64,000 bases of DNA from Dastarcus helophoroides (lineage: Eukaryota; Arthropoda; Insecta; Coleoptera; Bothrideridae): contig CM053328.1 in NCBI GenBank assembly GCA_028583605.1, positions 722,501 through 786,500 on the forward strand. Reading direction: 5' to 3'. Both the position numbers and the translations under genes were made by a program. The stretch's first letter is position 1. Each line of letters begins with the position of its first letter. The notes beneath the pieces are model-generated. The model saw only the letters and a program-made list of their open reading frames with translations, did no database searches and was not told where the DNA came from. Shown here piece by piece: positions 1-64,000 of this stretch.

Positions 1-1559
1 GTCTTCAACTTTTCTTTCAAAATACGGAAGATTTCCTCTCAAATCTGGGAGGCAGAATTCTTTTTACCAAAATACGGGGGAACCCGGAAAATACAATAAA
101 TCTGGCAACTATGTAAATATGTTGTGATCATTCTTGCCAACTTTACAGTTTTAACTGTAGATTTACAGTTTTAACTGTAGATTTACAGTTTTTTAAAAAT
201 CTTTTTAGATTTCAATTTAATCCCCAAAATCCACAGTTTTTTACTTTTGTTATGACTGCAGCAAAATTGGAATTTGATTAATAGCTAATCGTTCAAAATA
301 AGAATTTTAATTTTCGATCATAGAATTAAAATTTAATTAGTTTAAAAAATTCTAACTTTTCGACGTCCTAGTTTCGTTTTTTTGCAGAATTATTTGACTC
401 ATTTCATCAAAATTTCGATTTGCCTTTTCGAGATCGGATTTCGGAGTTTGACATATTTCTCAAATAAAGTCCTAAAATTCCATTTTTCTAAAATGCTAGA
501 GTTGCTCTAGAAATTTTGTTTTTTTTTTTTCAACTTTCGTATGTTCATTTAAAATTTTTATTTGCTACAATTTCTAAGTTAAAAATCAAGATTTTTGACT
601 TCTCTGAAATTTGGATTTTTCTGATCTTTTTAACACTTCTAATCGAAATAAAAAATATGACCTTTTTTCAAAAATGTTGGGTTTAAGCTCAACATTTCCT
701 TCCTTTTCTGGAACTGGAATATTAAAAGAGGATTTTTTAAAACTCCTCAAAATGGTCAATTTTTGTAGTAAAAATTTTGACCAAAATCGAAAAATTTTTA
801 TTTTGTTTCTAAAATTTCAATTTTATAATGGGAATTTCTACATTTTCGAAAAAATTTATCGTTGACCCTAAAATTTGAGTTTTCTTCTTGCAAATTTGAG
901 ATTAGTACTTATCCTTTTATTATAGAAATTCTTTTTTTTCTATTAAATGTCCACTCATTTTAATTAAAAGTTTCTGGTTTAAGCTCAAAATGTCCTTCCT
1001 TTTCTGAAGGAAAAAAAAAGGATTTTTTGTATAAACCCCCTCAAAATGGTCAATTTTCCTAATAAAAATTTTGGCCAAAATTGGAAAATTCTTATTTTGT
1101 TTCTAAAATTTCAATTTTAAAATGGGAATTTCTACATTTAAGAAAAAATTTATCGTTGACCCTAAAATTGGAGTTTTCTTCTTGCAAATTTGAGTACTTA
1201 TCCTTTTGTTCTAGAAATTCTTTTTTTTTCTATCAATGTTTACTCATTTTAATTAAAAATTTCTATTTTTTCTCCCCAAAATGTGTACTTCAATGTCGAA
1301 ACTTAATTTCAAAATTCTGATTTTAAACATGAAAAATTCTAGTCTGCCAAAAATTTGAACAAATAATTTTGAACTTTTTAAAAAAGGTAAAATTGTTAGA
1401 AAATTTTCTTTGGAAATTTTAACTTTTTTTTTAATTCAACTTTTTATAAATCGCAACTTTCTCGAGAATATTTTGACATAGTGGGGCACTCGTTTCCCTC
1501 CCCGACTTAGGTAGTTAATAGCAAATAAATATTGAATTGAGAAATTTCGATTTCTTCTC
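1..1559. other. AT-rich noncoding DNA
   Basis: No credible gene is seen. The stretch is T-rich, with scattered TTTCGA-type words. Positions 144-190 hold a short tandem repeat of about 20 bp built on tttacagttttaactgtag. The short open frames here have no recognisable protein content and lie inside duplicated low-complexity DNA. Confidence 0.6.
682..1285. repeat. Two-copy tandem duplication, ~300 bp
   Basis: The segment starting tttaagctcaacatttcctt at about 682 recurs in the same order from about 981. Shared landmarks are aatggtcaattt, gggaatttctacattt and ttatcgttgaccctaaaa. The copies differ by small indels, so this is an old local duplication. Confidence 0.7.
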
Positions 1560-1802
1560 AAAATTCGCTTTGAAATACAGAACTTGTCCCCTGAAACCAA
1601 AAAAGATTAAAAAACACAACAAAGGTTGCTCTAACGCGTTTCGATAGCCAAGCTATCATCTTCAGAGAAATACTTGGCTGTCGAAACGCGTTAGAGCAAC
1701 CTCTGTAGTGTTTTTTAATATTTCTTGGCTTCGGGGGACAAGTTCTGTATTTCAATTTTTGAAGATAACTAAGGACCAGTCCGTTCCAGTAAAAATTCGC
1801 TT
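1560..1802 (+). mobile_element. Palindromic retroposon, family A, full copy with TSD
   Basis: Element 1571-1791 is an inverted repeat. It begins tgaaatacagaacttgtccc, folds at about 1670-1685 and ends gaccagtccgttccagt followed by a short A run. It is flanked by an 11-bp direct repeat, AAAATTCGCTT, at 1560-1570 and 1792-1802. That length exceeds the usual duplications of cut-and-paste MITEs and fits target-primed insertion. Each arm holds the family A hammerhead-like core (see 1628-1670). Confidence 0.75.
1628..1670 (-). ncRNA. Hammerhead-like motif of family A
   Basis: Read on the minus strand: CTGAAGA (1659-1665) fits the CUGANGA core. Then come a stem GATAGC-TTG-GCTATC, GAAA, a palindromic ACGCGT and a GTT site. 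Four nt after the site (AGAG) pair with the TTCT upstream of the core, one pair being G-U. This is the layout of a type I hammerhead with minimal helix III. Helix I is short and the site is GUU rather than GUC, so activity is uncertain. Confidence 0.45.
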
Positions 1803-2184
1803 TTCTGTGCAAAATTTCCATCTTTTTTTCTCGAAATTCGTCGTTTTCAACAACGAAATTTCAACAATATTTGATTATTTCTGGGAATATTCGAATTTTT
1901 ACTAAATATTCACTAAATGTTTCTCATAATTTCGATTTTATTCTTGAAGTTTCGATCTTTCGAAATTTCTTTTTTTTTATAATTCGTTTTCGTTGTTAGA
2001 AATTTCGATTTTTTTCTTCTAAATTCCAAGAAATGTTTCTCAAAATCACTATTTTCGGAATTTCATCTTAACCGCAAAATCCGGTCCTTGATGTTACTGG
2101 AAATATCGACTTTTCCCTAAAAATTTGTCTTCATCTCAAAGATTCTAATGCGCATTAGAGTTTTTGTCTTCCTATTGAAACAGG
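1803..2184. other. AT-rich noncoding DNA
   Basis: T-rich filler with many aatttcga words. No gene, RNA or clear element boundary is seen. Confidence 0.5.
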
Positions 2185-2690
2185 TACAAATAGATTTGAA
2201 CATTTATTAGATTCGAAGTTTGGAAATCAAATACCGGTTTCGATCTTGTTAGATCTCGTCAGTTTGATATATCCAACTGAAATGTTAACAAATGTTCCGA
2301 CAAGTAAGTACTAAAGTATTCACGGACGTCAAGCGTGTGACTTCTCAGTACTACCGCCACCTATTGGCCCATAGAAAAACTATGACCATCGCCAACAATG
2401 TCGTATGTAAGTAGAATGCAACCTAGACTACAAACTCATGCAGCCCTCCAGGCGTGTATAGTGAATCATAGGTAGCTGAACTACCAACAGTTGAAACACT
2501 GCCACCTAACGAAGCGGTTGCTCTCTAGGAGAGTTCCCAGAAGACAAGGATTCTATAATGCACAGACCAATAGGTTTGGCAGTGTTTCAACTGTTGGTAA
2601 TTCAGCTACCTATGATTTACTGTACACGCCGCCTGGAGGGCTGCATGAATTTGTAGTCTAGGTTGCATTCTACTTGCATATTCATCTCAA
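2185..2690. mobile_element. Inverted-repeat element, family B, with hammerhead ribozyme
   Basis: The same blocks recur at 15290-15935, partly inverted, and at 7690-7870. Inside it, about 2405-2510 (tagaatgcaacctagactac, ctgaactaccaacagttgaa) is repeated inverted at about 2578-2685, giving a large foldback. The left part (2185-2400) holds the hammerhead motif. No open frame of useful length is present, so it is a non-autonomous element. By analogy with hammerhead-bearing Penelope-like elements and retrozymes it may be mobilised by a retroelement; that link is inference. Confidence 0.7.
2226..2268 (-). ncRNA. Type I hammerhead ribozyme candidate
   Basis: On the minus strand, 5' to 3': helix I strand ATCAAA (2268-2263); core CTGACGA (2262-2256); helix II GATCT, loop AACA, AGATC, five perfect pairs; core GAAA (2241-2238); minimal palindromic helix III within ACCGGT; cleavage triplet GTA (2234-2232); helix I return strand TTTGAT (2231-2226), pairing perfectly with ATCAAA. 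All invariant hammerhead core residues are present. A second copy at 15813-15855 has ACCAAA/TTTGGT instead, a compensatory change in helix I. Predicted cleavage lies after position 2232. Confidence 0.8.
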
Positions 2691-2867
2691 AATTTAAATT
2701 TTATCAAAATTTACATTTTTATCTGGAAATTTCGACTTTTTCCTTAAAGTTCAATTTTTTCTCTGTAATTTGACTATTTTTTCAACAATTTTTTCTTATT
2801 TCGACTTTACTTGCAAAATTCGACTTTTTTCTTAAAATGTGACTGTTATTTTTCTTAATATTGGTCT
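2691..2867. other. AT-rich noncoding DNA
   Basis: Low-complexity T-rich spacer between families B and A. No feature seen. Confidence 0.5.
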
Positions 2868-3435
2868 TTTTTTGGTGGAACGGACTGATCTTTGGTTATC
2901 TTAAAAAATTGAAATACAAGTCTTGTCCCCTGAAACCAAGAAAGATTAAAAATTATAGCAAAGGTTGCTCTGACGTGTTTCGATAGGCGAACTATCATCT
3001 TCAGAATCTCTCTGAGAGAGAAATGAAGAAAATTAAAAATAAATAAATTAAAAATAACAGCAAAGGTTGCTCTGACGCGTTTCAATAGGCAATCTATCAT
3101 CATCAGTATCTTTCTGAGAGAAATACTAAAGAAGATTAAAAAAGAAAGATTAAAAATGACAACAAAGTTGTTCTGACGCGTTTCGATAGGCAAACTATCA
3201 TCATCAATATCTCTCTGAGAAATACTGAAGATGATACTATCCATATCGAAACGCGTCAGAGCAACCTTTGCTGTGATTTTTAATCTTTGTTGATTTCAGG
3301 GGACAAAACTTGTATTTCAATCTTCAGTATCTCTCTGAGAGATACTGAAGATAATAACTTGGCTATCGAAACACATTAGATCAACCTTTTTTAATCTTTC
3401 TTGGTTTCAGGGGACAAGATTTGTATTTCAATCGT
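2868..3435 (-). mobile_element. Family A compound copy with repeated arms
   Basis: It starts ttggtggaacggactgatct preceded by a T run, the complement of the A-rich 3' end, so the orientation is minus. Instead of one arm pair it has successive arm copies near 2930, 3055 and 3155, then opposite arms near 3240 and 3360. The minus-strand motif near 3072-3106 has the exact hammerhead words CTGATGA, GAAA and GTC. The 3155 copy also keeps GTC and has TTGATGA. The array could come from repeated insertion or tandem RNA templates. Confidence 0.65.
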
Positions 3436-4834
3436 TTTTTTATGAAAATTTTTACCTTCTAGAATCAACGTTTCAATTTTTAACTGTTTTTTGAAAGTTT
3501 AATTTCTCGAAATTTTATATTTACCTCGAAATCCGATATTTGATATTTCTGGAAATGAAATCTTGAAATCTTTTTTTCGAAATTTCCATTCTTTTTCAAA
3601 ATTTATTTTTGGTAATTTAGATTTTTCCTTGAATTCATTTTTTCTCGAAATTTCCATATTTTTTTCGAAATCCGATATTTGATATTTCTAGAAATGAGGA
3701 CATTTTCTTTGAAATTCCTCTGGAGGTATCGAGATTCTTGTCGAAATTCGTCTTTTTTTCGAAATTGCGATTTCCTCAAAATCCGTCTTTTTCTCAATAT
3801 TTCGATTATTTGTTTAAAATTCGTCTTTATCCATAATTGACTACTCTCAAAATTTGACTTTTTTTCAGAATTCGTTTTTCTGTGCAAAAATACCGTCTTT
3901 TTTTCTTAAAATTCGTTGTTTTCGACACAATTCGTCTCTTTGGCACTCAATAGGATTGAAATTCGTTGTTTTCGACACAATTCGTCTCCTTGCCACTCAA
4001 TAGGAATGTTAGAATTTCGATTAATTGTTTTCAAAAGTCGTTCTTTTTTTAATTTCACTAAAATTTGACCTTTTTTTAAAATATTTCGATTTTTTTTCTT
4101 AATTTCGATAATTTTCTTCAAATTTCGAACGTTTTACTCGAAATTTTGTTTTTTTTAAATTCTGTTATTTTTCCTAATATTGGAAATTTTTCTGAAGATT
4201 TAGACTATTTAGAATCTGAATTTCCAAATTTTTTCAAAAATTTCGAGAATCGTCCAATGGTCAGTTTTTTTAAGTTCTAATTTAAACTCAAAATTCACTC
4301 CAAAATCAAGGAAAAAGTCGAAATGAGAACTAAAGTCTAAACTTCGAGAAAAAAAAGTAACAACGTCTAGAAAAATTATAAATTTTGATTTGGACGTCGA
4401 AATTTTAAACAGAAAATTGCAAGTTTAGGTTAGAAATTTTAACAAAAAAGCAAGAATTTTTAAAAAAACCCAAATTTATTTACAAAAACTCAAGAAATGT
4501 TGAGACAAAATTTTAGAGAAATTTGATTTTGAGCTCAATATTTTTATTCTTCAACTGTCAACTGTCATGAGGTGACGTTGTGACGTGTCACGTAGTCATA
4601 TTTCAAAAACTGTTTTAGAATATTGTCAACAAACAATAAAAATTTAAATATTTCCAAACTGGGTCGCAGAAAAGTTAAATAAAATTAATAAACGGTCAAT
4701 ATTTTTATAAATAAAAGTAAAAATGTCAATTTTTTTTTACATAAATTTCGTTTTTATTTGTTTCAAAATTTTCTCAAGAATATGAGAACTCTTTATAAGT
4801 GTTAGGATCAATTAAAATCGAAATTTTAGGTATT
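3436..4834. other. AT-rich noncoding DNA
   Basis: T/A-rich with dispersed aaattcg and tttcga words. A short repeat, cgacacaattcgtctc, occurs at about 3929 and 3973. No gene is seen; the minus-strand open frames here are lysine/arginine-rich translations of low-complexity DNA. Confidence 0.5.
4562..4692. repeat. Dispersed repeat family D copy
   Basis: Contains the blocks aaactgttttagaatattgt and atttccaaactgggtcgcag, which recur at about 22225-22355, 27787-28020, 38483-38690 and 59937-60062 in one or the other orientation. Class unknown. Confidence 0.55.
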
Positions 4835-5285
4835 GAAATACAAATCGTGTCCCCTGAAACCAAGAAAGATTAAAAACACAAAAAAGGTTGCTCTAACGCG
4901 TTTCGATATCCAAACTCTCATCTTGAGAGAGATACTCTACTCCAAGAAAGATTAAAAACACAACAAAGGTTGCTCTAACGCAATTCAACAGCCAAACTAT
5001 CATCTTCAGAGAGATAGCCAAACTATCATCTTGAGAGAGATACTTCAAGAAAGATTAAAAAACACAACAAAGGTTGCTTTAACGCGATTCAACAGCCAAA
5101 CTATCATCTTCGGGGAGATAGATAGATAGAATATCTCTCTGAAGATGATAGCTTGACTATCGAAACGCGTTAGAGCAACCTTTGTTGCGTTTTTTAATCT
5201 TTTTTGGTTTCAGGAGACAAGATTTGTATTTCAATTTTTGAAGATAACCAGGAACAGTCCGTTCCATCAAAATTTTAAATAATAA
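4832..5285 (+). mobile_element. Family A compound copy
   Basis: Left end ttgaaatacaaatcgtgtcc at about 4836. Right end cagtccgttccatcaaaa at about 5270. A short repeat, aaatttta, flanks both ends. Three left-arm copies stand in tandem (about 4880, 4965 and 5065) before one right arm (about 5128-5270). The right-arm motif atctctctgaagatgatagc continues to gaaacgcgttagagc, the hammerhead-like layout. Confidence 0.65.
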
Positions 5286-6130
5286 TAAGTCGAAATTTCG
5301 AAAAAAAGCTTTATTTATTAAATAAAATTCTAAAATTTCGGGTTTAATCTTGAAATATATTAGGCATATTTCTCGAATTTGTGACTTAGCTTATTCTAAA
5401 AAAAGGAATTTAAGCTTTTGAGAGAGCTCTTGGGTTTAAAAGTAAAAATTTGGAAAAAAATTAATACACCTATTTAAAATCAAAATTTTCTGGTATTTAA
5501 CAATGTTATCAAGAACTTTTTTTCAACTTTAATAATTTATTGTATATGCAATCCACAAGTTTTTTCCAAATGGTGCCTTTCTTCTCAGAGTGTCAGAGTG
5601 ACGAAATTAAATCTACAATTTTTTTTTTAATATCGACTTAAAAGCTCGAAATCTTGTTTGAGAAAAGCAAAAAATTCGATGAGAAAACTGAAACTTTGAA
5701 ATTAAGCTTGACATATTGGGAAGCACAGTGAAACAAGTCCAGATTTCGAGTTTTTAAGTCGATATTTAAAAAAGAGAAAATTGCAGCTTTATTTTCGTCA
5801 CTTTGAGAAGAAAGTATCTCAATATTTCAAGCTTAATTCTAAAGTTTCAGTTTATCAAATTTTTTGCTTTTTTCTGAAATATCATCTCTAAATTTCGTGT
5901 TTAGATTTAAACTGGAAATTGTAAACTTAAAAATATTTCTGTTATAAATTTTCATTTTTTTCCCCTCAACGTTTTGGTTTTTTTCTTAAACTGCCCTCTC
6001 TTCTTTCTAAAGTGTCGTGTAAAATCTGTATTTTGAATTTTGAATGCGTTTTGTAAATGAGTTACTCTTGAAAATTGATCAAAATAGAAATTTATAAAAC
6101 GAAGTAGCGTTACCTTCATTTCTTTATTTA
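5286..6130. other. AT-rich noncoding DNA with an old foldback
   Basis: No gene seen. Positions about 5579-5660 (cagagtgacgaaattaaatc, tcgacttaaaagctcgaaat) are complementary to about 5737-5815 (gagtttttaagtcgat, ttcgtcactttgagaagaaa), an imperfect inverted repeat of roughly 80 nt per arm. Confidence 0.5.
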
Positions 6131-6133
6131 ATT

Positions 6134-6326
6134 GAGTAAATTGAAATACAAATCTTGTCCCCTGAAACCAAGAAAGATTAAAAAATACAACAAAGGTTTC
6201 TCTAACGCGTTTCGATAGCCAAGCTATCATCGTCAGAGAGATACTGGTTTCAGAGGACAAGATTTGTATTTCAATTTTTGAAGATAACCAAGGACCAGTT
6301 CGTTCCACCAAAAAAATAGAGTAAAT
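6134..6326 (+). mobile_element. Family A copy, shortened, with 8-bp TSD
   Basis: Element about 6142-6318: left end ttgaaatacaaatcttgtcc, right end gttcgttccaccaaaaaaat with an A-rich tail. GAGTAAAT flanks it at 6134-6141 and 6319-6326. The second arm lacks its inner part, jumping from the loop directly to ggtttcagaggacaag. Confidence 0.7.
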
Positions 6327-6584
6327 GTCAGTTAACATTTTTTTAATGTATTACAACCTAAAGAAGAGGAGAAATTTAAAATGGTTTGGCTTTTAACTCT
6401 GGAAAAATCTCATTTGGTCTTTTTTCAATTTAATTCCCCCATTTACAAAGAAAGACACAACAATGAATTTAACTGCAGATTTATTTTTATCTTAAAGATT
6501 TACAGTTTTCTACAGCTTTTTGCTTGGTCTCATACAGTTTTATTCTATGAATTGGCAACACTATCTGTGATTGACATCTGTAAG

Positions 6585-7012
6585 ATTTTAATACATTTGA
6601 ACTACTATCATAACAAAGCTACTGATAGAAAACCCAAACGATGTATGTACAAAATCAGTCAAGGACATTAAAGCAACTCTTTATTTTATGAATTCGCTTA
6701 TCTTATTAATTTAAATCGTATTTTGTCAAAGAAAGTAATTTTCTCTTGTCTTAGAAAATTCTAACCTCTTTACGTAAATAAAACGTCAAAGCGAGGTTTT
6801 AATACATTTGAACTACTATCATAACAAAACTACTGATGGAAAACCCAAATGATTTTGTATAAAGTCAGTCAATTAACTATTTTATGAATTTGCGTACTCA
6901 TTAATTCAATGAAAGCATTCTTTGACAAAATACGATTTGAATTAATGAGATACGCAACTTTCTAAGGAATTTTCTCTTGTCTTAGAAAATTTTAACCTTT
7001 TTACGTAAATTT
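6585..7012. repeat. Two-copy tandem duplication, ~210 bp
   Basis: The segment acatttgaactactatcata at about 6594 recurs at about 6806. Both copies run through attttctcttgtcttagaaa to ctttttacgtaaat. The second copy carries an extra inverted stretch around 6915-6960 (caaaatacgatttgaattaa). Confidence 0.7.
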
Positions 7013-7688
7013 AGGGAGTCCTGTAAAGGAGATACATCGGTAACGTAATTTGTCGAATGAAAATGGGACCGATTTCTACCTACTGACATCAGAGGCCTCT
7101 GTTGTGTATTACCAGTTAGTAACTCTAAAGTGAAAGCTTAAATTGTACCTACTGATGGCCGTGAATGGTGGCAGTCGTAGGTACAATGTATCCAATCGGT
7201 CACATCACTGTTATGTTAATCTTTTCTTGGGCTTTTCCTAGAAAAGCGTGTCTAGAACATCCTTTATTTACCTTTTAGTCAGGGAGGAGCGTTCACCGTT
7301 AAAGTTGAAACAACTTCAATCCATTAGGTGTACCTTTTAACTGCTCATTTCGCGATAAAATAGAATTCTGTGGTGCATGGTTTGCGGATTAATAGATGGC
7401 GTTGCGAACAGTGGAAAGTTTTCAATCCCATTTTAAATGTACGACGTAATGTAACCTTACCTTATAGATAATCATACGCAAATTAAACGTCAAAGTGAAC
7501 CTTGACTGATCAATGAAAACAATCAGTATGTAATCGCTCGCATTTTTCGCTACGTCCTCTTCTGACGAAAAAATCAAATGACTTTTTCATTCAAACACCC
7601 AACAGTTACTATCAGTTAGATGAAATTGGATTGGGATTGAAGCATCTCCCAGACTCCTTCCTCAATTGGCTACGATCAGATTAACCAG
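7013..7688. other. Unique-looking noncoding DNA
   Basis: Less T-rich than its surroundings and without the gaaatttcga words. A short inverted pair around gtacctactgatggccgt and gcagtcgtaggtacaat (about 7145-7185) can form a hairpin. No coding region could be recognised. Confidence 0.4.
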
Positions 7689-7689
7689 T

Positions 7690-7872
7690 GATCGTTTGCA
7701 AATAGAATGCAACCTGGACTCTAGTTATGCAACCCTCTAGGCGCGTGCATAGTGAATTATAGGACAGCTGAACTACCAACAGTTGAAACACAAACACCTA
7801 GCGCAGCGGTTGCTCTCTAGGATGGTCCCAGAAGAGTGCATTAGTGGTCATTTGATCAATATGAAAATGGCA
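7690..7872. mobile_element. Family B fragment
   Basis: Matches the right-hand block of family B: tagaatgcaacctggactct, ctgaactaccaacagttgaa, gcggttgctctctaggatgg, then agaagagtgcattag. The hammerhead-bearing half is missing. The short open frame at 7783 lies within this repeat and is not a gene. Confidence 0.65.
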
Positions 7873-8285
7873 CCATTTGGTCATATGAAAATGGCGACAG
7901 TATCAGATGATTTTTACGTCTCAATTCGATTATTTCAGATTGAAAAATCAGTCATACTTAACCTACGATCTAATGAATCCTAAAATCTAACGCTGAACCG
8001 AGTGAAAACATTTTAAAAGCAAACACCATCACGTCTTTCTTGTTCTTGGAACGCATAGATCAACAACGGCCATATAATAGTTAAGTAAATACAACCTAAA
8101 TAAACACAAGATGGCTTTTCTGTTCACTGCTGTTAACCAGTCTTTTTATAACAATACTTGGGTGCTAAAATATTTTATGATTTTACTGCCATATAGAGAA
8201 TCGGTTTCTCCAGCTTTGATTTACGTTCAATTCCTAAAACGTTTCCTCTGTTACTTCTATTTCAAATTCAAATAATGAATAATTG
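7873..8285. other. Noncoding DNA
   Basis: No gene, repeat boundary or RNA motif is recognised in this stretch. Confidence 0.4.
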
Positions 8286-8289
8286 TTAA

Positions 8290-8450
8290 GCAAATAGTAT
8301 AGATGACGTCGATGCATCTTTTGCTAATCTTTTTAGATTAGTGCGCTTGAAAATGCCAGTTTTGCTGGCGAAATACGTATCGCGTAATTATTTATTTAAT
8401 TGCCGATGTGGTAAAGGGGTGAAACCTTCTTTGGACATGATTAGAGAGGA
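8290..8450 (+). mobile_element. Family C repeat with decayed hammerhead-like hairpin
   Basis: At about 8342-8392 the order TGCGC, TTGAAAA, TGCCAG-TTTTG-CTGGC, GAAA, palindromic ATACGTAT, C, GCGTA matches hammerhead topology. Helix I would be TGCGC/GCGTA. Three core positions differ from CUGANGA, so it is probably inactive. The downstream block gcgtaattatttatttaatt through ggggtgaaaccttctttgg recurs inverted at about 55725-55787. Confidence 0.45.
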
Positions 8451-8940
8451 AGACCCCAGACCAATCGTCCCATTTTATACGTCTTAATTACTATACGTCT
8501 TATTTCAAATTTTAAATCCAGAAAATATTTTATCTTATTGATATTACGCTCCTATCAAACTTGTATTTATTTCAAGGTAGCCAAACAGTCGTAAAACTTT
8601 ATTGACGTTTTTTCGTATTTACTCTCAAATTAAAATTATCTAAAATAATGATGCTTTTATGGTAGCTTCGTTAATTACAAGTATACCGAATTTAACCGTC
8701 ATAAACTAAAAAACAAAAATAAGTTGAGCGTTCAGGATAAATAAGAAGCCAATTACTTGCAAAAACTAATACTTTGTTTAACGTTAAGTTTGTTATTTTC
8801 AGATTTGCTCGAGCAAATAATCTAATCTAAGACTTCTACGGACAGGATCAGTATCAGGACTGCCCCAGTTGGAAACCAACTTGATATTTACTCTTCAGAA
8901 GAGTTTCGTCTTTAGACTTGTCTTTTATGGCATTAAGGGA
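8451..8940. other. Noncoding DNA
   Basis: Mixed-composition DNA. No gene or repeat family recognised. Confidence 0.4.
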
Positions 8941-8968
8941 ATTTCGAAAGAAGAGGTGAAATTTCGAG

Positions 8969-9135
8969 AGAAACGATCGAAATTTTGACGTTCTATGGTC
9001 GAAATTTTGACGGTCTACTGTCGAAATTTCGACGGTCTATGGTAGAAATGTTGACATTCTATGGTCGAAATTTCGAGATTCTGTGGTCAAAATTTCGACG
9101 TTCCACGGTCGAAATTTCGACGGTCTCCGGTCGAA
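8969..9135. repeat. 22-bp minisatellite, ~7 units
   Basis: Units of the form tctatggtcgaaatttcgac repeat with a 22-bp period, with small changes (tctactg, ttctgtgg, ttccacgg). It leads into the larger tandem array to the right. The open frames on both strands come from the repeat. Confidence 0.7.
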
Positions 9136-9289
9136 TTTTTCCAAAGAACGTCAATATTAAAAAAATGTCGAATTTGAATGGAAATTTCAGAGAAAAAAAA
9201 CAATCGAAAATCCAGAAAAAGACGTATTTCGAACAAGAAGACGAAACTTTGAGAAAACAATAGAAATTTTCCACAAAAAGTTAAATTTT

Positions 9290-11640
9290 GAAAAAAAAAT
9301 AGTCAAATTTTGAACATAATTGTCCACCAAATTTGATATATTTGATATTTTGAAAATTGAACAACAAAAATCGAAATTTTAAAGAAAAGACGAACGAGAA
9401 AGATGAGATTTTTAGGATCCTAAAGGATATATGGTAGCATAAAAGTCGGAATTTCGAAAACAGGATTTTGAGAAAAATATCGAAATTTCGAGAAAAAAAC
9501 GAATTCAAGAATTAAATCTAAATTTCCAAAAATAAATTTTGAAAAAAAATGGAAATTTAAAAAAAGCACGAAATTTCGAAAAAAATGATCGAAATTTGGA
9601 AAAAAAATGACCAATTTCGAAAAAAAGTGGTCATTTCCGAAAATATTAAATACGAAATTTTAAGATAAACGTAAAAATTTCGAGAAAAAAATTAAATTTC
9701 ATGCAAGAGTCAACATATCTGAAAGTTTCGATTCTAGCAGGTAGAGGATTTCAAATAAAAATGTAATGTTAAGTAAAATAACGGAATTTTGAGAAACCTT
9801 GAAATTCAAGAAGAAAATTTTGAGAGGAATTTTGTAAATTAAAGCGAAATTAAAAAAAAAGACAAATTTTGAACAAAAAAATTGAAATTTTGAGAAAAAG
9901 ACGAATTACGAGAAAATTGAGATTTCTAGGATTATAAACGATAGATGGTGGCATAAAAGTCTGAATTTCGGAAGGAGGATTTTGAGAAAAATGTCGAAAT
10001 TTCGAGAAACAAATGAATTCAAAGAAAAAATATAAATTTCCAAAAATAAATATAAATTTCCAAAAATAAATTTTGAAAAAAAGTGGAAATTTAAAAAAAA
10101 AGATCGAAATTTCGAAAAAAATGATCGAAATTTCGAAAAAAATGACCAATTTCGAAAAAAAGTGGCCTTTCCCGGAAATATTAAATACGAAATTTTAAGA
10201 TACGCGTAAAAATTTCGAGAAAAAAATTAAATTTCATGCAAGAGTCAATAAATCTGAAAGTTTCGATTCTAGCAGGTAGAGGATTTCAAAAAAAAATGTA
10301 AAGTTAAGTAAAATAACGGAATTTTGAGAAACCTTGAAATTCAGAAAGAAAATTTTGAGAGGAATTTTGAGTATAAAAGCGAAATTAAGAAAAAGACGAT
10401 TTTTAAACAAAAAAATTGAAATTTTGAAAAAAGACGAACCACGAGAAAATTGAGATTTCTAGGATTATAAACAATAGATGGTGGCATAAAAATCTGAATT
10501 TCGGAAGGAGGATTTAAAGAAAAATGTCGAAATTTCGAGAAAAAACGAATTCAGGAAAAAATCTAAATTTCCAAAACTGAATTTTAAAAAAAGAATGGAA
10601 ATTTAGAAAAATAGGAAATTTCGAAAAAAAGATCGAAATTTGGAAAAAAGGGTTATTTAAAAAAAAAGTGGTCATTTTCGGAAATATTAAATAAGGAATT
10701 TTGAGATAAATGTGAAAATTTTGAGAAAAAAGTTGAATTTCAAGCAACAGTCAACATATCTGAAAGTTCTGATTCTAGCATTTAAAGGATTTCAAAAAAA
10801 TCTAATGTTAAGTAAAATAACGGAATTTCGAGAAACCTTGAAATTGAGAAAGAAAATTTTGTGAGGAATTTTGTGAATAAGCGCGAACTTAAAAAAAAAG
10901 ACCAATTTTGAACAAAAAAATTGAAATTTTGAGAAAAAGACGAACTACGAGAAAATTGGGATTTCTAGGATTATAAACGATAGATGGTGGCATAAAAGTC
11001 AGAATTTCGAAAGGACGATTTTGAGAAAAATGTCGAAATTTCGAGAAACAAACGAATTCAAAGAAAAAATATAAATTTCCAAAAATAAATATAAATTTCC
11101 AAAAAAAAATTTGGAAAAAAGTGGAAATTTTGAAAAAAAGATCGAAATTTCGAAAAAATGATCAAAATTTCGAAAAAAACGACCAATTTCGAAAAAAAGT
11201 GGCCTTTCCCGGAAATATTAAATACGAAATTTTAAGATACGCGTAAAAATTTCGAGAAAAAAATTAAATTTCATGCAAGAGTCAATAAATCTGAAAGTTT
11301 CGATTCTAGCAGGTAGAGGATTTCAAAAAAAAGTGTAATGTTAAGTAAAATAACGGAATTTTGAGAAACCTTGAAATTCAGAAAGAAAATTTTTGAGAGG
11401 AATTTTGTGAATAAAAGCGAAATTAAAAAAAATGACGAATTTTGAACAAAAAATATTAAAATTTTGAGTAAAAGACAAACTACGAGAAAGTTGAGATTTT
11501 TAGGATTATTTTATGATACGATATGATAGATATGATAGATGGTGGCATAAAGTTGGAATTTCGAAAGAGCATTTTGAGAAAAATATCGAGATTTCGAGAA
11601 AAAAATGAATTCAACGAAGAAATCTAAATTTCCAAAAATA
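9290..11640. repeat. Tandem array of ~0.52-kb units (about 4.4 copies)
   Basis: A distinctive word, gatagatggtggcataaaag, recurs at about 9430, 9943, 10475, 10980 and 11530, giving periods of about 505-550 bp. Each unit also carries catgcaagagtcaa, gattctagcaggtagagga and taacggaattttgagaaacc in the same order. The rest of a unit is gaaatttcga-type filler. The last unit is cut by a family A insertion at 11641. Noncoding. Confidence 0.8.
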
Positions 11641-11790
11641 ATTTTGGTGGAACGGACTGGTCCTTGGTTATCTTCAAAAATTGGAATACAAAAATTGTCT
11701 CCTGGAACCAAGAAAGATTAAAAAACACAACAAGGGTTGCTCTAAAGCGTTTCGACAGCCAATCTATCATCTTCAGAGAGATACTCATCT
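11641..11790 (-). mobile_element. Family A copy, 5'-truncated
   Basis: Starts ttggtggaacggactggtcc, the complement of the family 3' end, and runs through one arm to ctatcatcttcagagagata. The other arm is absent. It ends near the hammerhead-like core, as the copy at 15539 does. Confidence 0.6.
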
Positions 11791-11876
11791 CTCTCTTCTT
11801 TTTCCATCAATTTAATTAATAGTTACCCCCTCCCCTGAACGAAATCCTGAGCTACGCCCCATGAAGATAATTAAAA

Positions 11877-12106
11877 TTTTGGTGGAACGGACTGGTCCTT
11901 GGTTATCTTCAAAAACTGAGATAAGTACAAATCTTTTTCTCTGAAACCAAGAAAGATTAAAAAACATAACAAAGGTTGCTCTAACGCCAAGGTTGCTCGA
12001 CAGCCAAGCTATTATCTTCAGAGAGATACTGAAGATAATGGCGAAAGACGTTGTGTCTTTTAATCTTTCTTAATTTCAGGGGACAAGATTTGCATTTCAA
12101 TTATTT
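11877..12106 (-). mobile_element. Family A copy, both arms, degraded centre
   Basis: Left end ttttggtggaacggactggt; right end gacaagatttgcatttcaa. The flanking taaaatt words may be the target duplication. The loop region is scrambled (gccaaggttgctcgacagcc). Confidence 0.6.
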
Positions 12107-13560
12107 AAAATTTGTTGCTTTAGTCAAATTACAAGAAAAAGTTACGGGTTACCTACTTTTCAAAAATGACGCGTCTTACATCAGTGCGGTATTCCAAAAA
12201 ATAATTTATAACGTTAACAAATCCTTGTTCAGACATTACCATCAACTTTATGTGCAATTAACCAGAAGTTTCTTCAAAATTTTACATAAAACTCCAATCA
12301 GCGTAAATCGTCAGCGGTACCATTATCCGTCCCAAAAAGTTTCACGTTATCAAAGAAATCAATCTTAAAAAGACTAGGAAGCCGCCGTAAACGAGTTTCT
12401 CTTATAACCTCTTGCACCTTACCTATAGTCGACCATGAATTCCAACGCTATCCGCTAATCCGCTCAGTGTAAATACCATAAGCAGACCCACCGTTCAAAT
12501 CACTACAAAAACCACAAAATAGTCACATTTTCCGCAACAACCCTTATCGAAATCGAGTAGCGTTCGGTTGCGCATCTAATAACAAAAGAACACTTGCATA
12601 ACAAAAGACTGGCACACGGTGCGTAATAAATGGGTGCAATAAACCTGATACCCGACCGCAGCAGGTATAATCTTCTTCTTATGGTTTAGCCACTCGCAGA
12701 CTGACTGAACTCGAAAGGACGGCCTAACTCAGGTGGCTAACCTGTTCTCTCGGGAAGGGGGTCCGAACGGTAGTAGAAGACTCCGCCACTACGGCAGCGG
12801 TGGCGCGTTTTCTATGTTCGCCGCCGTTCAACCGTTTCCACCAAGCCGACTTTCTTCTGTAGGCGTTCGATGTGTAAGTGTATGCGTGCATATTGATGGA
12901 ATTTATTCCTATTAACTTTATCGAATGGGAGCACTTTTTGTAGCCGGTCGAAGGAATTTTTAAGGGTCTCGACACGCAGTAGTAGTTCGAGGCATTCATC
13001 GGGAATAAATTACGAATAGGAAACCGTAGCTGCATCGAATTAACAGGAGAATTTTTAAATAATCGTCTGCAATTATGATAGACGAGTTTTTTCAGTCATA
13101 ATTATAGTTAGATAACTTTAATCGGCTTTAACAAACATGTAGATAGATTCTTTATTACTACTTAGTCATCAAATGGATAAAACCTAAAATTAACTTGCAC
13201 CTTATAGATAAAGAATCATTTCGGTTAGATGCTCCACAGCTTTCCAACATTGATCCTCATTAGCTGGTCGTCCGCAGAATCTGAATTAAGTCGACTGTAT
13301 GAAAATGATTTTAAATAAAACACTACCGATTTTCGTGATGGCACATTACCTTATTAAGTCATTTACCCTGGTGACTGGTTTACTCCCACTTGTCTCGTTC
13401 TTGCTCCTCCAATTGGTTAATCCATAGAACTATGAATTGGTCATTCGATAAACGGGAAAAATAGAATAACCAATGGCACCATATTTCTTCAATATCCACT
13501 TTCTCTGAAAATTCATTGAAAACCCAACTTTTTGAAAATATAACTTGCTTACTTGAAGAA
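12107..13560. other. Unique-looking DNA with a GC-richer patch
   Basis: Most of this is unique, moderately AT-rich DNA without a recognisable gene. About 12650-13030 is clearly richer in G+C and CG dinucleotides than the rest of the window (gactccgccactacggcagc, gcgttttctatgttcgccgc). It could be an exon or promoter of an unrecognised gene. Open frames exist on both strands there, but neither shows a family signature. Confidence 0.4.
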
Positions 13561-13561
13561 G

Positions 13562-14440
13562 TGAACTTAGACTTCGTACAGGAGGTGGAAGAAGAGGTTC
13601 AAGTTCTTCAGGAGGAAGTGCCGACGTCATCCAGCCAACTAACGAGGAGGAAATCCAAAGCGTTCTGCGCAAGCTTAACGTCAAAAAGGCTCCAGGTCCA
13701 GCGGAATTCCAAACCAAGCTCTGAAGAATCTTCCGGACCAAGCTGTCAAATACTTTGGAGCAATAGTCAATTCCATGTTTAAGTACCGGTATTTTCCCAC
13801 AAGATGGAAGTCTGCAGACGTTATCTTTATTCCTAAGCCAGGTAAGGATGGGAAATTTCCCCAAGATTACAGGCCAATTAACCTCTTGTCCAACTTGGGT
13901 AAGGTGGCGGAAAGGATTTTGAGGAAGCGTCTGCAGAATATCATCAGCGATCGCGACACCATTCCAAAGGAACAATTTGGATTCCAACCTATGCACTCTA
14001 CCTCAGACCAGGTGCTGCACAATCACTCAACGCATGAACTGGAACCAGGTAGTTGGAGCTATTTTTTTCGATATCTCCAAGGCATTTGACACAGTTTGGC
14101 ACCAAGGACTAGTCTACAAGATGCATCAGTTTGGTGGCGATGGTTTAAATGGTAAGCTCGTTCCTGGACCAACGCTCATTCAGAGCAAAGGTGGGACAGG
14201 AACTATCTAACCAGAGTAGGCTGCAGTACGGGGTGCCTCAAGGCTCTTGCCTTGTCACCTCTGCTGTATTCTTTGTTCACAGCGGACATCCCGAGAACCA
14301 ATTCAACAATCGACCATACCTTATTGGCAACTTATGCAGACGACACAGCTTTGTGGCGTACTCCTTCAGTCCAGAGATGGTCAATAGACGACTTCAGGAG
14401 ACAGGTCTACTAGATTACGGTCAATGGAGAATTGACATTT
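13562..14440 (+). pseudogene. Jockey-type LINE reverse transcriptase, frameshifted fragment
   Basis: Pieces in shifting frames follow the order of a non-LTR reverse transcriptase. First is EIQSVLRKLNVKKAPGP (about 13645-13700). Then comes a stretch with VIFIPKPGKD and DYRPINLLSNLGKVAERIL (13775-13930), then EQFGFQPMHSTSDQVL. Next are the catalytic block FFDISKAFDTVWH (about 14065-14105), YGVPQGS (about 14227-14247) and TYADDTALW with the YADD box (about 14330-14358). The endonuclease is missing, and several frameshifts plus a stop near 14410 make it inactive. The motif set fits the Jockey/CR1 group. Open frames on the opposite strand are shadows. Confidence 0.85.
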
Positions 14441-14815
14441 TTGACTTTTTTTTTGCAAATTTGATTATTATGATCATCTTTCTTTGAAAGCGTCAACTTT
14501 TTTCACAATCTAAACTGTTTTTTTAAAAATTTGTTTAAATTTTTGACTTTTTCTCGAAGTTTTGACGTTTTTCGAACATTCAAACATTTTTTAAAAAATT
14601 TCGACAATTTTTTTCATTAATTTTTCTTAAAATTTTAAATTTATCTTAAAATTTCCACCTTTTATGGAAGTGTGACCTTTATGTTTTGACTTTTCGAAAT
14701 CGAAAAGTTCAAAAAACTTTACTGTCTTTGGAAAATTTTGTTTTCTTAAAAAATGATATTTTTTAGAATTTCCACTTTTTTGAAAATTTCAACCTTTTGA
14801 TTGCGATATTTTTAA
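14441..14815. other. T-rich noncoding DNA
   Basis: Low-complexity tttcgac/tttaaaa filler after the reverse-transcriptase fragment. Nothing else seen. Confidence 0.5.
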
Positions 14816-15059
14816 ATTTTAAAGAAATTATATAAAATGAGTTTCAGGGTTAATTAAATTTCAAAACTGATATTTTAAAAAGGAGTATTTTTCAAAATAC
14901 TTGAAATAAACTAAAAAGGTTAGAAAAAAGTCGAAATTAGAAGAATTATCGATAACGAAGGCTTCCACGGTCAGAGTCAGTACAGGATATACTTCATCCG
15001 GTACGGTCCAATCCCGGAGGAAGAATTATCGAGTTTAAAATTTAAACAAAAATTCCAAA

Positions 15060-15256
15060 AATGTTTGGAAAAAACTCTGTTCGGTAGCGAATTCCATAGG
15101 TTAGAAGTTCTATAGAAAAAAGTCCCCATAGACAGAAATTCTCACTGTATCAAGCTGCACCGCACAGGAATTTACTTCCTCTGACTTCTTGTATGCCTCA
15201 AGAATCTTGCCCTTGGGGGGATCAATTAGTTCCTGCGAGCATCTGTTGTTGAACTC
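15060..15256 (-). pseudogene. LINE ORF2 C-terminal fragment
   Basis: On the minus strand it encodes RCSQELIDPPKGKILEAYKK and then a degraded version of the segment with RTS-LWNSLP. The same segment is read on the plus strand at 50240-50520, as RCSQEL, then FCVVQLDTVRTSVYGDSFF and RTSKL. These are features of the C-terminal end of Jockey-type ORF2 proteins. It is truncated on both sides. Confidence 0.65.
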
Positions 15257-15527
15257 GATAATTCTTCTAATTTCGACTTTTTTCTAACATTTTCAATTTA
15301 TGCAAGTAGAATACAACCTAGACTACAAAAATTAATGCAACCCTCCAGGCGTAATCATAGGTAGCTGAACTACCAACAGTTGAAACACTGCCACCTGGCA
15401 AAGCAGTTGCTCTCTAGGAAAGTTCCCAGAAGACAAGGATTCTAATGCACAGACCAATAGGTTTAAAAATTTATTAGATTCGAAGTTTGGAAACCAATTT
15501 GTAGTCTAGGTTGCATTCTATTTGCAT

Positions 15528-15687
15528 ACGACATTGTTTGATGGAACGGACTGGTCCTTGGTTATCTTCAAAAATTGAAACACAGAACTTGTCCCCTGAA
15601 ACCAAGAAAAATTAAAAAACACAACAACGGTTGCTCTAACGCGTTTCGACAGCCAAGCTGTGATCTTCAGAGAGAAACGACATTGTT
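15528..15687 (-). mobile_element. Family A, 5'-truncated, 11-bp TSD
   Basis: Element 15539-15676 starts tgatggaacggactggtcct, the complement of the 3' end, and breaks off in cttcagagagaa. It therefore has one arm only. ACGACATTGTT lies on both sides (15528-15538 and 15677-15687). The uninterrupted site is readable at about 2390 as caacaatgtcgtatg in the family B copy there. Truncation at the 5' end inside an intact target duplication is typical of reverse-transcription-primed insertion. Confidence 0.8.
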
Positions 15688-15812
15688 GCCAATGGCCATA
15701 TTTGTTCTATGGACCAATAGGTGGCGGTAGTACTCAGAAGTCACACGCTTGACGTCCGTGAATTCTTTAGTACTTACTTGTCGCAACATGTGTTAGCATT
15801 CGAGTTGGATAT

Positions 15813-15855
15813 ACCAAACTGACGAGATCTAACAAGACAGAAACCGGTATTTGGT
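15813..15855 (+). ncRNA. Hammerhead ribozyme copy, partly decayed helix II
   Basis: ACCAAA (15813-15818), CTGACGA (15819-15825), GATCT-AACA-AGACA (only three of five helix II pairs remain), GAAA (15840-15843), ACCGGT region, site GTA (15847-15849), TTTGGT (15850-15855). Helix I pairs perfectly, and relative to 2226-2268 one base pair changed on both sides (C-G here, T-A there). That supports selection on the fold in the ancestors of these copies. This copy is probably weak or inactive. Confidence 0.7.
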
Positions 15856-16027
15856 TTCCAAACTGCGAATTTAATAAATGTTCAAACCTATTGGTCTGTG
15901 CATTAGAATCCTTTTCAGTTTATTTTGGGTATTTTAAAGAATTCTCCTTTTTAAAATGTCAGATTTAAAATTGAAATTTAATTAACTCTCGAACTCATTT
16001 TATGTCATTTCTTCAAAATTTAATTTC

Positions 16028-16115
16028 AGAAGCCGGTTCATTGCCATCTATCCTTGTTTCCGCATCCTACTCGCGGTGCTCTGAATGCATAATGGGGTCG
16101 CCCTTTGAACTTAAA
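16028..16115 (+). pseudogene. LINE 3'-end fragment
   Basis: Matches the last part of the tails at 50460-50560 and 58565-58655: ccatctatccttgtttccgc, gcataatggggt, then an A run (16111-16119). Only the last ~90 bp are present. Confidence 0.6.
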
Positions 16116-16226
16116 AAAAATTAAGTCATTAATTTTAATAATACACCAACTTTTTTTCTAAAAATCGTATTAAATATGCACGTATGCTTACAAAACGCCA
16201 TCTAATGATTTTATCAAAACCAAAGA

Positions 16227-16440
16227 ATTGTCAACAAGGGCGTACCGAGGCGGGGGTGTTGGGGGTGTGACACCCCCCTAAACTTTCGTGCCGAGTCAGC
16301 ATTTTCGTCCGAGTCGTATTTTTTTTACCAAAGTCGGCATATTTCAGAAATTTTTCTGTAAAGTCGACTGGTTGGTAAAAAATTTTTATCTTGACTCACC
16401 CCCCCAACAGCATCAGGCTCGGTACGCCCCTGATTGTCAA
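16227..16440. mobile_element. hAT-type MITE, 198 bp, 8-bp TSD
   Basis: Element 16235-16432 begins CAAGGGCGTACCGAG and ends CTCGGTACGCCCCTG, near-perfect terminal inverted repeats. It is flanked by ATTGTCAA at 16227-16234 and 16433-16440. An 8-bp target duplication with CA..TG ends fits the hAT superfamily. It lies 54 bp before the MORN gene start, so it may sit in that gene's 5' region. Confidence 0.85.
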
Positions 16441-16493
16441 GGATAAACCCAATCGCCTCAAAAACAAGTGCAACGGTCAAACTATCTGTCATA

Positions 16494-16908
16494 ATGCCAC
16501 CGAAGAGTAATACCACCAAAAGTGTATCTGCTCTACCGACAATAGATGACGATCCAGACTTTTATAAAGGAAATAAGGAGTTTGTGCTTCCAAACGGAGA
16601 CAAATATGTCGGCGACTTTTGTGCTCACGTTACTGGACTGCTTTGGAGGGAGGGATTTGGAGTTTATTACACCAAAGACGGTCAGAGCTATTCCGGAGAA
16701 TGGACAGATGACAAATTAATTGAAGAATCCAGGGTCAATGTTGTCTATGCGGATGGTACGGAGTACGAAGGGTATCTACCAAAAAATAAATATGGGGGAC
16801 CAGCTATATATACCTTTAAGGAAAATCTAAAACTCATCGCCAATTTTGTGGATAATAAGCCGGTTGGAGATTTAATTTTATTGGATAAGTTCCAGAGACT
16901 TTGGTTTG
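16494..16908 (+). CDS. MORN gene exon 1
   Basis: Encodes residues 1-138 plus one base, including all MORN units. Ends at a GTAAAA donor. Reading on past the donor gives only low-complexity residues and a stop at 16961, which supports splicing here. Confidence 0.7.
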
Positions 16909-18613
16909 GTAAAAATAACATTATTATTATTATTTTATCTTATTTTTCCATGCAAACGTAGCGTGTTTGACAGAATAACATGAAAAGTGAAATTAGCACA
17001 GAATAGTAAATTAGAAATTGACATTTTTGAGACGTTTCCTGTTTCAGTTGATTAATTAGGCCGGCCGCATACATACGGAATTCAGATCAGGTTTCCGAGT
17101 CAAAAATTCAAATTTAGAATCAGTCAACGTTGGCACGCGCATATTTCTGCAGTTTTACAGAAATGTATTCAATTTTCAGTGCTCGAATATCAATTCCTGA
17201 TTCGGAAATCGAACCGGCGACTGAATTCTAAGACCGTACACGTACGCAATCCTGGTTCAGTTCCCGAATCAGGATTCCGCATGTGTGCGGTATTTTCCCA
17301 CAAGGTGGAAGTCTGCAAACGTTATCTTCATTCCTAAGCCAGATAAGGATGCGAAATTTTCCCAAAATTACAAGCAAATCAGCCTCTTGTTTAACTTGGG
17401 TAAGGTGGTGGAAAGGATTTTGGGGAAGCGTCTGCAGAATATCATCAGCGAACGCGACATCATTCAAAAGGAACAATTTGGGTTCCAATCTATGCACTCT
17501 ATCTCAGACCAGCTGCTGATGGTGGTTAAAACAATCACTCAACGCATGAACTGGAACCAGGTAGGAGCTAGGAGCTATTTTCTTCGATATCTCCAAGAAA
17601 TAGAAATGTATTCAATGTTCAGCGCTCGTATCTCAATTCCTGATTCGGAAATCGAACCGGCGACTGAATTCTAAGACCGTACACGTACGCAATCCTGATT
17701 CAGCTCCCGAATCAGGATTCCGTATGTGTGCGGCCTTAGAATTCAGTCGCCGGCCGCACACCAACAGATTCCTGACGTTTCATAGGAGTGCATTCATTTC
17801 AGCGCTCGAATCTGAATTGCTGCTTCGAAAACCTAATCGGGATTCCGTACGTATCATCTAATATTCATTAATGTTTAAATTCCTTCAAAGATTTATAAAC
17901 CGCCTAATAGCATCTCATAATTATAACCATAATTCATACAAATTAGCTTAAAAACTAATTTCTATTTATGTTTAGGTGTTGCGGATGCTGAAAATGCGTC
18001 TGCCATACTTTACCCGGAAAATATATATTTCGAAAATATTGCCCGAGACAAAGGAGTTGGTGTTTTGAGGTACAGAATGCCGAAAATTCGTATGGAAGAG
18101 AGCGCATCCGAGCCTTCTTCGAGTATGAGTTCCAGTGAAATCAGAAGGTTGGCCTTCACCAAAAGCAGCAAGCTAACCCAAGATATAGATTTCGAAAAAT
18201 CAGAATGGTACAGCAACTACGTTAATTTTAAAAAACAACAGCAAATAATCATGTACAAGGTTAGAAAACATGGGTTTACTGCATTGACACCAGAAGAAAT
18301 GAACTGGTACGATAAGTATATGGAATTTAAGAATCGGTATGAAAAATTTATGGATAAGAGGAAGACGCCGATATCGGATAGTGTCGATTATTCTCTTCTT
18401 AAGACTTTCCATGCTGATGAGTATCTGTTGTCGAAACCAACGAAGGTGGTTTATCCCACAAAATCCTCTTCGTCCAGTTCAGCAGACGATGGGGACGATC
18501 TTGAAAAATGCATATGCGCTGATAATGAGGACGTTTGGGCACATAAGTCGGCAGATAGCAAGTCTTCCATATCAAACAAGGCAAAATCCACCACAACAAA
18601 TAAATCCCCGTAA
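16494..18613 (+). CDS. MORN-repeat protein (two exons, 350 aa)
   Basis: Exons 16494-16908 and 17976-18613, with donor G|GTAAAA and acceptor TTTAG|GT, keep one frame and give 350 aa. Residues 35-125 hold MORN-type units: NGDKYVGDF (34-42), GFGVYYTKDGQSYSGEW (54-70), YADGTEYEGYL (85-95) and a weaker last unit. MORN repeats usually mediate membrane or protein contacts, often in flagellar or cortical proteins. The second exon encodes a basic, partly helical region (WYSNYVNF, WYDKYMEFKNRYEKFMDKRK) and a Ser-rich tail. The start is the first ATG after the hAT MITE that leads into MPPKSN. The orthologue could not be named. The intron contains a LINE fragment and a direct repeat. Confidence 0.75.
17160..17745 (+). 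repeat. LINE fragment flanked by ~135-bp direct repeats
   Basis: About 17160-17290 and 17600-17735 are near-identical (aatcgaaccggcgactgaat, ctaagaccgtacacgtacgc, atcaggattccg). Between them lies a reverse-transcriptase piece starting tattttcccacaagg. The right repeat is followed by an inverted piece (ccttagaattcagtcgccgg). All of this is in the MORN intron. Confidence 0.7.
17289..17593 (+). pseudogene. Reverse-transcriptase fragment, second copy
   Basis: Homologous to 13790-14080: RYFPTRWKSANVIFIPKP, LFNLGKVVERILGKRLQNI, EQFGFQSMHSISDQLL, then ITQRMNWNQVGA. It lacks the catalytic aspartate blocks and is a dead fragment. The sequence begins at the same point of the element (tattttcccacaag) as a recognisable block in the larger copy. 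Confidence 0.75.
17976..18613 (+). CDS. MORN gene exon 2
   Basis: Starts after ctatttatgtttag and joins in frame (G split by the intron, then VADAENASAILYPENIYFE). Ends at TAA. The open frame runs continuously from the acceptor, upstream of any ATG, as expected for an internal or last exon. Confidence 0.7.
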
Positions 18614-18884
18614 AAAATTAAACAGGAATTTCCGATTAAAAACGTTAATTAGTAAACTTATTACTAAAAGTATAATAAACCATTTTATTATCCCAGATGT
18701 CACAGTTTTTTTTGGTGCTGTTTAACTTTTGTAATTGTTTTGTAACCAGACCCGTCGGGTGACCATTACTCGCCCTTGTGCAAACTTTAAAATGCCGCCC
18801 CTCTTTAAAAGAAAATTCGACATTTGAAAATAAAATGTTCAAATTCGGATTTAAAAAAAATAACTTCTGAATTTTAAGGAAATA
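18614..18884. other. 3' flank of the MORN gene
   Basis: Probably the 3' untranslated region. AATAAA-like words occur at 18670-18677 (ataataaac) and 18827-18832 (aaataaa). No other feature. Confidence 0.4.
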
Positions 18885-19990
18885 GAAATTACGAAAAAAA
18901 AACTTGAAGTATCAATATTTGGATTTCAAGATATTTTTTTCGAATTTGTGAGCGTATATAGGATAACCACTTCAAGTATTGAAGTCAAAATAGGAAGAGA
19001 AAAAACTCGAAAAATTTGAAAAATGACGTTCTGAAAATATTCAGTTTTTCTAAAAAGTGCCTCTTTCTTAAAACCTGCCATTATTTTAATTTCGATCTTA
19101 ACCTCGAAACGTTAAGTTTAAACTTAAGATTTTGACTTTTAAACTCCAAGTCTCGATAATTTCTTAAAATTTCATTCTTTTTTTTTTTCACATGCAAATT
19201 TTTTAGTAATCAAATTGCAAAGATTTAAGATAAAATTGACATTTTAAGTTTATTCGAAGAGAAAAGGTTAGTTTTAAAATGAAAGTCTTTAATCCCAAAA
19301 TTTGAATTTAATCTTATTAAATCCCAAAATTTGAATTTAATCTTATTAAATTCAAAGTTTGGGATTAAAGACTTTCATCTTAAAACTAAGCTTTTCTCTT
19401 CGAATAAACTTGAAGTTTTGACTTTAAAATGGAAAGAGAAAAGTTGAAATACAAAAATCTGACAGAAATTACGAAAAAAAGAACTTGAAATATCAATATT
19501 TGGATTTCAAGATATTTTTTTCGAATTTGTAAGCTTCTATAAGGTAAACACGTATTAAAGTCAAAATAGGAAAAGAAAAAACTCCAAACATTTCAAAAAG
19601 TGACGTTCTGAAAATATTCAGTTTTTCTAAAAAGTGCCTCTTTCTTAAAACCTGCCATTATTTTAATTTCGATCTTAACCTCGAAACGTTAGGTTTAAAC
19701 TTAAAATTTTGACTTTCAAAATCCAAGTCTCCATAATTTCTTGAAATTTTATTCTTTTTTTTTCATATGCAGATTTTTTAGTGATCAAATTGCAAAGATT
19801 TAAGATAAAGTTGAAATTTCAAGTTTATTCGAAGAGAAAAGGTTAGTTTTAAGGTGAAAGTCTTTAATCCCAAAATTTGAATTTAATCTTATTAAATTCA
19901 AATTTCAGGATTAAAAACGTTCACCTTAAAACTAACCTTTTCAGTTCGAATAAACTTGAATTTTCAACTTTTAAAATGGAAAGAAAAAAG
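18885..19990. repeat. Two ~580-bp tandem units, each with a palindrome
   Basis: gaaattacgaaaaaaa, caatatttggatttcaagat and gacgttctgaaaatattcag recur in order at about 18885 and 19465. In each unit the sequence around gttagttttaa..gaaagtctttaatccc meets its complement gggattaaagactttcat (about 19235-19425, and again 19810-19960), making hairpins of about 75 nt per arm. Noncoding. Confidence 0.75.
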
Positions 19991-20779
19991 TTGAGACAAA
20001 AAGATCGGACGGAATTTGCTTAAGGTTTTTGCCTCCAAATTCCTTTTCATTTATAATTTGAAAGTTCTTTTTTTTAATTTCGATTTTAAATTCGAAATTT
20101 CGGTTCTTTTTCCCTTACATTGAACCAATTTCTTAAAAAAAAGTTCAAACTTCTCGAAATCGTACCTACAATTTTAAAAAGGAACTCATAATTTCTTTTT
20201 TAAGTTAAAACAGATTTTTGCAAGCAATTTGACTTTCGTTGAAATATATTAAATTTCTAAAATGTAAAATACTTTACTAAGTTTTTTTTAGATGAATTTT
20301 TTTTCTAAATTTAGAGTTTTTTTATACAATTAGCTTTAGTCCCAAATTTACATCTTTTTTTATCAATTTGTCAGCTTTACCAATATTTAGGTATTTTTCG
20401 TGATCATAATCAAGGGTTAAAAGAGGTTATTGTTCAAATGTTGAGACTAAAGCTGAAACATACAGATTGGGACACAAATTAGGTTTAAGTAGAAAAAATA
20501 GCCAAAAAACGAGTAGCATTTTTTAAAAAGTTTCTTTTAATACATAATCCAGAAATTTGAGAAAAAAAATATAGAAAAAAAAATGAATATAGGAACAAAT
20601 TAAAGTGGTTTTAGGTGTTTAAGAGATTTTCTTAAGGTTTCGACATTTTTTATTAAAAGTTTGGCATTAAATTAGAAATTTCGGTTTTTTTTTTAAATTT
20701 GGTATGTTTTACACATTTTAAATTCTAGCTCCAAGTCAACATTTTAATAAAACTTCTAATTTAGTCATAAATAAAAGGT
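19991..20779. other. AT-rich noncoding DNA
   Basis: Low-complexity filler; no gene or element seen. Confidence 0.5.
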
Positions 20780-20962
20780 TTTTTGGAACGGACTGGTCCT
20801 TGGTTATTTTCAAAATTTGAAATACAGAACTTGTCCCCTGTGCTCCAACGCGTTTCGACAGCCAAACTGTCATCTTCAGATAGATACTAAAGATGACAGC
20901 TTGGCTGTCGAAACGCATTAGAGCAACCTTTGTTGTTTTTTAATCTTTCTTGGTTTCAGCGC
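20780..20962 (-). mobile_element. Family A copy with GACAGC/GCTGTC helix variant
   Basis: Starts tttttggaacggactggtcc. Both arms are present, with an inner deletion in the first. Its hammerhead-like stem reads GACAGC-TTG-GCTGTC instead of GATAGC-TTG-GCTATC, a paired change. Confidence 0.65.
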
Positions 20963-21534
20963 TCGAACATTCAAAAACGTAATCTAGTAAATTGAAGAAT
21001 TTGTTCTCAAAATTACAACCATTTTTGAAAACAAATTCGAAATTTTTAAAAAGTACAGTTTAAAAAAAGCATATTGAGATATAAAATGTCCACGAGTGTC
21101 CATGAGGTATCTATTAAAAACTTCGATCTTTTCCTTCTTAAAATTTCAATTTTACAATGAAATTTTTCAATTTAAATTTAAAATTACGACTTTTTTTGAA
21201 ACTAAATTGATACTTTCCAAAAAAAAAGGTTAAAAAAATGTTGCTTAGAGACTTCTTTGGAATGTGGCTTACTAGAAAAATCATGTTTTAGACGAAAAAT
21301 GGAGAACAATATGGAAACACTTAAATGGTATGGATTGCAAATAAATCAAATTTAGAAACAAAAACTCGAAACTGGAATTTTAAGAGAAACATCCAAGCTT
21401 CGAGAAAAATATACGTTTTCTAAAAAATATCAAATTTTAAAATAAGATCGACAAAAATAAAAATGTCGAAAATAAAAACTCGAAATTTTAATGGACAAGA
21501 TTCTTGAAATTTCACTCAACATTTTCACTTTAAT
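20963..21534. other. AT-rich noncoding DNA
   Basis: Low-complexity filler; nothing further seen. Confidence 0.5.
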
Positions 21535-21687
21535 AAGGAAATTTCTATGATAACGAAGGCTTCCACGGCCAGAGTCAGTACAGGATATACTTCTGCCGGG
21601 ATTGGACCGTGTCAAACCGTGAACACTTTTAGTAGTTCTTTGACACGGTCCAATCCCGAAAGAAGTATATCCTGTAAGGAAATTTCT
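21535..21687 (+). mobile_element. Short foldback element (129 bp) with 12-bp TSD
   Basis: Element 21547-21675 lies between two copies of AAGGAAATTTCT (21535-21546 and 21676-21687). Inner arms acaggatatacttctgccgg and its complement (21640-21675) meet around a loop with a cacggtcc/ggaccgtg pair. A related sequence without the second arm is at 14947-15030 (cgaaggcttccacggtcaga). The long target duplication suggests a retroposed rather than cut-and-paste element. Confidence 0.7.
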
Positions 21688-22070
21688 AATTTAGATTCAA
21701 GTATTTTTGACTTTGTTCTCGAAGTTTTGAATATTAAATAACGAGTTTTAGGCATTTTAAACAATCAACAGAAAAATAAAAACAGTAAACCTAACAATTA
21801 AGAGTATTATTTCAAAAAAAGACAAAGTAGACCAAAATATATAAAAAAGAACCCTAAAACCCCACTTCTCGAAATATCTACTTACCCCTTGAATTTTTTG
21901 GTTTAAAATTTACAAATCTCGAAAAGAAGTGATAAATAATTTCGGTAACCAAACAAAAAAACCCTGAATGTAATGCAAAAAAATAAACTTTATAAGCTTA
22001 GTAGTTAAAGCAAAATTTCTAGTTTTTTACTTCGATTTTTATTTACGAAATGTTGACTTTAACCTCAAAA
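21688..22070. other. AT-rich noncoding DNA
   Basis: No gene or repeat family recognised. Confidence 0.4.
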
Positions 22071-22360
22071 TGTATATCCTTACTAATATATAAATACGAG
22101 TGCGTTTGTCTGTTTGTTTGTCCTCTTCAATATTGCCAGATTTCGCACAATTTCTGGATGTTCTATTGTCGTACATAATGCGAAAAAATCTAAATTTTGT
22201 TTTCAATTTGGACACCCTGTTTATTAATTTTATTTAAAATTTGTACGACCCAGTTTGGAAATATTTAACTTTGTGTGGTTTGTTGACAATATTCTAAAAC
22301 AGTTTTTGAAAAATAAATAAACATACTGTTTCCGACCAATAAGAGTCCACCATGAAGAAT
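22071..22360. repeat. Transposon-like terminus followed by family D
   Basis: 22076-22130 (ttactaatatataaatacga, gtgcgtttgtctgtttgttt) resembles an end motif common on insect mobile elements; the class is uncertain. 22225-22355 is a family D copy (acccagtttggaaatattta, attctaaaacagtttttgaa, ccaataagagtccaccatga). Confidence 0.45.
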
Positions 22361-23118
22361 TTGGCACCCTGCATCTCCGTTAATATTAACTTTTAATATA
22401 AGGTAAACGTAGCTAAATCACATTATTATTATACGAAAAATCCACTCTTGCTCTGTGCCATTACTTATGATCAACCTGTATACACCTGATTAATCTAGTG
22501 TCATCTATCGGCGAGAAGCTACACTATAAAATCATAGCCTAAACTTTTTTCTAATAGACATATCTCAGTAACGCGACAGCTGATTTTATAATTTAAATAA
22601 CTTTCACAAGTTTTAAAGCAACTAACTGATAGCGAAAAACATATTGGACATAATAGAATATTTTCTTACATCAGTTGTCTTATGCGGCGTCATCTCTTGA
22701 ACTTTATATGAACTACTTCCAAATTTTAAAATATACTATATATCATTAACACGCTACGTGATTTTACTATTTAAATACTTTAAAAAGTTTTAAAATAACC
22801 AACTGAGGGTGAAAAACATATAATACCATTCAGAATATTTAATTACATTAATTAGTATATACCGCGCCATCTCTTAAACTTTATATAAACTTATTTAAAA
22901 AATAAGCACGGGATGTAGAAACCTAGAAAACGTCGAGGCTTTTTATAGAAACCTTCAATACTTTAGAGAAACCTTTCTCTTTGAAATTGACAACTAACGT
23001 CATCAGACACAACTTCAATTTTGTCATATTTTGTCATTTAAAAAATGATAACTAAAGGATGTACATCGACGTGTAGGGCATTTACAATGTAAAGTTAAAA
23101 AATTCACCAATAAACAAA
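22361..23118. other. Upstream region of USO1
   Basis: Two related blocks (tttcacaagttttaaagcaa and ttaaaaagttttaaaataac contexts near 22560-22900) suggest an old duplication. The promoter should lie near the right end, but no TATA box or initiator can be assigned with confidence. Confidence 0.4.
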
Positions 23119-23196
23119 ATGGAATACTTAAGAAGTGGTCTGAAATCGGTGCTAGGGGCCCCACCCCCAGACCAACAAGTAACAGGAGCTGAAATT
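23119..23196 (+). CDS. USO1: USO1 exon 1
   Basis: Codes for 26 residues, starting MEYLRSGLKSVLGAPPPDQQ, a typical p115 N terminus. Phase 0, donor GTAAGC. Confidence 0.9.
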
Positions 23197-26100
23197 GTAA
23201 GCGTTTCCGTTTTCCCTTTCCCATTTAATATCAACATATTGTCCGAGTTGTTGAATTATTTAAATTATTTTTTCGATTTCAAAATCAATTATAACAACTT
23301 GATAAATTTTATTTAACCTGTTCGGCTTCTTTCTGTTATTGTTTTTAAAATACTTAAATAAAAACATACAATACATAATGATGAAGCAAAGGGTTTAAGT
23401 TTAAAATACACCCATTTTACAGGTTGATAAGCTAGTCAGCCGAGTTAGCACTTCCACCCTTCTAGAAGATAGAAGGGATGCATGCAGAGCTCTCAAATCC
23501 CTGTCAAAAAAATACAGATTAGAGGTCGGAGCTCAAGGAATGGATGTACTGAGACAAGTATTGGAATTGGATAGAGCAGATCCTGAAATTGTGGGTTATT
23601 GTTTGGACACTTTGTGCAACATAACGTCAACGGAAGTATTTGAAGAGGAAAACGATAACCCACATAGTGAGAATATTGGGGAACAATTTACGGAAATGTT
23701 CATTAAAAACCCGGAAAATGTTACGCTAGTATTAAGTTTCTTAGAAGAATACGATTTTAAAGTGAGGTGGCCTGCAGTTAAATTATTAACATCACTTTTA
23801 GCAAATAAGCCTAAAGATATTCAAGATATAGTTTTAGTAAGCCCAATGGGCGTTTCCAAGCTTATGGATTTATTGGTAGAAAGTAGAGAAGTAATAAGAA
23901 ACGATGCGTTACTTTTGCTTATAAATTTGACAAAATCGAATGCCAATATTCAAAAAATAGTCGCTTTCGAGAATGCTTTTGATAAGTTATTTGAGGTCGT
24001 CAAGGAAGAAGGTTGGACTGATGGCGGTATAGTTGTCGAAGATTGTCTTATTTTGATGCTAAATTTATTGAAAAATAACACGAGCAATATTAATTTCTTC
24101 AAAGAAGGTTCGTATGTTCAGAAAATATCACCCATGCTGGTACTTCCGCCAAACATTGAAGAAGTGGGATGGAGTGCACAGAAGGTTTCAAATATGCATT
24201 GTGTCCTGCAGTTAATTAGGACTTTGGTGTCTCCAAACAATCCAGTACAGATTATAACATCCTGCCAAAAAACTATGAGAAATGCTGGTTTATTAGAAGC
24301 ACTTTGCAACATACTGATGGCAAGTGGAGTTCCAGCTGGTAAGTAATTTGGGTAATCGCTGAAGAAAATGACTAAGATCGTTTTTTTTTTGCGGGCAACT
24401 AAAATTATTAGCTAGGAATTGGGAAATATGTTTTCTGATATTCTCTGTATCTTCTTTGCGAAGTAGTGTTATTTTTATTGATGTTTTATTGGCTTTTTCT
24501 TTGCTCCTTCCACAATTCTCGATTTTCAGTAACCTCCTGTTAAGAATTGGCAATCTCTTATAGATTAACTCAAGCAGCGATTGGCACAGATCCAATGCTT
24601 AACACAAAATTACTGAATATCTAGAATTGTGGAAGGAGTAACTGGCGAAGAAAGAGCCAATAAAACATGAATGAAAATACGTTTTTTGTTGTCTCAGGAA
24701 GATTATCTATGGCACCAACATTGCTTGGGCTGGTACTGGTCGTAGTAAAACTTAAAAATATCATTTGCTGCTAAATTCAAATTAATTAACATATCATAAA
24801 TATTCTTAAAATACGTTGATGCATCATTTAAAAGCATTTTACTTCAGCATGAATGATTTAAAAATTAAAATAGAAATCTTGTCCCCTGAAACCAAGAAAG
24901 ATTTAAAAACGCAACAAAGGTTGCTCTAATGCGTTTCGATAGCCAAAGCTATCATCTTCAGAGAGATATTCAGGGGACAAGACTTGTATTTCAATTTTTG
25001 AAGATAACCAAAGACCACCAAATTCAGTGATTTATTTATAATTTGTTTTTAAAACTAGTTCATCTTCATTTCTCTTTTTTAGGAATTTTGACTGAAACGA
25101 TAAACACCGTAGGTGAAGTAATAAGAGGAAATTTAACAAACCAAGAGTATTTTGCTAATGTAATGGCGCCATCTAACCCACCTCGACCCGCAATCGTTGT
25201 CCTGTTAATGTCGATGGTCAATGAAAAACAACCATTCTCTCTACGATGTTCCGTCTTATACTGCTTCGAATGTTTCCTATTTAAAAACGAAATTGGACAA
25301 GAACAAGTAGTCCAGACACTTCTCCCGAGCACCACCGGTGGTTCGGATTTAACCACGGGACAATTATTATGCGGAGGCCTTTTCAGTATCGATTGCTTAA
25401 GCAACTGGTTCTCGGCAGTCGCGCTCTATCACACCCTTTTAGAAAATCCAGCGCAAAAAGAACAGTTACTGCGGGTGCTCTTAGCGGCTAATTTAGGCTC
25501 CCAACCCGTCAGTTTGCTTCATCAATGTGCCACGTTCCTGCAACACACTCCCAAACTTCAAGCGAAAATCGGCATGCTGATGCTATTATCGGTGTGGTTG
25601 TCGCACTGCCCCCAAGCCGTTCAAACTTTCCTCAACGTACCCGGCGCGATGGCGTTTCTCACGGCTCAGACTTCGGCCAGCGAATTCGACAATAACGAGG
25701 AACTGCTTCAAGGGCTTTGCGCTTTCGTCATGGGCCTTTGCGTCGCTTTTAACGACAATTCGGTTCCGAATTACTCTAAAGAAAATTTGAGTCAGTTGAT
25801 TGAAAAAAGAGTCGGCATTGAAACCTACTGTAAAAAACTTGGCGAGATCACCAGGCATGAGGTGTATTCGAAAGCGGCGAAAGAACCGCAGATAAAAGCC
25901 AAACATTCCAGCGAATTGTTGCTCGAATTTGAGTTCTGTAAACTTTTTAAGGTGTTAGAGGGTGTTATCATCAACGCCCTCGGTGTTCAGCGGGATCTGT
26001 CGAATGGATTTTCCGAAATGAGTCTGAGCGAACATGAAAATGCGCTTTTGGTGCAGTACAAGGATGTTATAAGGGACCAGGATAAGAAATTGCAAGACTT

Positions 26101-27099
26101 ACAGAAGAATTTTAACCATTTACTGAGGGAGAACCAACAATTCAAGGTAAAATTAAAGAATAATGCTTAAGACATTACAGATTCGTTATGAATAATTATT
26201 CTTATAACCAATTGTGTCAGTAGTTTATAAGCATTGAGGAAAATGATGGCACCTAAGGTTTTCTTGTGATGATTAGTACTAGGAGTAGTTGTTAGCATTC
26301 ATATTTTTACAATTTATAGCTGTTTCTTGTTTGGAGGGGTGTACCCACTTCTAAATGCTTGGGCCAGTTTCAGATCCCAGTTCGTGCATGTTGTGTGTCT
26401 AGATCATGAAAGCAACCTACTATTTCATGTTTCAGATTAATTATGCCTCTGCGTTTAAGGATCATTCAATCAGGATTTCACTCTTTTTTTTTTTGATGGT
26501 ATAGATCAGGCATGTGCAACAGGTTACCATCAGGACGTCGCAACCCCTCTGTGGTCTGCATAACATTTCTCAGAGCTGCCCCCAACATTGTACAGTTAAA
26601 TTGACGTCGTTTTTTTTAGTTAACACTTTTTTCTATCCTAAGACTTTACTGTTTAGTCCACAGTCCTAACTATGCATGTCTGATATGTATAATAAATGTC
26701 TTGTTTTTTATGTAGGAAACGATAGAAGAGTTGCAGCAGACAAACCTTCAATTGCAAGACCAAACTACATTATTAAAAGTGCAGCTATCGACAGGAACAC
26801 ATTCCACCATGACAAATGGCCAAATCAAAGAAGATTCCGATGAAATAATTGATCTTAAACAAAATATTAACCAAGAGGATGGAAACCATATGCTGAAAGA
26901 TGAAATTGTGAAATTGAAACAATTACTTGAAGAGAAAGATGATGAATTGAGCAAATTCAAAAAAGACCAAGACAATTTGCTCAATTTATTATTATATCAA
27001 GAGCAAAAAGTGAGTAGTTTTAAAACTCGATTACGAGAACTGGGCGAGAACATTGAAGATTCCAATTCAGACAATTCAGGCTCTGAAAATGAATCGTGA
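23119..27099 (+). CDS. USO1: General vesicular transport factor p115 (USO1), 4 exons, 813 aa
   Basis: Exons 23119-23196, 23423-24338, 25083-26146 and 26716-27099 join in one frame with GT/AG borders. p115 is a peripheral Golgi protein that tethers COPI/COPII vesicles, acting with Rab1, GM130/giantin and SNAREs. Residues 1 to ~640 form the armadillo-like head (DRRDACRALKSLSKKYRLEV, DPEIVGYCLDTLCNI, LRCSVLYCFECFLFKNE, LLLEFEFCKLFKVLEGVI). About 645-795 is coiled coil (YKDVIRDQDKKLQDLQKNF, MLKDEIVKLKQLLEEKDDEL). The C terminus is acidic (EDSNSDNSGSENES), as in other p115 proteins. The length is close to fly p115 and shorter than the human protein. Intron 2 has two transposon insertions. Confidence 0.95.
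23423..24338 (+). CDS. USO1: USO1 exon 2
   Basis: Acceptor ttttacag, donor G|GTAAGT. Codes residues 27-331, the first half of the armadillo-like head. The coding frame starts well before the first internal ATG (23540). Confidence 0.93.
24411..24700. mobile_element. Foldback repeat family E in USO1 intron 2
   Basis: ctttgcgaagtagtgttatt, ttttattggctttttctttg and ccacaattctcgattttcag occur on the left. They return inverted on the right as atctagaattgtggaaggag and gcgaagaaagagccaataaa. Related copies are at 29313-29605 and 48375-48525; the hairpin at 40367-40651 shares the ggcgaa/ctttgc words. Confidence 0.6.
24866..25022 (+). mobile_element. Family A copy in USO1 intron 2
   Basis: From about ttaaaatagaaatcttgtcc (24872) to gaagataaccaaagaccacc. 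The second arm is reduced: it jumps from the loop to caggggacaag. The stem reads GATAGC-TTTG-GCTATC. It ends about 60 bp before the exon 3 acceptor. Confidence 0.65.
25083..26146 (+). CDS. USO1: USO1 exon 3
   Basis: Acceptor ctcttttttag, donor AAG|GTAAAA. Codes residues 332-686, completing the head and entering the coiled coil. Markedly more GC-rich than the rest of the gene in its middle. Confidence 0.93.
26147..26715. other. USO1: USO1 intron 3
   Basis: Unique sequence between GTAAAA and tgtag. No repeat family recognised. Confidence 0.6.
26716..27099 (+). CDS. USO1: USO1 exon 4
   Basis: Acceptor ttttttatgtag; codes residues 687-813: coiled coil and acidic tail, ending TGA. Confidence 0.92.
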   Translation, partial: ETIEELQQTNLQLQDQTTLLKVQLSTGTHSTMTNGQIKEDSDEIIDLKQNINQEDGNHMLKDEIVKLKQLLEEKDDELSKFKKDQDNLLNLLLYQEQKVSSFKTRLRELGENIEDSNSDNSGSENES

Positions 27100-27214
27100 A
27101 TTATATTTATTGTAAATTTTTTGTATACTTATAACTATTATAGTAAATATTATATTCATAACATTGATGTTTTTAGTTCTTTATCTTTTTTGTAATAAGA
27201 CACTTTCTTTCAAA
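27100..27214 (+). other. USO1: USO1 3' flank
   Basis: AT-rich and probably the 3' untranslated region. No perfect AATAAA; a weak variant (gtaataaga, ~27191) is the best candidate. Confidence 0.35.
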
Positions 27215-27480
27215 TGGAATTCAATCACAAAGGGTATCCCTACTATGCACTCAGAGCGATGCAAGTAGGAGCTGAAAAATGAGGAAAAAGGGCCATTCTA
27301 AATCAGGACAAGTTGTAATTATCAAGAACAATTCTGCTTGGCAACGAATTCCAAAGTTTTGTAGAAAAAAAGGGACTCTGTAAATGAAAATTCTCTGTTC
27401 CAAGTTGAATTGACCACAAATTTGCTATCTCCGACTGTCTTTATGCTGTAAGAATTCTGCTCTTAGGGAACTTAGAAGCA
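27215..27480 (-). pseudogene. LINE 3'-end fragment
   Basis: Read on the minus strand it aligns with 50290-50560: ctaagagcagaattcttaca, acagtcggagatagcaaatt, ttctacaaaactttggaatt, agtgcatagtagggatacc. This is a diverged copy of the Jockey-type ORF2 end and 3' tail. Confidence 0.55.
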
Positions 27481-27786
27481 CCACTTCTTGCAAACATATC
27501 CTGTGAAAATACTTAGAGAAAAAGAACAAGTTGCCCATCATCTGCCTCTACTGCGGCATCTAGAGAGTTTCGAAGCACTGTCTGAATTGAATCCAAAAAA
27601 ACCAGATTTGATTTTTTCACTTTGAGATTCTTATTGACTCGTCTTGAATTACACAAAATATTTTTTTTTAATTTTAGCTTACCGAGCCCAGTTTGTAAGA
27701 TATTTAAATTATTACATAAGTAAATGAAATGATTTACTTTGAAAACATTTTTTGACACACAACTATAAGATATTTTAAAGTATTTT
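27481..27786. other. Intergenic DNA
   Basis: AT-rich spacer; no gene recognised. Confidence 0.4.
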
Positions 27787-28020
27787 TCATGGTGAACTCT
27801 TATTGGTTGGAAACATTATGTTTACTAATTTTATTTAACATTTCTGCGGCCCATAATAGAAATAGTTAAATTTTTATTAATGAAAATGAACAATATTTTG
27901 AAATATGACTAAAATGTTGCATAATATTATCAACTTTCATTCTAATGCACAACTTTCATTAATAAAAATTTAAATATTTCCAAACTGGGTCGCAGAAATG
28001 TTAAATAAAATTAATAAATA
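27787..28020. repeat. Family D, split copy
   Basis: 27787-27850 (tcatggtgaactcttattgg, tttaacatttctgcggccca) and 27960-28020 (tatttccaaactgggtcgca, aatgttaaataaaattaat) are the two halves in opposite order, separated by ~100 bp. Confidence 0.5.
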
Positions 28021-28192
28021 TATTTAAAATTCTTAAAACGTCGCTTACGGTTTATAAACACAAGTAGCTGATGTGAAGCGAAGTATTTTTTAGTTCAAAA
28101 GGGGAATTTAAAATGATAGTTCTTGTTTCTTCACCAGCATAAAATCTGTTCGTAAAAGATTATTTAAATGAAATTCATTTTTTGTCAAATAT

Positions 28193-28198
28193 TTTATT
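28193..28198 (-). terminator. Poly(A) signal overlapping the B9D1 stop
   Basis: Minus strand TGAATAAAA: the last A of the stop codon begins AATAAA. If used, the 3' untranslated region would be only a few tens of nt. Confidence 0.5.
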
Positions 28199-28295
28199 CA
28201 GGTTTTAGTGCCAATATCATATCCTAAACTGTAGAATCCTTGACTCACTAAGTTAAGAGATATCTTCACTTCTCCGGTGGAAGTCATTCTGATTA
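28198..28295 (-). CDS. B9D1: B9D1 exon 3
   Basis: Acceptor tttgcttttag; codes LIRMTSTGEVKISLNLVSQG to GYDIGTKT. Too short to show as a long open frame, but it aligns with the family C terminus. The stop TGA overlaps an AATAAA hexamer. Confidence 0.88.
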
Positions 28296-30588
28296 CTAAA
28301 AGCAAAGATGATGTATACAAATTGATGTCTTACTCAAAAACTTACAACTATTCCCTGCTGTTGTGGCTAACATTTTCGGTTGAAGGAGTTCCGGTTGATA
28401 ACCAAAAAATGTTGCTAAGTAGCCAAGCAAGGAGGAAGGCTGAGGTTTGAACAGAGTAGCAGATAATTGATGAACACCAGGTTTTATTGGTAAATGTTGT
28501 CTACCATATCCTTCCAGAGTCATGTCTTTGTAAACACTTAATACTATCTGGGGCCCTAATTAAAATAATGCTGCATAAATTGGACGTCCACTTGGTGAAA
28601 ATGTTAATAAAACTTTCGATTTTATAGTAAGGAATTCAACATTTACAAAAGTCTAAATTTCAAGATTAAATTCTTTCTCACTTTGAGATCCTTATTGCTT
28701 CGTCTTAGGGATTAAAGCTGAATAAGGTACTTTTAATAAATTAATTTTTCTTTCTAAGTTGTCATTTCAACCCAAAATATAGAATTTTGCCAAAAAATTT
28801 GTCTTTCTCTCTTGAAATTTAGACTCGTCTTAAAAAAAAAATCAAAATTAACCTCGGAATGTTCAAAAAATAGTGAACGTTGTGAAAAATTGAACCCTCA
28901 AAATTCATTTCTGCAAAAATGCTTAAAATTTCTAGAGAAAGTCAAAATTTTGGGAAGGTTTTTGTTAATAGAACTGAGTTTTCATCGAAATTTCGACATT
29001 TTCTCAAAATCCGAGTTTAAATTTGCGATTTTCATAATATTTTTTTTCAAGATCTTTCTTCAAACTCAAAATTTAGTATGTTATCTAGAAATTACCAATT
29101 TTCTTGACAATATCAAAATTTCGACCTGTTCTTGAGCTTTGACTTAAAACTGGGGATTAGGAACTGAAAATCTAAGATTTAAATTAGAAATTTTGATAAA
29201 ATCTATAATATTCGACTTGAAAATTGAAGACTAAAGTTAAATCGATACATTTTCATTAAAGAATATTTATAGCAGTTTTATCTGGCTGAAAATTAAGAAA
29301 AATTTTAATCTTGGGTATTCTCTGCATCTTTGCGAGGTAGTGTTATTTTCATTTAGGTTTTATTGACTTTTTCTTTGCCAGCTAATCTCATTGTTATTTA
29401 GTTGTACATCGTTTAAATTATAAGATAGTTTTCAGTGTTGAGTCACAAACAGCGGTTGACAAACAAAGATCCAACGCAATCGCTACTTGGGGCAATTTAT
29501 AAGAGATTGCCAATCCTTAACAGAAGGTTACGGTTACTGAAAATCTAGAATTTTGGAAAAAGTAACTGGCGAAGAAAAAACCAATAAAATAAGAATGAAA
29601 ATATTGATCTTTTTCTCGAAATTTTGTATTAAAACGAACCAAAAATATATTTCAAACTTGAACTTCGAATTTTTGAGAACGTAATCAAGATTTCCAATTA
29701 AAAAACTCGAAATCCTAATAACTAAAATTTGATTTTAAGAGTTTTTTAATGGAAGATTGAAAAAGAGGATAATTTTATGAACATTTTTGGTGGAACGGAC
29801 CTGGTCCTTGGTTATCTTCAAAAATTGATATAAGATTTGTATATCAATCACCCACTATATAAAAATACTAAGTAAAGATCCGATGCTATTAATTTTAAAA
29901 TGTGCCCCAATTAAATTAGTCCTATTTACATTTACCTGGCCACTTCTGTTGTTCTTTTATACAGGTTGTAACAAATTTCTTTCTCACTACAAAGATCTCG
30001 AAAAAGGTAAAAGATACAGCATCCGTTAAATTGAGACAAAGTTGCACAATTTGGCGATCAGAAATATGCCGTTGAGAAATCGAAAATATCTCTTACTGTT
30101 CTTGAGATTTTTGAAAAAAAAAAAATTTTGGATTTTCGTTTTTATTATTTCCTGTGGTTATTAGAAAAACTAAAAATACATTTTCATTGGCGTTATGCAT
30201 CCTTTATAAGATAACATAAAAAGTTTTTTATTAGACGAATTTGTTACAACCTGTAGTTGCGAATAAGGTCATAGTTTGTTGCAATTTGGAAGGGGCCACC
30301 AAATGCACTTGCGTTTAGTAGCTTGTTTCAACATGCCTGGAAAAACTTACATCCAAAGACATTGGTAGATTTAAAGACAATGTCTATTGGGAAGTTTAGG
30401 ACCACTTTATCTCCATTATTGACAACGTTGGCCGTTTGGGACAAGCCAGCTTCGAGTCCACTAACTATTTTCCAATCGGGACCGGCTACAAATTCGTATT
30501 TGCAATGCCAAGCGGTGCCTGCTGCTGCCAATATGTTCACGTATTCAATTTGCCCTTGCACAGACAACAAAAAAGTACCATCTGACAT
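28198..30588 (-). CDS. B9D1: B9 domain-containing protein 1 (3 exons, 181 aa)
   Basis: Exons, in transcript order: 30588-30351, 28555-28346, 28295-28198, all with GT/AG borders and a continuous frame. B9D1 belongs to the MKS/B9 complex of the ciliary transition zone, where it works with B9D2 and MKS1 to gate membrane proteins. Visible family hallmarks are FLLSVQGQIEYVN near the start, CKYEFVAGPDWKIVSGLEAG, NFPIDIVFKSTN followed across intron 1 by G-WPQIVLSVY, and EGYGRQHLPIKPG. The ending GYDIGTKT recalls GYDTG of vertebrate B9D1. The single B9 (C2-like) domain covers nearly the whole protein. It is convergent with USO1. In insects such genes are usually restricted to ciliated sensory neurons and sperm. 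Confidence 0.93.
28346..28555 (-). CDS. B9D1: B9D1 exon 2
   Basis: Acceptor ttttaattag, donor T|GTAAGT. Codes W-PQIVLSVYKDMTLEGYG to ATTAGNS. The frame is open 5' of the first ATG. Confidence 0.9.
28556..29310. other. B9D1: B9D1 intron 1, right-hand AT-rich part
   Basis: tttcgac-type low-complexity DNA; the open frame at 28812 is not coding. Confidence 0.5.
29313..29605. mobile_element. Foldback repeat family E copy
   Basis: tattctctgcatctttgcga and ttttattgactttttctttg occur on the left. The right half returns tctagaattttggaaaaagt and ggcgaagaaaaaaccaataa. It shares a middle block, ttataagagattgccaatcc, with the copy at 24411 in the opposite sense. Lies in B9D1 intron 1. Confidence 0.55.
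29788..29850 (-). mobile_element. Family A, strongly 5'-truncated
   Basis: Only tttggtggaacggacctggt through ttatcttcaaaaattgata plus a short complementary end remain. Confidence 0.55.
29960..30255. mobile_element. Tc1/mariner-like MITE, 292 bp, TA target
   Basis: 29962-30253 begins CAGGTTGTAACAAATT and ends with its complement AATTTGTTACAACCTG, flanked by TA at 29960-29961 and 30254-30255. No transposase is present. Lies in B9D1 intron 1, about 100 bp from exon 1. Confidence 0.8.
30351..30588 (-). CDS. B9D1: B9D1 exon 1
   Basis: ATG at 30588; donor T|GTAAGT at 30350. Codes 79 residues plus one base, from MSDGTFLLSV to NVFG. Confidence 0.9.
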
Positions 30589-31025
30589 TTCGTTTCAAAG
30601 TTTTATTGTATAATGTGACATTGTTCCATACACTTTGTTTGTATTGAACGTATTTTAAACAATACAAACATTTACATGTAGTTACTTGGCAACAAGGAGA
30701 TTGCAATTTGAAGTTAGGGATGTTCAAATAAACTGAAAATTCTTATTTTTATGTAGTCTCTATTTTTATGTCTAGTACAGTAAATTCATTATTAAAAATA
30801 GGCTAATCATCATTTCGGTAAAATAAGATTTTACTTTTTCATTATTAAGACAATCGCACTTCATTTGGTACATCTGTGTCGTGGTCAGTCTAAATTTGGA
30901 TGTTAAATCCGAAATTTCAAGACTAAAGTATACATTTCTAGAAAAATAGTCAAATTTTCAATTTTGAAATCGAAATGTTGGAAAAAAAGTTAAAAATTTC
31001 AATTTCAAATAATAATCTATATTTA
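30589..31025. other. B9D1 upstream region
   Basis: The promoter and 5' untranslated region of B9D1 should lie here on the minus strand. No X-box or TATA motif could be assigned with confidence. Confidence 0.35.
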
Positions 31026-31290
31026 AAAATTGAAATACAAATCTTGTCCCCTGAAACCAAGAAAGATTAAAAAATACAACAAAGGTTGCTCTAACGCGTT
31101 TCGATAGCCAAGCTATATCTTCAGAGATAGAAAGAGATATCGCTCTGAACATGATAGCTTGGCTATCGAAACGCGTTAGAGCAACCTCTGTTGTGTTTTT
31201 TAATTTTTCTTGGTTTCAGGTAACAAAATTTGTATTTTATTTTTTGAAGATAACCAATGGTTGCACCAAAAGAAAAAAAAATTATATTTA
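31018..31290 (+). mobile_element. Family A copy with A-rich tail and 8-bp TSD
   Basis: Element 31026-31282 has both arms and ends caccaaaagaaaaaaaaat. TATATTTA lies at 31018-31025 and 31283-31290. The oligo-A stretch between the element end and the target duplication is what a retroposon leaves. Stem GATAGC/GCTATC intact in the right arm. Confidence 0.75.
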
Positions 31291-34116
31291 GGTTTTTGCG
31301 TGTAGCTCAAGTACAAAAACTTAGGAACAAAAATCAAATAAGACCAATTGAAAACTAAATTTATTTTAATAACTTTACAGATACTCAGAGACTAAACAAT
31401 AAATAATATAATATTACAAAATATGGCATTATACAGAAACTATTAATTAAAGCAAGACATTCACAGGCCGAAAGGTCGATGTTTAAAAAAGCAAGGCTTT
31501 TATAACTAGAACTCGGTCTTTTATGAAAAGCCCTCAAAAGGAAAATTTCGAATAAATAATCAAAATGTATTGAACATTTATTACAAAGGTACAACATTCA
31601 CTCAAGTTACTATACAATTTTCAAAATATGAAGCTTAGAAATCTTTGGCAGTAGACTTACATAAAAATGAAAATAATAAATACACGTTAATTACCAAAAA
31701 AAAATATAAATTGGCCTAAAATAAAAAAAAAATCGAATTATAGTGAAGTGCTGATATTTGAAAATGATTTAATTTGTAACACATTGATTTGTTGACATGG
31801 TTTTGACAATAATGTCGAAACATTATCTATTTATAAATTAAAGAGATTAACACAGAGATACATACACACTATACAGTATTTAATTATAAACGGTAACAAA
31901 TATTTCTATTCTGTTTTTGTAAATTAACCCTAAAGTAAATATGCTCGATCATATCAGGAAATACATTTACAACTTTTACAACTAAAACAGTATAAAATGT
32001 ACAATACCATTATTAATTATTTCTAATTTCCCGTACAAATACAAACTTACCTATACAAACTAGTGTGTGTATAAAGTGTATATAATATTTGAGACAAAGT
32101 CGAAGAAAACTGACAAAATCAGTTATTATTTTAATTTCATTATTACTTAAGATTGTACTTTTTGAATTGACTGTTCGATCGAACAGTTTCTAAACTACAT
32201 TGACACGGAAATTATGAGCAATGTCGTTTAGATTGTAGAAATACTTAAGTTTAGCTTTTATCCTTTCGTTATAATTTCTGAGCATTTTTGCAGACTTAGG
32301 CAACTTTACGATTACAAACACCCCTTAGAGTGTCGTCCTTCATTGGGAAGCTAAATTCAGTTATAATAAAAGGCGTAACACTTACACACTAATCCTTGGC
32401 GATTAATTGGGTTATATTCTATTTAAATATCTACTACCTTCTAATCTTATAATAATCCTTTAATTGTAATGCTATCAAGTTTACAAATTTTTATCACAAC
32501 AATAATTAAACTTAAGTCTGCTCTAACGCATTTTACTGGATCCAATTTTATAAAATGCTGAAGTTACAGAAATGAAAATTAATCACTTTTTCTAACATTG
32601 CTCCATTTTAAAGTAAACTGAAAACTATTTGTGTGTGAGAAAGAAAAAAGTGTGCTGCAGAATGAACGTTTCTTATTTTAATGCTGGGCTTCCCAAACTT
32701 TGCCCTTAATAATATATTTACTGAGAAGCCCCAGTAAAAATCATAAATAGAACGCTTTGTGAATCAAAACGTCTTGTTGTTTAAAGGACAAATGGCGCAA
32801 TTTAAGATTTTTTACTTTCGTAACTTTCGCGAAATTTCGACCCTTATACATGAAAATCGTTCGCACGTTTCAAATTTTTAAAAAGCGTTACAATTTAGAG
32901 CATTAAAATGTAATTTCTTTTCCTATTGTATTTTTTATTAAATTTCTACTTTTTCCAGTAGTTTCAGTGTTCTCAAAAATTCGATCGTTTCCTTGACTTT
33001 TCGTCAATTATTCTAATACATTTCAACCTTTTAGAAAAGTCAATCTTGAGGAAATGATATTTTTTATTAATTTTAGAAATTTTAAAAAATACCACTTTCT
33101 CTAAACTTTCGAACTTCATCTTTACTCTTTCAACTTTAAGACCTAAAATGGTTCACATTAATTTCAGATGTTTGAGAAAAATATCCAAATTTTAGCAAAA
33201 AAAAATGATATCACAAGTTTTTCTTAAAGTTTCGACTTTTTTTCTCAACTCTTTTGAACTCTTAAGTTAGAAAATTCCACAAATTTTTTACAGATTCTGA
33301 AATTTTTGTTCGAATTTTTCCAGAAATATTAATTTCGATCTGGATTTTGAAATTTTGGGTGTGATCTCCAAAAATGGCGTGATCTAAAGAAAAAAAACTA
33401 AAATGGTAAATTAAAAGTGGAAATTAAAAAATTAAACTGAAAATTATAGAATAAATTTCATTTTCGAAATTTTTATTTCAGAAACTGGGAACTTTTAAAA
33501 TGTATTTTTTTCTTAAAGTTGAGCTTTTCGCTTTAGGGATTAAATTCGAAAAATATATCCCAAGTTAAAAATGTAACGAAATAAGTTTGAGAAAAAAATT
33601 TTTCAATCCAAAATGTTATTAAAAAAGCAGTGATATTTCAAGAATGACATTTTATTTACGACTTTCGTGGGTCGTTGTGGGATACAAAACGATTCCGGGT
33701 TTTTGGAATGCCTATTACTTTACGGCGATATATCAGTTTCGCAGAACAAAGCTTGGGAAACCATGCATTAGTGAATCTTAGCTCTAAATAGCTATTGGAA
33801 CGATATAAATGTCATTCCAATAGTGTACAATAGAAAAGCAAAATCGCTTCTTTTAAAAAATGGATGCAAAAGTTGGGATTAGAAAAGTTTAACAGTAAAA
33901 CTTACCTGTATTATTATCACATGTTAAAAGTCATCGACAAAACTTGTTATTATCGGAAATTTGGAAATATTGTGCATGTATAATTGGTAATGTAACATGA
34001 GATCATAAATAAATTGTAAAATTTCCAAAATACAAATCTTAAAAAATAAAAAAATATTCCACCAGTCTATTTTTTGGTTCAACTGCCTGCATTTCCCAAA
34101 CAGGAAAATAATAAAA
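31291..34116. other. Region 3' of the tweety gene
   Basis: 31,300-32,600 is unique-looking AT-rich DNA and may include the 3' untranslated region of tweety (minus strand). 32,700-33,900 becomes tttcgac/gaaatttt filler. No separate gene is recognised. Confidence 0.45.
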
Positions 34117-34567
34117 TTACAATTCGGTAACAGCGTACAATTGTCTATCCTCATTATTCCCATAAGAACCCTCGTGATGCGCCTGATCCTGAATTTTTAC
34201 AGATCGAAATTGCGAACAGGAGGCCGGTTGAGCGCTCATGCCCCTTTGCAACGATCTGAACTGCATGCCAGGCTGAAAAGTGCTAGGGATATCCTGCCAC
34301 GCCCCTCTTTGCAAACTGCGGAAGTTTGTGAGAGGCGTCTCCACGTTTTGAGAAATCGTGGCAGGCATCGGCACCTTAGGAACGGGCGGTTGTTTCCTAG
34401 CTTTCTCGTCGGGCGTTTGAGGAAGGGGCCGACGGCCTAACGTGCTGAATTTCTGAATGTTGGCGGTTCTCGGTTCCTTGGGTTGTTGAGCTGTAGACTG
34501 TTGTTCTTGTTGACGCTGTTGGTCAAATCTAAAACCTTTGAAGTTTGGGAATTCCTTGCAGGCAGCC
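34117..34567 (-). CDS. tty: tweety exon 7, alternative C terminus
   Basis: Separated from exon 6 by a 50-nt intron (34617-34568, GTAAAT..TTTTTAG). Codes 149 residues: AACKEFPNFKGFRFDQQRQQ, a Pro-rich stretch (RRPLPQTPDEKARKQPPVPK), two FRSLQRG repeats, and LYAVTEL at the end. Its phase fits both exon 5 (skipping exon 6) and exon 6 past its stop. Confidence 0.8.
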
Positions 34568-37500
34568 CTAAAAATTTGATATTAATACATCGGGGAAAGA
34601 AGTGAAGATGTATTTACCTGTCTCAGTAAAAGTCTGAGCTCTCTAGCGTTTTGCATTGTTTGCTTAGAGTAGCGTACTTGCCGTTGTTGGGTCCTGATAG
34701 AAGGGGATCTTGGTGATGGTGTGATGGCAGTCTTCCGAGGGTGTGACCTCGTAAATGTGACATGTGGGATGCCCCACGGTGCATCTCAGCGCTGCGCATG
34801 TCGCATCCATCTCTATAACGTAAGAAGCTGTGTTGCTTATAACAGTTCGAACGGGGTTAATTAAATTTAGTTTAGAACATTTTCTAATTGGTCAGCATAC
34901 ATTCTAGCTTTATTGGCAAGCATAATTAACAGGATTTAAAGATAACATTTGCAACTATTTATCTACATTGAAAAATCACAATGTTATCTAGTGCTTTCAA
35001 TCATTATTTATTTAAAATATATTGGGCATACACAGGTTATGAACGGGTTATTTTCAATCCTGTTATTTTAGCAACTAATATTCGATAATATTTAAACTAG
35101 AACGGAATCTAGCACAAAAAAAGCGTTTCATCACACTTATTAACTTCCTTAATCGCTGGTTTTTCACATAAATGCAAGGTTTCTTAGACATCATGTCATT
35201 AATTTTAATCACATATTCAAAAGTCTTAGTAAAAACAGAAAAAAAAGTTTGACTTCTTGAAAGAGGGAAAAATTAACTCATAACTCCCCCCTAACAGGGC
35301 AAGACTCTTGCGTATTAACAATATTTTTAGTCAAAATTTAAAATACTTTTAAGTTGCCTTTTTGTTTTAAATTTTTAATCTCAAAATTTCTAATTTGTTT
35401 GAAAATTTAACTTTGGGCAAAATTCCAATCTAAGTGGAAAATTCGAGGAAAAATTCGAAAGTCGAGGCTGTTTTCAAAATTTTGAGCTAAATCCCGACTT
35501 TTTTTAAAAATTGCGATTTGGTTGAAGTTTAAATTTAAATGACAATTAAAAAAATATAAAAATAGCAATGAGAATTTTGAGAAATATGTCTAATGTTTTA
35601 AAAGATCGATTCTATTTAAAAAAAAACTTAGATTTTTGTACTAGAAATTTTGGGCAACATAGAAGATAGTTTGATTTTTTTTAAATTTCATTGTTTGTTC
35701 AAATTACAGGATTCAAACGTGTTTGTTCAAAGTACATAATTCAAAATTGGCATTTTTACTTTTATTTATGAGGAAAAATCTTCAAATTTTTAGAAAATAA
35801 ATTCAAAATTATTAAAAAGTGTTTAAATTATAAGTGAAAGAAACAAATTTAACATTCTGATTGAAAATTTGGACCTTTTTTGACTTTTCGATTTCTTCTG
35901 TTTCGACTTTTTTCGTAAATTTCCACTTTTTTTAAAAAATGAGACTTTCGTTGAAATTTGACCTTTTTTGCTAAAAATTCGACTTTCTAAAATGTCAACG
36001 TAAAAAAGGATGCGAATATACTTTTTTTGTCTGTTTTTTTTTTGAACATTTCAAATATTTTGAAAATTGAGACTTTCTTCGAGTAATTCGCCTTCTTTCA
36101 AAATTTAGACAGTAAAATTGATATCTTTTTTAAATTTCGGTGTTTTCTCTAAAATCTGAATAAGAATTTGTACTTTTTGAAGGTTTTTTTTTTCAAAATT
36201 TTGATCTTTTTATCTAATTTGAAATAATTTTAGAAAAATTTAGAAAATTGAGACTTTCTTTGAGTAATTCGCCTTCTTTCAAAATTTAGACAGTAAAATT
36301 GATATCTTTTTTAAATTTCGGTGTTTTCTTTAAAATCTGAGTAAGAATTTGTACTTTTTGAAGGTTTTTTCTCAAAATTTTGATCTTTTTATGTAATTTG
36401 AAATAATTTTAGAAAAATTCGATTTTGTTGAAAACTTGAATTTTTTTTGAAAAATTCCAGTTATTTAGACATACTTTTTTTGACAAAAATAAAATAAAAT
36501 AAAAATACTCTCTTGGATCGGTTTTTGAAAATTTCAAATATTCCGGCTTTTTTTTACATTCGACTTTTCTGAAAATTGAACCACAAAATTGACACTCAAA
36601 TTTTGGATTTTTCCTCCTTAAATTCTGACTGCAAATTTGTACCTCTTTTTTAGGAATTTTGGTTTTTCTCAAAATTTTTATTTATTTTCAAAATTTTGTC
36701 TTTTTTAAAAATTAGATTTTTACAATTTTTAAAAATTAGATTTTTACAATTTTTAAAAATTAGATTTTTAGATTCAAAGGTTGACATCAAAAGAGAAACG
36801 TCCCTTGGGGAAGAAAGAGATTAAAGCTACGGAGCAAAGGAGAGTGGCAGTGAAAAAGCAAGGTAGCCAAATATTAATTGTAACTTTGAGAAAAGTCGAA
36901 CGGTTTGTAAAATGTTGTTGAAATCTTATTGGGCTAATTTATGTATTTATATTTGTTGTGATAGTCCCATACAATTAACCCCTAAAACGTTTTTTTATTA
37001 AACCTTACAAATAATAAACATTTTGAAGTATTCATAACTGTGTTGAAACTTAATACTGATAATAAATATCTGCATTTATGTTATCTATTTCTAAATTTTA
37101 ATGTTAATATTAAATGCAGATACCATATTTCGTCGCATTAGTGGTAAACAGTTGTAAACCCACAAAAAGTGAAAAATTGAGTTAAGACTGTTAACGAATA
37201 CTAAAAAGCATAAAGTTTGATTTTTAAAAGTACCTAAAACCTTTTACAAGTCCTTTTAGCACAAAATTTGCTTAAGAACGTAGCCCAAGTGTTATTATTT
37301 ATTGTAGTAAATTGAGCTAAGCCTTATAAACCATAAAATAATATTATAAGCCTAAAATAAAAACACCCAATTAAAAAGCGTATTCCTTAAATAAAAATAG
37401 AAAAATTGTTGTTTTGTCTTCTGCTTACAGTTTTAGAGAAAAAAACATGAAGGCATAATTTTGGTGGAACGGGCTGGTTCTCGGTTATCTTACAAAAATT

Positions 37501-40500
37501 GAAATACAAATCAAGGACAAGGTTAGTATTTCAATTTTTGAAAAAAGCATGATTATTTTGATGACAAACTTTGTTAAAGCGCCCTAGTTCAACTTTTTGT
37601 TTATGTGGGTTAGAATAGTTCACCACCAAAGCGACGATTTATAAAAGTAAAAGAAAACAAAATAAGAATAATACAGTAAAAGGTCAGCTTCATGCGGGGG
37701 AGGGGCAGAGGCATGCGCCCTATTATGCATCAAAACAGATGTGTAGCTTGGGGGAGGAGTATCGGGAGGGTAAAACGACCCTTGGCTCCTTTGGAGAGTG
37801 CGCGCCGCAACTGTTTGACTGCCTTGACCGTGGGGCACATATGCATCCGTCTCATTAACTTGATGATAATCTTTCCTGTAAAAAAATATATTTATTACTA
37901 AATTGTTTATATTTAGAACCACTTAAATTTAAAAAAAACACACACACATACACATACTTCTTTCTGATGTAAATCCAGGTGTGAGAATCGACCCAAACGA
38001 GTACAGTGAGCAAAAACCCGGCCAAAACTGCAGAACCCAGCATCATGGCCAAGCCGAGCAGCCCGACGTTACACAACGCCTTGGCACCTCTAACGTAATG
38101 TGTGTGTAACGTTCTGCAATCCACCAAAGCTGTTAAAGTGGTCACCGGCATGTCGGCGAAATTGATTTCGTTTTTCAACGAACTAAATTTTGTGTCGAGG
38201 CTGCGTTTCGGGAAGAGATACATGGCCGGTTGTTTCAGCGAGTTCAGATTGGACCTTACGTTGTCCAAGGTGGCTTTGGCTTCTCGCAAACGTTGCGTGA
38301 ACGGGTTGGCGCGCCCCCTTTCGCAACTCGTGTAGTAACGGAGGATTTCTCTCGAGAGTTCCGAGTTTACTTGTTTTTCGAGGAATTTCTCCGGGGCTGT
38401 ACATAAATCACCTGCAAAAAACATTGCTCACATGAATACCTCTTCAACGTCGGATTTTGAAGTTTTAATCTTTCTCGAAAATTTAACTCAAAACTAATAC
38501 TCTTCATGGTAGACCCTTATTGACCGGAAATATTATGTTTTTTTCAATTTATTTAACATTTCTTCGGCCCAGTTTGGAAATATTTATTTTATTGTTTTTA
38601 TGGTTTGTTGACAATTTTCTAAACAATTTTTGAAGTGCGACTACGTGATATTTAAATTTAAATATCACGTAGTTAAAAGTTCAAAAAAAAGATAAAATTC
38701 AAAAAAATTTTAAAAAAAGAATTTTGATAGAAAAACGAAAATTTTTTGAAAAAAATCCTGCCGGCTGAATATACATTTTCTCTTCACTGTATCGACTGAG
38801 GAGGGCGACAGGTATGTAATGTACCTACCCACTTGGGTCCAGATCTTTTTGGCTACCGAAGTTTTTACATCTGTTTCATTTAAATTACTTATTGCTATTG
38901 AGTGTAGGACGTTTCTGCCACTTGTAAAATGTAACTAAAGAATAGGCGGAAAATCCGTCGCAAAAAAAGATCAGGGTGTAACATACAGATAAGGAAAATT
39001 TTTCGTTGTCTATGTAAAACGCTAAGAATTGTCCCTTCCATAGTTTTCTACGGCCACTGAACGTATTTCCCTACTTTGACGCAGCATGCTCGTGTCTTCC
39101 AGTTTAAATGTTAGAAAAAACTCGTTGAGAGTTTTCAACAGACTGGAATATTGTTTAGCACAGTCCGGCGGCCTATTTAAACTCCTTATATTGTAATATT
39201 TAAAGAGTTATTATGTTACATTCTTCATTAGAGTTATTATTTATTTTGTTTAGGAAATTTCGTTTATTTATTTTGGTTATCAAAAGAATATTAGTTTTAT
39301 TTTGGTTATCAAAGAATATTAGTTTTATGTTGCCCCAAACGTTGATTAAAACAATGGACTAAAAGAACAAGCAGCATGTGGTACCCAAATTGTTGCCTGC
39401 CAGTAGTAATCCCGTTACAAAACACGTTAGAAGCTACGATGTAATACTGAAATCTCCACCAGCACTGATCGCTGCGCTCTGCGTTGAATTGTTTACACCG
39501 GTGTAGGAGAATACAAGGCGCCGCCCATCTGTCCCACTATTAGCTCTCAATGTTAAATCTCTTATTAACATTCTCCCTATGAACAGTGTTTGACTTTCCT
39601 GATGTGTATATGTATTGTACTTAAAATAGTCAGTCTAGTCAAACCTTTGTTAGAAGCAAGTTTATTATAACCATATTTTAAAACTATTAATATATTACAA
39701 TACACAAAATCAATCTCTTTAATTCTACAAAATTATTCCATATCTACTATATTTACTAAATCACGTCCGAGGTATCTACGACCGAAAATCCATTACATAA
39801 CCCATCTTTTTTTTCTTCAAGTTTTTACGTTCCAGAGAAGCTTTCATTACGAAGAGAAGAAAATTTTCGTAACTTTTTGAATACACTTTATCTCCGTTTT
39901 GTTATTAAGGTGCCCTCGAGTGGTCAATATTACTCACCTAACGCTACACTAGACGCGATATAGATACTAGCCATCATATAAGACGCGATAATGGCCAGCA
40001 GCCCACATACGGAAAACGCGATCAACGCGCACCTATTGTGCCTGGCCACACCGACAAGTAGCACGACGCAGAGTACCAACAAAACGCTGAGTACCGCCAT
40101 GGTAAAGGGCCACCGAATCTGTTCGATCTTCTCGCCCAAATTGATGGGTTTGGAGAGATCTAACCAAAGGAGAGGTTGGCGGATGCTGGCGACCGCTTCG
40201 GCGGCGTCCGTGTTGTTATTCATCGCTTGCTGGAGGAAGACCTTTGCTTGTTTGTAAAGAGTCATGTTGGAAACGGGCTCGTCGAAAATATCGTGAATGG
40301 CCACCAGTTGGGAGTTGACGGAAAATCTGTAAAATTATGCAACATGAGACATTCGAGTTACTTCTTGAAAGTAATCTTCCTCACCTCATATCGGATTTGT
40401 TAATTTATTATTTGCACAACAGTAACTAAAATATTCTCTGCATGATCTTTGCAAAATTTCCTTAATTCCATTCATATTGAGTGGCATTTTCTTTGCATTA

Positions 40501-43500
40501 TTTTATTGGAAGACGCAACTGGCGAACAAAATGCCACTCAATAGGAATGGAATTAAGGAAATTTCGCAAAGACCATACAGAGAATATTTTGATTACTGTT
40601 GTGCAAATAATAAATTAACAAATCCTATATGAGGAAAGGAAGATAACTTTCGGGCTCTTTCAATTTTCATGAAATGAAGCATCTCGACAGATTAATCTTA
40701 TACTATGTTTAGCAATTTAACTGCCTAAACACCAACGATCGTTTTATCAAACGACTGTAAGAACTGTGGCATATGAAACAAGCCTCATGGCTGTGTTCAA
40801 CCATTAGATTTTCTATTACGAAACTTCAATCACAATGACGTAGGATCAAAGTGCTTAATATTAACTGTTTTTTTAAGCATAAGCAACCTCTTTATGAAAA
40901 GAAAAACACTACTAAAAGCTGCAAGTATGTGTTCACATATAAGGCGCTTTGTGCAAAAGCAGCCCAAGTGAATCCATGGATATACACTGAAAGTACTGCT
41001 GCCATCTGTTAAGTAGTAAAAGTATTGTTACGGGCTTTATCGGTTCGAATTGATTAACTCGTGAATTGAATAATACCCACTTTATTACCAAACTTAACTC
41101 TGAACACTACAACTGAATAATTAACTCACTTACTGACTTCCAACTCACTAACTACACTGGCTTCTGACTGATTCGGGGGAAAGCTGACCGCCTTATATAG
41201 TTTTGGCCCCCAGGTTCTAGAAGTTTTTGGCAAATAAGGCTTATCGTTTGCCGAAATTTCTGGAACAATTATCTGCCGTTTGCTTCGTTATCGCGGCCGC
41301 TTTCCCCTTATCAGATCCTTCTAGAAACTTTTCTTATGTACTAAATTCTACAATTTACATTTCGTTACAGTATTGAACCTGAGTTTGTCTTATACCATAA
41401 ACGCTTGCACTCACACGAGGCTTTAAATACCTGGACGCATTCCAAAAGTTTATTGGTTACAATCCATCACGTGATCTGCTGAATTTCTATAGGCTGAATG
41501 GATGTCATAAAAGCGCGGGTTTCTTAAGACCCGTATACCTTCACCTTAGGGATGTTGATTTCTTTTTAGAATAATCGATTTTTGGATCGATTCGAATCCT
41601 GAGCAAAAGTATCGATTCCCGATAAAATTGGGTGCTGAAAGATCGATTTCCGATTAATTGCCTTGTGGGTGAAATTTTTAGACATTTCTAATTAAAAAAA
41701 ATTGAATGATAATGACGAATAGGCGTAGTTTAATTTTGAAAGTTTTTTCTTAGATTTTAAACACTAATATTTATATTTTAATTATTTATTCCTAATTAGA
41801 AAAATCCGATACATATTTGTTTTCTGCTTTGTTTTTTATTTATGCATTTTTGTTTTTTTTTACAAAGATGTAGAAGGGGCATTCATTTATTAAAATATAT
41901 TTAGAAATATGAAGTTTAAACTGGAAATTACGAGACTAAAGTGGAAATCTCTACTTTATTCTCTAAATTTCGACTTTTTTTAAGGAAATTTCATAAATAA
42001 AGTCGAAATGTCGGCTTTAATCTGGAAACCAACTTTTTTTCACGAAATTTCGAGATAAGTCGAAATTTCTTATTCTATGGTTAGGTTAGGCAGCAGTAGA
42101 GTTAAGCCCCACCAACCCTTAGAATATAAGGCTTTATTATAAGCACCAACCCTTTTACAATTTAATATTGACACCACTAGGGTACGTTTAGTTCGACTTT
42201 TTTCTTGACATTTCAAGGTTAAAGTAGAATTTTGGAGAAAAGTCGAAATTTCGAGTTCAAAGTCGACATTTTACAAAAGCGTAGAAAGGCATTGATTAAA
42301 AAATATTATATTTAGAAATTTCAACATTTTACAAAAGCGTAAAAAGGACATTGATTTAAAAAAAATATTATTAAAGATTTCGACTTTTTTCTCGAAATTT
42401 CGACTTTAATCTTGAAATTTCGGATTTAAATTCGAAATTTCGGCTTTAAGCTCGAAATTTCGTCTTTATACTCAAAATTTCGACCTTTTTCTCGAAAATT
42501 CGGCTTTTTTCTTGAAATTTCTACTTTTTTCCTAAAATTTTGAGATTAATGTCGAAATTTCGACTTTAATCTTGGATTTTCGACTTTGATATCGAATTTT
42601 TTCTCGAAATTTCTCTATGGTTAAATTAGGCAGATGACAGTTACGTCCCACCATTCCTCTTTCCCAATCTTGACAGTTGGTAGTAGGGTGCGTTCAATAA
42701 TTGCTATTTTTAATCAGCAAATTTTGGTATTTTTTTTAGAAATTTCAAGATTAATTTAATTGAAATTTCGAAGAAAAAAGTCGAAATTTCGAGTTTTAAA
42801 TCGAAATTCCGTGATTAAGATCAAAATTTCGAGAAAAAAGTCGGAATTTGAGAAAAAAGTCGAAATTTCGAAAAAAAGAATCGAAATTTGAGAAAAACTT
42901 AAGTCGCAATTCCAAGAAAAAAAATGTCGAAATTTGAGAAAAAGGTTGAAATTTGTAGATAATTCAGTTTAGTCGAAATTTCGAGAAAAATGTCAAAATT
43001 TCGATATTAAGGTCAAAATTTCGAGAAAAAAAATCGGTATTTGAGAAAAAGGTCGAAAATTGAGAAAAAGAAAACGAAATTTCGAGAAAAAAGACGAACT
43101 TTTCAGATTAAGGTCGAAATTTCGAGAAAAAAGTCAACATTTGAGAGAGACGTCGAAATTTCGAGAAAAAAGTCGAAATTTGATAAAAAAAAATCGAGAT
43201 TTCGAAGAAAGTCGAAACTTCGAAAAAAAAAGTCGAAATTTCGAAAAAAAAAAGTCGAAACTTTCACTTTAAAGTCGAAATTTCCAGAAAAATGTCGAAA
43301 TTTCGATATTAAGGTCAAAATTTCGAGAAAAAAAATCCGTATTTGAAAAAAAGGTTGAAAATTGAGAAGAAGAAAACGAAATTTCGAGAAAAAAGACGAA
43401 CTTTTCAGATTAAGGTCGAAACTTCGAGAAAAAAGTCAACATTTGAGAGAAACGTCGAAATTTCGAGAAAAAAGTCGAAATTTGATAAAAAAAATCGAGA

Positions 43501-46500
43501 TTTCGAAGAAAGTCGAAACTTCGAAAAAAAAGTCGAAATTTCGAAAAAAAAAAGTCGAAACTTTCACTTTAAAGTCGAAATTTCCAGAAAAATGTCGAAA
43601 TTTCGATATTAAGGTCAAAATTTCGAGAAAAAAAATCCGTATTTGAAAAAAAGGTTGAAAATTGAGAAGAAGAAAACGAAATTTCGAGAAAAAAGACGAA
43701 CTTTTCAGATTAAGGTCGAAACTTCGAGAAAAAAGTCAACATTTGAGAGAAACGTCGAAATTTCGAGAAAAAAGTCGAAATTTGATAAAAAAAATCGAGA
43801 TTTCGAAGAAAGTCGAAACTTCGAAAAAAAAAGTCGAAATTTCGAAAAAAAAAAGTCGAAACTTTCACTTTAAAGTCGAAATTTCCAGAAAAATGTCGAA
43901 ATTTCGATATTAAGGTCAAAATTTCGAGAAAAAAAATCGGTATTTGAGAAAAAGGTCGAAAATTGAGAAAAAGAAAACGAAATTTCGAGAAAAAAGACGA
44001 ACTTTTCAGATTAAGGTCGAAATTTCGAGAAAAAAGTCAACATTTGAGAGAGACGTCGAAATTTCGAGAAAAAAGTCGAAATTTGATAAAAAAATCGAGA
44101 TTTCGAAGAAAGTCGAAACTTCGAAAAAAAAAGTCGAAATTTCGAAAAAAAAAAGTCGAAACTTTCACTTTAAAGTCGAAATTTCCAGAAAAATGTCGAA
44201 ATTTCGATATTAAGGTCAAAATTTCAAGAAAGAAGTAGAAATTGGAGAAAAAAATACAAAATTTCGCGAAAAAGGTCGAAATTTGAAGAAAAAGGACGAA
44301 ATTTTGAGAGAAAAAAGTCGAAATTTGAAAAAAAGTCAAAATTTCGAGAAAAAAGTCGAAATTTCGAGCCTGAAATAAAAATTTGAAAAAAAAGTCGAAA
44401 TTTCTAAAAATAACATTTTTTTTTAAATCGATGTCCTTCCTATGCCTTTGTAACATGTCGAAAAAGTTGAAATTTGAAGAAAAAAGTCGAAAATTAAGAA
44501 AAAAGTCGAGATTTTGAGAAAAAACTCGAAATTTTGAATTTAAAGTCGAAATTTCGAAAAAAAATGTCGAAATTTCGATATTAAGGGCAAAATGTCGAGA
44601 AAAGTCTAAATTTGAGAAAAACGTCAACATTTCGAGAAAAAAGTCGAAATTTCTAAAAATAACATTTTTTTTTAATCGATGTCCTTTCTATGCCTTTGTA
44701 ACATTTCGAAAAAGTTGAAATTTGAAGAAAAAAGTCGAAAATTAGAAAAAAAAAGTCGAGATTTTGAGAAAAAAACTCGAAATTTTGAATTTAAAGTCGA
44801 AATTTCGAAAAAAAAATTCGAAATTTCGATATCAAGGGCAAAATTTCGAGAAAAAAAGTCGAAATTTGAGAAAAACGTCAAAATTTCGAGACAAAAGTCG
44901 GAATTTTGAAATATTTCGAGAAAAAAGTCGGAATTTGAGAAAAAGAGTCGAGATTTCTAGAAAAAAGTCGAAATTTCGATAAAAAAAAGTCGAAATTTCA
45001 AGAAAAAAATCGAAATTTGCTAGAAAAGTCGAAAGTTTGAGTTTAAAGTCAAAATTTTGAGAAAATTATCAAAATGTTAATATTAAGGTCAAAATTTCAA
45101 GAAAAAAGTTAAAATTTGAGAAAAAAAACGAAATTTCGAGAAGGTCGAAATTTCGAGAAAAAATCGAAATTTGAGAAAAAATTTAAAATTTCGAGAAAAA
45201 AGTCGAAATTTCGAGAAAAAGTCGAAATTTCGAGAAAAAGTCAAAATTTTGAGAAATAAAGGTCGAAATTTTGAGAAATAAAAGGTACGAAATTTCGAGA
45301 AAAAAGGTCAAAATTTCGAGAAAAAAGTCGAAATTTCGAGCTTAAAACCGAAATTTCGAGAATAAAAGTCGAAATTTCTAAAAATTAACGTTTTTTTTAA
45401 TCGATGTCATTTCTGCGCCTTTGTAACATTTCGAAAAAGTTAGTCAAAAGTCAAAATTTCCAGAAAAAAGTCGAAATTTAAGAAAAAATTGGAAAAGTTG
45501 AGAAAAAAAGTCGAAATTTTGGGTTTAAAGTCGAAATTTAGAGAAAAATGTTGAAATTTCGATATTAAGGTCAAAATTTCGAGAAATAAGTCAAAATTTC
45601 AGGAAAACGTCGAAATTTTGAGAAAAAATTCGAGATTTCGAGAAAAAGTCGAAATTTCAAAAAAAAAAAGTCGAAATTTCGAGAAAAAAATCGAAATTTG
45701 CGAGAAAAGTCGAAATTTCGAGAAAAAAATTGAAATTTTGAGCTGAAAGTCGAAATTTCGAAAAAAATGTCCAAATGTCGATATTAAGGTCAAAATTTCA
45801 AGAAAAAAGTCGAAATTTGAGAGAAAAAAAACGAAATTTCGAGAAAAAGGTCGACATTTGGAGAAAAAAATCTAAATTTGAGAAAAAAGTCGAAATTTCG
45901 AGAAAAAAAGTCGACATTTCGAGGTTAAAATCGAAATTTAAGAAAAAAAGTCGAAATTTCTAAAAATAAAATTTATTTTTTAAATCGATTTTCTTTCTAC
46001 GCCTTTGTAACATTTCGAAAAAGTTCAAATTTTCAGAAAAAAGTCGAAATTTCCAGAAAAAAAATCGAAATTTAGAGAAAAATGTCGAAATTTCGATATT
46101 AAGGTCAAAATTTCGAGAAATAAGTAAAAATTTCAGGAAAACGTCGAAATTATGAGAAAAATTCGAAATTTGAGAAGAAAGTTGAGATTTCGAGAAAAAA
46201 GTCGAAATTTCAAGAAAAAAAAGTAGAAATTTCGAGAAAAAAATCGAGATTTGCGAGAAGTCGAAATTTCGAGAAAAAATCGAGATTTGCGAGAAGTCGA
46301 AATTTCGAGAAAAGTCGAAATTTGAGAAAAGTCAAAACTTGAAATACAAGTTTGAGAAATAAAATCGAAGTTTCTAAATATAACATTTTTTTAATCAATG
46401 TCCTTTCTACGTCTTTGTAACATTTCGTTCAATTTCGATTTAAAAATTGAAATTTTTATTTTTTTCTAGAAATTTCGACTTTTTTTTCGAAATTTCGGAA

Positions 46501-49500
46501 TTTAGAGGACAAAAAGTCAACATTCCGTGATAATTTTTTTTCGAATTGATGTTCTTTCTACCCTCTTGTAATTTTTACTTCAAAAAAAGTAAATAAATTT
46601 TTTTCAAGTCTTGTAGTGTAGATATTCAAAAATGAGACTTATAATATTTTTTTATCAAAAGTGTTATTTATTTTTTTTATGATTAATCAATAAAAACATT
46701 TTTATATCTGTCAGATTTTTTTAAATTCTTTTTGAGCGACTAAATACCTCCGTAATTTTTTCAAATTTGTAAATCAATATTCAATTATGTAAAAAATGAC
46801 CAATATTCAGTCGCACGAAGTAGCGTTCGAGACTAGATGGCACTATTTTTCAACAACAAAACAACAACAAAAATTTTAATAATAGAGATAAAAGTTTCGG
46901 GAGATAAAACTTTTTTTTTATTGAACATTTTTCTTCTTAAAAATATTTTTTCAAATTTCTCAAACGTTAATAATTTTGGAGCTATTCGCGAAAAACTAAA
47001 TCTGATTTTTTTCAAATTTTTATTTGTTAATAACTTATGCGATTGTTCATGTAAAGGTTTAAACTTTTTTTCCACGCTATTCTGCATCAAATAAGCCCTC
47101 GTCCATATTTTTATTCGCTATAACAACGAACATGCTTGTGGATTAGAATTCAATTAGACTAGTAGGAATTATTGTAAAGTCGATGTAAGACGCAAATATC
47201 ATGTTTTAAAAATCGCGCGCTTGTCATCTTATGAATCCAATAAATGAAAATTCACAAATCACGTGACCAATTTTAACCAATAACTTTTTGGAATGCGTTG
47301 CGGTATTTAACGCCTCGTCACATACCAATGTTCTGAGAAAAATAAATTGAAAATCAGGAAATGTCCAAGTATGTTGATTAGGTCACTTTTGCACTAAACG
47401 CCTCATATATCCTAAAATGAAATGTCAATTTCATTGCTAGGCTTCAGAAGTTGTTTCAAAGATGATTTACTTCTCTCGAGGTGTTGTATGATACTAATAA
47501 GTGAAAAAAGTACATAATTTTAATTCTTCAGTTTAGATGATGCTGATCTCAATTAGCATGAATAAAATTGGAAAAAAAATATTTTGGGTTAATCATGATT
47601 GCTGATTCACTCAGTTGAAGTTTATATCGAAATTAAATCGATAAATCAAGCTCGAGATTGTTTTCTAGCTATTATACGAAATAATTTTTTTTTTTATAAA
47701 ATACACGAGCACTGGCTCTAAACAGAGCCAGCTTTCGTTATTTACCTCAGTTGTCTTTCCATCACTTCTGTCTGGTTTCGTATTTTACTGACGATAATGT
47801 CAACTTGTCTGCCCTGTTGGAGAAGCTGGGAAAAGCCGTTGTGTAAATCGTCGTTTCCGTAAAGCCCTAATCCTACTGCAGCACAACAAAGCACCGATAC
47901 GATGGCCAACGTGACCTTTAGAACAGATATTGACCGGGAAGGTCGAGGCTTGCGGTCGCAACATCTTGTGAGAAGGTAGATGAGGAGGAGGAACAGCGTC
48001 AATATTAAACATGCTGCTGGAATGGAGCCTAGAATCCCAAGGCTCTGTAAAAAGACTTCAATTAACAGGATAATTATATAAAAAGCAACAAGCAAAACCA
48101 AAATTTAAAAAGGTTTAATATTTCATATAATAGAGAGCATCATAAATAATATTAAATTAGACACACAGGTATTTTTTTAACATTGAAAAAATGTAAAGCT
48201 ACACTTAACAATTGTTTCAACAACGATACTATAAGAAGTATTTATTTTGTTGACAAAAAAATGGACGCTAGGTATTTTTTTAAAACGTAACTCACATAAA
48301 AAACTTCGTGCGCTTTCATGGGTGGTAACCCAAAAAAAAATTGAATTACTCAGTTAGTTAAAATAAACATTTTTTTCATTCATGATTTATTGGTTTTTTC
48401 TTCGCTAGTTACTCCTTCCACAATTCTAGATTTTCAGTCACGTTCTGTTAACTGATGAAGAAAAAGCCAATGAATGAAAATAATACTGCTTCGCAAAGAA
48501 GATACAGAGAAAATATAAACATTCTTGATTGACTTTATTTATATCTAAATACATAATAATTGGATGGAGAGATCCAAATTCTTTTTTTCCTTTGGATATA
48601 TTGTTACGGGCTTATCGGTTCGAATTGATTAACACGTGAATTGAATAAGACCCACTTTATTATTAAACTTAACTCGGATCACTACAACTGAACAATTAAC
48701 TCACTTATTGATTGCTAACTCACTACTTAACTACACCGACTTTAACTAACTGACTTGAGGGAAAGCTGACCGCCTTTTATAAGTTTTGGCTCCCGGCTTC
48801 TAGAACTTTTCAGCAGATACGGCTTATCGTTTGCCGAAATTTCCGGAACGCTTATCTGCCGTTTGTTTCGTTATCGCGGCCGCTTTCCCCTTATCAGATC
48901 CTTCTAGAAACTTTTTGTATTTACTAAATTCTACAATTCCATTCTAAATTCTATTCCATCTATTTACATTGCGTTACAATATATTTTTTAAGTGGCAATT
49001 CGCCGGTCTTCTGTACTCATTTTCCTTTTTTAAACTTTGCGCATCCGGGAATTTTATATGGAAATCAGGAATTTTATCTAGTAATATCTAAACTGGATTT
49101 CAATTTATCGACCTGAATCATATTTTACCAAGCCTGCAAAAATGCTTCCTTTTTTATCTACTTAGATCCCGCTTAATGAGTGTTTTAACCTAATTCTGCG
49201 TTATAAATTACTCAGGACAAACAGGATCGATAAATGCATAAGCTGAAAGGATGCAACTGCAAACATATTACACTACATCAACTCATCTAAACATTGCACT
49301 AGAGGCCATAGTTTTGAGGGACCGTTTCAATCGCACGGTTTAAGCTTAAAATATAATTCAGAGTGGAACGTCATAAAAGCCGTGTAAACATATTTCACCC
49401 CAATTTGTTTTATTTGGCGTCTTAAGTCGAATATAAACGCAGCTCTAAAAGATTAATGGAAGTCGATGTAAATACACTATACTCGTCTGGATAAAACAGG

Positions 49501-52500
49501 AATGTCCGAGGAGTGCCTATTCTGTCATGTAAGAATTTGTCATGGAGCTTGTTCAGAACCATTAGAGACTACTGATTTAATAAGAATTGTTTGTCGCGAT
49601 CTTCAAGGTACACTTAACTGACATAACGTTTACAATGTATTAGGTTTAAAAATTTATTTATTCAGTTCATCCCCAACAGATTTTATATTATAAATGAAAG
49701 TTCGTACTCGTAGTTGATGACTTGCTTTATCATTTAACACTTCTACACAATGATCTTATGAAAAAGTTTTGAAAAATAGTTTTTGGGGAACGGGGGGATA
49801 ATATATCAATTCCCTTTTTCATTCTAAAAGTAATGCGCCCAAATGTTAAACAAAATTCTAGACATTAGCTCTCTTAAAAGGTGGGGGATATTCTTACGCC
49901 GGGGACGAATGCCTATCAAGAATTTTCGCCTGTATGTAACTATTCGAATATGGCATGGCAAACAAAATAAAAAAAATAGGCAGTTTTGGGACTGCCGACA
50001 GAAGTGAAAAATTAAAACTAGATAATCTATAGTGTCGCAGTTCAAACCCACAATAGTAAACAAATCAGTTATAGGCCAACACTAGCCAATACTGTTCTCA
50101 CGTTTGGAGTTCAGCCCCAAAACACACTTTAGTTCTCTCGGATTCAATTCAAATAGCGATTCGCCTAATTGATGACGAGAATCTGACCAATTCTCTCGAA
50201 ACACTAGAGCACAGGCGTATGGTTGATGACTTGTCTCTTCTACAAGTCTATCATGGAAGATGCTCCCAGGAACTAATAGGTTTGATCCCCCCAAGGGCAA
50301 GATTCTTGAGGCATACAAGACAGTCGGAGACGGCAAATTTCTGTGTGGTCCAGCTTGACACAGTGAGGACTTCTGTCTACGGAGACTCTTTTTTCTATAG
50401 AACTTCCAAGTTATGTTACCGAAAGGAATTTTCCCCAAAAATTACAACCTATCCTTATTTAAGAAGGCGGTGCATCGCCATCTATCCTTGTTTCCGCATC
50501 CTACTCGCAATGCTTTGAAAGCATAATGGGGTTACCCTTTGCGAGTAGATTAAACTTTAAAAAAAGTCAATATCGGAAATATTTTAAAATAAATGCTGTC
50601 AAACTGACCTACGCTTTTATATTTGTGATTGGTGGATGCTTATATAGTGTGGAAACGAATCTAATATTTATTGATAATGAAATACATTTAATATGCTATA
50701 ATATTAACAGTTAACTTTAGGACATGTTGGTAACGCCTAATGGTGACGTATGATGGTCACGCGAAACCACAAGATAACCCCCTATCCAAAAATCTCTAAA
50801 CGCGTCTAAAAAAGTTTTCACTTCAAAAATTGTAAAACACTTTGCAATTATGTTATAAAAAAGCTGGAACTTTGAAAAAACATCAAAAAAATGTGAATTT
50901 GCATCAATAAACAAGAATTATCGGTTTTAAAATGAATTTAATTTATGAAGTGTGAAGCAGTTTTAAAAACAACGAACCGAATTGCATAATACATTATTAT
51001 TAATTGCAACATTTATTGATGATTCATTATTAATACATTTTTTCTGATAAGTCCTATCGATGAATACGTTTTGGTATGTCTACGACAAAAATGATAAGAA
51101 ACGCATTTAATTTATTCGAAGCGGTGGCGAAACGACGAAACATGTTCCACATGGGAGATCAGGTAAGTAAAAGATCCTACCCGGTCACGTATTCTAGAAT
51201 CTAGAATGTCAAAAGAAATTCTTAAGATACTCGAGGAAATAAAAAAGCATATAACGTGTTTGTATGCATAAACCGAGAAAAACTTATCACTACTATTCGC
51301 CCAAACAGGAAGAAGTTGAGGGACAATTGTTAACTTCCTGCACATCTGTTCAGAATACTGATTTCGGCCCATTTCATCTATTTTAAACACGTAAAATTAT
51401 TATGTGCCCATTCTATACCTTTTCTTGTCAAGTTATCTATTATGTATGTATCGCGTTTAGGTCTATTAAAAATTGTGCCTAATGATATACGCGAAAAGTT
51501 GTACGATGGGGCAAAAAAACTGAAACTGTATTTTATTCTGATCATAAAAAATAAACAAGACAATATCTGATCTTCATAACTATTAAACTTTATTAACGGT
51601 AAACACGCAACAAAATTTTAAAATTCCACAATTTTTCAATAAATATTTGCTAATACCGCACCGCGGTACTGCATCATCGGCGGTCATACCGGCAATTTTC
51701 AATTGCTGGTATGATGTGTAATGCGTGGTCTTGATGCAGTAATGCGAAACCTGGTCAGGTCTTAGCAAATATTTATCGAAATCTTGAGTAATTTTTAAAA
51801 TTTGTCGTTAATAAAGTTTAATAATTGAAATACAGAACTTGTCCTCTGAAACCAACAAAAATTAAAAAACACAACAAAGGTTGCTCTAACGCATTTCGAC
51901 AGCCAAGCTGTCATCTTCAGAAAAAAACTGTTTCTCTCTGAAGATGAGGGCTTGGCTGTCGAAACGCGTTAGAGCAACCTTTGCTGTGTTTTTTAATCTT
52001 TCTTGGTTTCAGGGGACAAGTTCTGTATTTCAATTTTTGAAGATAACCAAGGACCAGTCCGTTCCATCAAACTAAAGTTTAATAGTTATGAATATTAAAG
52101 AATTTCAGGATGTAAGGGCTGGAAATACCAATATCTGATCTGTTTTGTTCTTTGTGCCATTTTGATTGTCTATTCTCTAGCATGGTGCAGACACTTTTCA
52201 AAACAGACTTTTCCCAAAACTTGAACTTTTTCTAAAACAGAGTTTCCCCAAAACAGGTCTTTTCCAAAACTTGCACTTTTGCGAAAATTTCCACTTTTTT
52301 CAAAAAACTTTCGATGTTGATCTTCAGAAGGAACTTCGACTTTAAGACTGTTTAGTTAACATTCTGAGTTCCACTTTAAGGTTAAACTCTTGAGAAATAA
52401 TCAACACTTTAACAACAGTTGAAAAGTTCCAGGTTTTTCATCAACATTAGATTCATTGTCAAATGTCTTTGAAGTTTTAATTTTACGTCGTACAATTCCG

Positions 52501-55500
52501 AAATTCGTAGAAAAAACCCTCCCCTTTAATGTTAAACAAATTTTTTACTTGTTTCAGGAATTTATGTTTCTCATCACATCTGACACTTGAGGCAAATGAA
52601 GATGCATCGGCTGAAAAGTCAAACGCGACGTCCTCCAATGAAATATTTGACATAATACGTTAGTAAACTATTTTTAACATCCCTGGGTTTAAATCTAAAT
52701 GTAAATAATGTTTATATCGCCGTCTGTGTGACAGGAATCCTCAGCGCGAACCGTTAAGTAACGAGTACAACTTTAAAAAAGAAGACTGAAAAAAAAAATA
52801 AAAATAAAATAAAACAAAAAGAAAACGATTTCGTTGTGTGATGTCTCTTGGGCGTTACACTCTCAGTGCAAAGTAAAAAAAGAAATAGTAGAAACGATGA
52901 ATAATTTATTGAAGCCAAAGGAGCCTGCATTCGAATTCATTTTAAATTGATTAAACTCTTGGATATTAAACTCTGTTCACTGTGCTTAGTGCATTCTTAG
53001 GTTTTTGGAGATTGTTTGTTTACTTCATTGTTGAAAGCGACGTAGCTGCTTCTTCTATCGCAAAATCTAAACTGGACGAGTTATCCATTCAACTTGGGCA
53101 ATTAAAAGATATACTTTGTTTTGAAGAGCACCAAAGAGGTCGTCGAGCGATTCGTTTTTTCGCATTATGATCGCACCTATACCGCATAGCGAATCGGGGA
53201 AGAAAGTTAACTTTAAATTGTGAACAGTGAGGAATATTGTGAAATGACGATTCGACGAATCGTCTTTCTTTCTTCTTAGAGGAGGAAACAACCCTTAAAT
53301 AGGGTATTAGTATAAGGAAAATAGGCACTTAAATCACATAAAAATGTCGAAGTTTTGCAACATTTCGACTTTATTTTAAAAATTTCAACTTTGTTGAACA
53401 TTTCTATGTTTAAAAATTTGGAATGTTTCGAAAACTTCAACTTTTTAGTGAATTTCCACTACGATTATGTTTAACTAATTTTAAGATTTTGGCTTTTTTC
53501 GAAACTTTTGGTTTTTTTTAAATGCAGATTTTTTTTTAGTGTCCAAGTTTTAAAAAATATCTAAATTAAAAAAAAAGCGGAAACTTGAAAAGTGAAAACT
53601 TTCAAAAAATTAGGAATTTTAAAAAAGTCGAAAATTTAAAAAACGATTTTTTTATTTTTCGACTTTTTTTTAAATTCCCTATTGTTGAAAGTTTCCACTT
53701 TTCAAATTTTCGTTTTTTACAAGATTTCATTTCAAAACTTCGACGTCTTGACTATTCTGCATTTAAAAAAACAAAAAATTCAAAAAAAAGTCGAAATCTT
53801 CAAAATTAGTTGAAATGTTGAAAACTATCGCATTTTTAAACATAGTCGAGGTCGAAATTCTCTAAAAAAAGTTGAAATTTTCGAAGCATTCCAAATTTTT
53901 AAAGATAGAAATTCTAAGTAGAGTGGAAGTTTCCAAAATAAGGTCGAAATTTTGAAAAAAGTGGAAATTTAGAAAAAGGGTGGAAATTTTGAAAAACATC
54001 GCATTTTAAACATAGTCGAGGTCGAAATTCTTTAAAAAAAGTTGAAATTTTCGAAGCATTCCAAATTTTTAAAGATAGAAATTCTCAGTAGAGTAGAAGT
54101 TTCCGAAATAAAGTCGAAATTTTGAAAAAAGTGGAAATTTAGAAAAAGGGTGGAAATTTTGAAAAAAGTCGACAAAAAACGAAATTTAAAGTGAGGAAAC
54201 AACCCTCAAATAGGGTGTTAGTGCAAGGAAAACAGGCACTTGGGTAAATTACATAAAAATGTCGAAGTTTTGCAACACTTCGACTTTATTTTAAAAATTT
54301 CAACTTTGTCGAAAATTTCTATTTTTAAAAATTTGGAATGTTTCGAAAACTTCACCTATTTAGTGAATTTCGACTTGGATTGTGTTTAAAAATACGACAT
54401 TTTTTAATATTACCACTAATTTTTAAGATTTTGACTTTTTTCGAAACTTTTGGTCTTTTTTTTAAATGCAGATTTTTTTCAGTGTCCAAGTTTTGAAAAA
54501 TATCTAAATTAAAAAAAAGCGGAAATTCGAAAAGTGAAAACTTTCAAAAAATTAGGAATTTTAAAAAAGTCGAAAAATTAAAAAAAATTTTTAAAGATAG
54601 GAATTCTCAGTAGAAGTTTCCAAAATAAAGTCGAAATTTTGAAAAAAGTGGAAATTTAGAAAAAGGGTGGACATTTTAAGAAAAAGTTGACTAAAAACGC
54701 TGGGGTGGCTTATCACTAGATGAAAGTAAAGTCACGCCGAGGACGTTTGTATTTATGTTGCGATGCAACCCATGATACAAGCCATGAAACCCATGAACTT
54801 TGCAATTGCAATCTAGTTTTCATTAATTCTAATGAAATTAGATTTCAATTGCATCGTACTAAACTTGTATACGTTCGTATATACAAGGTTTATTATCTCA
54901 GCAGAGAAGAATGCTTCAATTAGCATGTGGCGAAAATGTTTGCGTAATAAACAGTTAAAAGTCAGTTACAAGTCACCCAATGGTGGTTAACTCTCTTGGA
55001 TACTTATACGACTAACTAACGGCTTTTAGTTGGAAGTGTATATGTTACCGTTAAAGTATGAAATACGTTATTTCATAGAATACCTAGTTATTCCATGAAA
55101 TAACTGATCGTGTCCGTTAAAGTGTAAAACTCTCTTGTATTTCATGGTTTAACTAGTTATTTCATAGAATAACGATCTGCAGCTCGTTAAAGTGTAAAAT
55201 AATCTATATCATATATCTCGCCTTTTAGTATAAGGTACATTTACGTTTCGTTTAACAATATGGAAAGTAGCGGGGTTAATTTCGAATTCAAATAAAAATA
55301 ATTTTTGACGGACGGTAAAAATACCAAAGCATAAAACAACGAGAATACTTTTTCGCCAAGCACACCAGAAACGGCAGCATAAAACGATTATATTCCCGAT
55401 CCTCAGTTCAGTGTCTGCGAACAAAAATTAATTAAAATCGAAGAACTACCGGACGTAGAAATATCGCTCCGTTCGGTTGCTACAGCTCAAAGTTTAGGTA

Positions 55501-56343
55501 CTGGTCGGGGATTTAAAAAATGTTCATGTAAAACCCAGTGTGTCAACAAATGTTTTTGTTTTAGAAATAATGTTCTTTGTAAGTCAAAGTGTCATTTTAG
55601 TAATTCTTGTTGTAACAAATGATTTTATGGTACGTTTCCATAAATACCATTTATACGCTGCATAAATTAGATAAATTGCTTCTTTTTCATTTTAATTGTC
55701 TATCATTAGTTTATTTATAGAATCAGTCCAAAGAAGGTTTCACCCCTTTACCACATCGGCAATTAAATAAATAATTACGCATGCGTAATTATGTTTAATT
55801 CAGTGCTTTAGTATTTATAGAATACCTAGTTATTTCATTTTAGATAAATTGTTTATTTTACACTTTAACTGTCTTTCATTAGTTAATTTATAGAATACCT
55901 AGTTATTTCATAGAATAACTAGTTAAAGTGTCAAATTATTAACATATTACACACTTTAACTGACACAATCAGTTATTTTATAGAATAACTAGGTATTCTA
56001 TGAAATAACTGCATTATATACTTTAGCGGTAACATATACAACCAACGTACCATACTGATGAGGCCAAGGAAGGCCGAAAGTAGTCTATGGTTGCGGTTGT
56101 ACATATTTTCAATTTTATGCACGTTTAACTGTTTAATTACAGAACATTTAATCGGTCGTTTGTCGAGCCAGTGTTTTAATAAATTTGATGAACGTCGAAA
56201 TCACTTACCTCTAGATAAATGGGTAAATACGGGTCGAACGAATTATTGACCTTGTGCAGCGTGACATTCAAATGGGGTAATGAGTGCAGCAGATGAGCCA
56301 AATACGGGGGGCTGTAGGTTTCATCCCCCGAATAGACGCCCAT
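34117..56343 (-). CDS. tty: Tweety family membrane protein (TTYH), 7 coding exons
   Basis: Exons in order: 56343-56209, 48044-47746, 40326-39938, 38411-37958, 37875-37675, 34812-34618, 34567-34117. All borders are GT/AG; exons 1-4 join without doubt. Tweety homologues have five membrane segments and have been linked to volume- or calcium-activated anion currents. Family signatures: LTRCCDRKPRP, GLYGNDDLHNG, HDIFDEPVSN, LLVGVARHNRCALI, NPFTQRLREAK, LVWVDSHTWIYIRKK. Segments lie near residues 48-72, 88-107, then two in exon 3 and one in exon 4. Including exon 6 gives 555 aa; skipping it gives 642 aa. The exon 5 donor is weak. Introns are packed with mobile DNA. Confidence 0.93.
34618..34812 (-). 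CDS. tty: tweety exon 6, symmetric cassette with in-frame UGA
   Basis: 195 nt, beginning and ending in phase 2. Codes DGCDMRSAEMHRGASHMSHL, GHTLGRLPSH, GPNNGKYATLSKQCKTLESS and DFY, then TGA. The segment HTLGRLPSH resembles the tail of fly tweety as recalled. The stop lies 5 nt before the exon end. An alternative acceptor 15 nt upstream keeps the same phase. Confidence 0.75.
36063..36418. repeat. Two-copy tandem duplication, ~178 bp
   Basis: gagtaattcgccttctttca, aaattgatatcttttttaaa and gtactttttgaaggtttttt recur at a spacing of about 178 bp. Confidence 0.75.
37461..37545 (-). mobile_element. Family A fragment
   Basis: ttggtggaacgggctggttc to gtatttcaatttttg with nearly the whole hammerhead centre deleted. 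Confidence 0.55.
37675..37875 (-). CDS. tty: tweety exon 5 (C-terminal tail)
   Basis: Acceptor tttttttacag. Codes KDYHQVNETDAYVPHGQGSQ, AARTLQRSQGSFYPP and PPSYTSVL, a tail with a PPSY motif that could bind WW-domain ligases (inference). The end is uncertain: the phase-correct donor CT|GTATTA is weak. Confidence 0.75.
37958..38411 (-). CDS. tty: tweety exon 4
   Basis: Acceptor ttttttgcag, donor AA|GTATGT. Codes GDLCTAPEKFLEKQ, the conserved YYTSCERGRANPFTQRLREA loop and segment 5 with WVDSHTWIYIRK. Confidence 0.92.
38483..38690. repeat. Family D copy in tweety intron 4
   Basis: tcttcatggtagacccttat, tcggcccagtttggaaatat, gtttgttgacaattttctaa and tgcgactacgtgatatttaa, followed by the complement ttaaatatcacgtagt, so this copy has an inverted end. 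Confidence 0.6.
38691..39937. other. tty: tweety intron 4, remaining part
   Basis: Unique-looking DNA without the low-complexity words. A near-tandem attttggttatcaaa(a)gaatattagttttat doublet occurs at about 39270-39330. No exon recognised. Confidence 0.5.
39938..40326 (-). CDS. tty: tweety exon 3
   Basis: Acceptor attttacag, donor G|GTGAGT. Codes FSVNSQLVAIHDIFDEPVSN, a glycosylatable NMT and NNT, then segments 3 and 4. Confidence 0.92.
40367..40651. repeat. Long hairpin next to tweety exon 3
   Basis: About 130 nt (gaaagtaatcttcctcacct to gagtggcattttctttgc) return inverted as aaaatgccactcaataggaa to atgaggaaaggaagataact, with about 90% identity and a ~25-nt loop. It begins about 40 nt from the exon 3 acceptor, inside intron 2. 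Confidence 0.8.
41022..41373 (+). mobile_element. Solo LTR, Gypsy-like, 4-bp TSD
   Basis: 41026-41369 (344 bp) begins TGTTACGGGC and ends CGTTACA, flanked by GTAT at 41022-41025 and 41370-41373. A 4-bp duplication and TG..CA ends fit Gypsy-type integration. Contains a TATATAG box after gctgaccgccttatatag. About 85% similar to 48602-48978. No internal region remains. Confidence 0.85.
41374..41855. other. tty: tweety intron 2, unique part
   Basis: Contains gcgcgggtttcttaagaccc and atcgattttt-type words. No gene. Confidence 0.45.
41856..46580. repeat. Degenerate satellite of gtcgaaatttcgagaaaaaa type
   Basis: Tens of copies of a ~20-bp degenerate unit. Up to about 42615 the units read with cgactttt on the plus strand; from about 42730 they read gtcgaaa..gagaaaa, so the array contains an inversion. 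A spacer block (taacattttttttaatcgat, then gtcctttctatgcctttgta) recurs at 44404, 44654, 45377, 45965 and 46378, and inverted at 41855, 42275 and 42333. Lys/Glu-rich or Phe/Ser-rich open frames on both strands are translations of the repeat. Lies in tweety intron 2. Confidence 0.8.
43012..44213. repeat. Four ~301-bp higher-order units
   Basis: ggtcaaaatttcgagaaaaa followed by atcggtatttga/atccgtatttga recurs at 43011, 43313, 43613 and 43914. Each unit runs through gacgaacttttcagattaag and cgaaactttcactttaaagt in the same order and is nearly identical to the others. The homogeneity contrasts with the surrounding degenerate array and indicates recent expansion. Confidence 0.85.
46581..47745. 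other. tty: tweety intron 2, part next to exon 2
   Basis: AT-rich unique sequence. Open frames on both strands at 46833-47094 overlap each other and show no family. Confidence 0.5.
47746..48044 (-). CDS. tty: tweety exon 2
   Basis: Acceptor ctttttacag, donor AG|GTAAAT. Codes SLGILGSIPAACLILTLFLL, the RCCDRKPRP loop, segment 2 and GNDDLHNGFSQLLQQGRQVD. Confidence 0.92.
48045..48374. other. tty: tweety intron 1, unique part
   Basis: AT-rich, nothing recognised. Confidence 0.4.
48375..48525. mobile_element. Foldback family E, short copy
   Basis: tttattggttttttcttcgc and acaattctagattttcagtc on the left; gaagaaaaagccaatgaatg and cttcgcaaagaagatacaga on the right. About half the length of the copy at 24411. 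Confidence 0.55.
48598..48982 (+). mobile_element. Solo LTR, Gypsy-like, second copy, 4-bp TSD
   Basis: 48602-48978 (377 bp), TGTTACGGGC to GCGTTACA, flanked by ATAT at 48598-48601 and 48979-48982. Same family and orientation as 41026-41369, with an extra ~23-bp tract near the right end. Lies in tweety intron 1. Confidence 0.85.
48983..50235. other. tty: tweety intron 1, unique part
   Basis: Unremarkable unique sequence without a recognisable exon or element. Confidence 0.45.
50236..50568 (+). pseudogene. LINE (Jockey-type) ORF2 C terminus and 3' tail
   Basis: Reads RCSQELIGLIPPRARFL, then FCVVQLDTVRTSVYGDSFF, RTSKLCYRKEFSPKI and RRCIAIYPCFRILLAML. This is the pattern of a Jockey-type ORF2 end (CxxEL..PP, R-T--LW). 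The stop is at 50518, followed by ~45 bp of 3' UTR and an A run. 5'-truncated. Related tails are at 15060, 16028, 27215, 58405 and 59010. Confidence 0.7.
50569..51574. other. tty: tweety intron 1, unique part
   Basis: AT-rich unique sequence; open frames lack family features. Confidence 0.45.
51575..52095. mobile_element. Foldback element split by a family A insertion
   Basis: ataactattaaactttatta and aaatttgc/ttagcaaatattta blocks at 51578-51652 are complementary to 51755-51822 continued at 52073-52090. The right arm is interrupted by family A. The core contains taccgcggtactgcatcatc. Class unknown. Confidence 0.6.
51812..52084 (+). mobile_element. Family A full copy, 12-bp TSD
   Basis: Element 51824-52072; TAAAGTTTAATA at 51812-51823 and 52073-52084. 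Both arms are nearly complete. The left arm stem reads GACAGC-TTG-GCTGTC; the right arm has a mutated stem (GAGGGC-TTG-GCTGTC). Starts attgaaatacagaacttgtc, ends cagtccgttccatcaaac. Confidence 0.8.
52096..53280. other. tty: tweety intron 1, mixed DNA
   Basis: 52180-52560 is low-complexity. 52850-53280 looks less simple, with an open frame at 52982-53170, but no family is recognised and no splice pattern supports it. Confidence 0.4.
53281..54700. repeat. ~913-bp tandem duplication with inner 176-bp repeat
   Basis: gaggaaacaacccttaaata at 53281 recurs as gaggaaacaaccctcaaata at 54194, followed by the same order of words (aaaaatgtcgaagttttgca). Within the first unit, tttaaacatagtcgaggtcg repeats at about 53836 and 54008. 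Confidence 0.75.
55396..55621 (+). pseudogene. Cys-rich C-terminal tail of an integrase-like transposase
   Basis: Frame reads ISLRSVATAQSLGTGRGF then KKCSCKTQCVNKCFCFRNN and VLCKSKCHFSNSCCNK, stop. The CxC..C...C.C......C...CH....CCNK array matches the tail of KRBA2-like proteins of Ginger-type DNA transposons. A stop upstream (near 55383) and loss of the integrase core show it is dead. Confidence 0.65.
55725..55787 (-). repeat. Family C short copy starting at the predicted cleavage site
   Basis: Minus-strand gcgtaattatttatttaatt to gtgaaaccttctttgg matches 8382-8443. Homology starts exactly at GCGTAA, the base after the presumed hammerhead cleavage position in the 8.3-kb copy. Confidence 0.5.
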
Positions 56344-56409
56344 GCCAGCTAATGTTACCGCTTACGTCATACCGCCTGTTCTTCTATCCTAATTGCCATA
56401 ATGGCGCTA
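56209..56409 (-). CDS. tty: tweety exon 1 (coding 56343-56209) with 5' UTR
   Basis: Codes MGVYSGDETYSPPYLAHLLH to PIYLE, with NVTLHKVNNSF typical of the extracellular N terminus. In-frame TAA upstream of the ATG. Donor GTAAGT. A strong acceptor, tttctatttcag, ends at 56410, so a noncoding exon lies further right. The short upstream ORF 56399-56367 lies in this leader. Confidence 0.88.
56367..56399 (-). promoter_or_regulatory. Short upstream ORF in the tweety leader
   Basis: ATG GCA ... GTA TGA, ten codons, ending 23 nt before the main start. It might reduce translation of the main frame (inference). Confidence 0.45.
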
Positions 56410-57234
56410 CTGAAATAGAAATTGATGTTATATTTTTTGGCAAGGAAAATGTAAACTAATTTAAAAAAATCTACAACAGAATGTGTGTTATAGTCGACAT
56501 GAAATATACTAAATTATAGCTTAACAGAGCTCAGTTCAGAACAAAAAATCTCGGCTCGTGAACGTCCATCAATTTTCCCTTAATTTTTATTCATTGAAAT
56601 GAGGTAGAACATATTTCATTATTATCTCATTTGATCAAGGACGATCGAAACTTACACTTACACTTACACGAAACTTACGTCAAGTATTTCCTATTAATTT
56701 CTACCAATAATAATGTCCAAACTTGGGGGGAAATTTTCCGACATCGGAAGTTTCAACTGTTCAAAGCCAAGATAAGATGCATATGTAGCAACAGCGGAGA
56801 AGTTGTAACTTCGTAAAAACTTCATAATACAAGTAACTTTAGACACGTTTTGTCACCGAACTGAATGAGTATGAGCGAATATGATAAAATTTATTATTAA
56901 ATTTGGAAAATTGTAAAAATCGATTTATATTACGTTCGACAACTTTGAAAAATAATAATTACAATTTTTTAATATGCCACTTTTAATAGTTACCATCCGA
57001 TGCTTAAAGAAACGACTCCATATCATTAAGCAATCTTATTAACTTAAAATAACTTCGGAAAAGTATACACGATTTCTTTTCAAGGAAAAATTTGTTTAAT
57101 TATCTCGTCAGGCTGTCAATCATTTTAAACTCTTAAACCATCAAAGGAACGGAATTGTTTATACATATGAATTTCGTCTTACAACTTTGAAAGCACCTCG
57201 AAGGGAAACTTTTACAAGCCTTTTGATACCTTAA
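56410..57234. other. Upstream intron or flank of tweety
   Basis: By the acceptor at 56410 this is intron sequence of the tweety transcript. No exon could be located. Contains a cttacacttacacttacac microrepeat (56651). Confidence 0.45.
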
Positions 57235-57407
57235 CTACTTTACTTTTTTTTTCGGTGGAACGAACTGATCCTTGATTATTTTCAGAAATTGAAATACAAA
57301 TCTTGTTCCCTGAGTATCTCTCTGAAGATGAAACGCGTTAGAACAACCTTTGTCGTTTTTTAATCTTTCTTGATTTCAAGGGACAAGATTTGTATTTCTA
57401 CTTTACT
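57235..57407 (-). mobile_element. Family A copy, T-run end and 10-bp TSD
   Basis: Element 57245-57397: after an eight-base T run (the complement of an A tail) comes cggtggaacgaactgatcct; it ends gacaagatttgtatttct. CTACTTTACT lies at 57235-57244 and 57398-57407. The centre is deleted. Confidence 0.75.
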
Positions 57408-58404
57408 CTGATAAATATAGGATACATTACATAGAAGTACGTTGTACGATGTCGACAAAGAAATTGAAAAGAAGCTTCCTCATTGAAATAGTTCCAAAAT
57501 TATAATTGTATTATCGTTTTTATTAGACTTCCAGAGCGGGATACTCTTAATGAGAAAATCCAAGGAAGGCAAATGACTCCACAAAACGGATGTAAGAACT
57601 ACTTAAAATAAACTTGGTGTCTGTCTTTTATGCTAAACGGTCCAGAATGATCTATAAACGTGGCGTGCTGGAGAGCAACGTAGATCGAGATAAAAGTGTC
57701 TTTTGAAACTAAGCAGCGATAAATGGGTTTTATAGAGTTTAGATGAGGAGGTCTAAGGTCGTTCACGAATGTATTTGTTTATATTTAGCTGCTTATCTTA
57801 CCCGAAAACACAGAGTAAACGTCAACGTTAAGAATCGATTACCAACTTTTTATTGCTATGCAGCGAAAATGAAATACACTGGATCACTGGATTGACGGCG
57901 TTTTTTTTTTCGTTTTTTAATATTACACGCACTTTCGATTTCTTTAATAATATTTAATATAAATGCTGGTCATTTAACACTAGATGAATTACAAAGCATT
58001 TCCTGATTGTTTACGGTGACTAGGAAATGAATATATTAATGAACACAACACCACTATCAGCTATTTCAAGGATGATGATTCATGTTTTTATTCGTTTGTT
58101 AGATAGATTAGTGACACCATGACCAAAGTGTCATAAAACACCTTTCAACATTCAGCTGTATGCTGAAAAATCATACTTACAGCGACCTTTCCCGGCTTCG
58201 CCCGGGTAAACAATGTCTAGACTACAATCTACAAAGTGATGCTATTTATTTTATAAAATTCGATGTACACTTTCATTAGCATTTCCCAATAAAGTAGCTA
58301 GAAATAATGTTGACACTTTTCCAAAAATTCGGATTTTTCTGCAAATTCTGATTTTTCTAATACTTCTTGTTCTTCGAAATTTAACTTTTTTTTAAGTTTC
58401 ATAT
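57408..58404. other. Unique-looking noncoding DNA
   Basis: No gene recognised. A cccggcttcgcccgggta hairpin word at 58191-58208 is typical of insect mobile-element ends. Confidence 0.4.
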
Positions 58405-59530
58405 GTGTCTACGTCGTCGGAGACGGCAAATTCCTGTGGGGTCCAGCTGGACACAATGAGGACTTCTGTCTACGGAGACTCTTTTTTTCTATAGAACTTC
58501 CAAGTTATGGAACTTGTTACCGAAAGGAACTTTTCCCCAAAAATTACAACCTATCCTTGTTTAGGAAGGCGGTTCATCGCCATCCTTGTTTCCGCATTCT
58601 ACTCACAGTGCTTTGAAAGCATAATGGGGATACCTTTTACGAGTGGATTAAACTCAAAAAAAAAAGTTTCATAATTTTCTGAAAAATGAACTTTTTTTCG
58701 CAAAATTCCATTCAATCTGGGAAATATCGAGTTAATCTGGGAAATATCGAGTTTATTAAAATTCTATTATTTTCCCAACGTTTCGAATTTATTTTAAAAT
58801 TGGGTAATTCTTTTAAAGCTGGAAAATTTTTCTACAAATTCGATTTTTTTAAATTTCAGTTCTTTTAATTTGCTTATTCTCAAAATTTCAATTTATTTTC
58901 AAGATTCGACGTTGTTTTTACAAAAAATTAACTTTCTCTAACAAATCTCGACGTTTTTTTAATATGTCGATTTTTTTTGGGAATTTCGTCTTTTAAATAT
59001 TTAATTTTTTCTATAGAACTTCCAAGTTATGGAACTTGTTATCGAAAGGAATTTTCCCCAAAAATTACAACCTATCCTTGTTTAAGAAGGCGGTTCATCG
59101 CCATCTATCCTTGTTTCCACATTCTACTCGCAGTGCTTTGAAAGCATAATGGGGATACCTTTTGAGAGTGGATTAAACGTAAAAAAAAAAGAAAAAAGTT
59201 TCATATTTTTCTGAAAAATGAACTTTTTTTCTCAAAATTCCATTCAATCTGGGAAATATCAAGTTAATCTGGGAAATATCGAGTTTATTAAAATTCGATT
59301 ATTTTCCCAACGTTTCGAGTTTATTTTCAAAATTGGTTAAAGCTGGAAAATTTTTCTACAATTTTTTTTAAATTTCAGTTGTTTTAATTTGCTTATTCAC
59401 AAAATTTCAATTTATTTTCAGGATTCGACGTTTTTTTCTACAAAAATTTAACTTTCTCTAACAATCTCGACGTTTTTTTAGTATGTCGATTTTTTTTGGG
59501 AATTTCGTCTTTTATATATTTAATTTTTTC
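58405..59530 (+). repeat. Two LINE 3' tails in a ~523-bp tandem duplication
   Basis: Tail 1 (58405-58660): ggagacggcaaattcctgtg, ctatagaacttccaagttat, aagcataatggggatacc, A run. Tail 2 (59010-59195) starts at ctatagaacttcc. The AT-rich DNA after each (gaactttttttc, aatctgggaaatatcgagtt twice) is also duplicated, so the tail and flank were copied together rather than inserted twice. Confidence 0.7.
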
Positions 59531-60644
59531 AAATTCCTTCATATTTCTCGAATTTTAACTTTTGTCGAAATTTAACTCTTTGAAAGTTTCATTTTGTTTT
59601 TTTTTAAGTTCGACAATTTTCTCGGGATTACGAGTTTCTTTCCAAAATTTATTTTTTATTTCGAAGTTGTACAATTTTTCACAAAATTCGATTTTTTACT
59701 CTTTTAGCTTCATCTCGTTTTTGAATTCGTCTCGTGTTTGACATTTTGATTGAAATTTCGTCTTGTTTTTGAAAATTCGACTTTTTTTTAATCAAAATTT
59801 AACTTTCTTTAAGTTTCAAAGTTTCTCTCAAAATTTTGACTCTTTCAGAAAATTCGGGTTTTCAGATTTTCTTATTTTTCTCAAATTTCGACGTTCTTGT
59901 CGCAATTTAAGCTTTTTTTAACATTTCATTTTAATGTTTTTTTTTTTTCAATTTATTTAACATTTCTTCGGCCCAGTTTGGAAAGAAGAAATGTTAAAAT
60001 GTTAAATAAATTGAAAAAAAACATAATATTTCCGGTCAATAAGGGTCTACCATGAAGAATTTCATTTTAATCTTGAAAAATAACTTATTTTTCTTAAAAT
60101 GTAGCTTTTTAGAAATTTTCGAGTTTTTTTCAAATTCGACGATGTTCTCTAAAAATTTATTTTGAAAATTCATCCTTTCTTTCAAAATTTGATAAATCTT
60201 TTCAAAATTCTACTTTTTCTGGAAATTTCAAATTTCGACGTTTTTTGTTCAAAGGTTAACTTTTTCAGGGAAATTTCGTCTTTTTCTAGAAATTTCAAAT
60301 TTTTTCTCAAAAAATTTAGTTTCTTTTACAAAACCGTATTTTATCTAAATGTCCCCATTTTCCCCAAAACTCAGTTTCTGACTTTTTCAGAGAAATTTCG
60401 ACTATTTTATCGAAATTTCAATTTTTTATCGAAATTTCAATTTTTTCTCGAAAAATGTTTATGAAACAGACATTGTTTTGTGATGGTGCAATTCATGGAA
60501 CATCGTTAAAAATAAATCAATCTATGAAGAAGCAGTCACTTTGGAAATTGTGATTTGTGATCTTTCGATAACTGAAAATATAAAAATTTTTATAAACTTT
60601 TATAAATTTTTTATAAAACCGTCATTCTCATAAATTGTATTTAA
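59531..60644. other. AT-rich noncoding DNA
   Basis: tttcgac low-complexity DNA; the open frame at 60162 is Phe/Ser/Lys-rich filler. Confidence 0.5.
59937..60062. repeat. Family D palindromic copy
   Basis: ttcaatttatttaacatttc, ttcggcccagtttggaaag, then the complement gaaatgttaaaatgttaaat, and ggtcaataagggtctaccat. Confidence 0.6.
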
Positions 60645-63470
60645 TTGTTTGTTCATGAAAACTTCTCTAAAATTCATAAGTGTGTCCTTGGAGGTCTAAA
60701 GGCAAAATAATATTATGTTAAAAAGTTGAGTATTTGGTGGTTCATCAGTACTGCAGCTTTTTTCCCATGAAATCTTCTCTAAAATTCGCAAATGTTCTCA
60801 TGGAGCATTCTGATCAAAAAAATGTTGAGCTGAAATGTTGGTCATTTGGTAGTTCATCAATATCTCAATTGTTTTGCCACGAAACATTCTCTTCTTGTAG
60901 AGTCACAGGCAAAATGTTATATTAAAATGCTGGGCATTTGGTGGTTCGTATGGCAATCGCTTTTTAACAAAATCATTAAAATTCATAAATGTTCTCATGG
61001 AGCATCCTGATTAAAAAAATGTTGAGCTAAAATATTGAACATTTGGTAGTTCATCACTATCTCAATTCTTTTGCGACGAAACATTCTCTTGAACAATCAC
61101 AAGCAAAATAATATTACTTAAAAAGTTTGGGATTTGGTGGTTCAGCTGGCAGTTGCTTTCTCACGGAATCTCTAAAGTTTGCAAATGTTTTGAGCTAAAC
61201 GTTAGGCATTTAGATATTCATCAGTGTTACAATTGTTTATTTACGAAAAAATCTCTAACATTTACAAATGTGGTCTTGGACAAAATGATAAAAAAAAAGT
61301 GCTCTTGGAGGTCTATTGGCAAAATAATATTACGTCAAAAAGTTAGGTATTCTGTGGTTCATCAGTATTACAGTGGTTTTCCCATAAGATCTTCTCTAAA
61401 TTTCGTAAATGTTCTCATGGAGCATCCTGATCGAAAAAGTTTTGAACTAAAATGTTAGACATTTGGTATTTCATCGGTATCTAGATTGTTTTGCTACAAA
61501 ACATTCCCTTCTTGGAGAGTCACAGGCAAACTGTTATATTAAAAAGTTGGGCATTTGATGGTTCATCTGGCAGTTGTTTTTCCTCGAAATCTCTAAAATT
61601 TGGAAATGTTTTGAGCCAAACGTTGAGCATTTGGTAGTTTATTAGTATTTCAATCGTTTGTTCATGAAAAATTCTCTAAAATTCACAAATGTGCCCTTGG
61701 AGGTCTGTAGGCAAAATAATGTTATGCTATAAGGTTGAGTATTTGGTGGTTCATCAGTATTGTAGTTGTTTTCTCATGAAATCTTCTCTAAAAGTCGCAA
61801 ATGTTCTCATGGAGCATCTTGATCAAAAAAATTTTGAGCTAAAATGTTGGGCATTTGGTAGTCCATCACTATCTCAATTCTTTAGCGATGAAACATTCTC
61901 TTCTTGAATATAAGCAAAATAATATTACGTTAAAAAGCTTGGGATTTGGTGGCTCAGCTGCCAGTTGTCTTCTCACGGAATCGCTAAAGTTTGCAAATGT
62001 TTTGTACCTAAACGTTGGGCGTTTAGTTATTCATCACTGTTTCAATTGTTAATTCACAAAAAAATCTCTAACATTTACAAATGTGGTCTTGGACAAAATA
62101 ATAAAAAAGTGCTCTTGGAGGTCTATTGGCAAAATAATATTACGTCAAAAAATTAGGTATTCTGTGGTTCATCAGTATTACAGTGGTTTTCCCATGAGAT
62201 CTTCTCTAAAATTCGTAAATGTTCTCATGGAGCATCCTGATCGAAAAAATTTTGAACTAAAATGTTGGACATTTGGTAGTTCATCAGTATCTCGATTGTT
62301 TTGCCACAAAACATTCCCTTCTTGGAGAGTCACAGGCAAACTGTTATGTTAAAAAGTTGGGCATTTGATGGTTCATCTGGCAGTTGTTTTTCCTCGAAAT
62401 CTCTAAAATTTGGAAATGTTTTGAGCCAAACGTTGAGCATTTGGTAGTTTATCAGTATTTCAATCGTTTGTTCATGAAAAATTCTCTAAAATTCACAAAT
62501 GTGCCCTTGGAGGTCTATAGGCAAAATAATGTTAAACTATAAAGTTGAGTATTTGGTGGTTCATCAGTATTGCAGTTGTTTTCCCATGAAATTTTCTCTA
62601 AAAGTCGCAAATCTTCTCATGGAGCATCCTGATCAAAAAAAATGTTGAGCTAAAATGTTGAACATTTGATAGTTCATCACTATCTCAATTCTTTTGAGAC
62701 GAAACATTCTCTTGAACAATTATAACCAAAATAATATTACGTTAAAAAGTTTGGGATTTGGTGGTTCAGCTGGCAGTTGTTTTCTCACGGAATCTCTAAA
62801 GTTTGCAAATGTTTTGAGCTAAATGTTGAGCATTTAGTTATTCAACAATATTACAATTGTTTATTCACGAAATAATCTCTAACATTTACAAATGTGATTT
62901 TGGACAAAATAATATTAAAAAAATGTGATCTTGGACAAAATAATACAAAAAAAAATGTGCTCTTGGACGTCTATTGGCAGAATAATATTACGTCAAAAAC
63001 TTAGGTATTCTGTGGTTCATCAGTATTACAGTGGTTTTCCACTGAGATCTTCTCTAAAATTCGTAAATGTTCTTATGGAGCATCCTGATCGAAAAAATGT
63101 TGAACTAAAATGTTGGACATTTGGTAGTTCATCAGTATCTCGATTGTTTTGCTCCAAAACATTCCCTTCTTGGAGAGTCACAGGCAAACTGTTATGTTAA
63201 AAAGTTGGGCATTTGACGGTTCATCTAGCAGTTGTTTTTCCTCGAGATCTCTAAAATTTGGAAATTTTTTGAACCAAACGTTGAGCATTTGGTAGTTTAT
63301 CAGTATTTCAATCGTTTGTTCATGAAAAATTCTCTAAAATTCACAAATGTGCCCTTGGAGGTCTGTAGGCAAAATAATGTTATGCTATAAAGTTGGGTAT
63401 TTGGTGGTTCATCAGTATCACAATTGTTTTCTCATGAAATTTCTAAAATTCGTAAATGGTCTTAACCCCC
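60645..63470. repeat. Higher-order satellite, ~810-bp units of eight monomers
   Basis: A word close to catttggtggttcatcagta occurs 27 times with 75-140 bp spacing. Monomer variants follow a fixed order (tgtggttc, ggtagttc, gatggttc, ggtagttt, ggtggttc, ggtagtcc/gatagttc, ggtggctc/ggtggttc, agttattc). The set starting at tgtggttc recurs at 61355, 62163 and 63013, giving periods of about 808 and 850 bp. The third unit gained about 40 bp (a ttggacaaaataat doublet near 62910). Open frames repeat with the unit and contain stops. Confidence 0.85.
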
Positions 63471-64000
63471 ACAGAAAATGTTTGTTCAAAACTATTTTGA
63501 GAAATTAGAGCTTACTGAAAAAATTATGTACCATAACATACCGACAGACAACCGCCACTAACAATTAACAATGGGAATATACTTCTGAGTGTTTGTTTAA
63601 TTAAATTTATTTTTACAACATGAAGCACTCCATTATTTAAATGCGGATCAGTGAAAAACACAATTAATGTGAATTCCATTAATTTTAATTAGTAAATGTA
63701 ACCTGCGTGTAAGGTAGAATTAAATTTTCAAATGCCACTCCTTCAACGACAAACCGCACAGCAATCAATCTAGTTTCCGTCTGGATTTATTGACGGTACG
63801 AAGGAAAACAACCTCTATTAAAATTGTATTAACCCATGACCCTGCCTCCAGGAATTGAAAATGGGCTTCGCCGATAAATCTGTAATTCTAATTTCTTATC
63901 GACAACAGCACCATTTCCCCAAAACGTAATACCAAGAAAACTGTTTAATTTAAATGTATCACTCGTAGATAACATTTGATAAGTAATCCGTTATTAAATA
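63471..64000. other. Unique-looking noncoding DNA
   Basis: Leaves the satellite after cgtaaatggtcttaaccccc. No gene is recognised up to the window end. Confidence 0.4.

Follow-up and report, generated by a model that had tools for sequence, protein, structure and literature searches.

A probable non-LTR retrozyme of the beetle Dastarcus helophoroides with insertions that resemble those of Penelope-like elements

According to PMC7229834, the non-LTR retrozymes of metazoans are non-coding elements that carry type I hammerhead ribozymes in tandem units of a few hundred base pairs, are low in GC, lack LTRs, are flanked by target site duplications (TSDs) of more than 4 bp and are dispersed in many copies. 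The discussion of that paper leaves open which enzyme moves animal retrozymes and puts Penelope elements forward as a strong candidate, on the grounds that type I hammerheads, tandem occurrence and co-existence are common to both. Endonuclease-containing Penelope-like elements (PLEs) are described in PMC3846280 and PMC11167929 as having head-to-head arms, a short TSD and 3' ends that alternate between forms, one end of the insertion bearing a tail; minimal type I hammerheads have been reported in PLEs (PMC7761336). In PMC3846280, the inverted joints are attributed to self-priming on an antisense template, and no cross-mobilisation was found between two rotifer PLE types. The in vitro work of PMC11167929 reports that both target strands are cut and extended, that internal RT starts account for the tail, that the Anolis Penelope enzyme has no RT start difference between strands, and that ribozyme mutants left insertion unaffected, i.e. 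ribozyme cutting is not needed.

The beetle element described here was recognized in a 64-kb stretch of the genome (C4:722501-786500, hereafter the window). It resembles the metazoan retrozymes in all the features listed above. The beetle copies also have arms that are regularly head to head and two sites of 3' ends; neither trait is described in PMC7229834, and the words 'inverted' and 'head-to-head' have 0 occurrences in its main text. The beetle unit shares with PLEs the arm layout, the short TSD, the alternative 3' ends and the hammerhead. It differs from these PLEs in being non-coding and in having end sites approximately 148 nt apart, as against 30-40 nt in PLEs.

A hammerhead motif and its copies

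The minus strand at 2268-2226 of the window (copy 1) reads ATCAAA-CTGACGA-GATCT-AACA-AGATC-GAA-ACCGGT-A-TTTGAT, and the core letters CUGANGA...GAA, A15.1-U16.1 and H17 are present in copy 1 and in 55 of the 71 copies aligned (Table 1). The hammerhead that an earlier note on this DNA had placed here is borne out by this reading, by a structural descriptor and by a covariance model. The descriptor matched copy 1 and one other site in the window, and with helix I of at least 5, helix II of at least 4 and a short loop it had 0 matches in 200 first-order Markov sequences; a looser hammerhead descriptor gave a mean of 0.145 matches in such sequences. The best covariance match was to Rfam Hammerhead_HH9 (RF02275), over the full model, at 2280-2209 with 37.7 bits and an E value of 6e-6, which is below the gathering score of 52; the five loop III positions of that model are absent from the beetle hammerhead. 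HH9 matches in loci L146, L147 and L150 range from 26.6 to 36.8 bits (34.4-36.8 in the better copies), all below 52, and at gathering thresholds Rfam models reported nothing anywhere in the 64-kb window. The genome-wide covariance search that the earlier note proposed returned at least one Hammerhead_1 match among the 73 candidates scored of 91,202, but at 32.6 bits it lies under the cut-off of 34. Matches to Rfam miRNA models were all under their own cut-offs, and those inspected as alignments were long inverted repeats. We conclude that copy 1 is a real hammerhead ribozyme motif, for which cleavage is predicted. In a longer form of the motif, an outer stem I is separated from helix I by an internal loop (ATAT/TT), and 94.1% of cells in the alignment of copies are paired. 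In natural hammerheads, loops of this kind make stem I-stem II contacts.

When 37 bases of copy 1 were used as a query, copy 2 was recovered with 2 mismatches (0.00 expected), so that the two copies are related. Copy 2 had been said to keep the whole core; the core letters are indeed kept, but helix II (GAUCU/AGACA) has lost both core-proximal pairs, and copy 2 scores 23.5 bits against HH9 (E 0.21). In total, 71 complete ribozyme regions were aligned, taken from the window, the 200 kb around it, one locus on contig C12 and 39 genome-wide loci, after 18 incomplete regions among 89 matches had been excluded; the 39 loci are those most similar to copy 1 and thus non-random, and the unselected portion amounts to 264 kb. 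The claim of a covarying, compensated helix I did not survive this comparison. The pair in question is CG in 54 copies, CA in 9, TG in 6 and TA in 1, with one copy gapped; the single TA is window copy 1, and independent changes would be expected to produce about one such pair. When the 19 pairs were scored together on 65 distinct rows, 335 of 500 shuffles reached the covariation score, and helices I and II, although 93-94.5% of their cells are paired across copies, covary no more than shuffled columns. Covariation as evidence for the hammerhead is therefore ruled out, and of the argument that an intact core with a compensated pair lies beyond chance, only the part concerning the motif itself is retained.

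The comparison of copies for random substitution gave a divided answer. Core positions show 14 substitutions in 760 cells against 64 in 1415 for the flanks, i.e. 2.5 times less variation (p 0.001), whereas the helices vary as much as the flanks (122 in 2679; p 1.0), and core and helices are both intact in 34 of the 71 copies. These data indicate that the core is under constraint; at 91% mean column identity, constraint on the helices is unmeasurable. A dead or coincidental motif, carried by a real repeat to which hammerhead activity is irrelevant, would agree with the variable helices, the missing covariation, the minority of fully intact copies and the scarcity of 5' ends at the cut site (see below). 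It is nonetheless improbable in view of the conserved core and of a second genomic hammerhead family with direct copies 456 bp apart, and neutral decay after insertion would mask any constraint on the helices.

Because ACCGGU contains no loop nucleotides, three helix III pairs are impossible within one molecule. Read from its letters, copy 1 has no cis helix III with a loop: a single molecule is limited to the A-U pair capped by CCGG, whereas two molecules can form a 6-bp helix. By nearest-neighbour energies, the best fold of the monomer is inactive (-14.9 kcal/mol, compared with -8.1 for the active-like fold), and a two-strand form sharing helices I and III reaches -22.2, compared with -16.2 for two active-like monomers. 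Dimer formation thus favours the active fold, but the energies alone do not select it: without constraints, the dimer optimum falls to -34.9. A dimeric cleavage mode is known for amphibian retrozymes. In the axolotl and newt hammerheads (HHR_Amex1, satellite 2), helix III likewise consists of one A-U pair and a palindromic tetraloop, for which the beetle has CCGG; the beetle hammerhead differs in its insect host, its sequence and its unit. The helix III of invertebrate retrozymes is said to be stable in PMC7229834, in contrast to the weak, dimer-type helix of the beetle. A helix of this type in an insect makes it possible to test whether cleavage as a dimer is confined to the retrozymes of amphibians.

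Table 1. Positions of hammerhead and retrozyme features in the window
Feature	Position	Strand	Basis or remark
Hammerhead copy 1	2226..2268	-	Letters, Rfam HH9 match, structural descriptor
Copy 1 helix I	2268-2263/2231-2226	-	
Copy 1 CTGACGA	2262-2256	-	
Copy 1 helix II, 5 bp	2255-2251/2246-2242	-	Loop II AACA
Copy 1 GAA	2241-2239	-	
Copy 1 helix III ACCGGT	2238-2233	-	Self-complementary, loopless
Copy 1 A17	2232	-	Predicted cut after 2232
Copy 1 hammerhead with outer stem I	2218..2277	-	GTTGG 2277-2273 / CCAAAC 2223-2218
Retrozyme insertion 1	2141..2680	-	Unit mapping; outer limits from TSD
Insertion 1 minus-strand arm	2186-2578	-	Unit 203-592
Insertion 1 plus-strand arm	2577-2680	+	Unit 275-378; head to head with minus arm
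Insertion 1 TSD, 11 bp	2130-2140 left, 2681-2691 right		TTCATCTCAAA
Unit fragment	7692..7835	-	Unit 235-381, without hammerhead
Retrozyme insertion 2	15300..15911	+	Unit mapping; interrupted by younger repeat
Insertion 2 minus arm	15299-15497	-	Unit 171-378
Insertion 2 plus arm	15496-15538, 15677-15916	+	Unit 346-388 and 1-236
Insertion 2 near-TSD	15290-15299 / 15912-15921		TTTTCAATTT / TTTTCAGTTT, 9/10 identical
Nested unrelated repeat, 138 bp	15539..15676		In insertion 2; ACGACATTGTT duplicated at 15528 and 15677 (11 bp)
Hammerhead copy 2	15813..15855	+	Core letters kept; two inner helix II pairs lost
Second, unrelated hammerhead	56050-56090	+	Not reported by Rfam in window
Second-family unit pieces	54715-55042, 56035-56165		

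The 377-bp unit and the anatomy of its insertions

The unit, mapped on the natural copy C4:881019-881395, is 377 bp in length and circularly permuted, with 40.8% GC and a longest stop-free stretch of 66 codons; the RNA of one natural unit has a fold z of -5.63, and 0 of 100 shuffles were as low. Of 87 runs, 39 extend past the unit ends by at least 20 nt on both sides and 28 are longer than one unit, to a maximum of 2.79 units (L156), the repeats being arranged head to tail. Several loci, L156 among them, contain two or three ribozymes. The unit length thus falls within the 150-450 bp of the direct tandem units, with a hammerhead in each, by which retrozymes are recognized; the run maps indicate no LTRs, and young copies have TSDs of more than 4 bp. 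By the features tested, the element is a non-LTR retrozyme. The copies are non-coding and inverted, as the earlier note had described them, the inversions consisting of adjoining opposite arms in 26 cases; its proposal of an undescribed non-autonomous class is mostly wrong, since tandem 377-bp non-coding units with such TSDs are those of the animal non-LTR retrozymes already described.

A DNA search of the genome (538,885,228 bases in 50 contigs) with the unit gave 3,039 first-look candidates, of which 40 were scored, so that counts are lower bounds; among the matches listed, the scored places lie on contigs C1-C10, C12 and C13. In the unselected 264 kb the unit occurs at 12 loci, of which 9 include the ribozyme region and 4 extend across the unit ends. 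Three palindromic copies were seen at the C12 locus (L122, approximately 7486-7866 and 3808-4168), where three arms are without some letters of the CTGACG core and one arm has ACTAGT, also self-complementary, for ACCGGT.

All 26 cases of adjoining opposite-strand arms are head to head and 0 are tail to tail. The 3' ends of arms, which would be the starts of RT, fall near unit 230 (GCATTAGAATC) in 40 of 79 cases, near 380 (CTTGCAT and up to 18 nt beyond) in 32 and elsewhere in 7; a manual tally of the unselected 264 kb gave 9, 11 and 1, respectively (n = 21). Both ends were resolved in 21 of the 26 head-to-head insertions (4 run off the fetched edge, and 1 ends elsewhere), and 19 of these 21 have one end of each class; among 200,000 label shuffles, 49 did as well. 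Window copy 2 is one of the two exceptions, its direct arm being split by the 138-bp repeat; reading across this repeat raises the figure to 20 of 21. The other is L169, with both ends near 380. L174, identical in structure to L173, and the second of two like palindromes at L122 were left out of the end, pairing and joint counts but are included in the run counts, and ends within 5 nt of a fetched edge were excluded from the end and pairing counts.

Of the 26 head-to-head insertions, 10 lie between perfect repeats of 11-14 bp, 6 others have duplications of 7-9 bp, for which chance is possible, and 10 have none. Window copy 1 is among these last 10; its 11-bp TSD emerged after the outermost ends had been traced by eye. 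Copies of the unit thus combine head-to-head arms, a short TSD and different 3' ends at the two sides. Two segments of the window, 2404-2680 and 15300-15529, resemble terminal-inverted-repeat elements, as would be expected of a MITE-like DNA transposon that includes the hammerhead by coincidence; that origin is hardly credible given that TSD length varies from 11 to 14 bp, that direct multimers occur within insertions, that inverted arms differ in length and joint, and that the left and right ends map to distinct positions in a single unit. For 2404-2680, the MITE reading was rejected on unit mapping.

The 5' ends of arms show no enrichment at the cleavage site: 4 of 82 lie no more than 3 nt from it, compared with an expectation of 1.5. 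They are spread over the unit, and the densest stretch, near 345, holds 12 of 82, equal to the maximum of 300 uniform simulations. Window position 15497 and C4:703725-703978 were suggestive of 5' ends as a record of cutting, an idea that was dropped for lack of enrichment. The cleavage site is read through in 63 runs, a pattern that circular or uncut templates would give.

The 138-bp repeat nested in insertion 2 is abundant, with approximately 10 further places in the window, often as back-to-back inverted pairs (e.g. 51804-52054). It is flanked by an 11-bp duplication in copy 2, and this family may use the retrozyme insertion machinery.

Mode of insertion and candidate helpers

Profiles of GIY-YIG matched at least 91 places in the genome at E<=0.001 (150 scored of 1,070 candidates). 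Four of the 91 were fetched, at 6 kb each, and proved to be 5'-truncated Penelope copies, 95-98% alike, with frames for RVT_1 and GIY-YIG in L182 and for GIY-YIG only in L184. Their 3' ends exist in short and long forms approximately 36 nt apart, and in L184 an inverted arm with the long 3' end adjoins a direct arm with the short one. The four loci have no sequence in common with the unit and no hammerhead by the descriptor. The unit itself encodes no RT and GIY-YIG frame, such frames being located elsewhere in the genome, and a loose motif screen of the 264 kb found none Penelope-like among RT/GIY-YIG frames of at least 90 codons.

The element is most likely processed by dimeric hammerheads and inserted in the Penelope fashion; stated in full, it is probably a beetle non-LTR retrozyme inserted by a Penelope-like enzyme that primes on both target strands. 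Tandem genomic copies of the 377-nt non-coding unit would be transcribed, two ribozymes would pair via the self-complementary ACCGGU, their cleavage would release monomers from the transcript, and the monomers would be closed into circles. A Penelope-like protein would then cut both target strands and prime RT from each, the two starts lying near unit 229 and near 377 of a template that is circular or multimeric, and the two cDNAs would meet head to head. In our judgement, two primed strands account for the one-of-each rule better than self-priming does, since the latter would give no second, different far-end start. Several observations run against this explanation, namely the lack of enrichment of 5' ends at the cleavage site and the 63 runs that read through it, the absence of covariation, HH9 and Hammerhead_1 scores below their cut-offs, the inactive best fold of the monomer and the lower energy of the unconstrained dimer, the lack of unit sequence and of a hammerhead in the four Penelope loci, the in vitro results with the Anolis enzyme on strand starts and ribozyme mutants, the absence of cross-mobilisation between the rotifer PLE types, the 16 of 26 head-to-head insertions that have no exact duplication of at least 11 bp, and the breach of the one-of-each rule in L169.

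The main rival holds that the unit is the pLTR of an autonomous, hammerhead-bearing PLE from an unseen Penelope family and that the copies are solo or partial pLTRs, for which circular RNA would be unnecessary. Penelope elements share with the unit their head-to-head arms, their two 3' ends, their TSDs and, according to PMC7761336, minimal type I hammerheads, and GIY-YIG matches abound in this genome. We nevertheless consider this origin rather unlikely, in that the unit sequence is absent from the Penelope loci fetched (4 of the 91 matches), direct repeats reach 2.79 units with no coding sequence between them, and the 264 kb that hold 12 unit loci contain no Penelope-like frame by the loose screen. 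A different helper for the retrozyme could be sought among elements of the type represented at 13679-14089 and 17225-17674 of the window, which are reverse transcriptase remnants (RVT_1, E 1.8e-10 and 3e-7) of what appear to be non-LTR retrotransposons.

What is novel here is the insertion record, not the ribozyme. Head-to-head solo pLTRs may be described in the work of Cervera 2014 and Lunse 2017 on Penelope hammerheads. Among the matches listed in a literature search of PMC (titles and abstract openings), no beetle retrozyme and no head-to-head retrozyme insertions were present, and in PMC2220036 the word 'hammerhead' was found only in the reference list. Within a single genome, the retrozyme copies show the structural hallmarks of insertion by Penelope, which bears on the question of which enzyme moves retrozymes. 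Insertion of animal retrozymes in general by Penelope-type double-ended TPRT, from two sites on the RNA circle and nearly always one per strand, is put forward tentatively, at slightly less than an even chance. If so, every insertion would preserve a pair of RT starts from an RNA circle that the enzyme can go round more than twice, and the helper complex would, by the one-of-each rule, engage the RNA in two distinct registers, one for each strand. Since the ends define two putative RT starts, the helper question becomes testable with one RNA, one protein and one target.

A second hammerhead family and neighbouring features

The second hammerhead of the window reads CCATA-CTGATGA-GGCC-AAGGAA-GGCC-GAA-AGTAGT-C-TATGG, with an outer stem CAACC/GGTTG. 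At least 40 places at 95-100% are listed among 668 candidates for this family, and the copies examined comprise 3 of the 40 (L186, L187), the window copy and one in L157. In L186, the two direct copies have helix III A-CUAG-U and HH9 scores of 26.5 and 28.8 bits. To judge from these sequences, the second family appears to be retrozyme-like.

The stretch that splits the second-family unit of the window includes an apparent miniature head-to-head Penelope insertion (55724-55812), which by eye has a short 3' end on one side and a long one on the other and is flanked by an 11-bp TSD, ATTTATAGAAT, at 55713 and 55813. Inspection by eye also located ATTGGTC approximately 12-13 nt before the 3' insertion end in both retrozyme families (unit 214-221, i.e. 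window 15885-15895, and the 3' ends of L186 and L187) and CTTTGGAC at the short 3' end of the Penelope copies. ATTGGTC and CTTTGGAC could represent a common recognition motif or could be alike by chance.

Elsewhere in the window, long arrays at 42750-46340 consist of approximately 20-bp and 300-bp AT-rich repeats built on GAAATTTCGA. Two host genes, which served to place the host among the beetles, were identified by Pfam, i.e. Uso1/p115 at 23405-27099 (+) and Tweety at 37855-40334 (-), and the Uso1 exon has its best named relatives in Aromia moschata (80%) and Holotrichia oblita (77%), with Popillia japonica (71%) further down.
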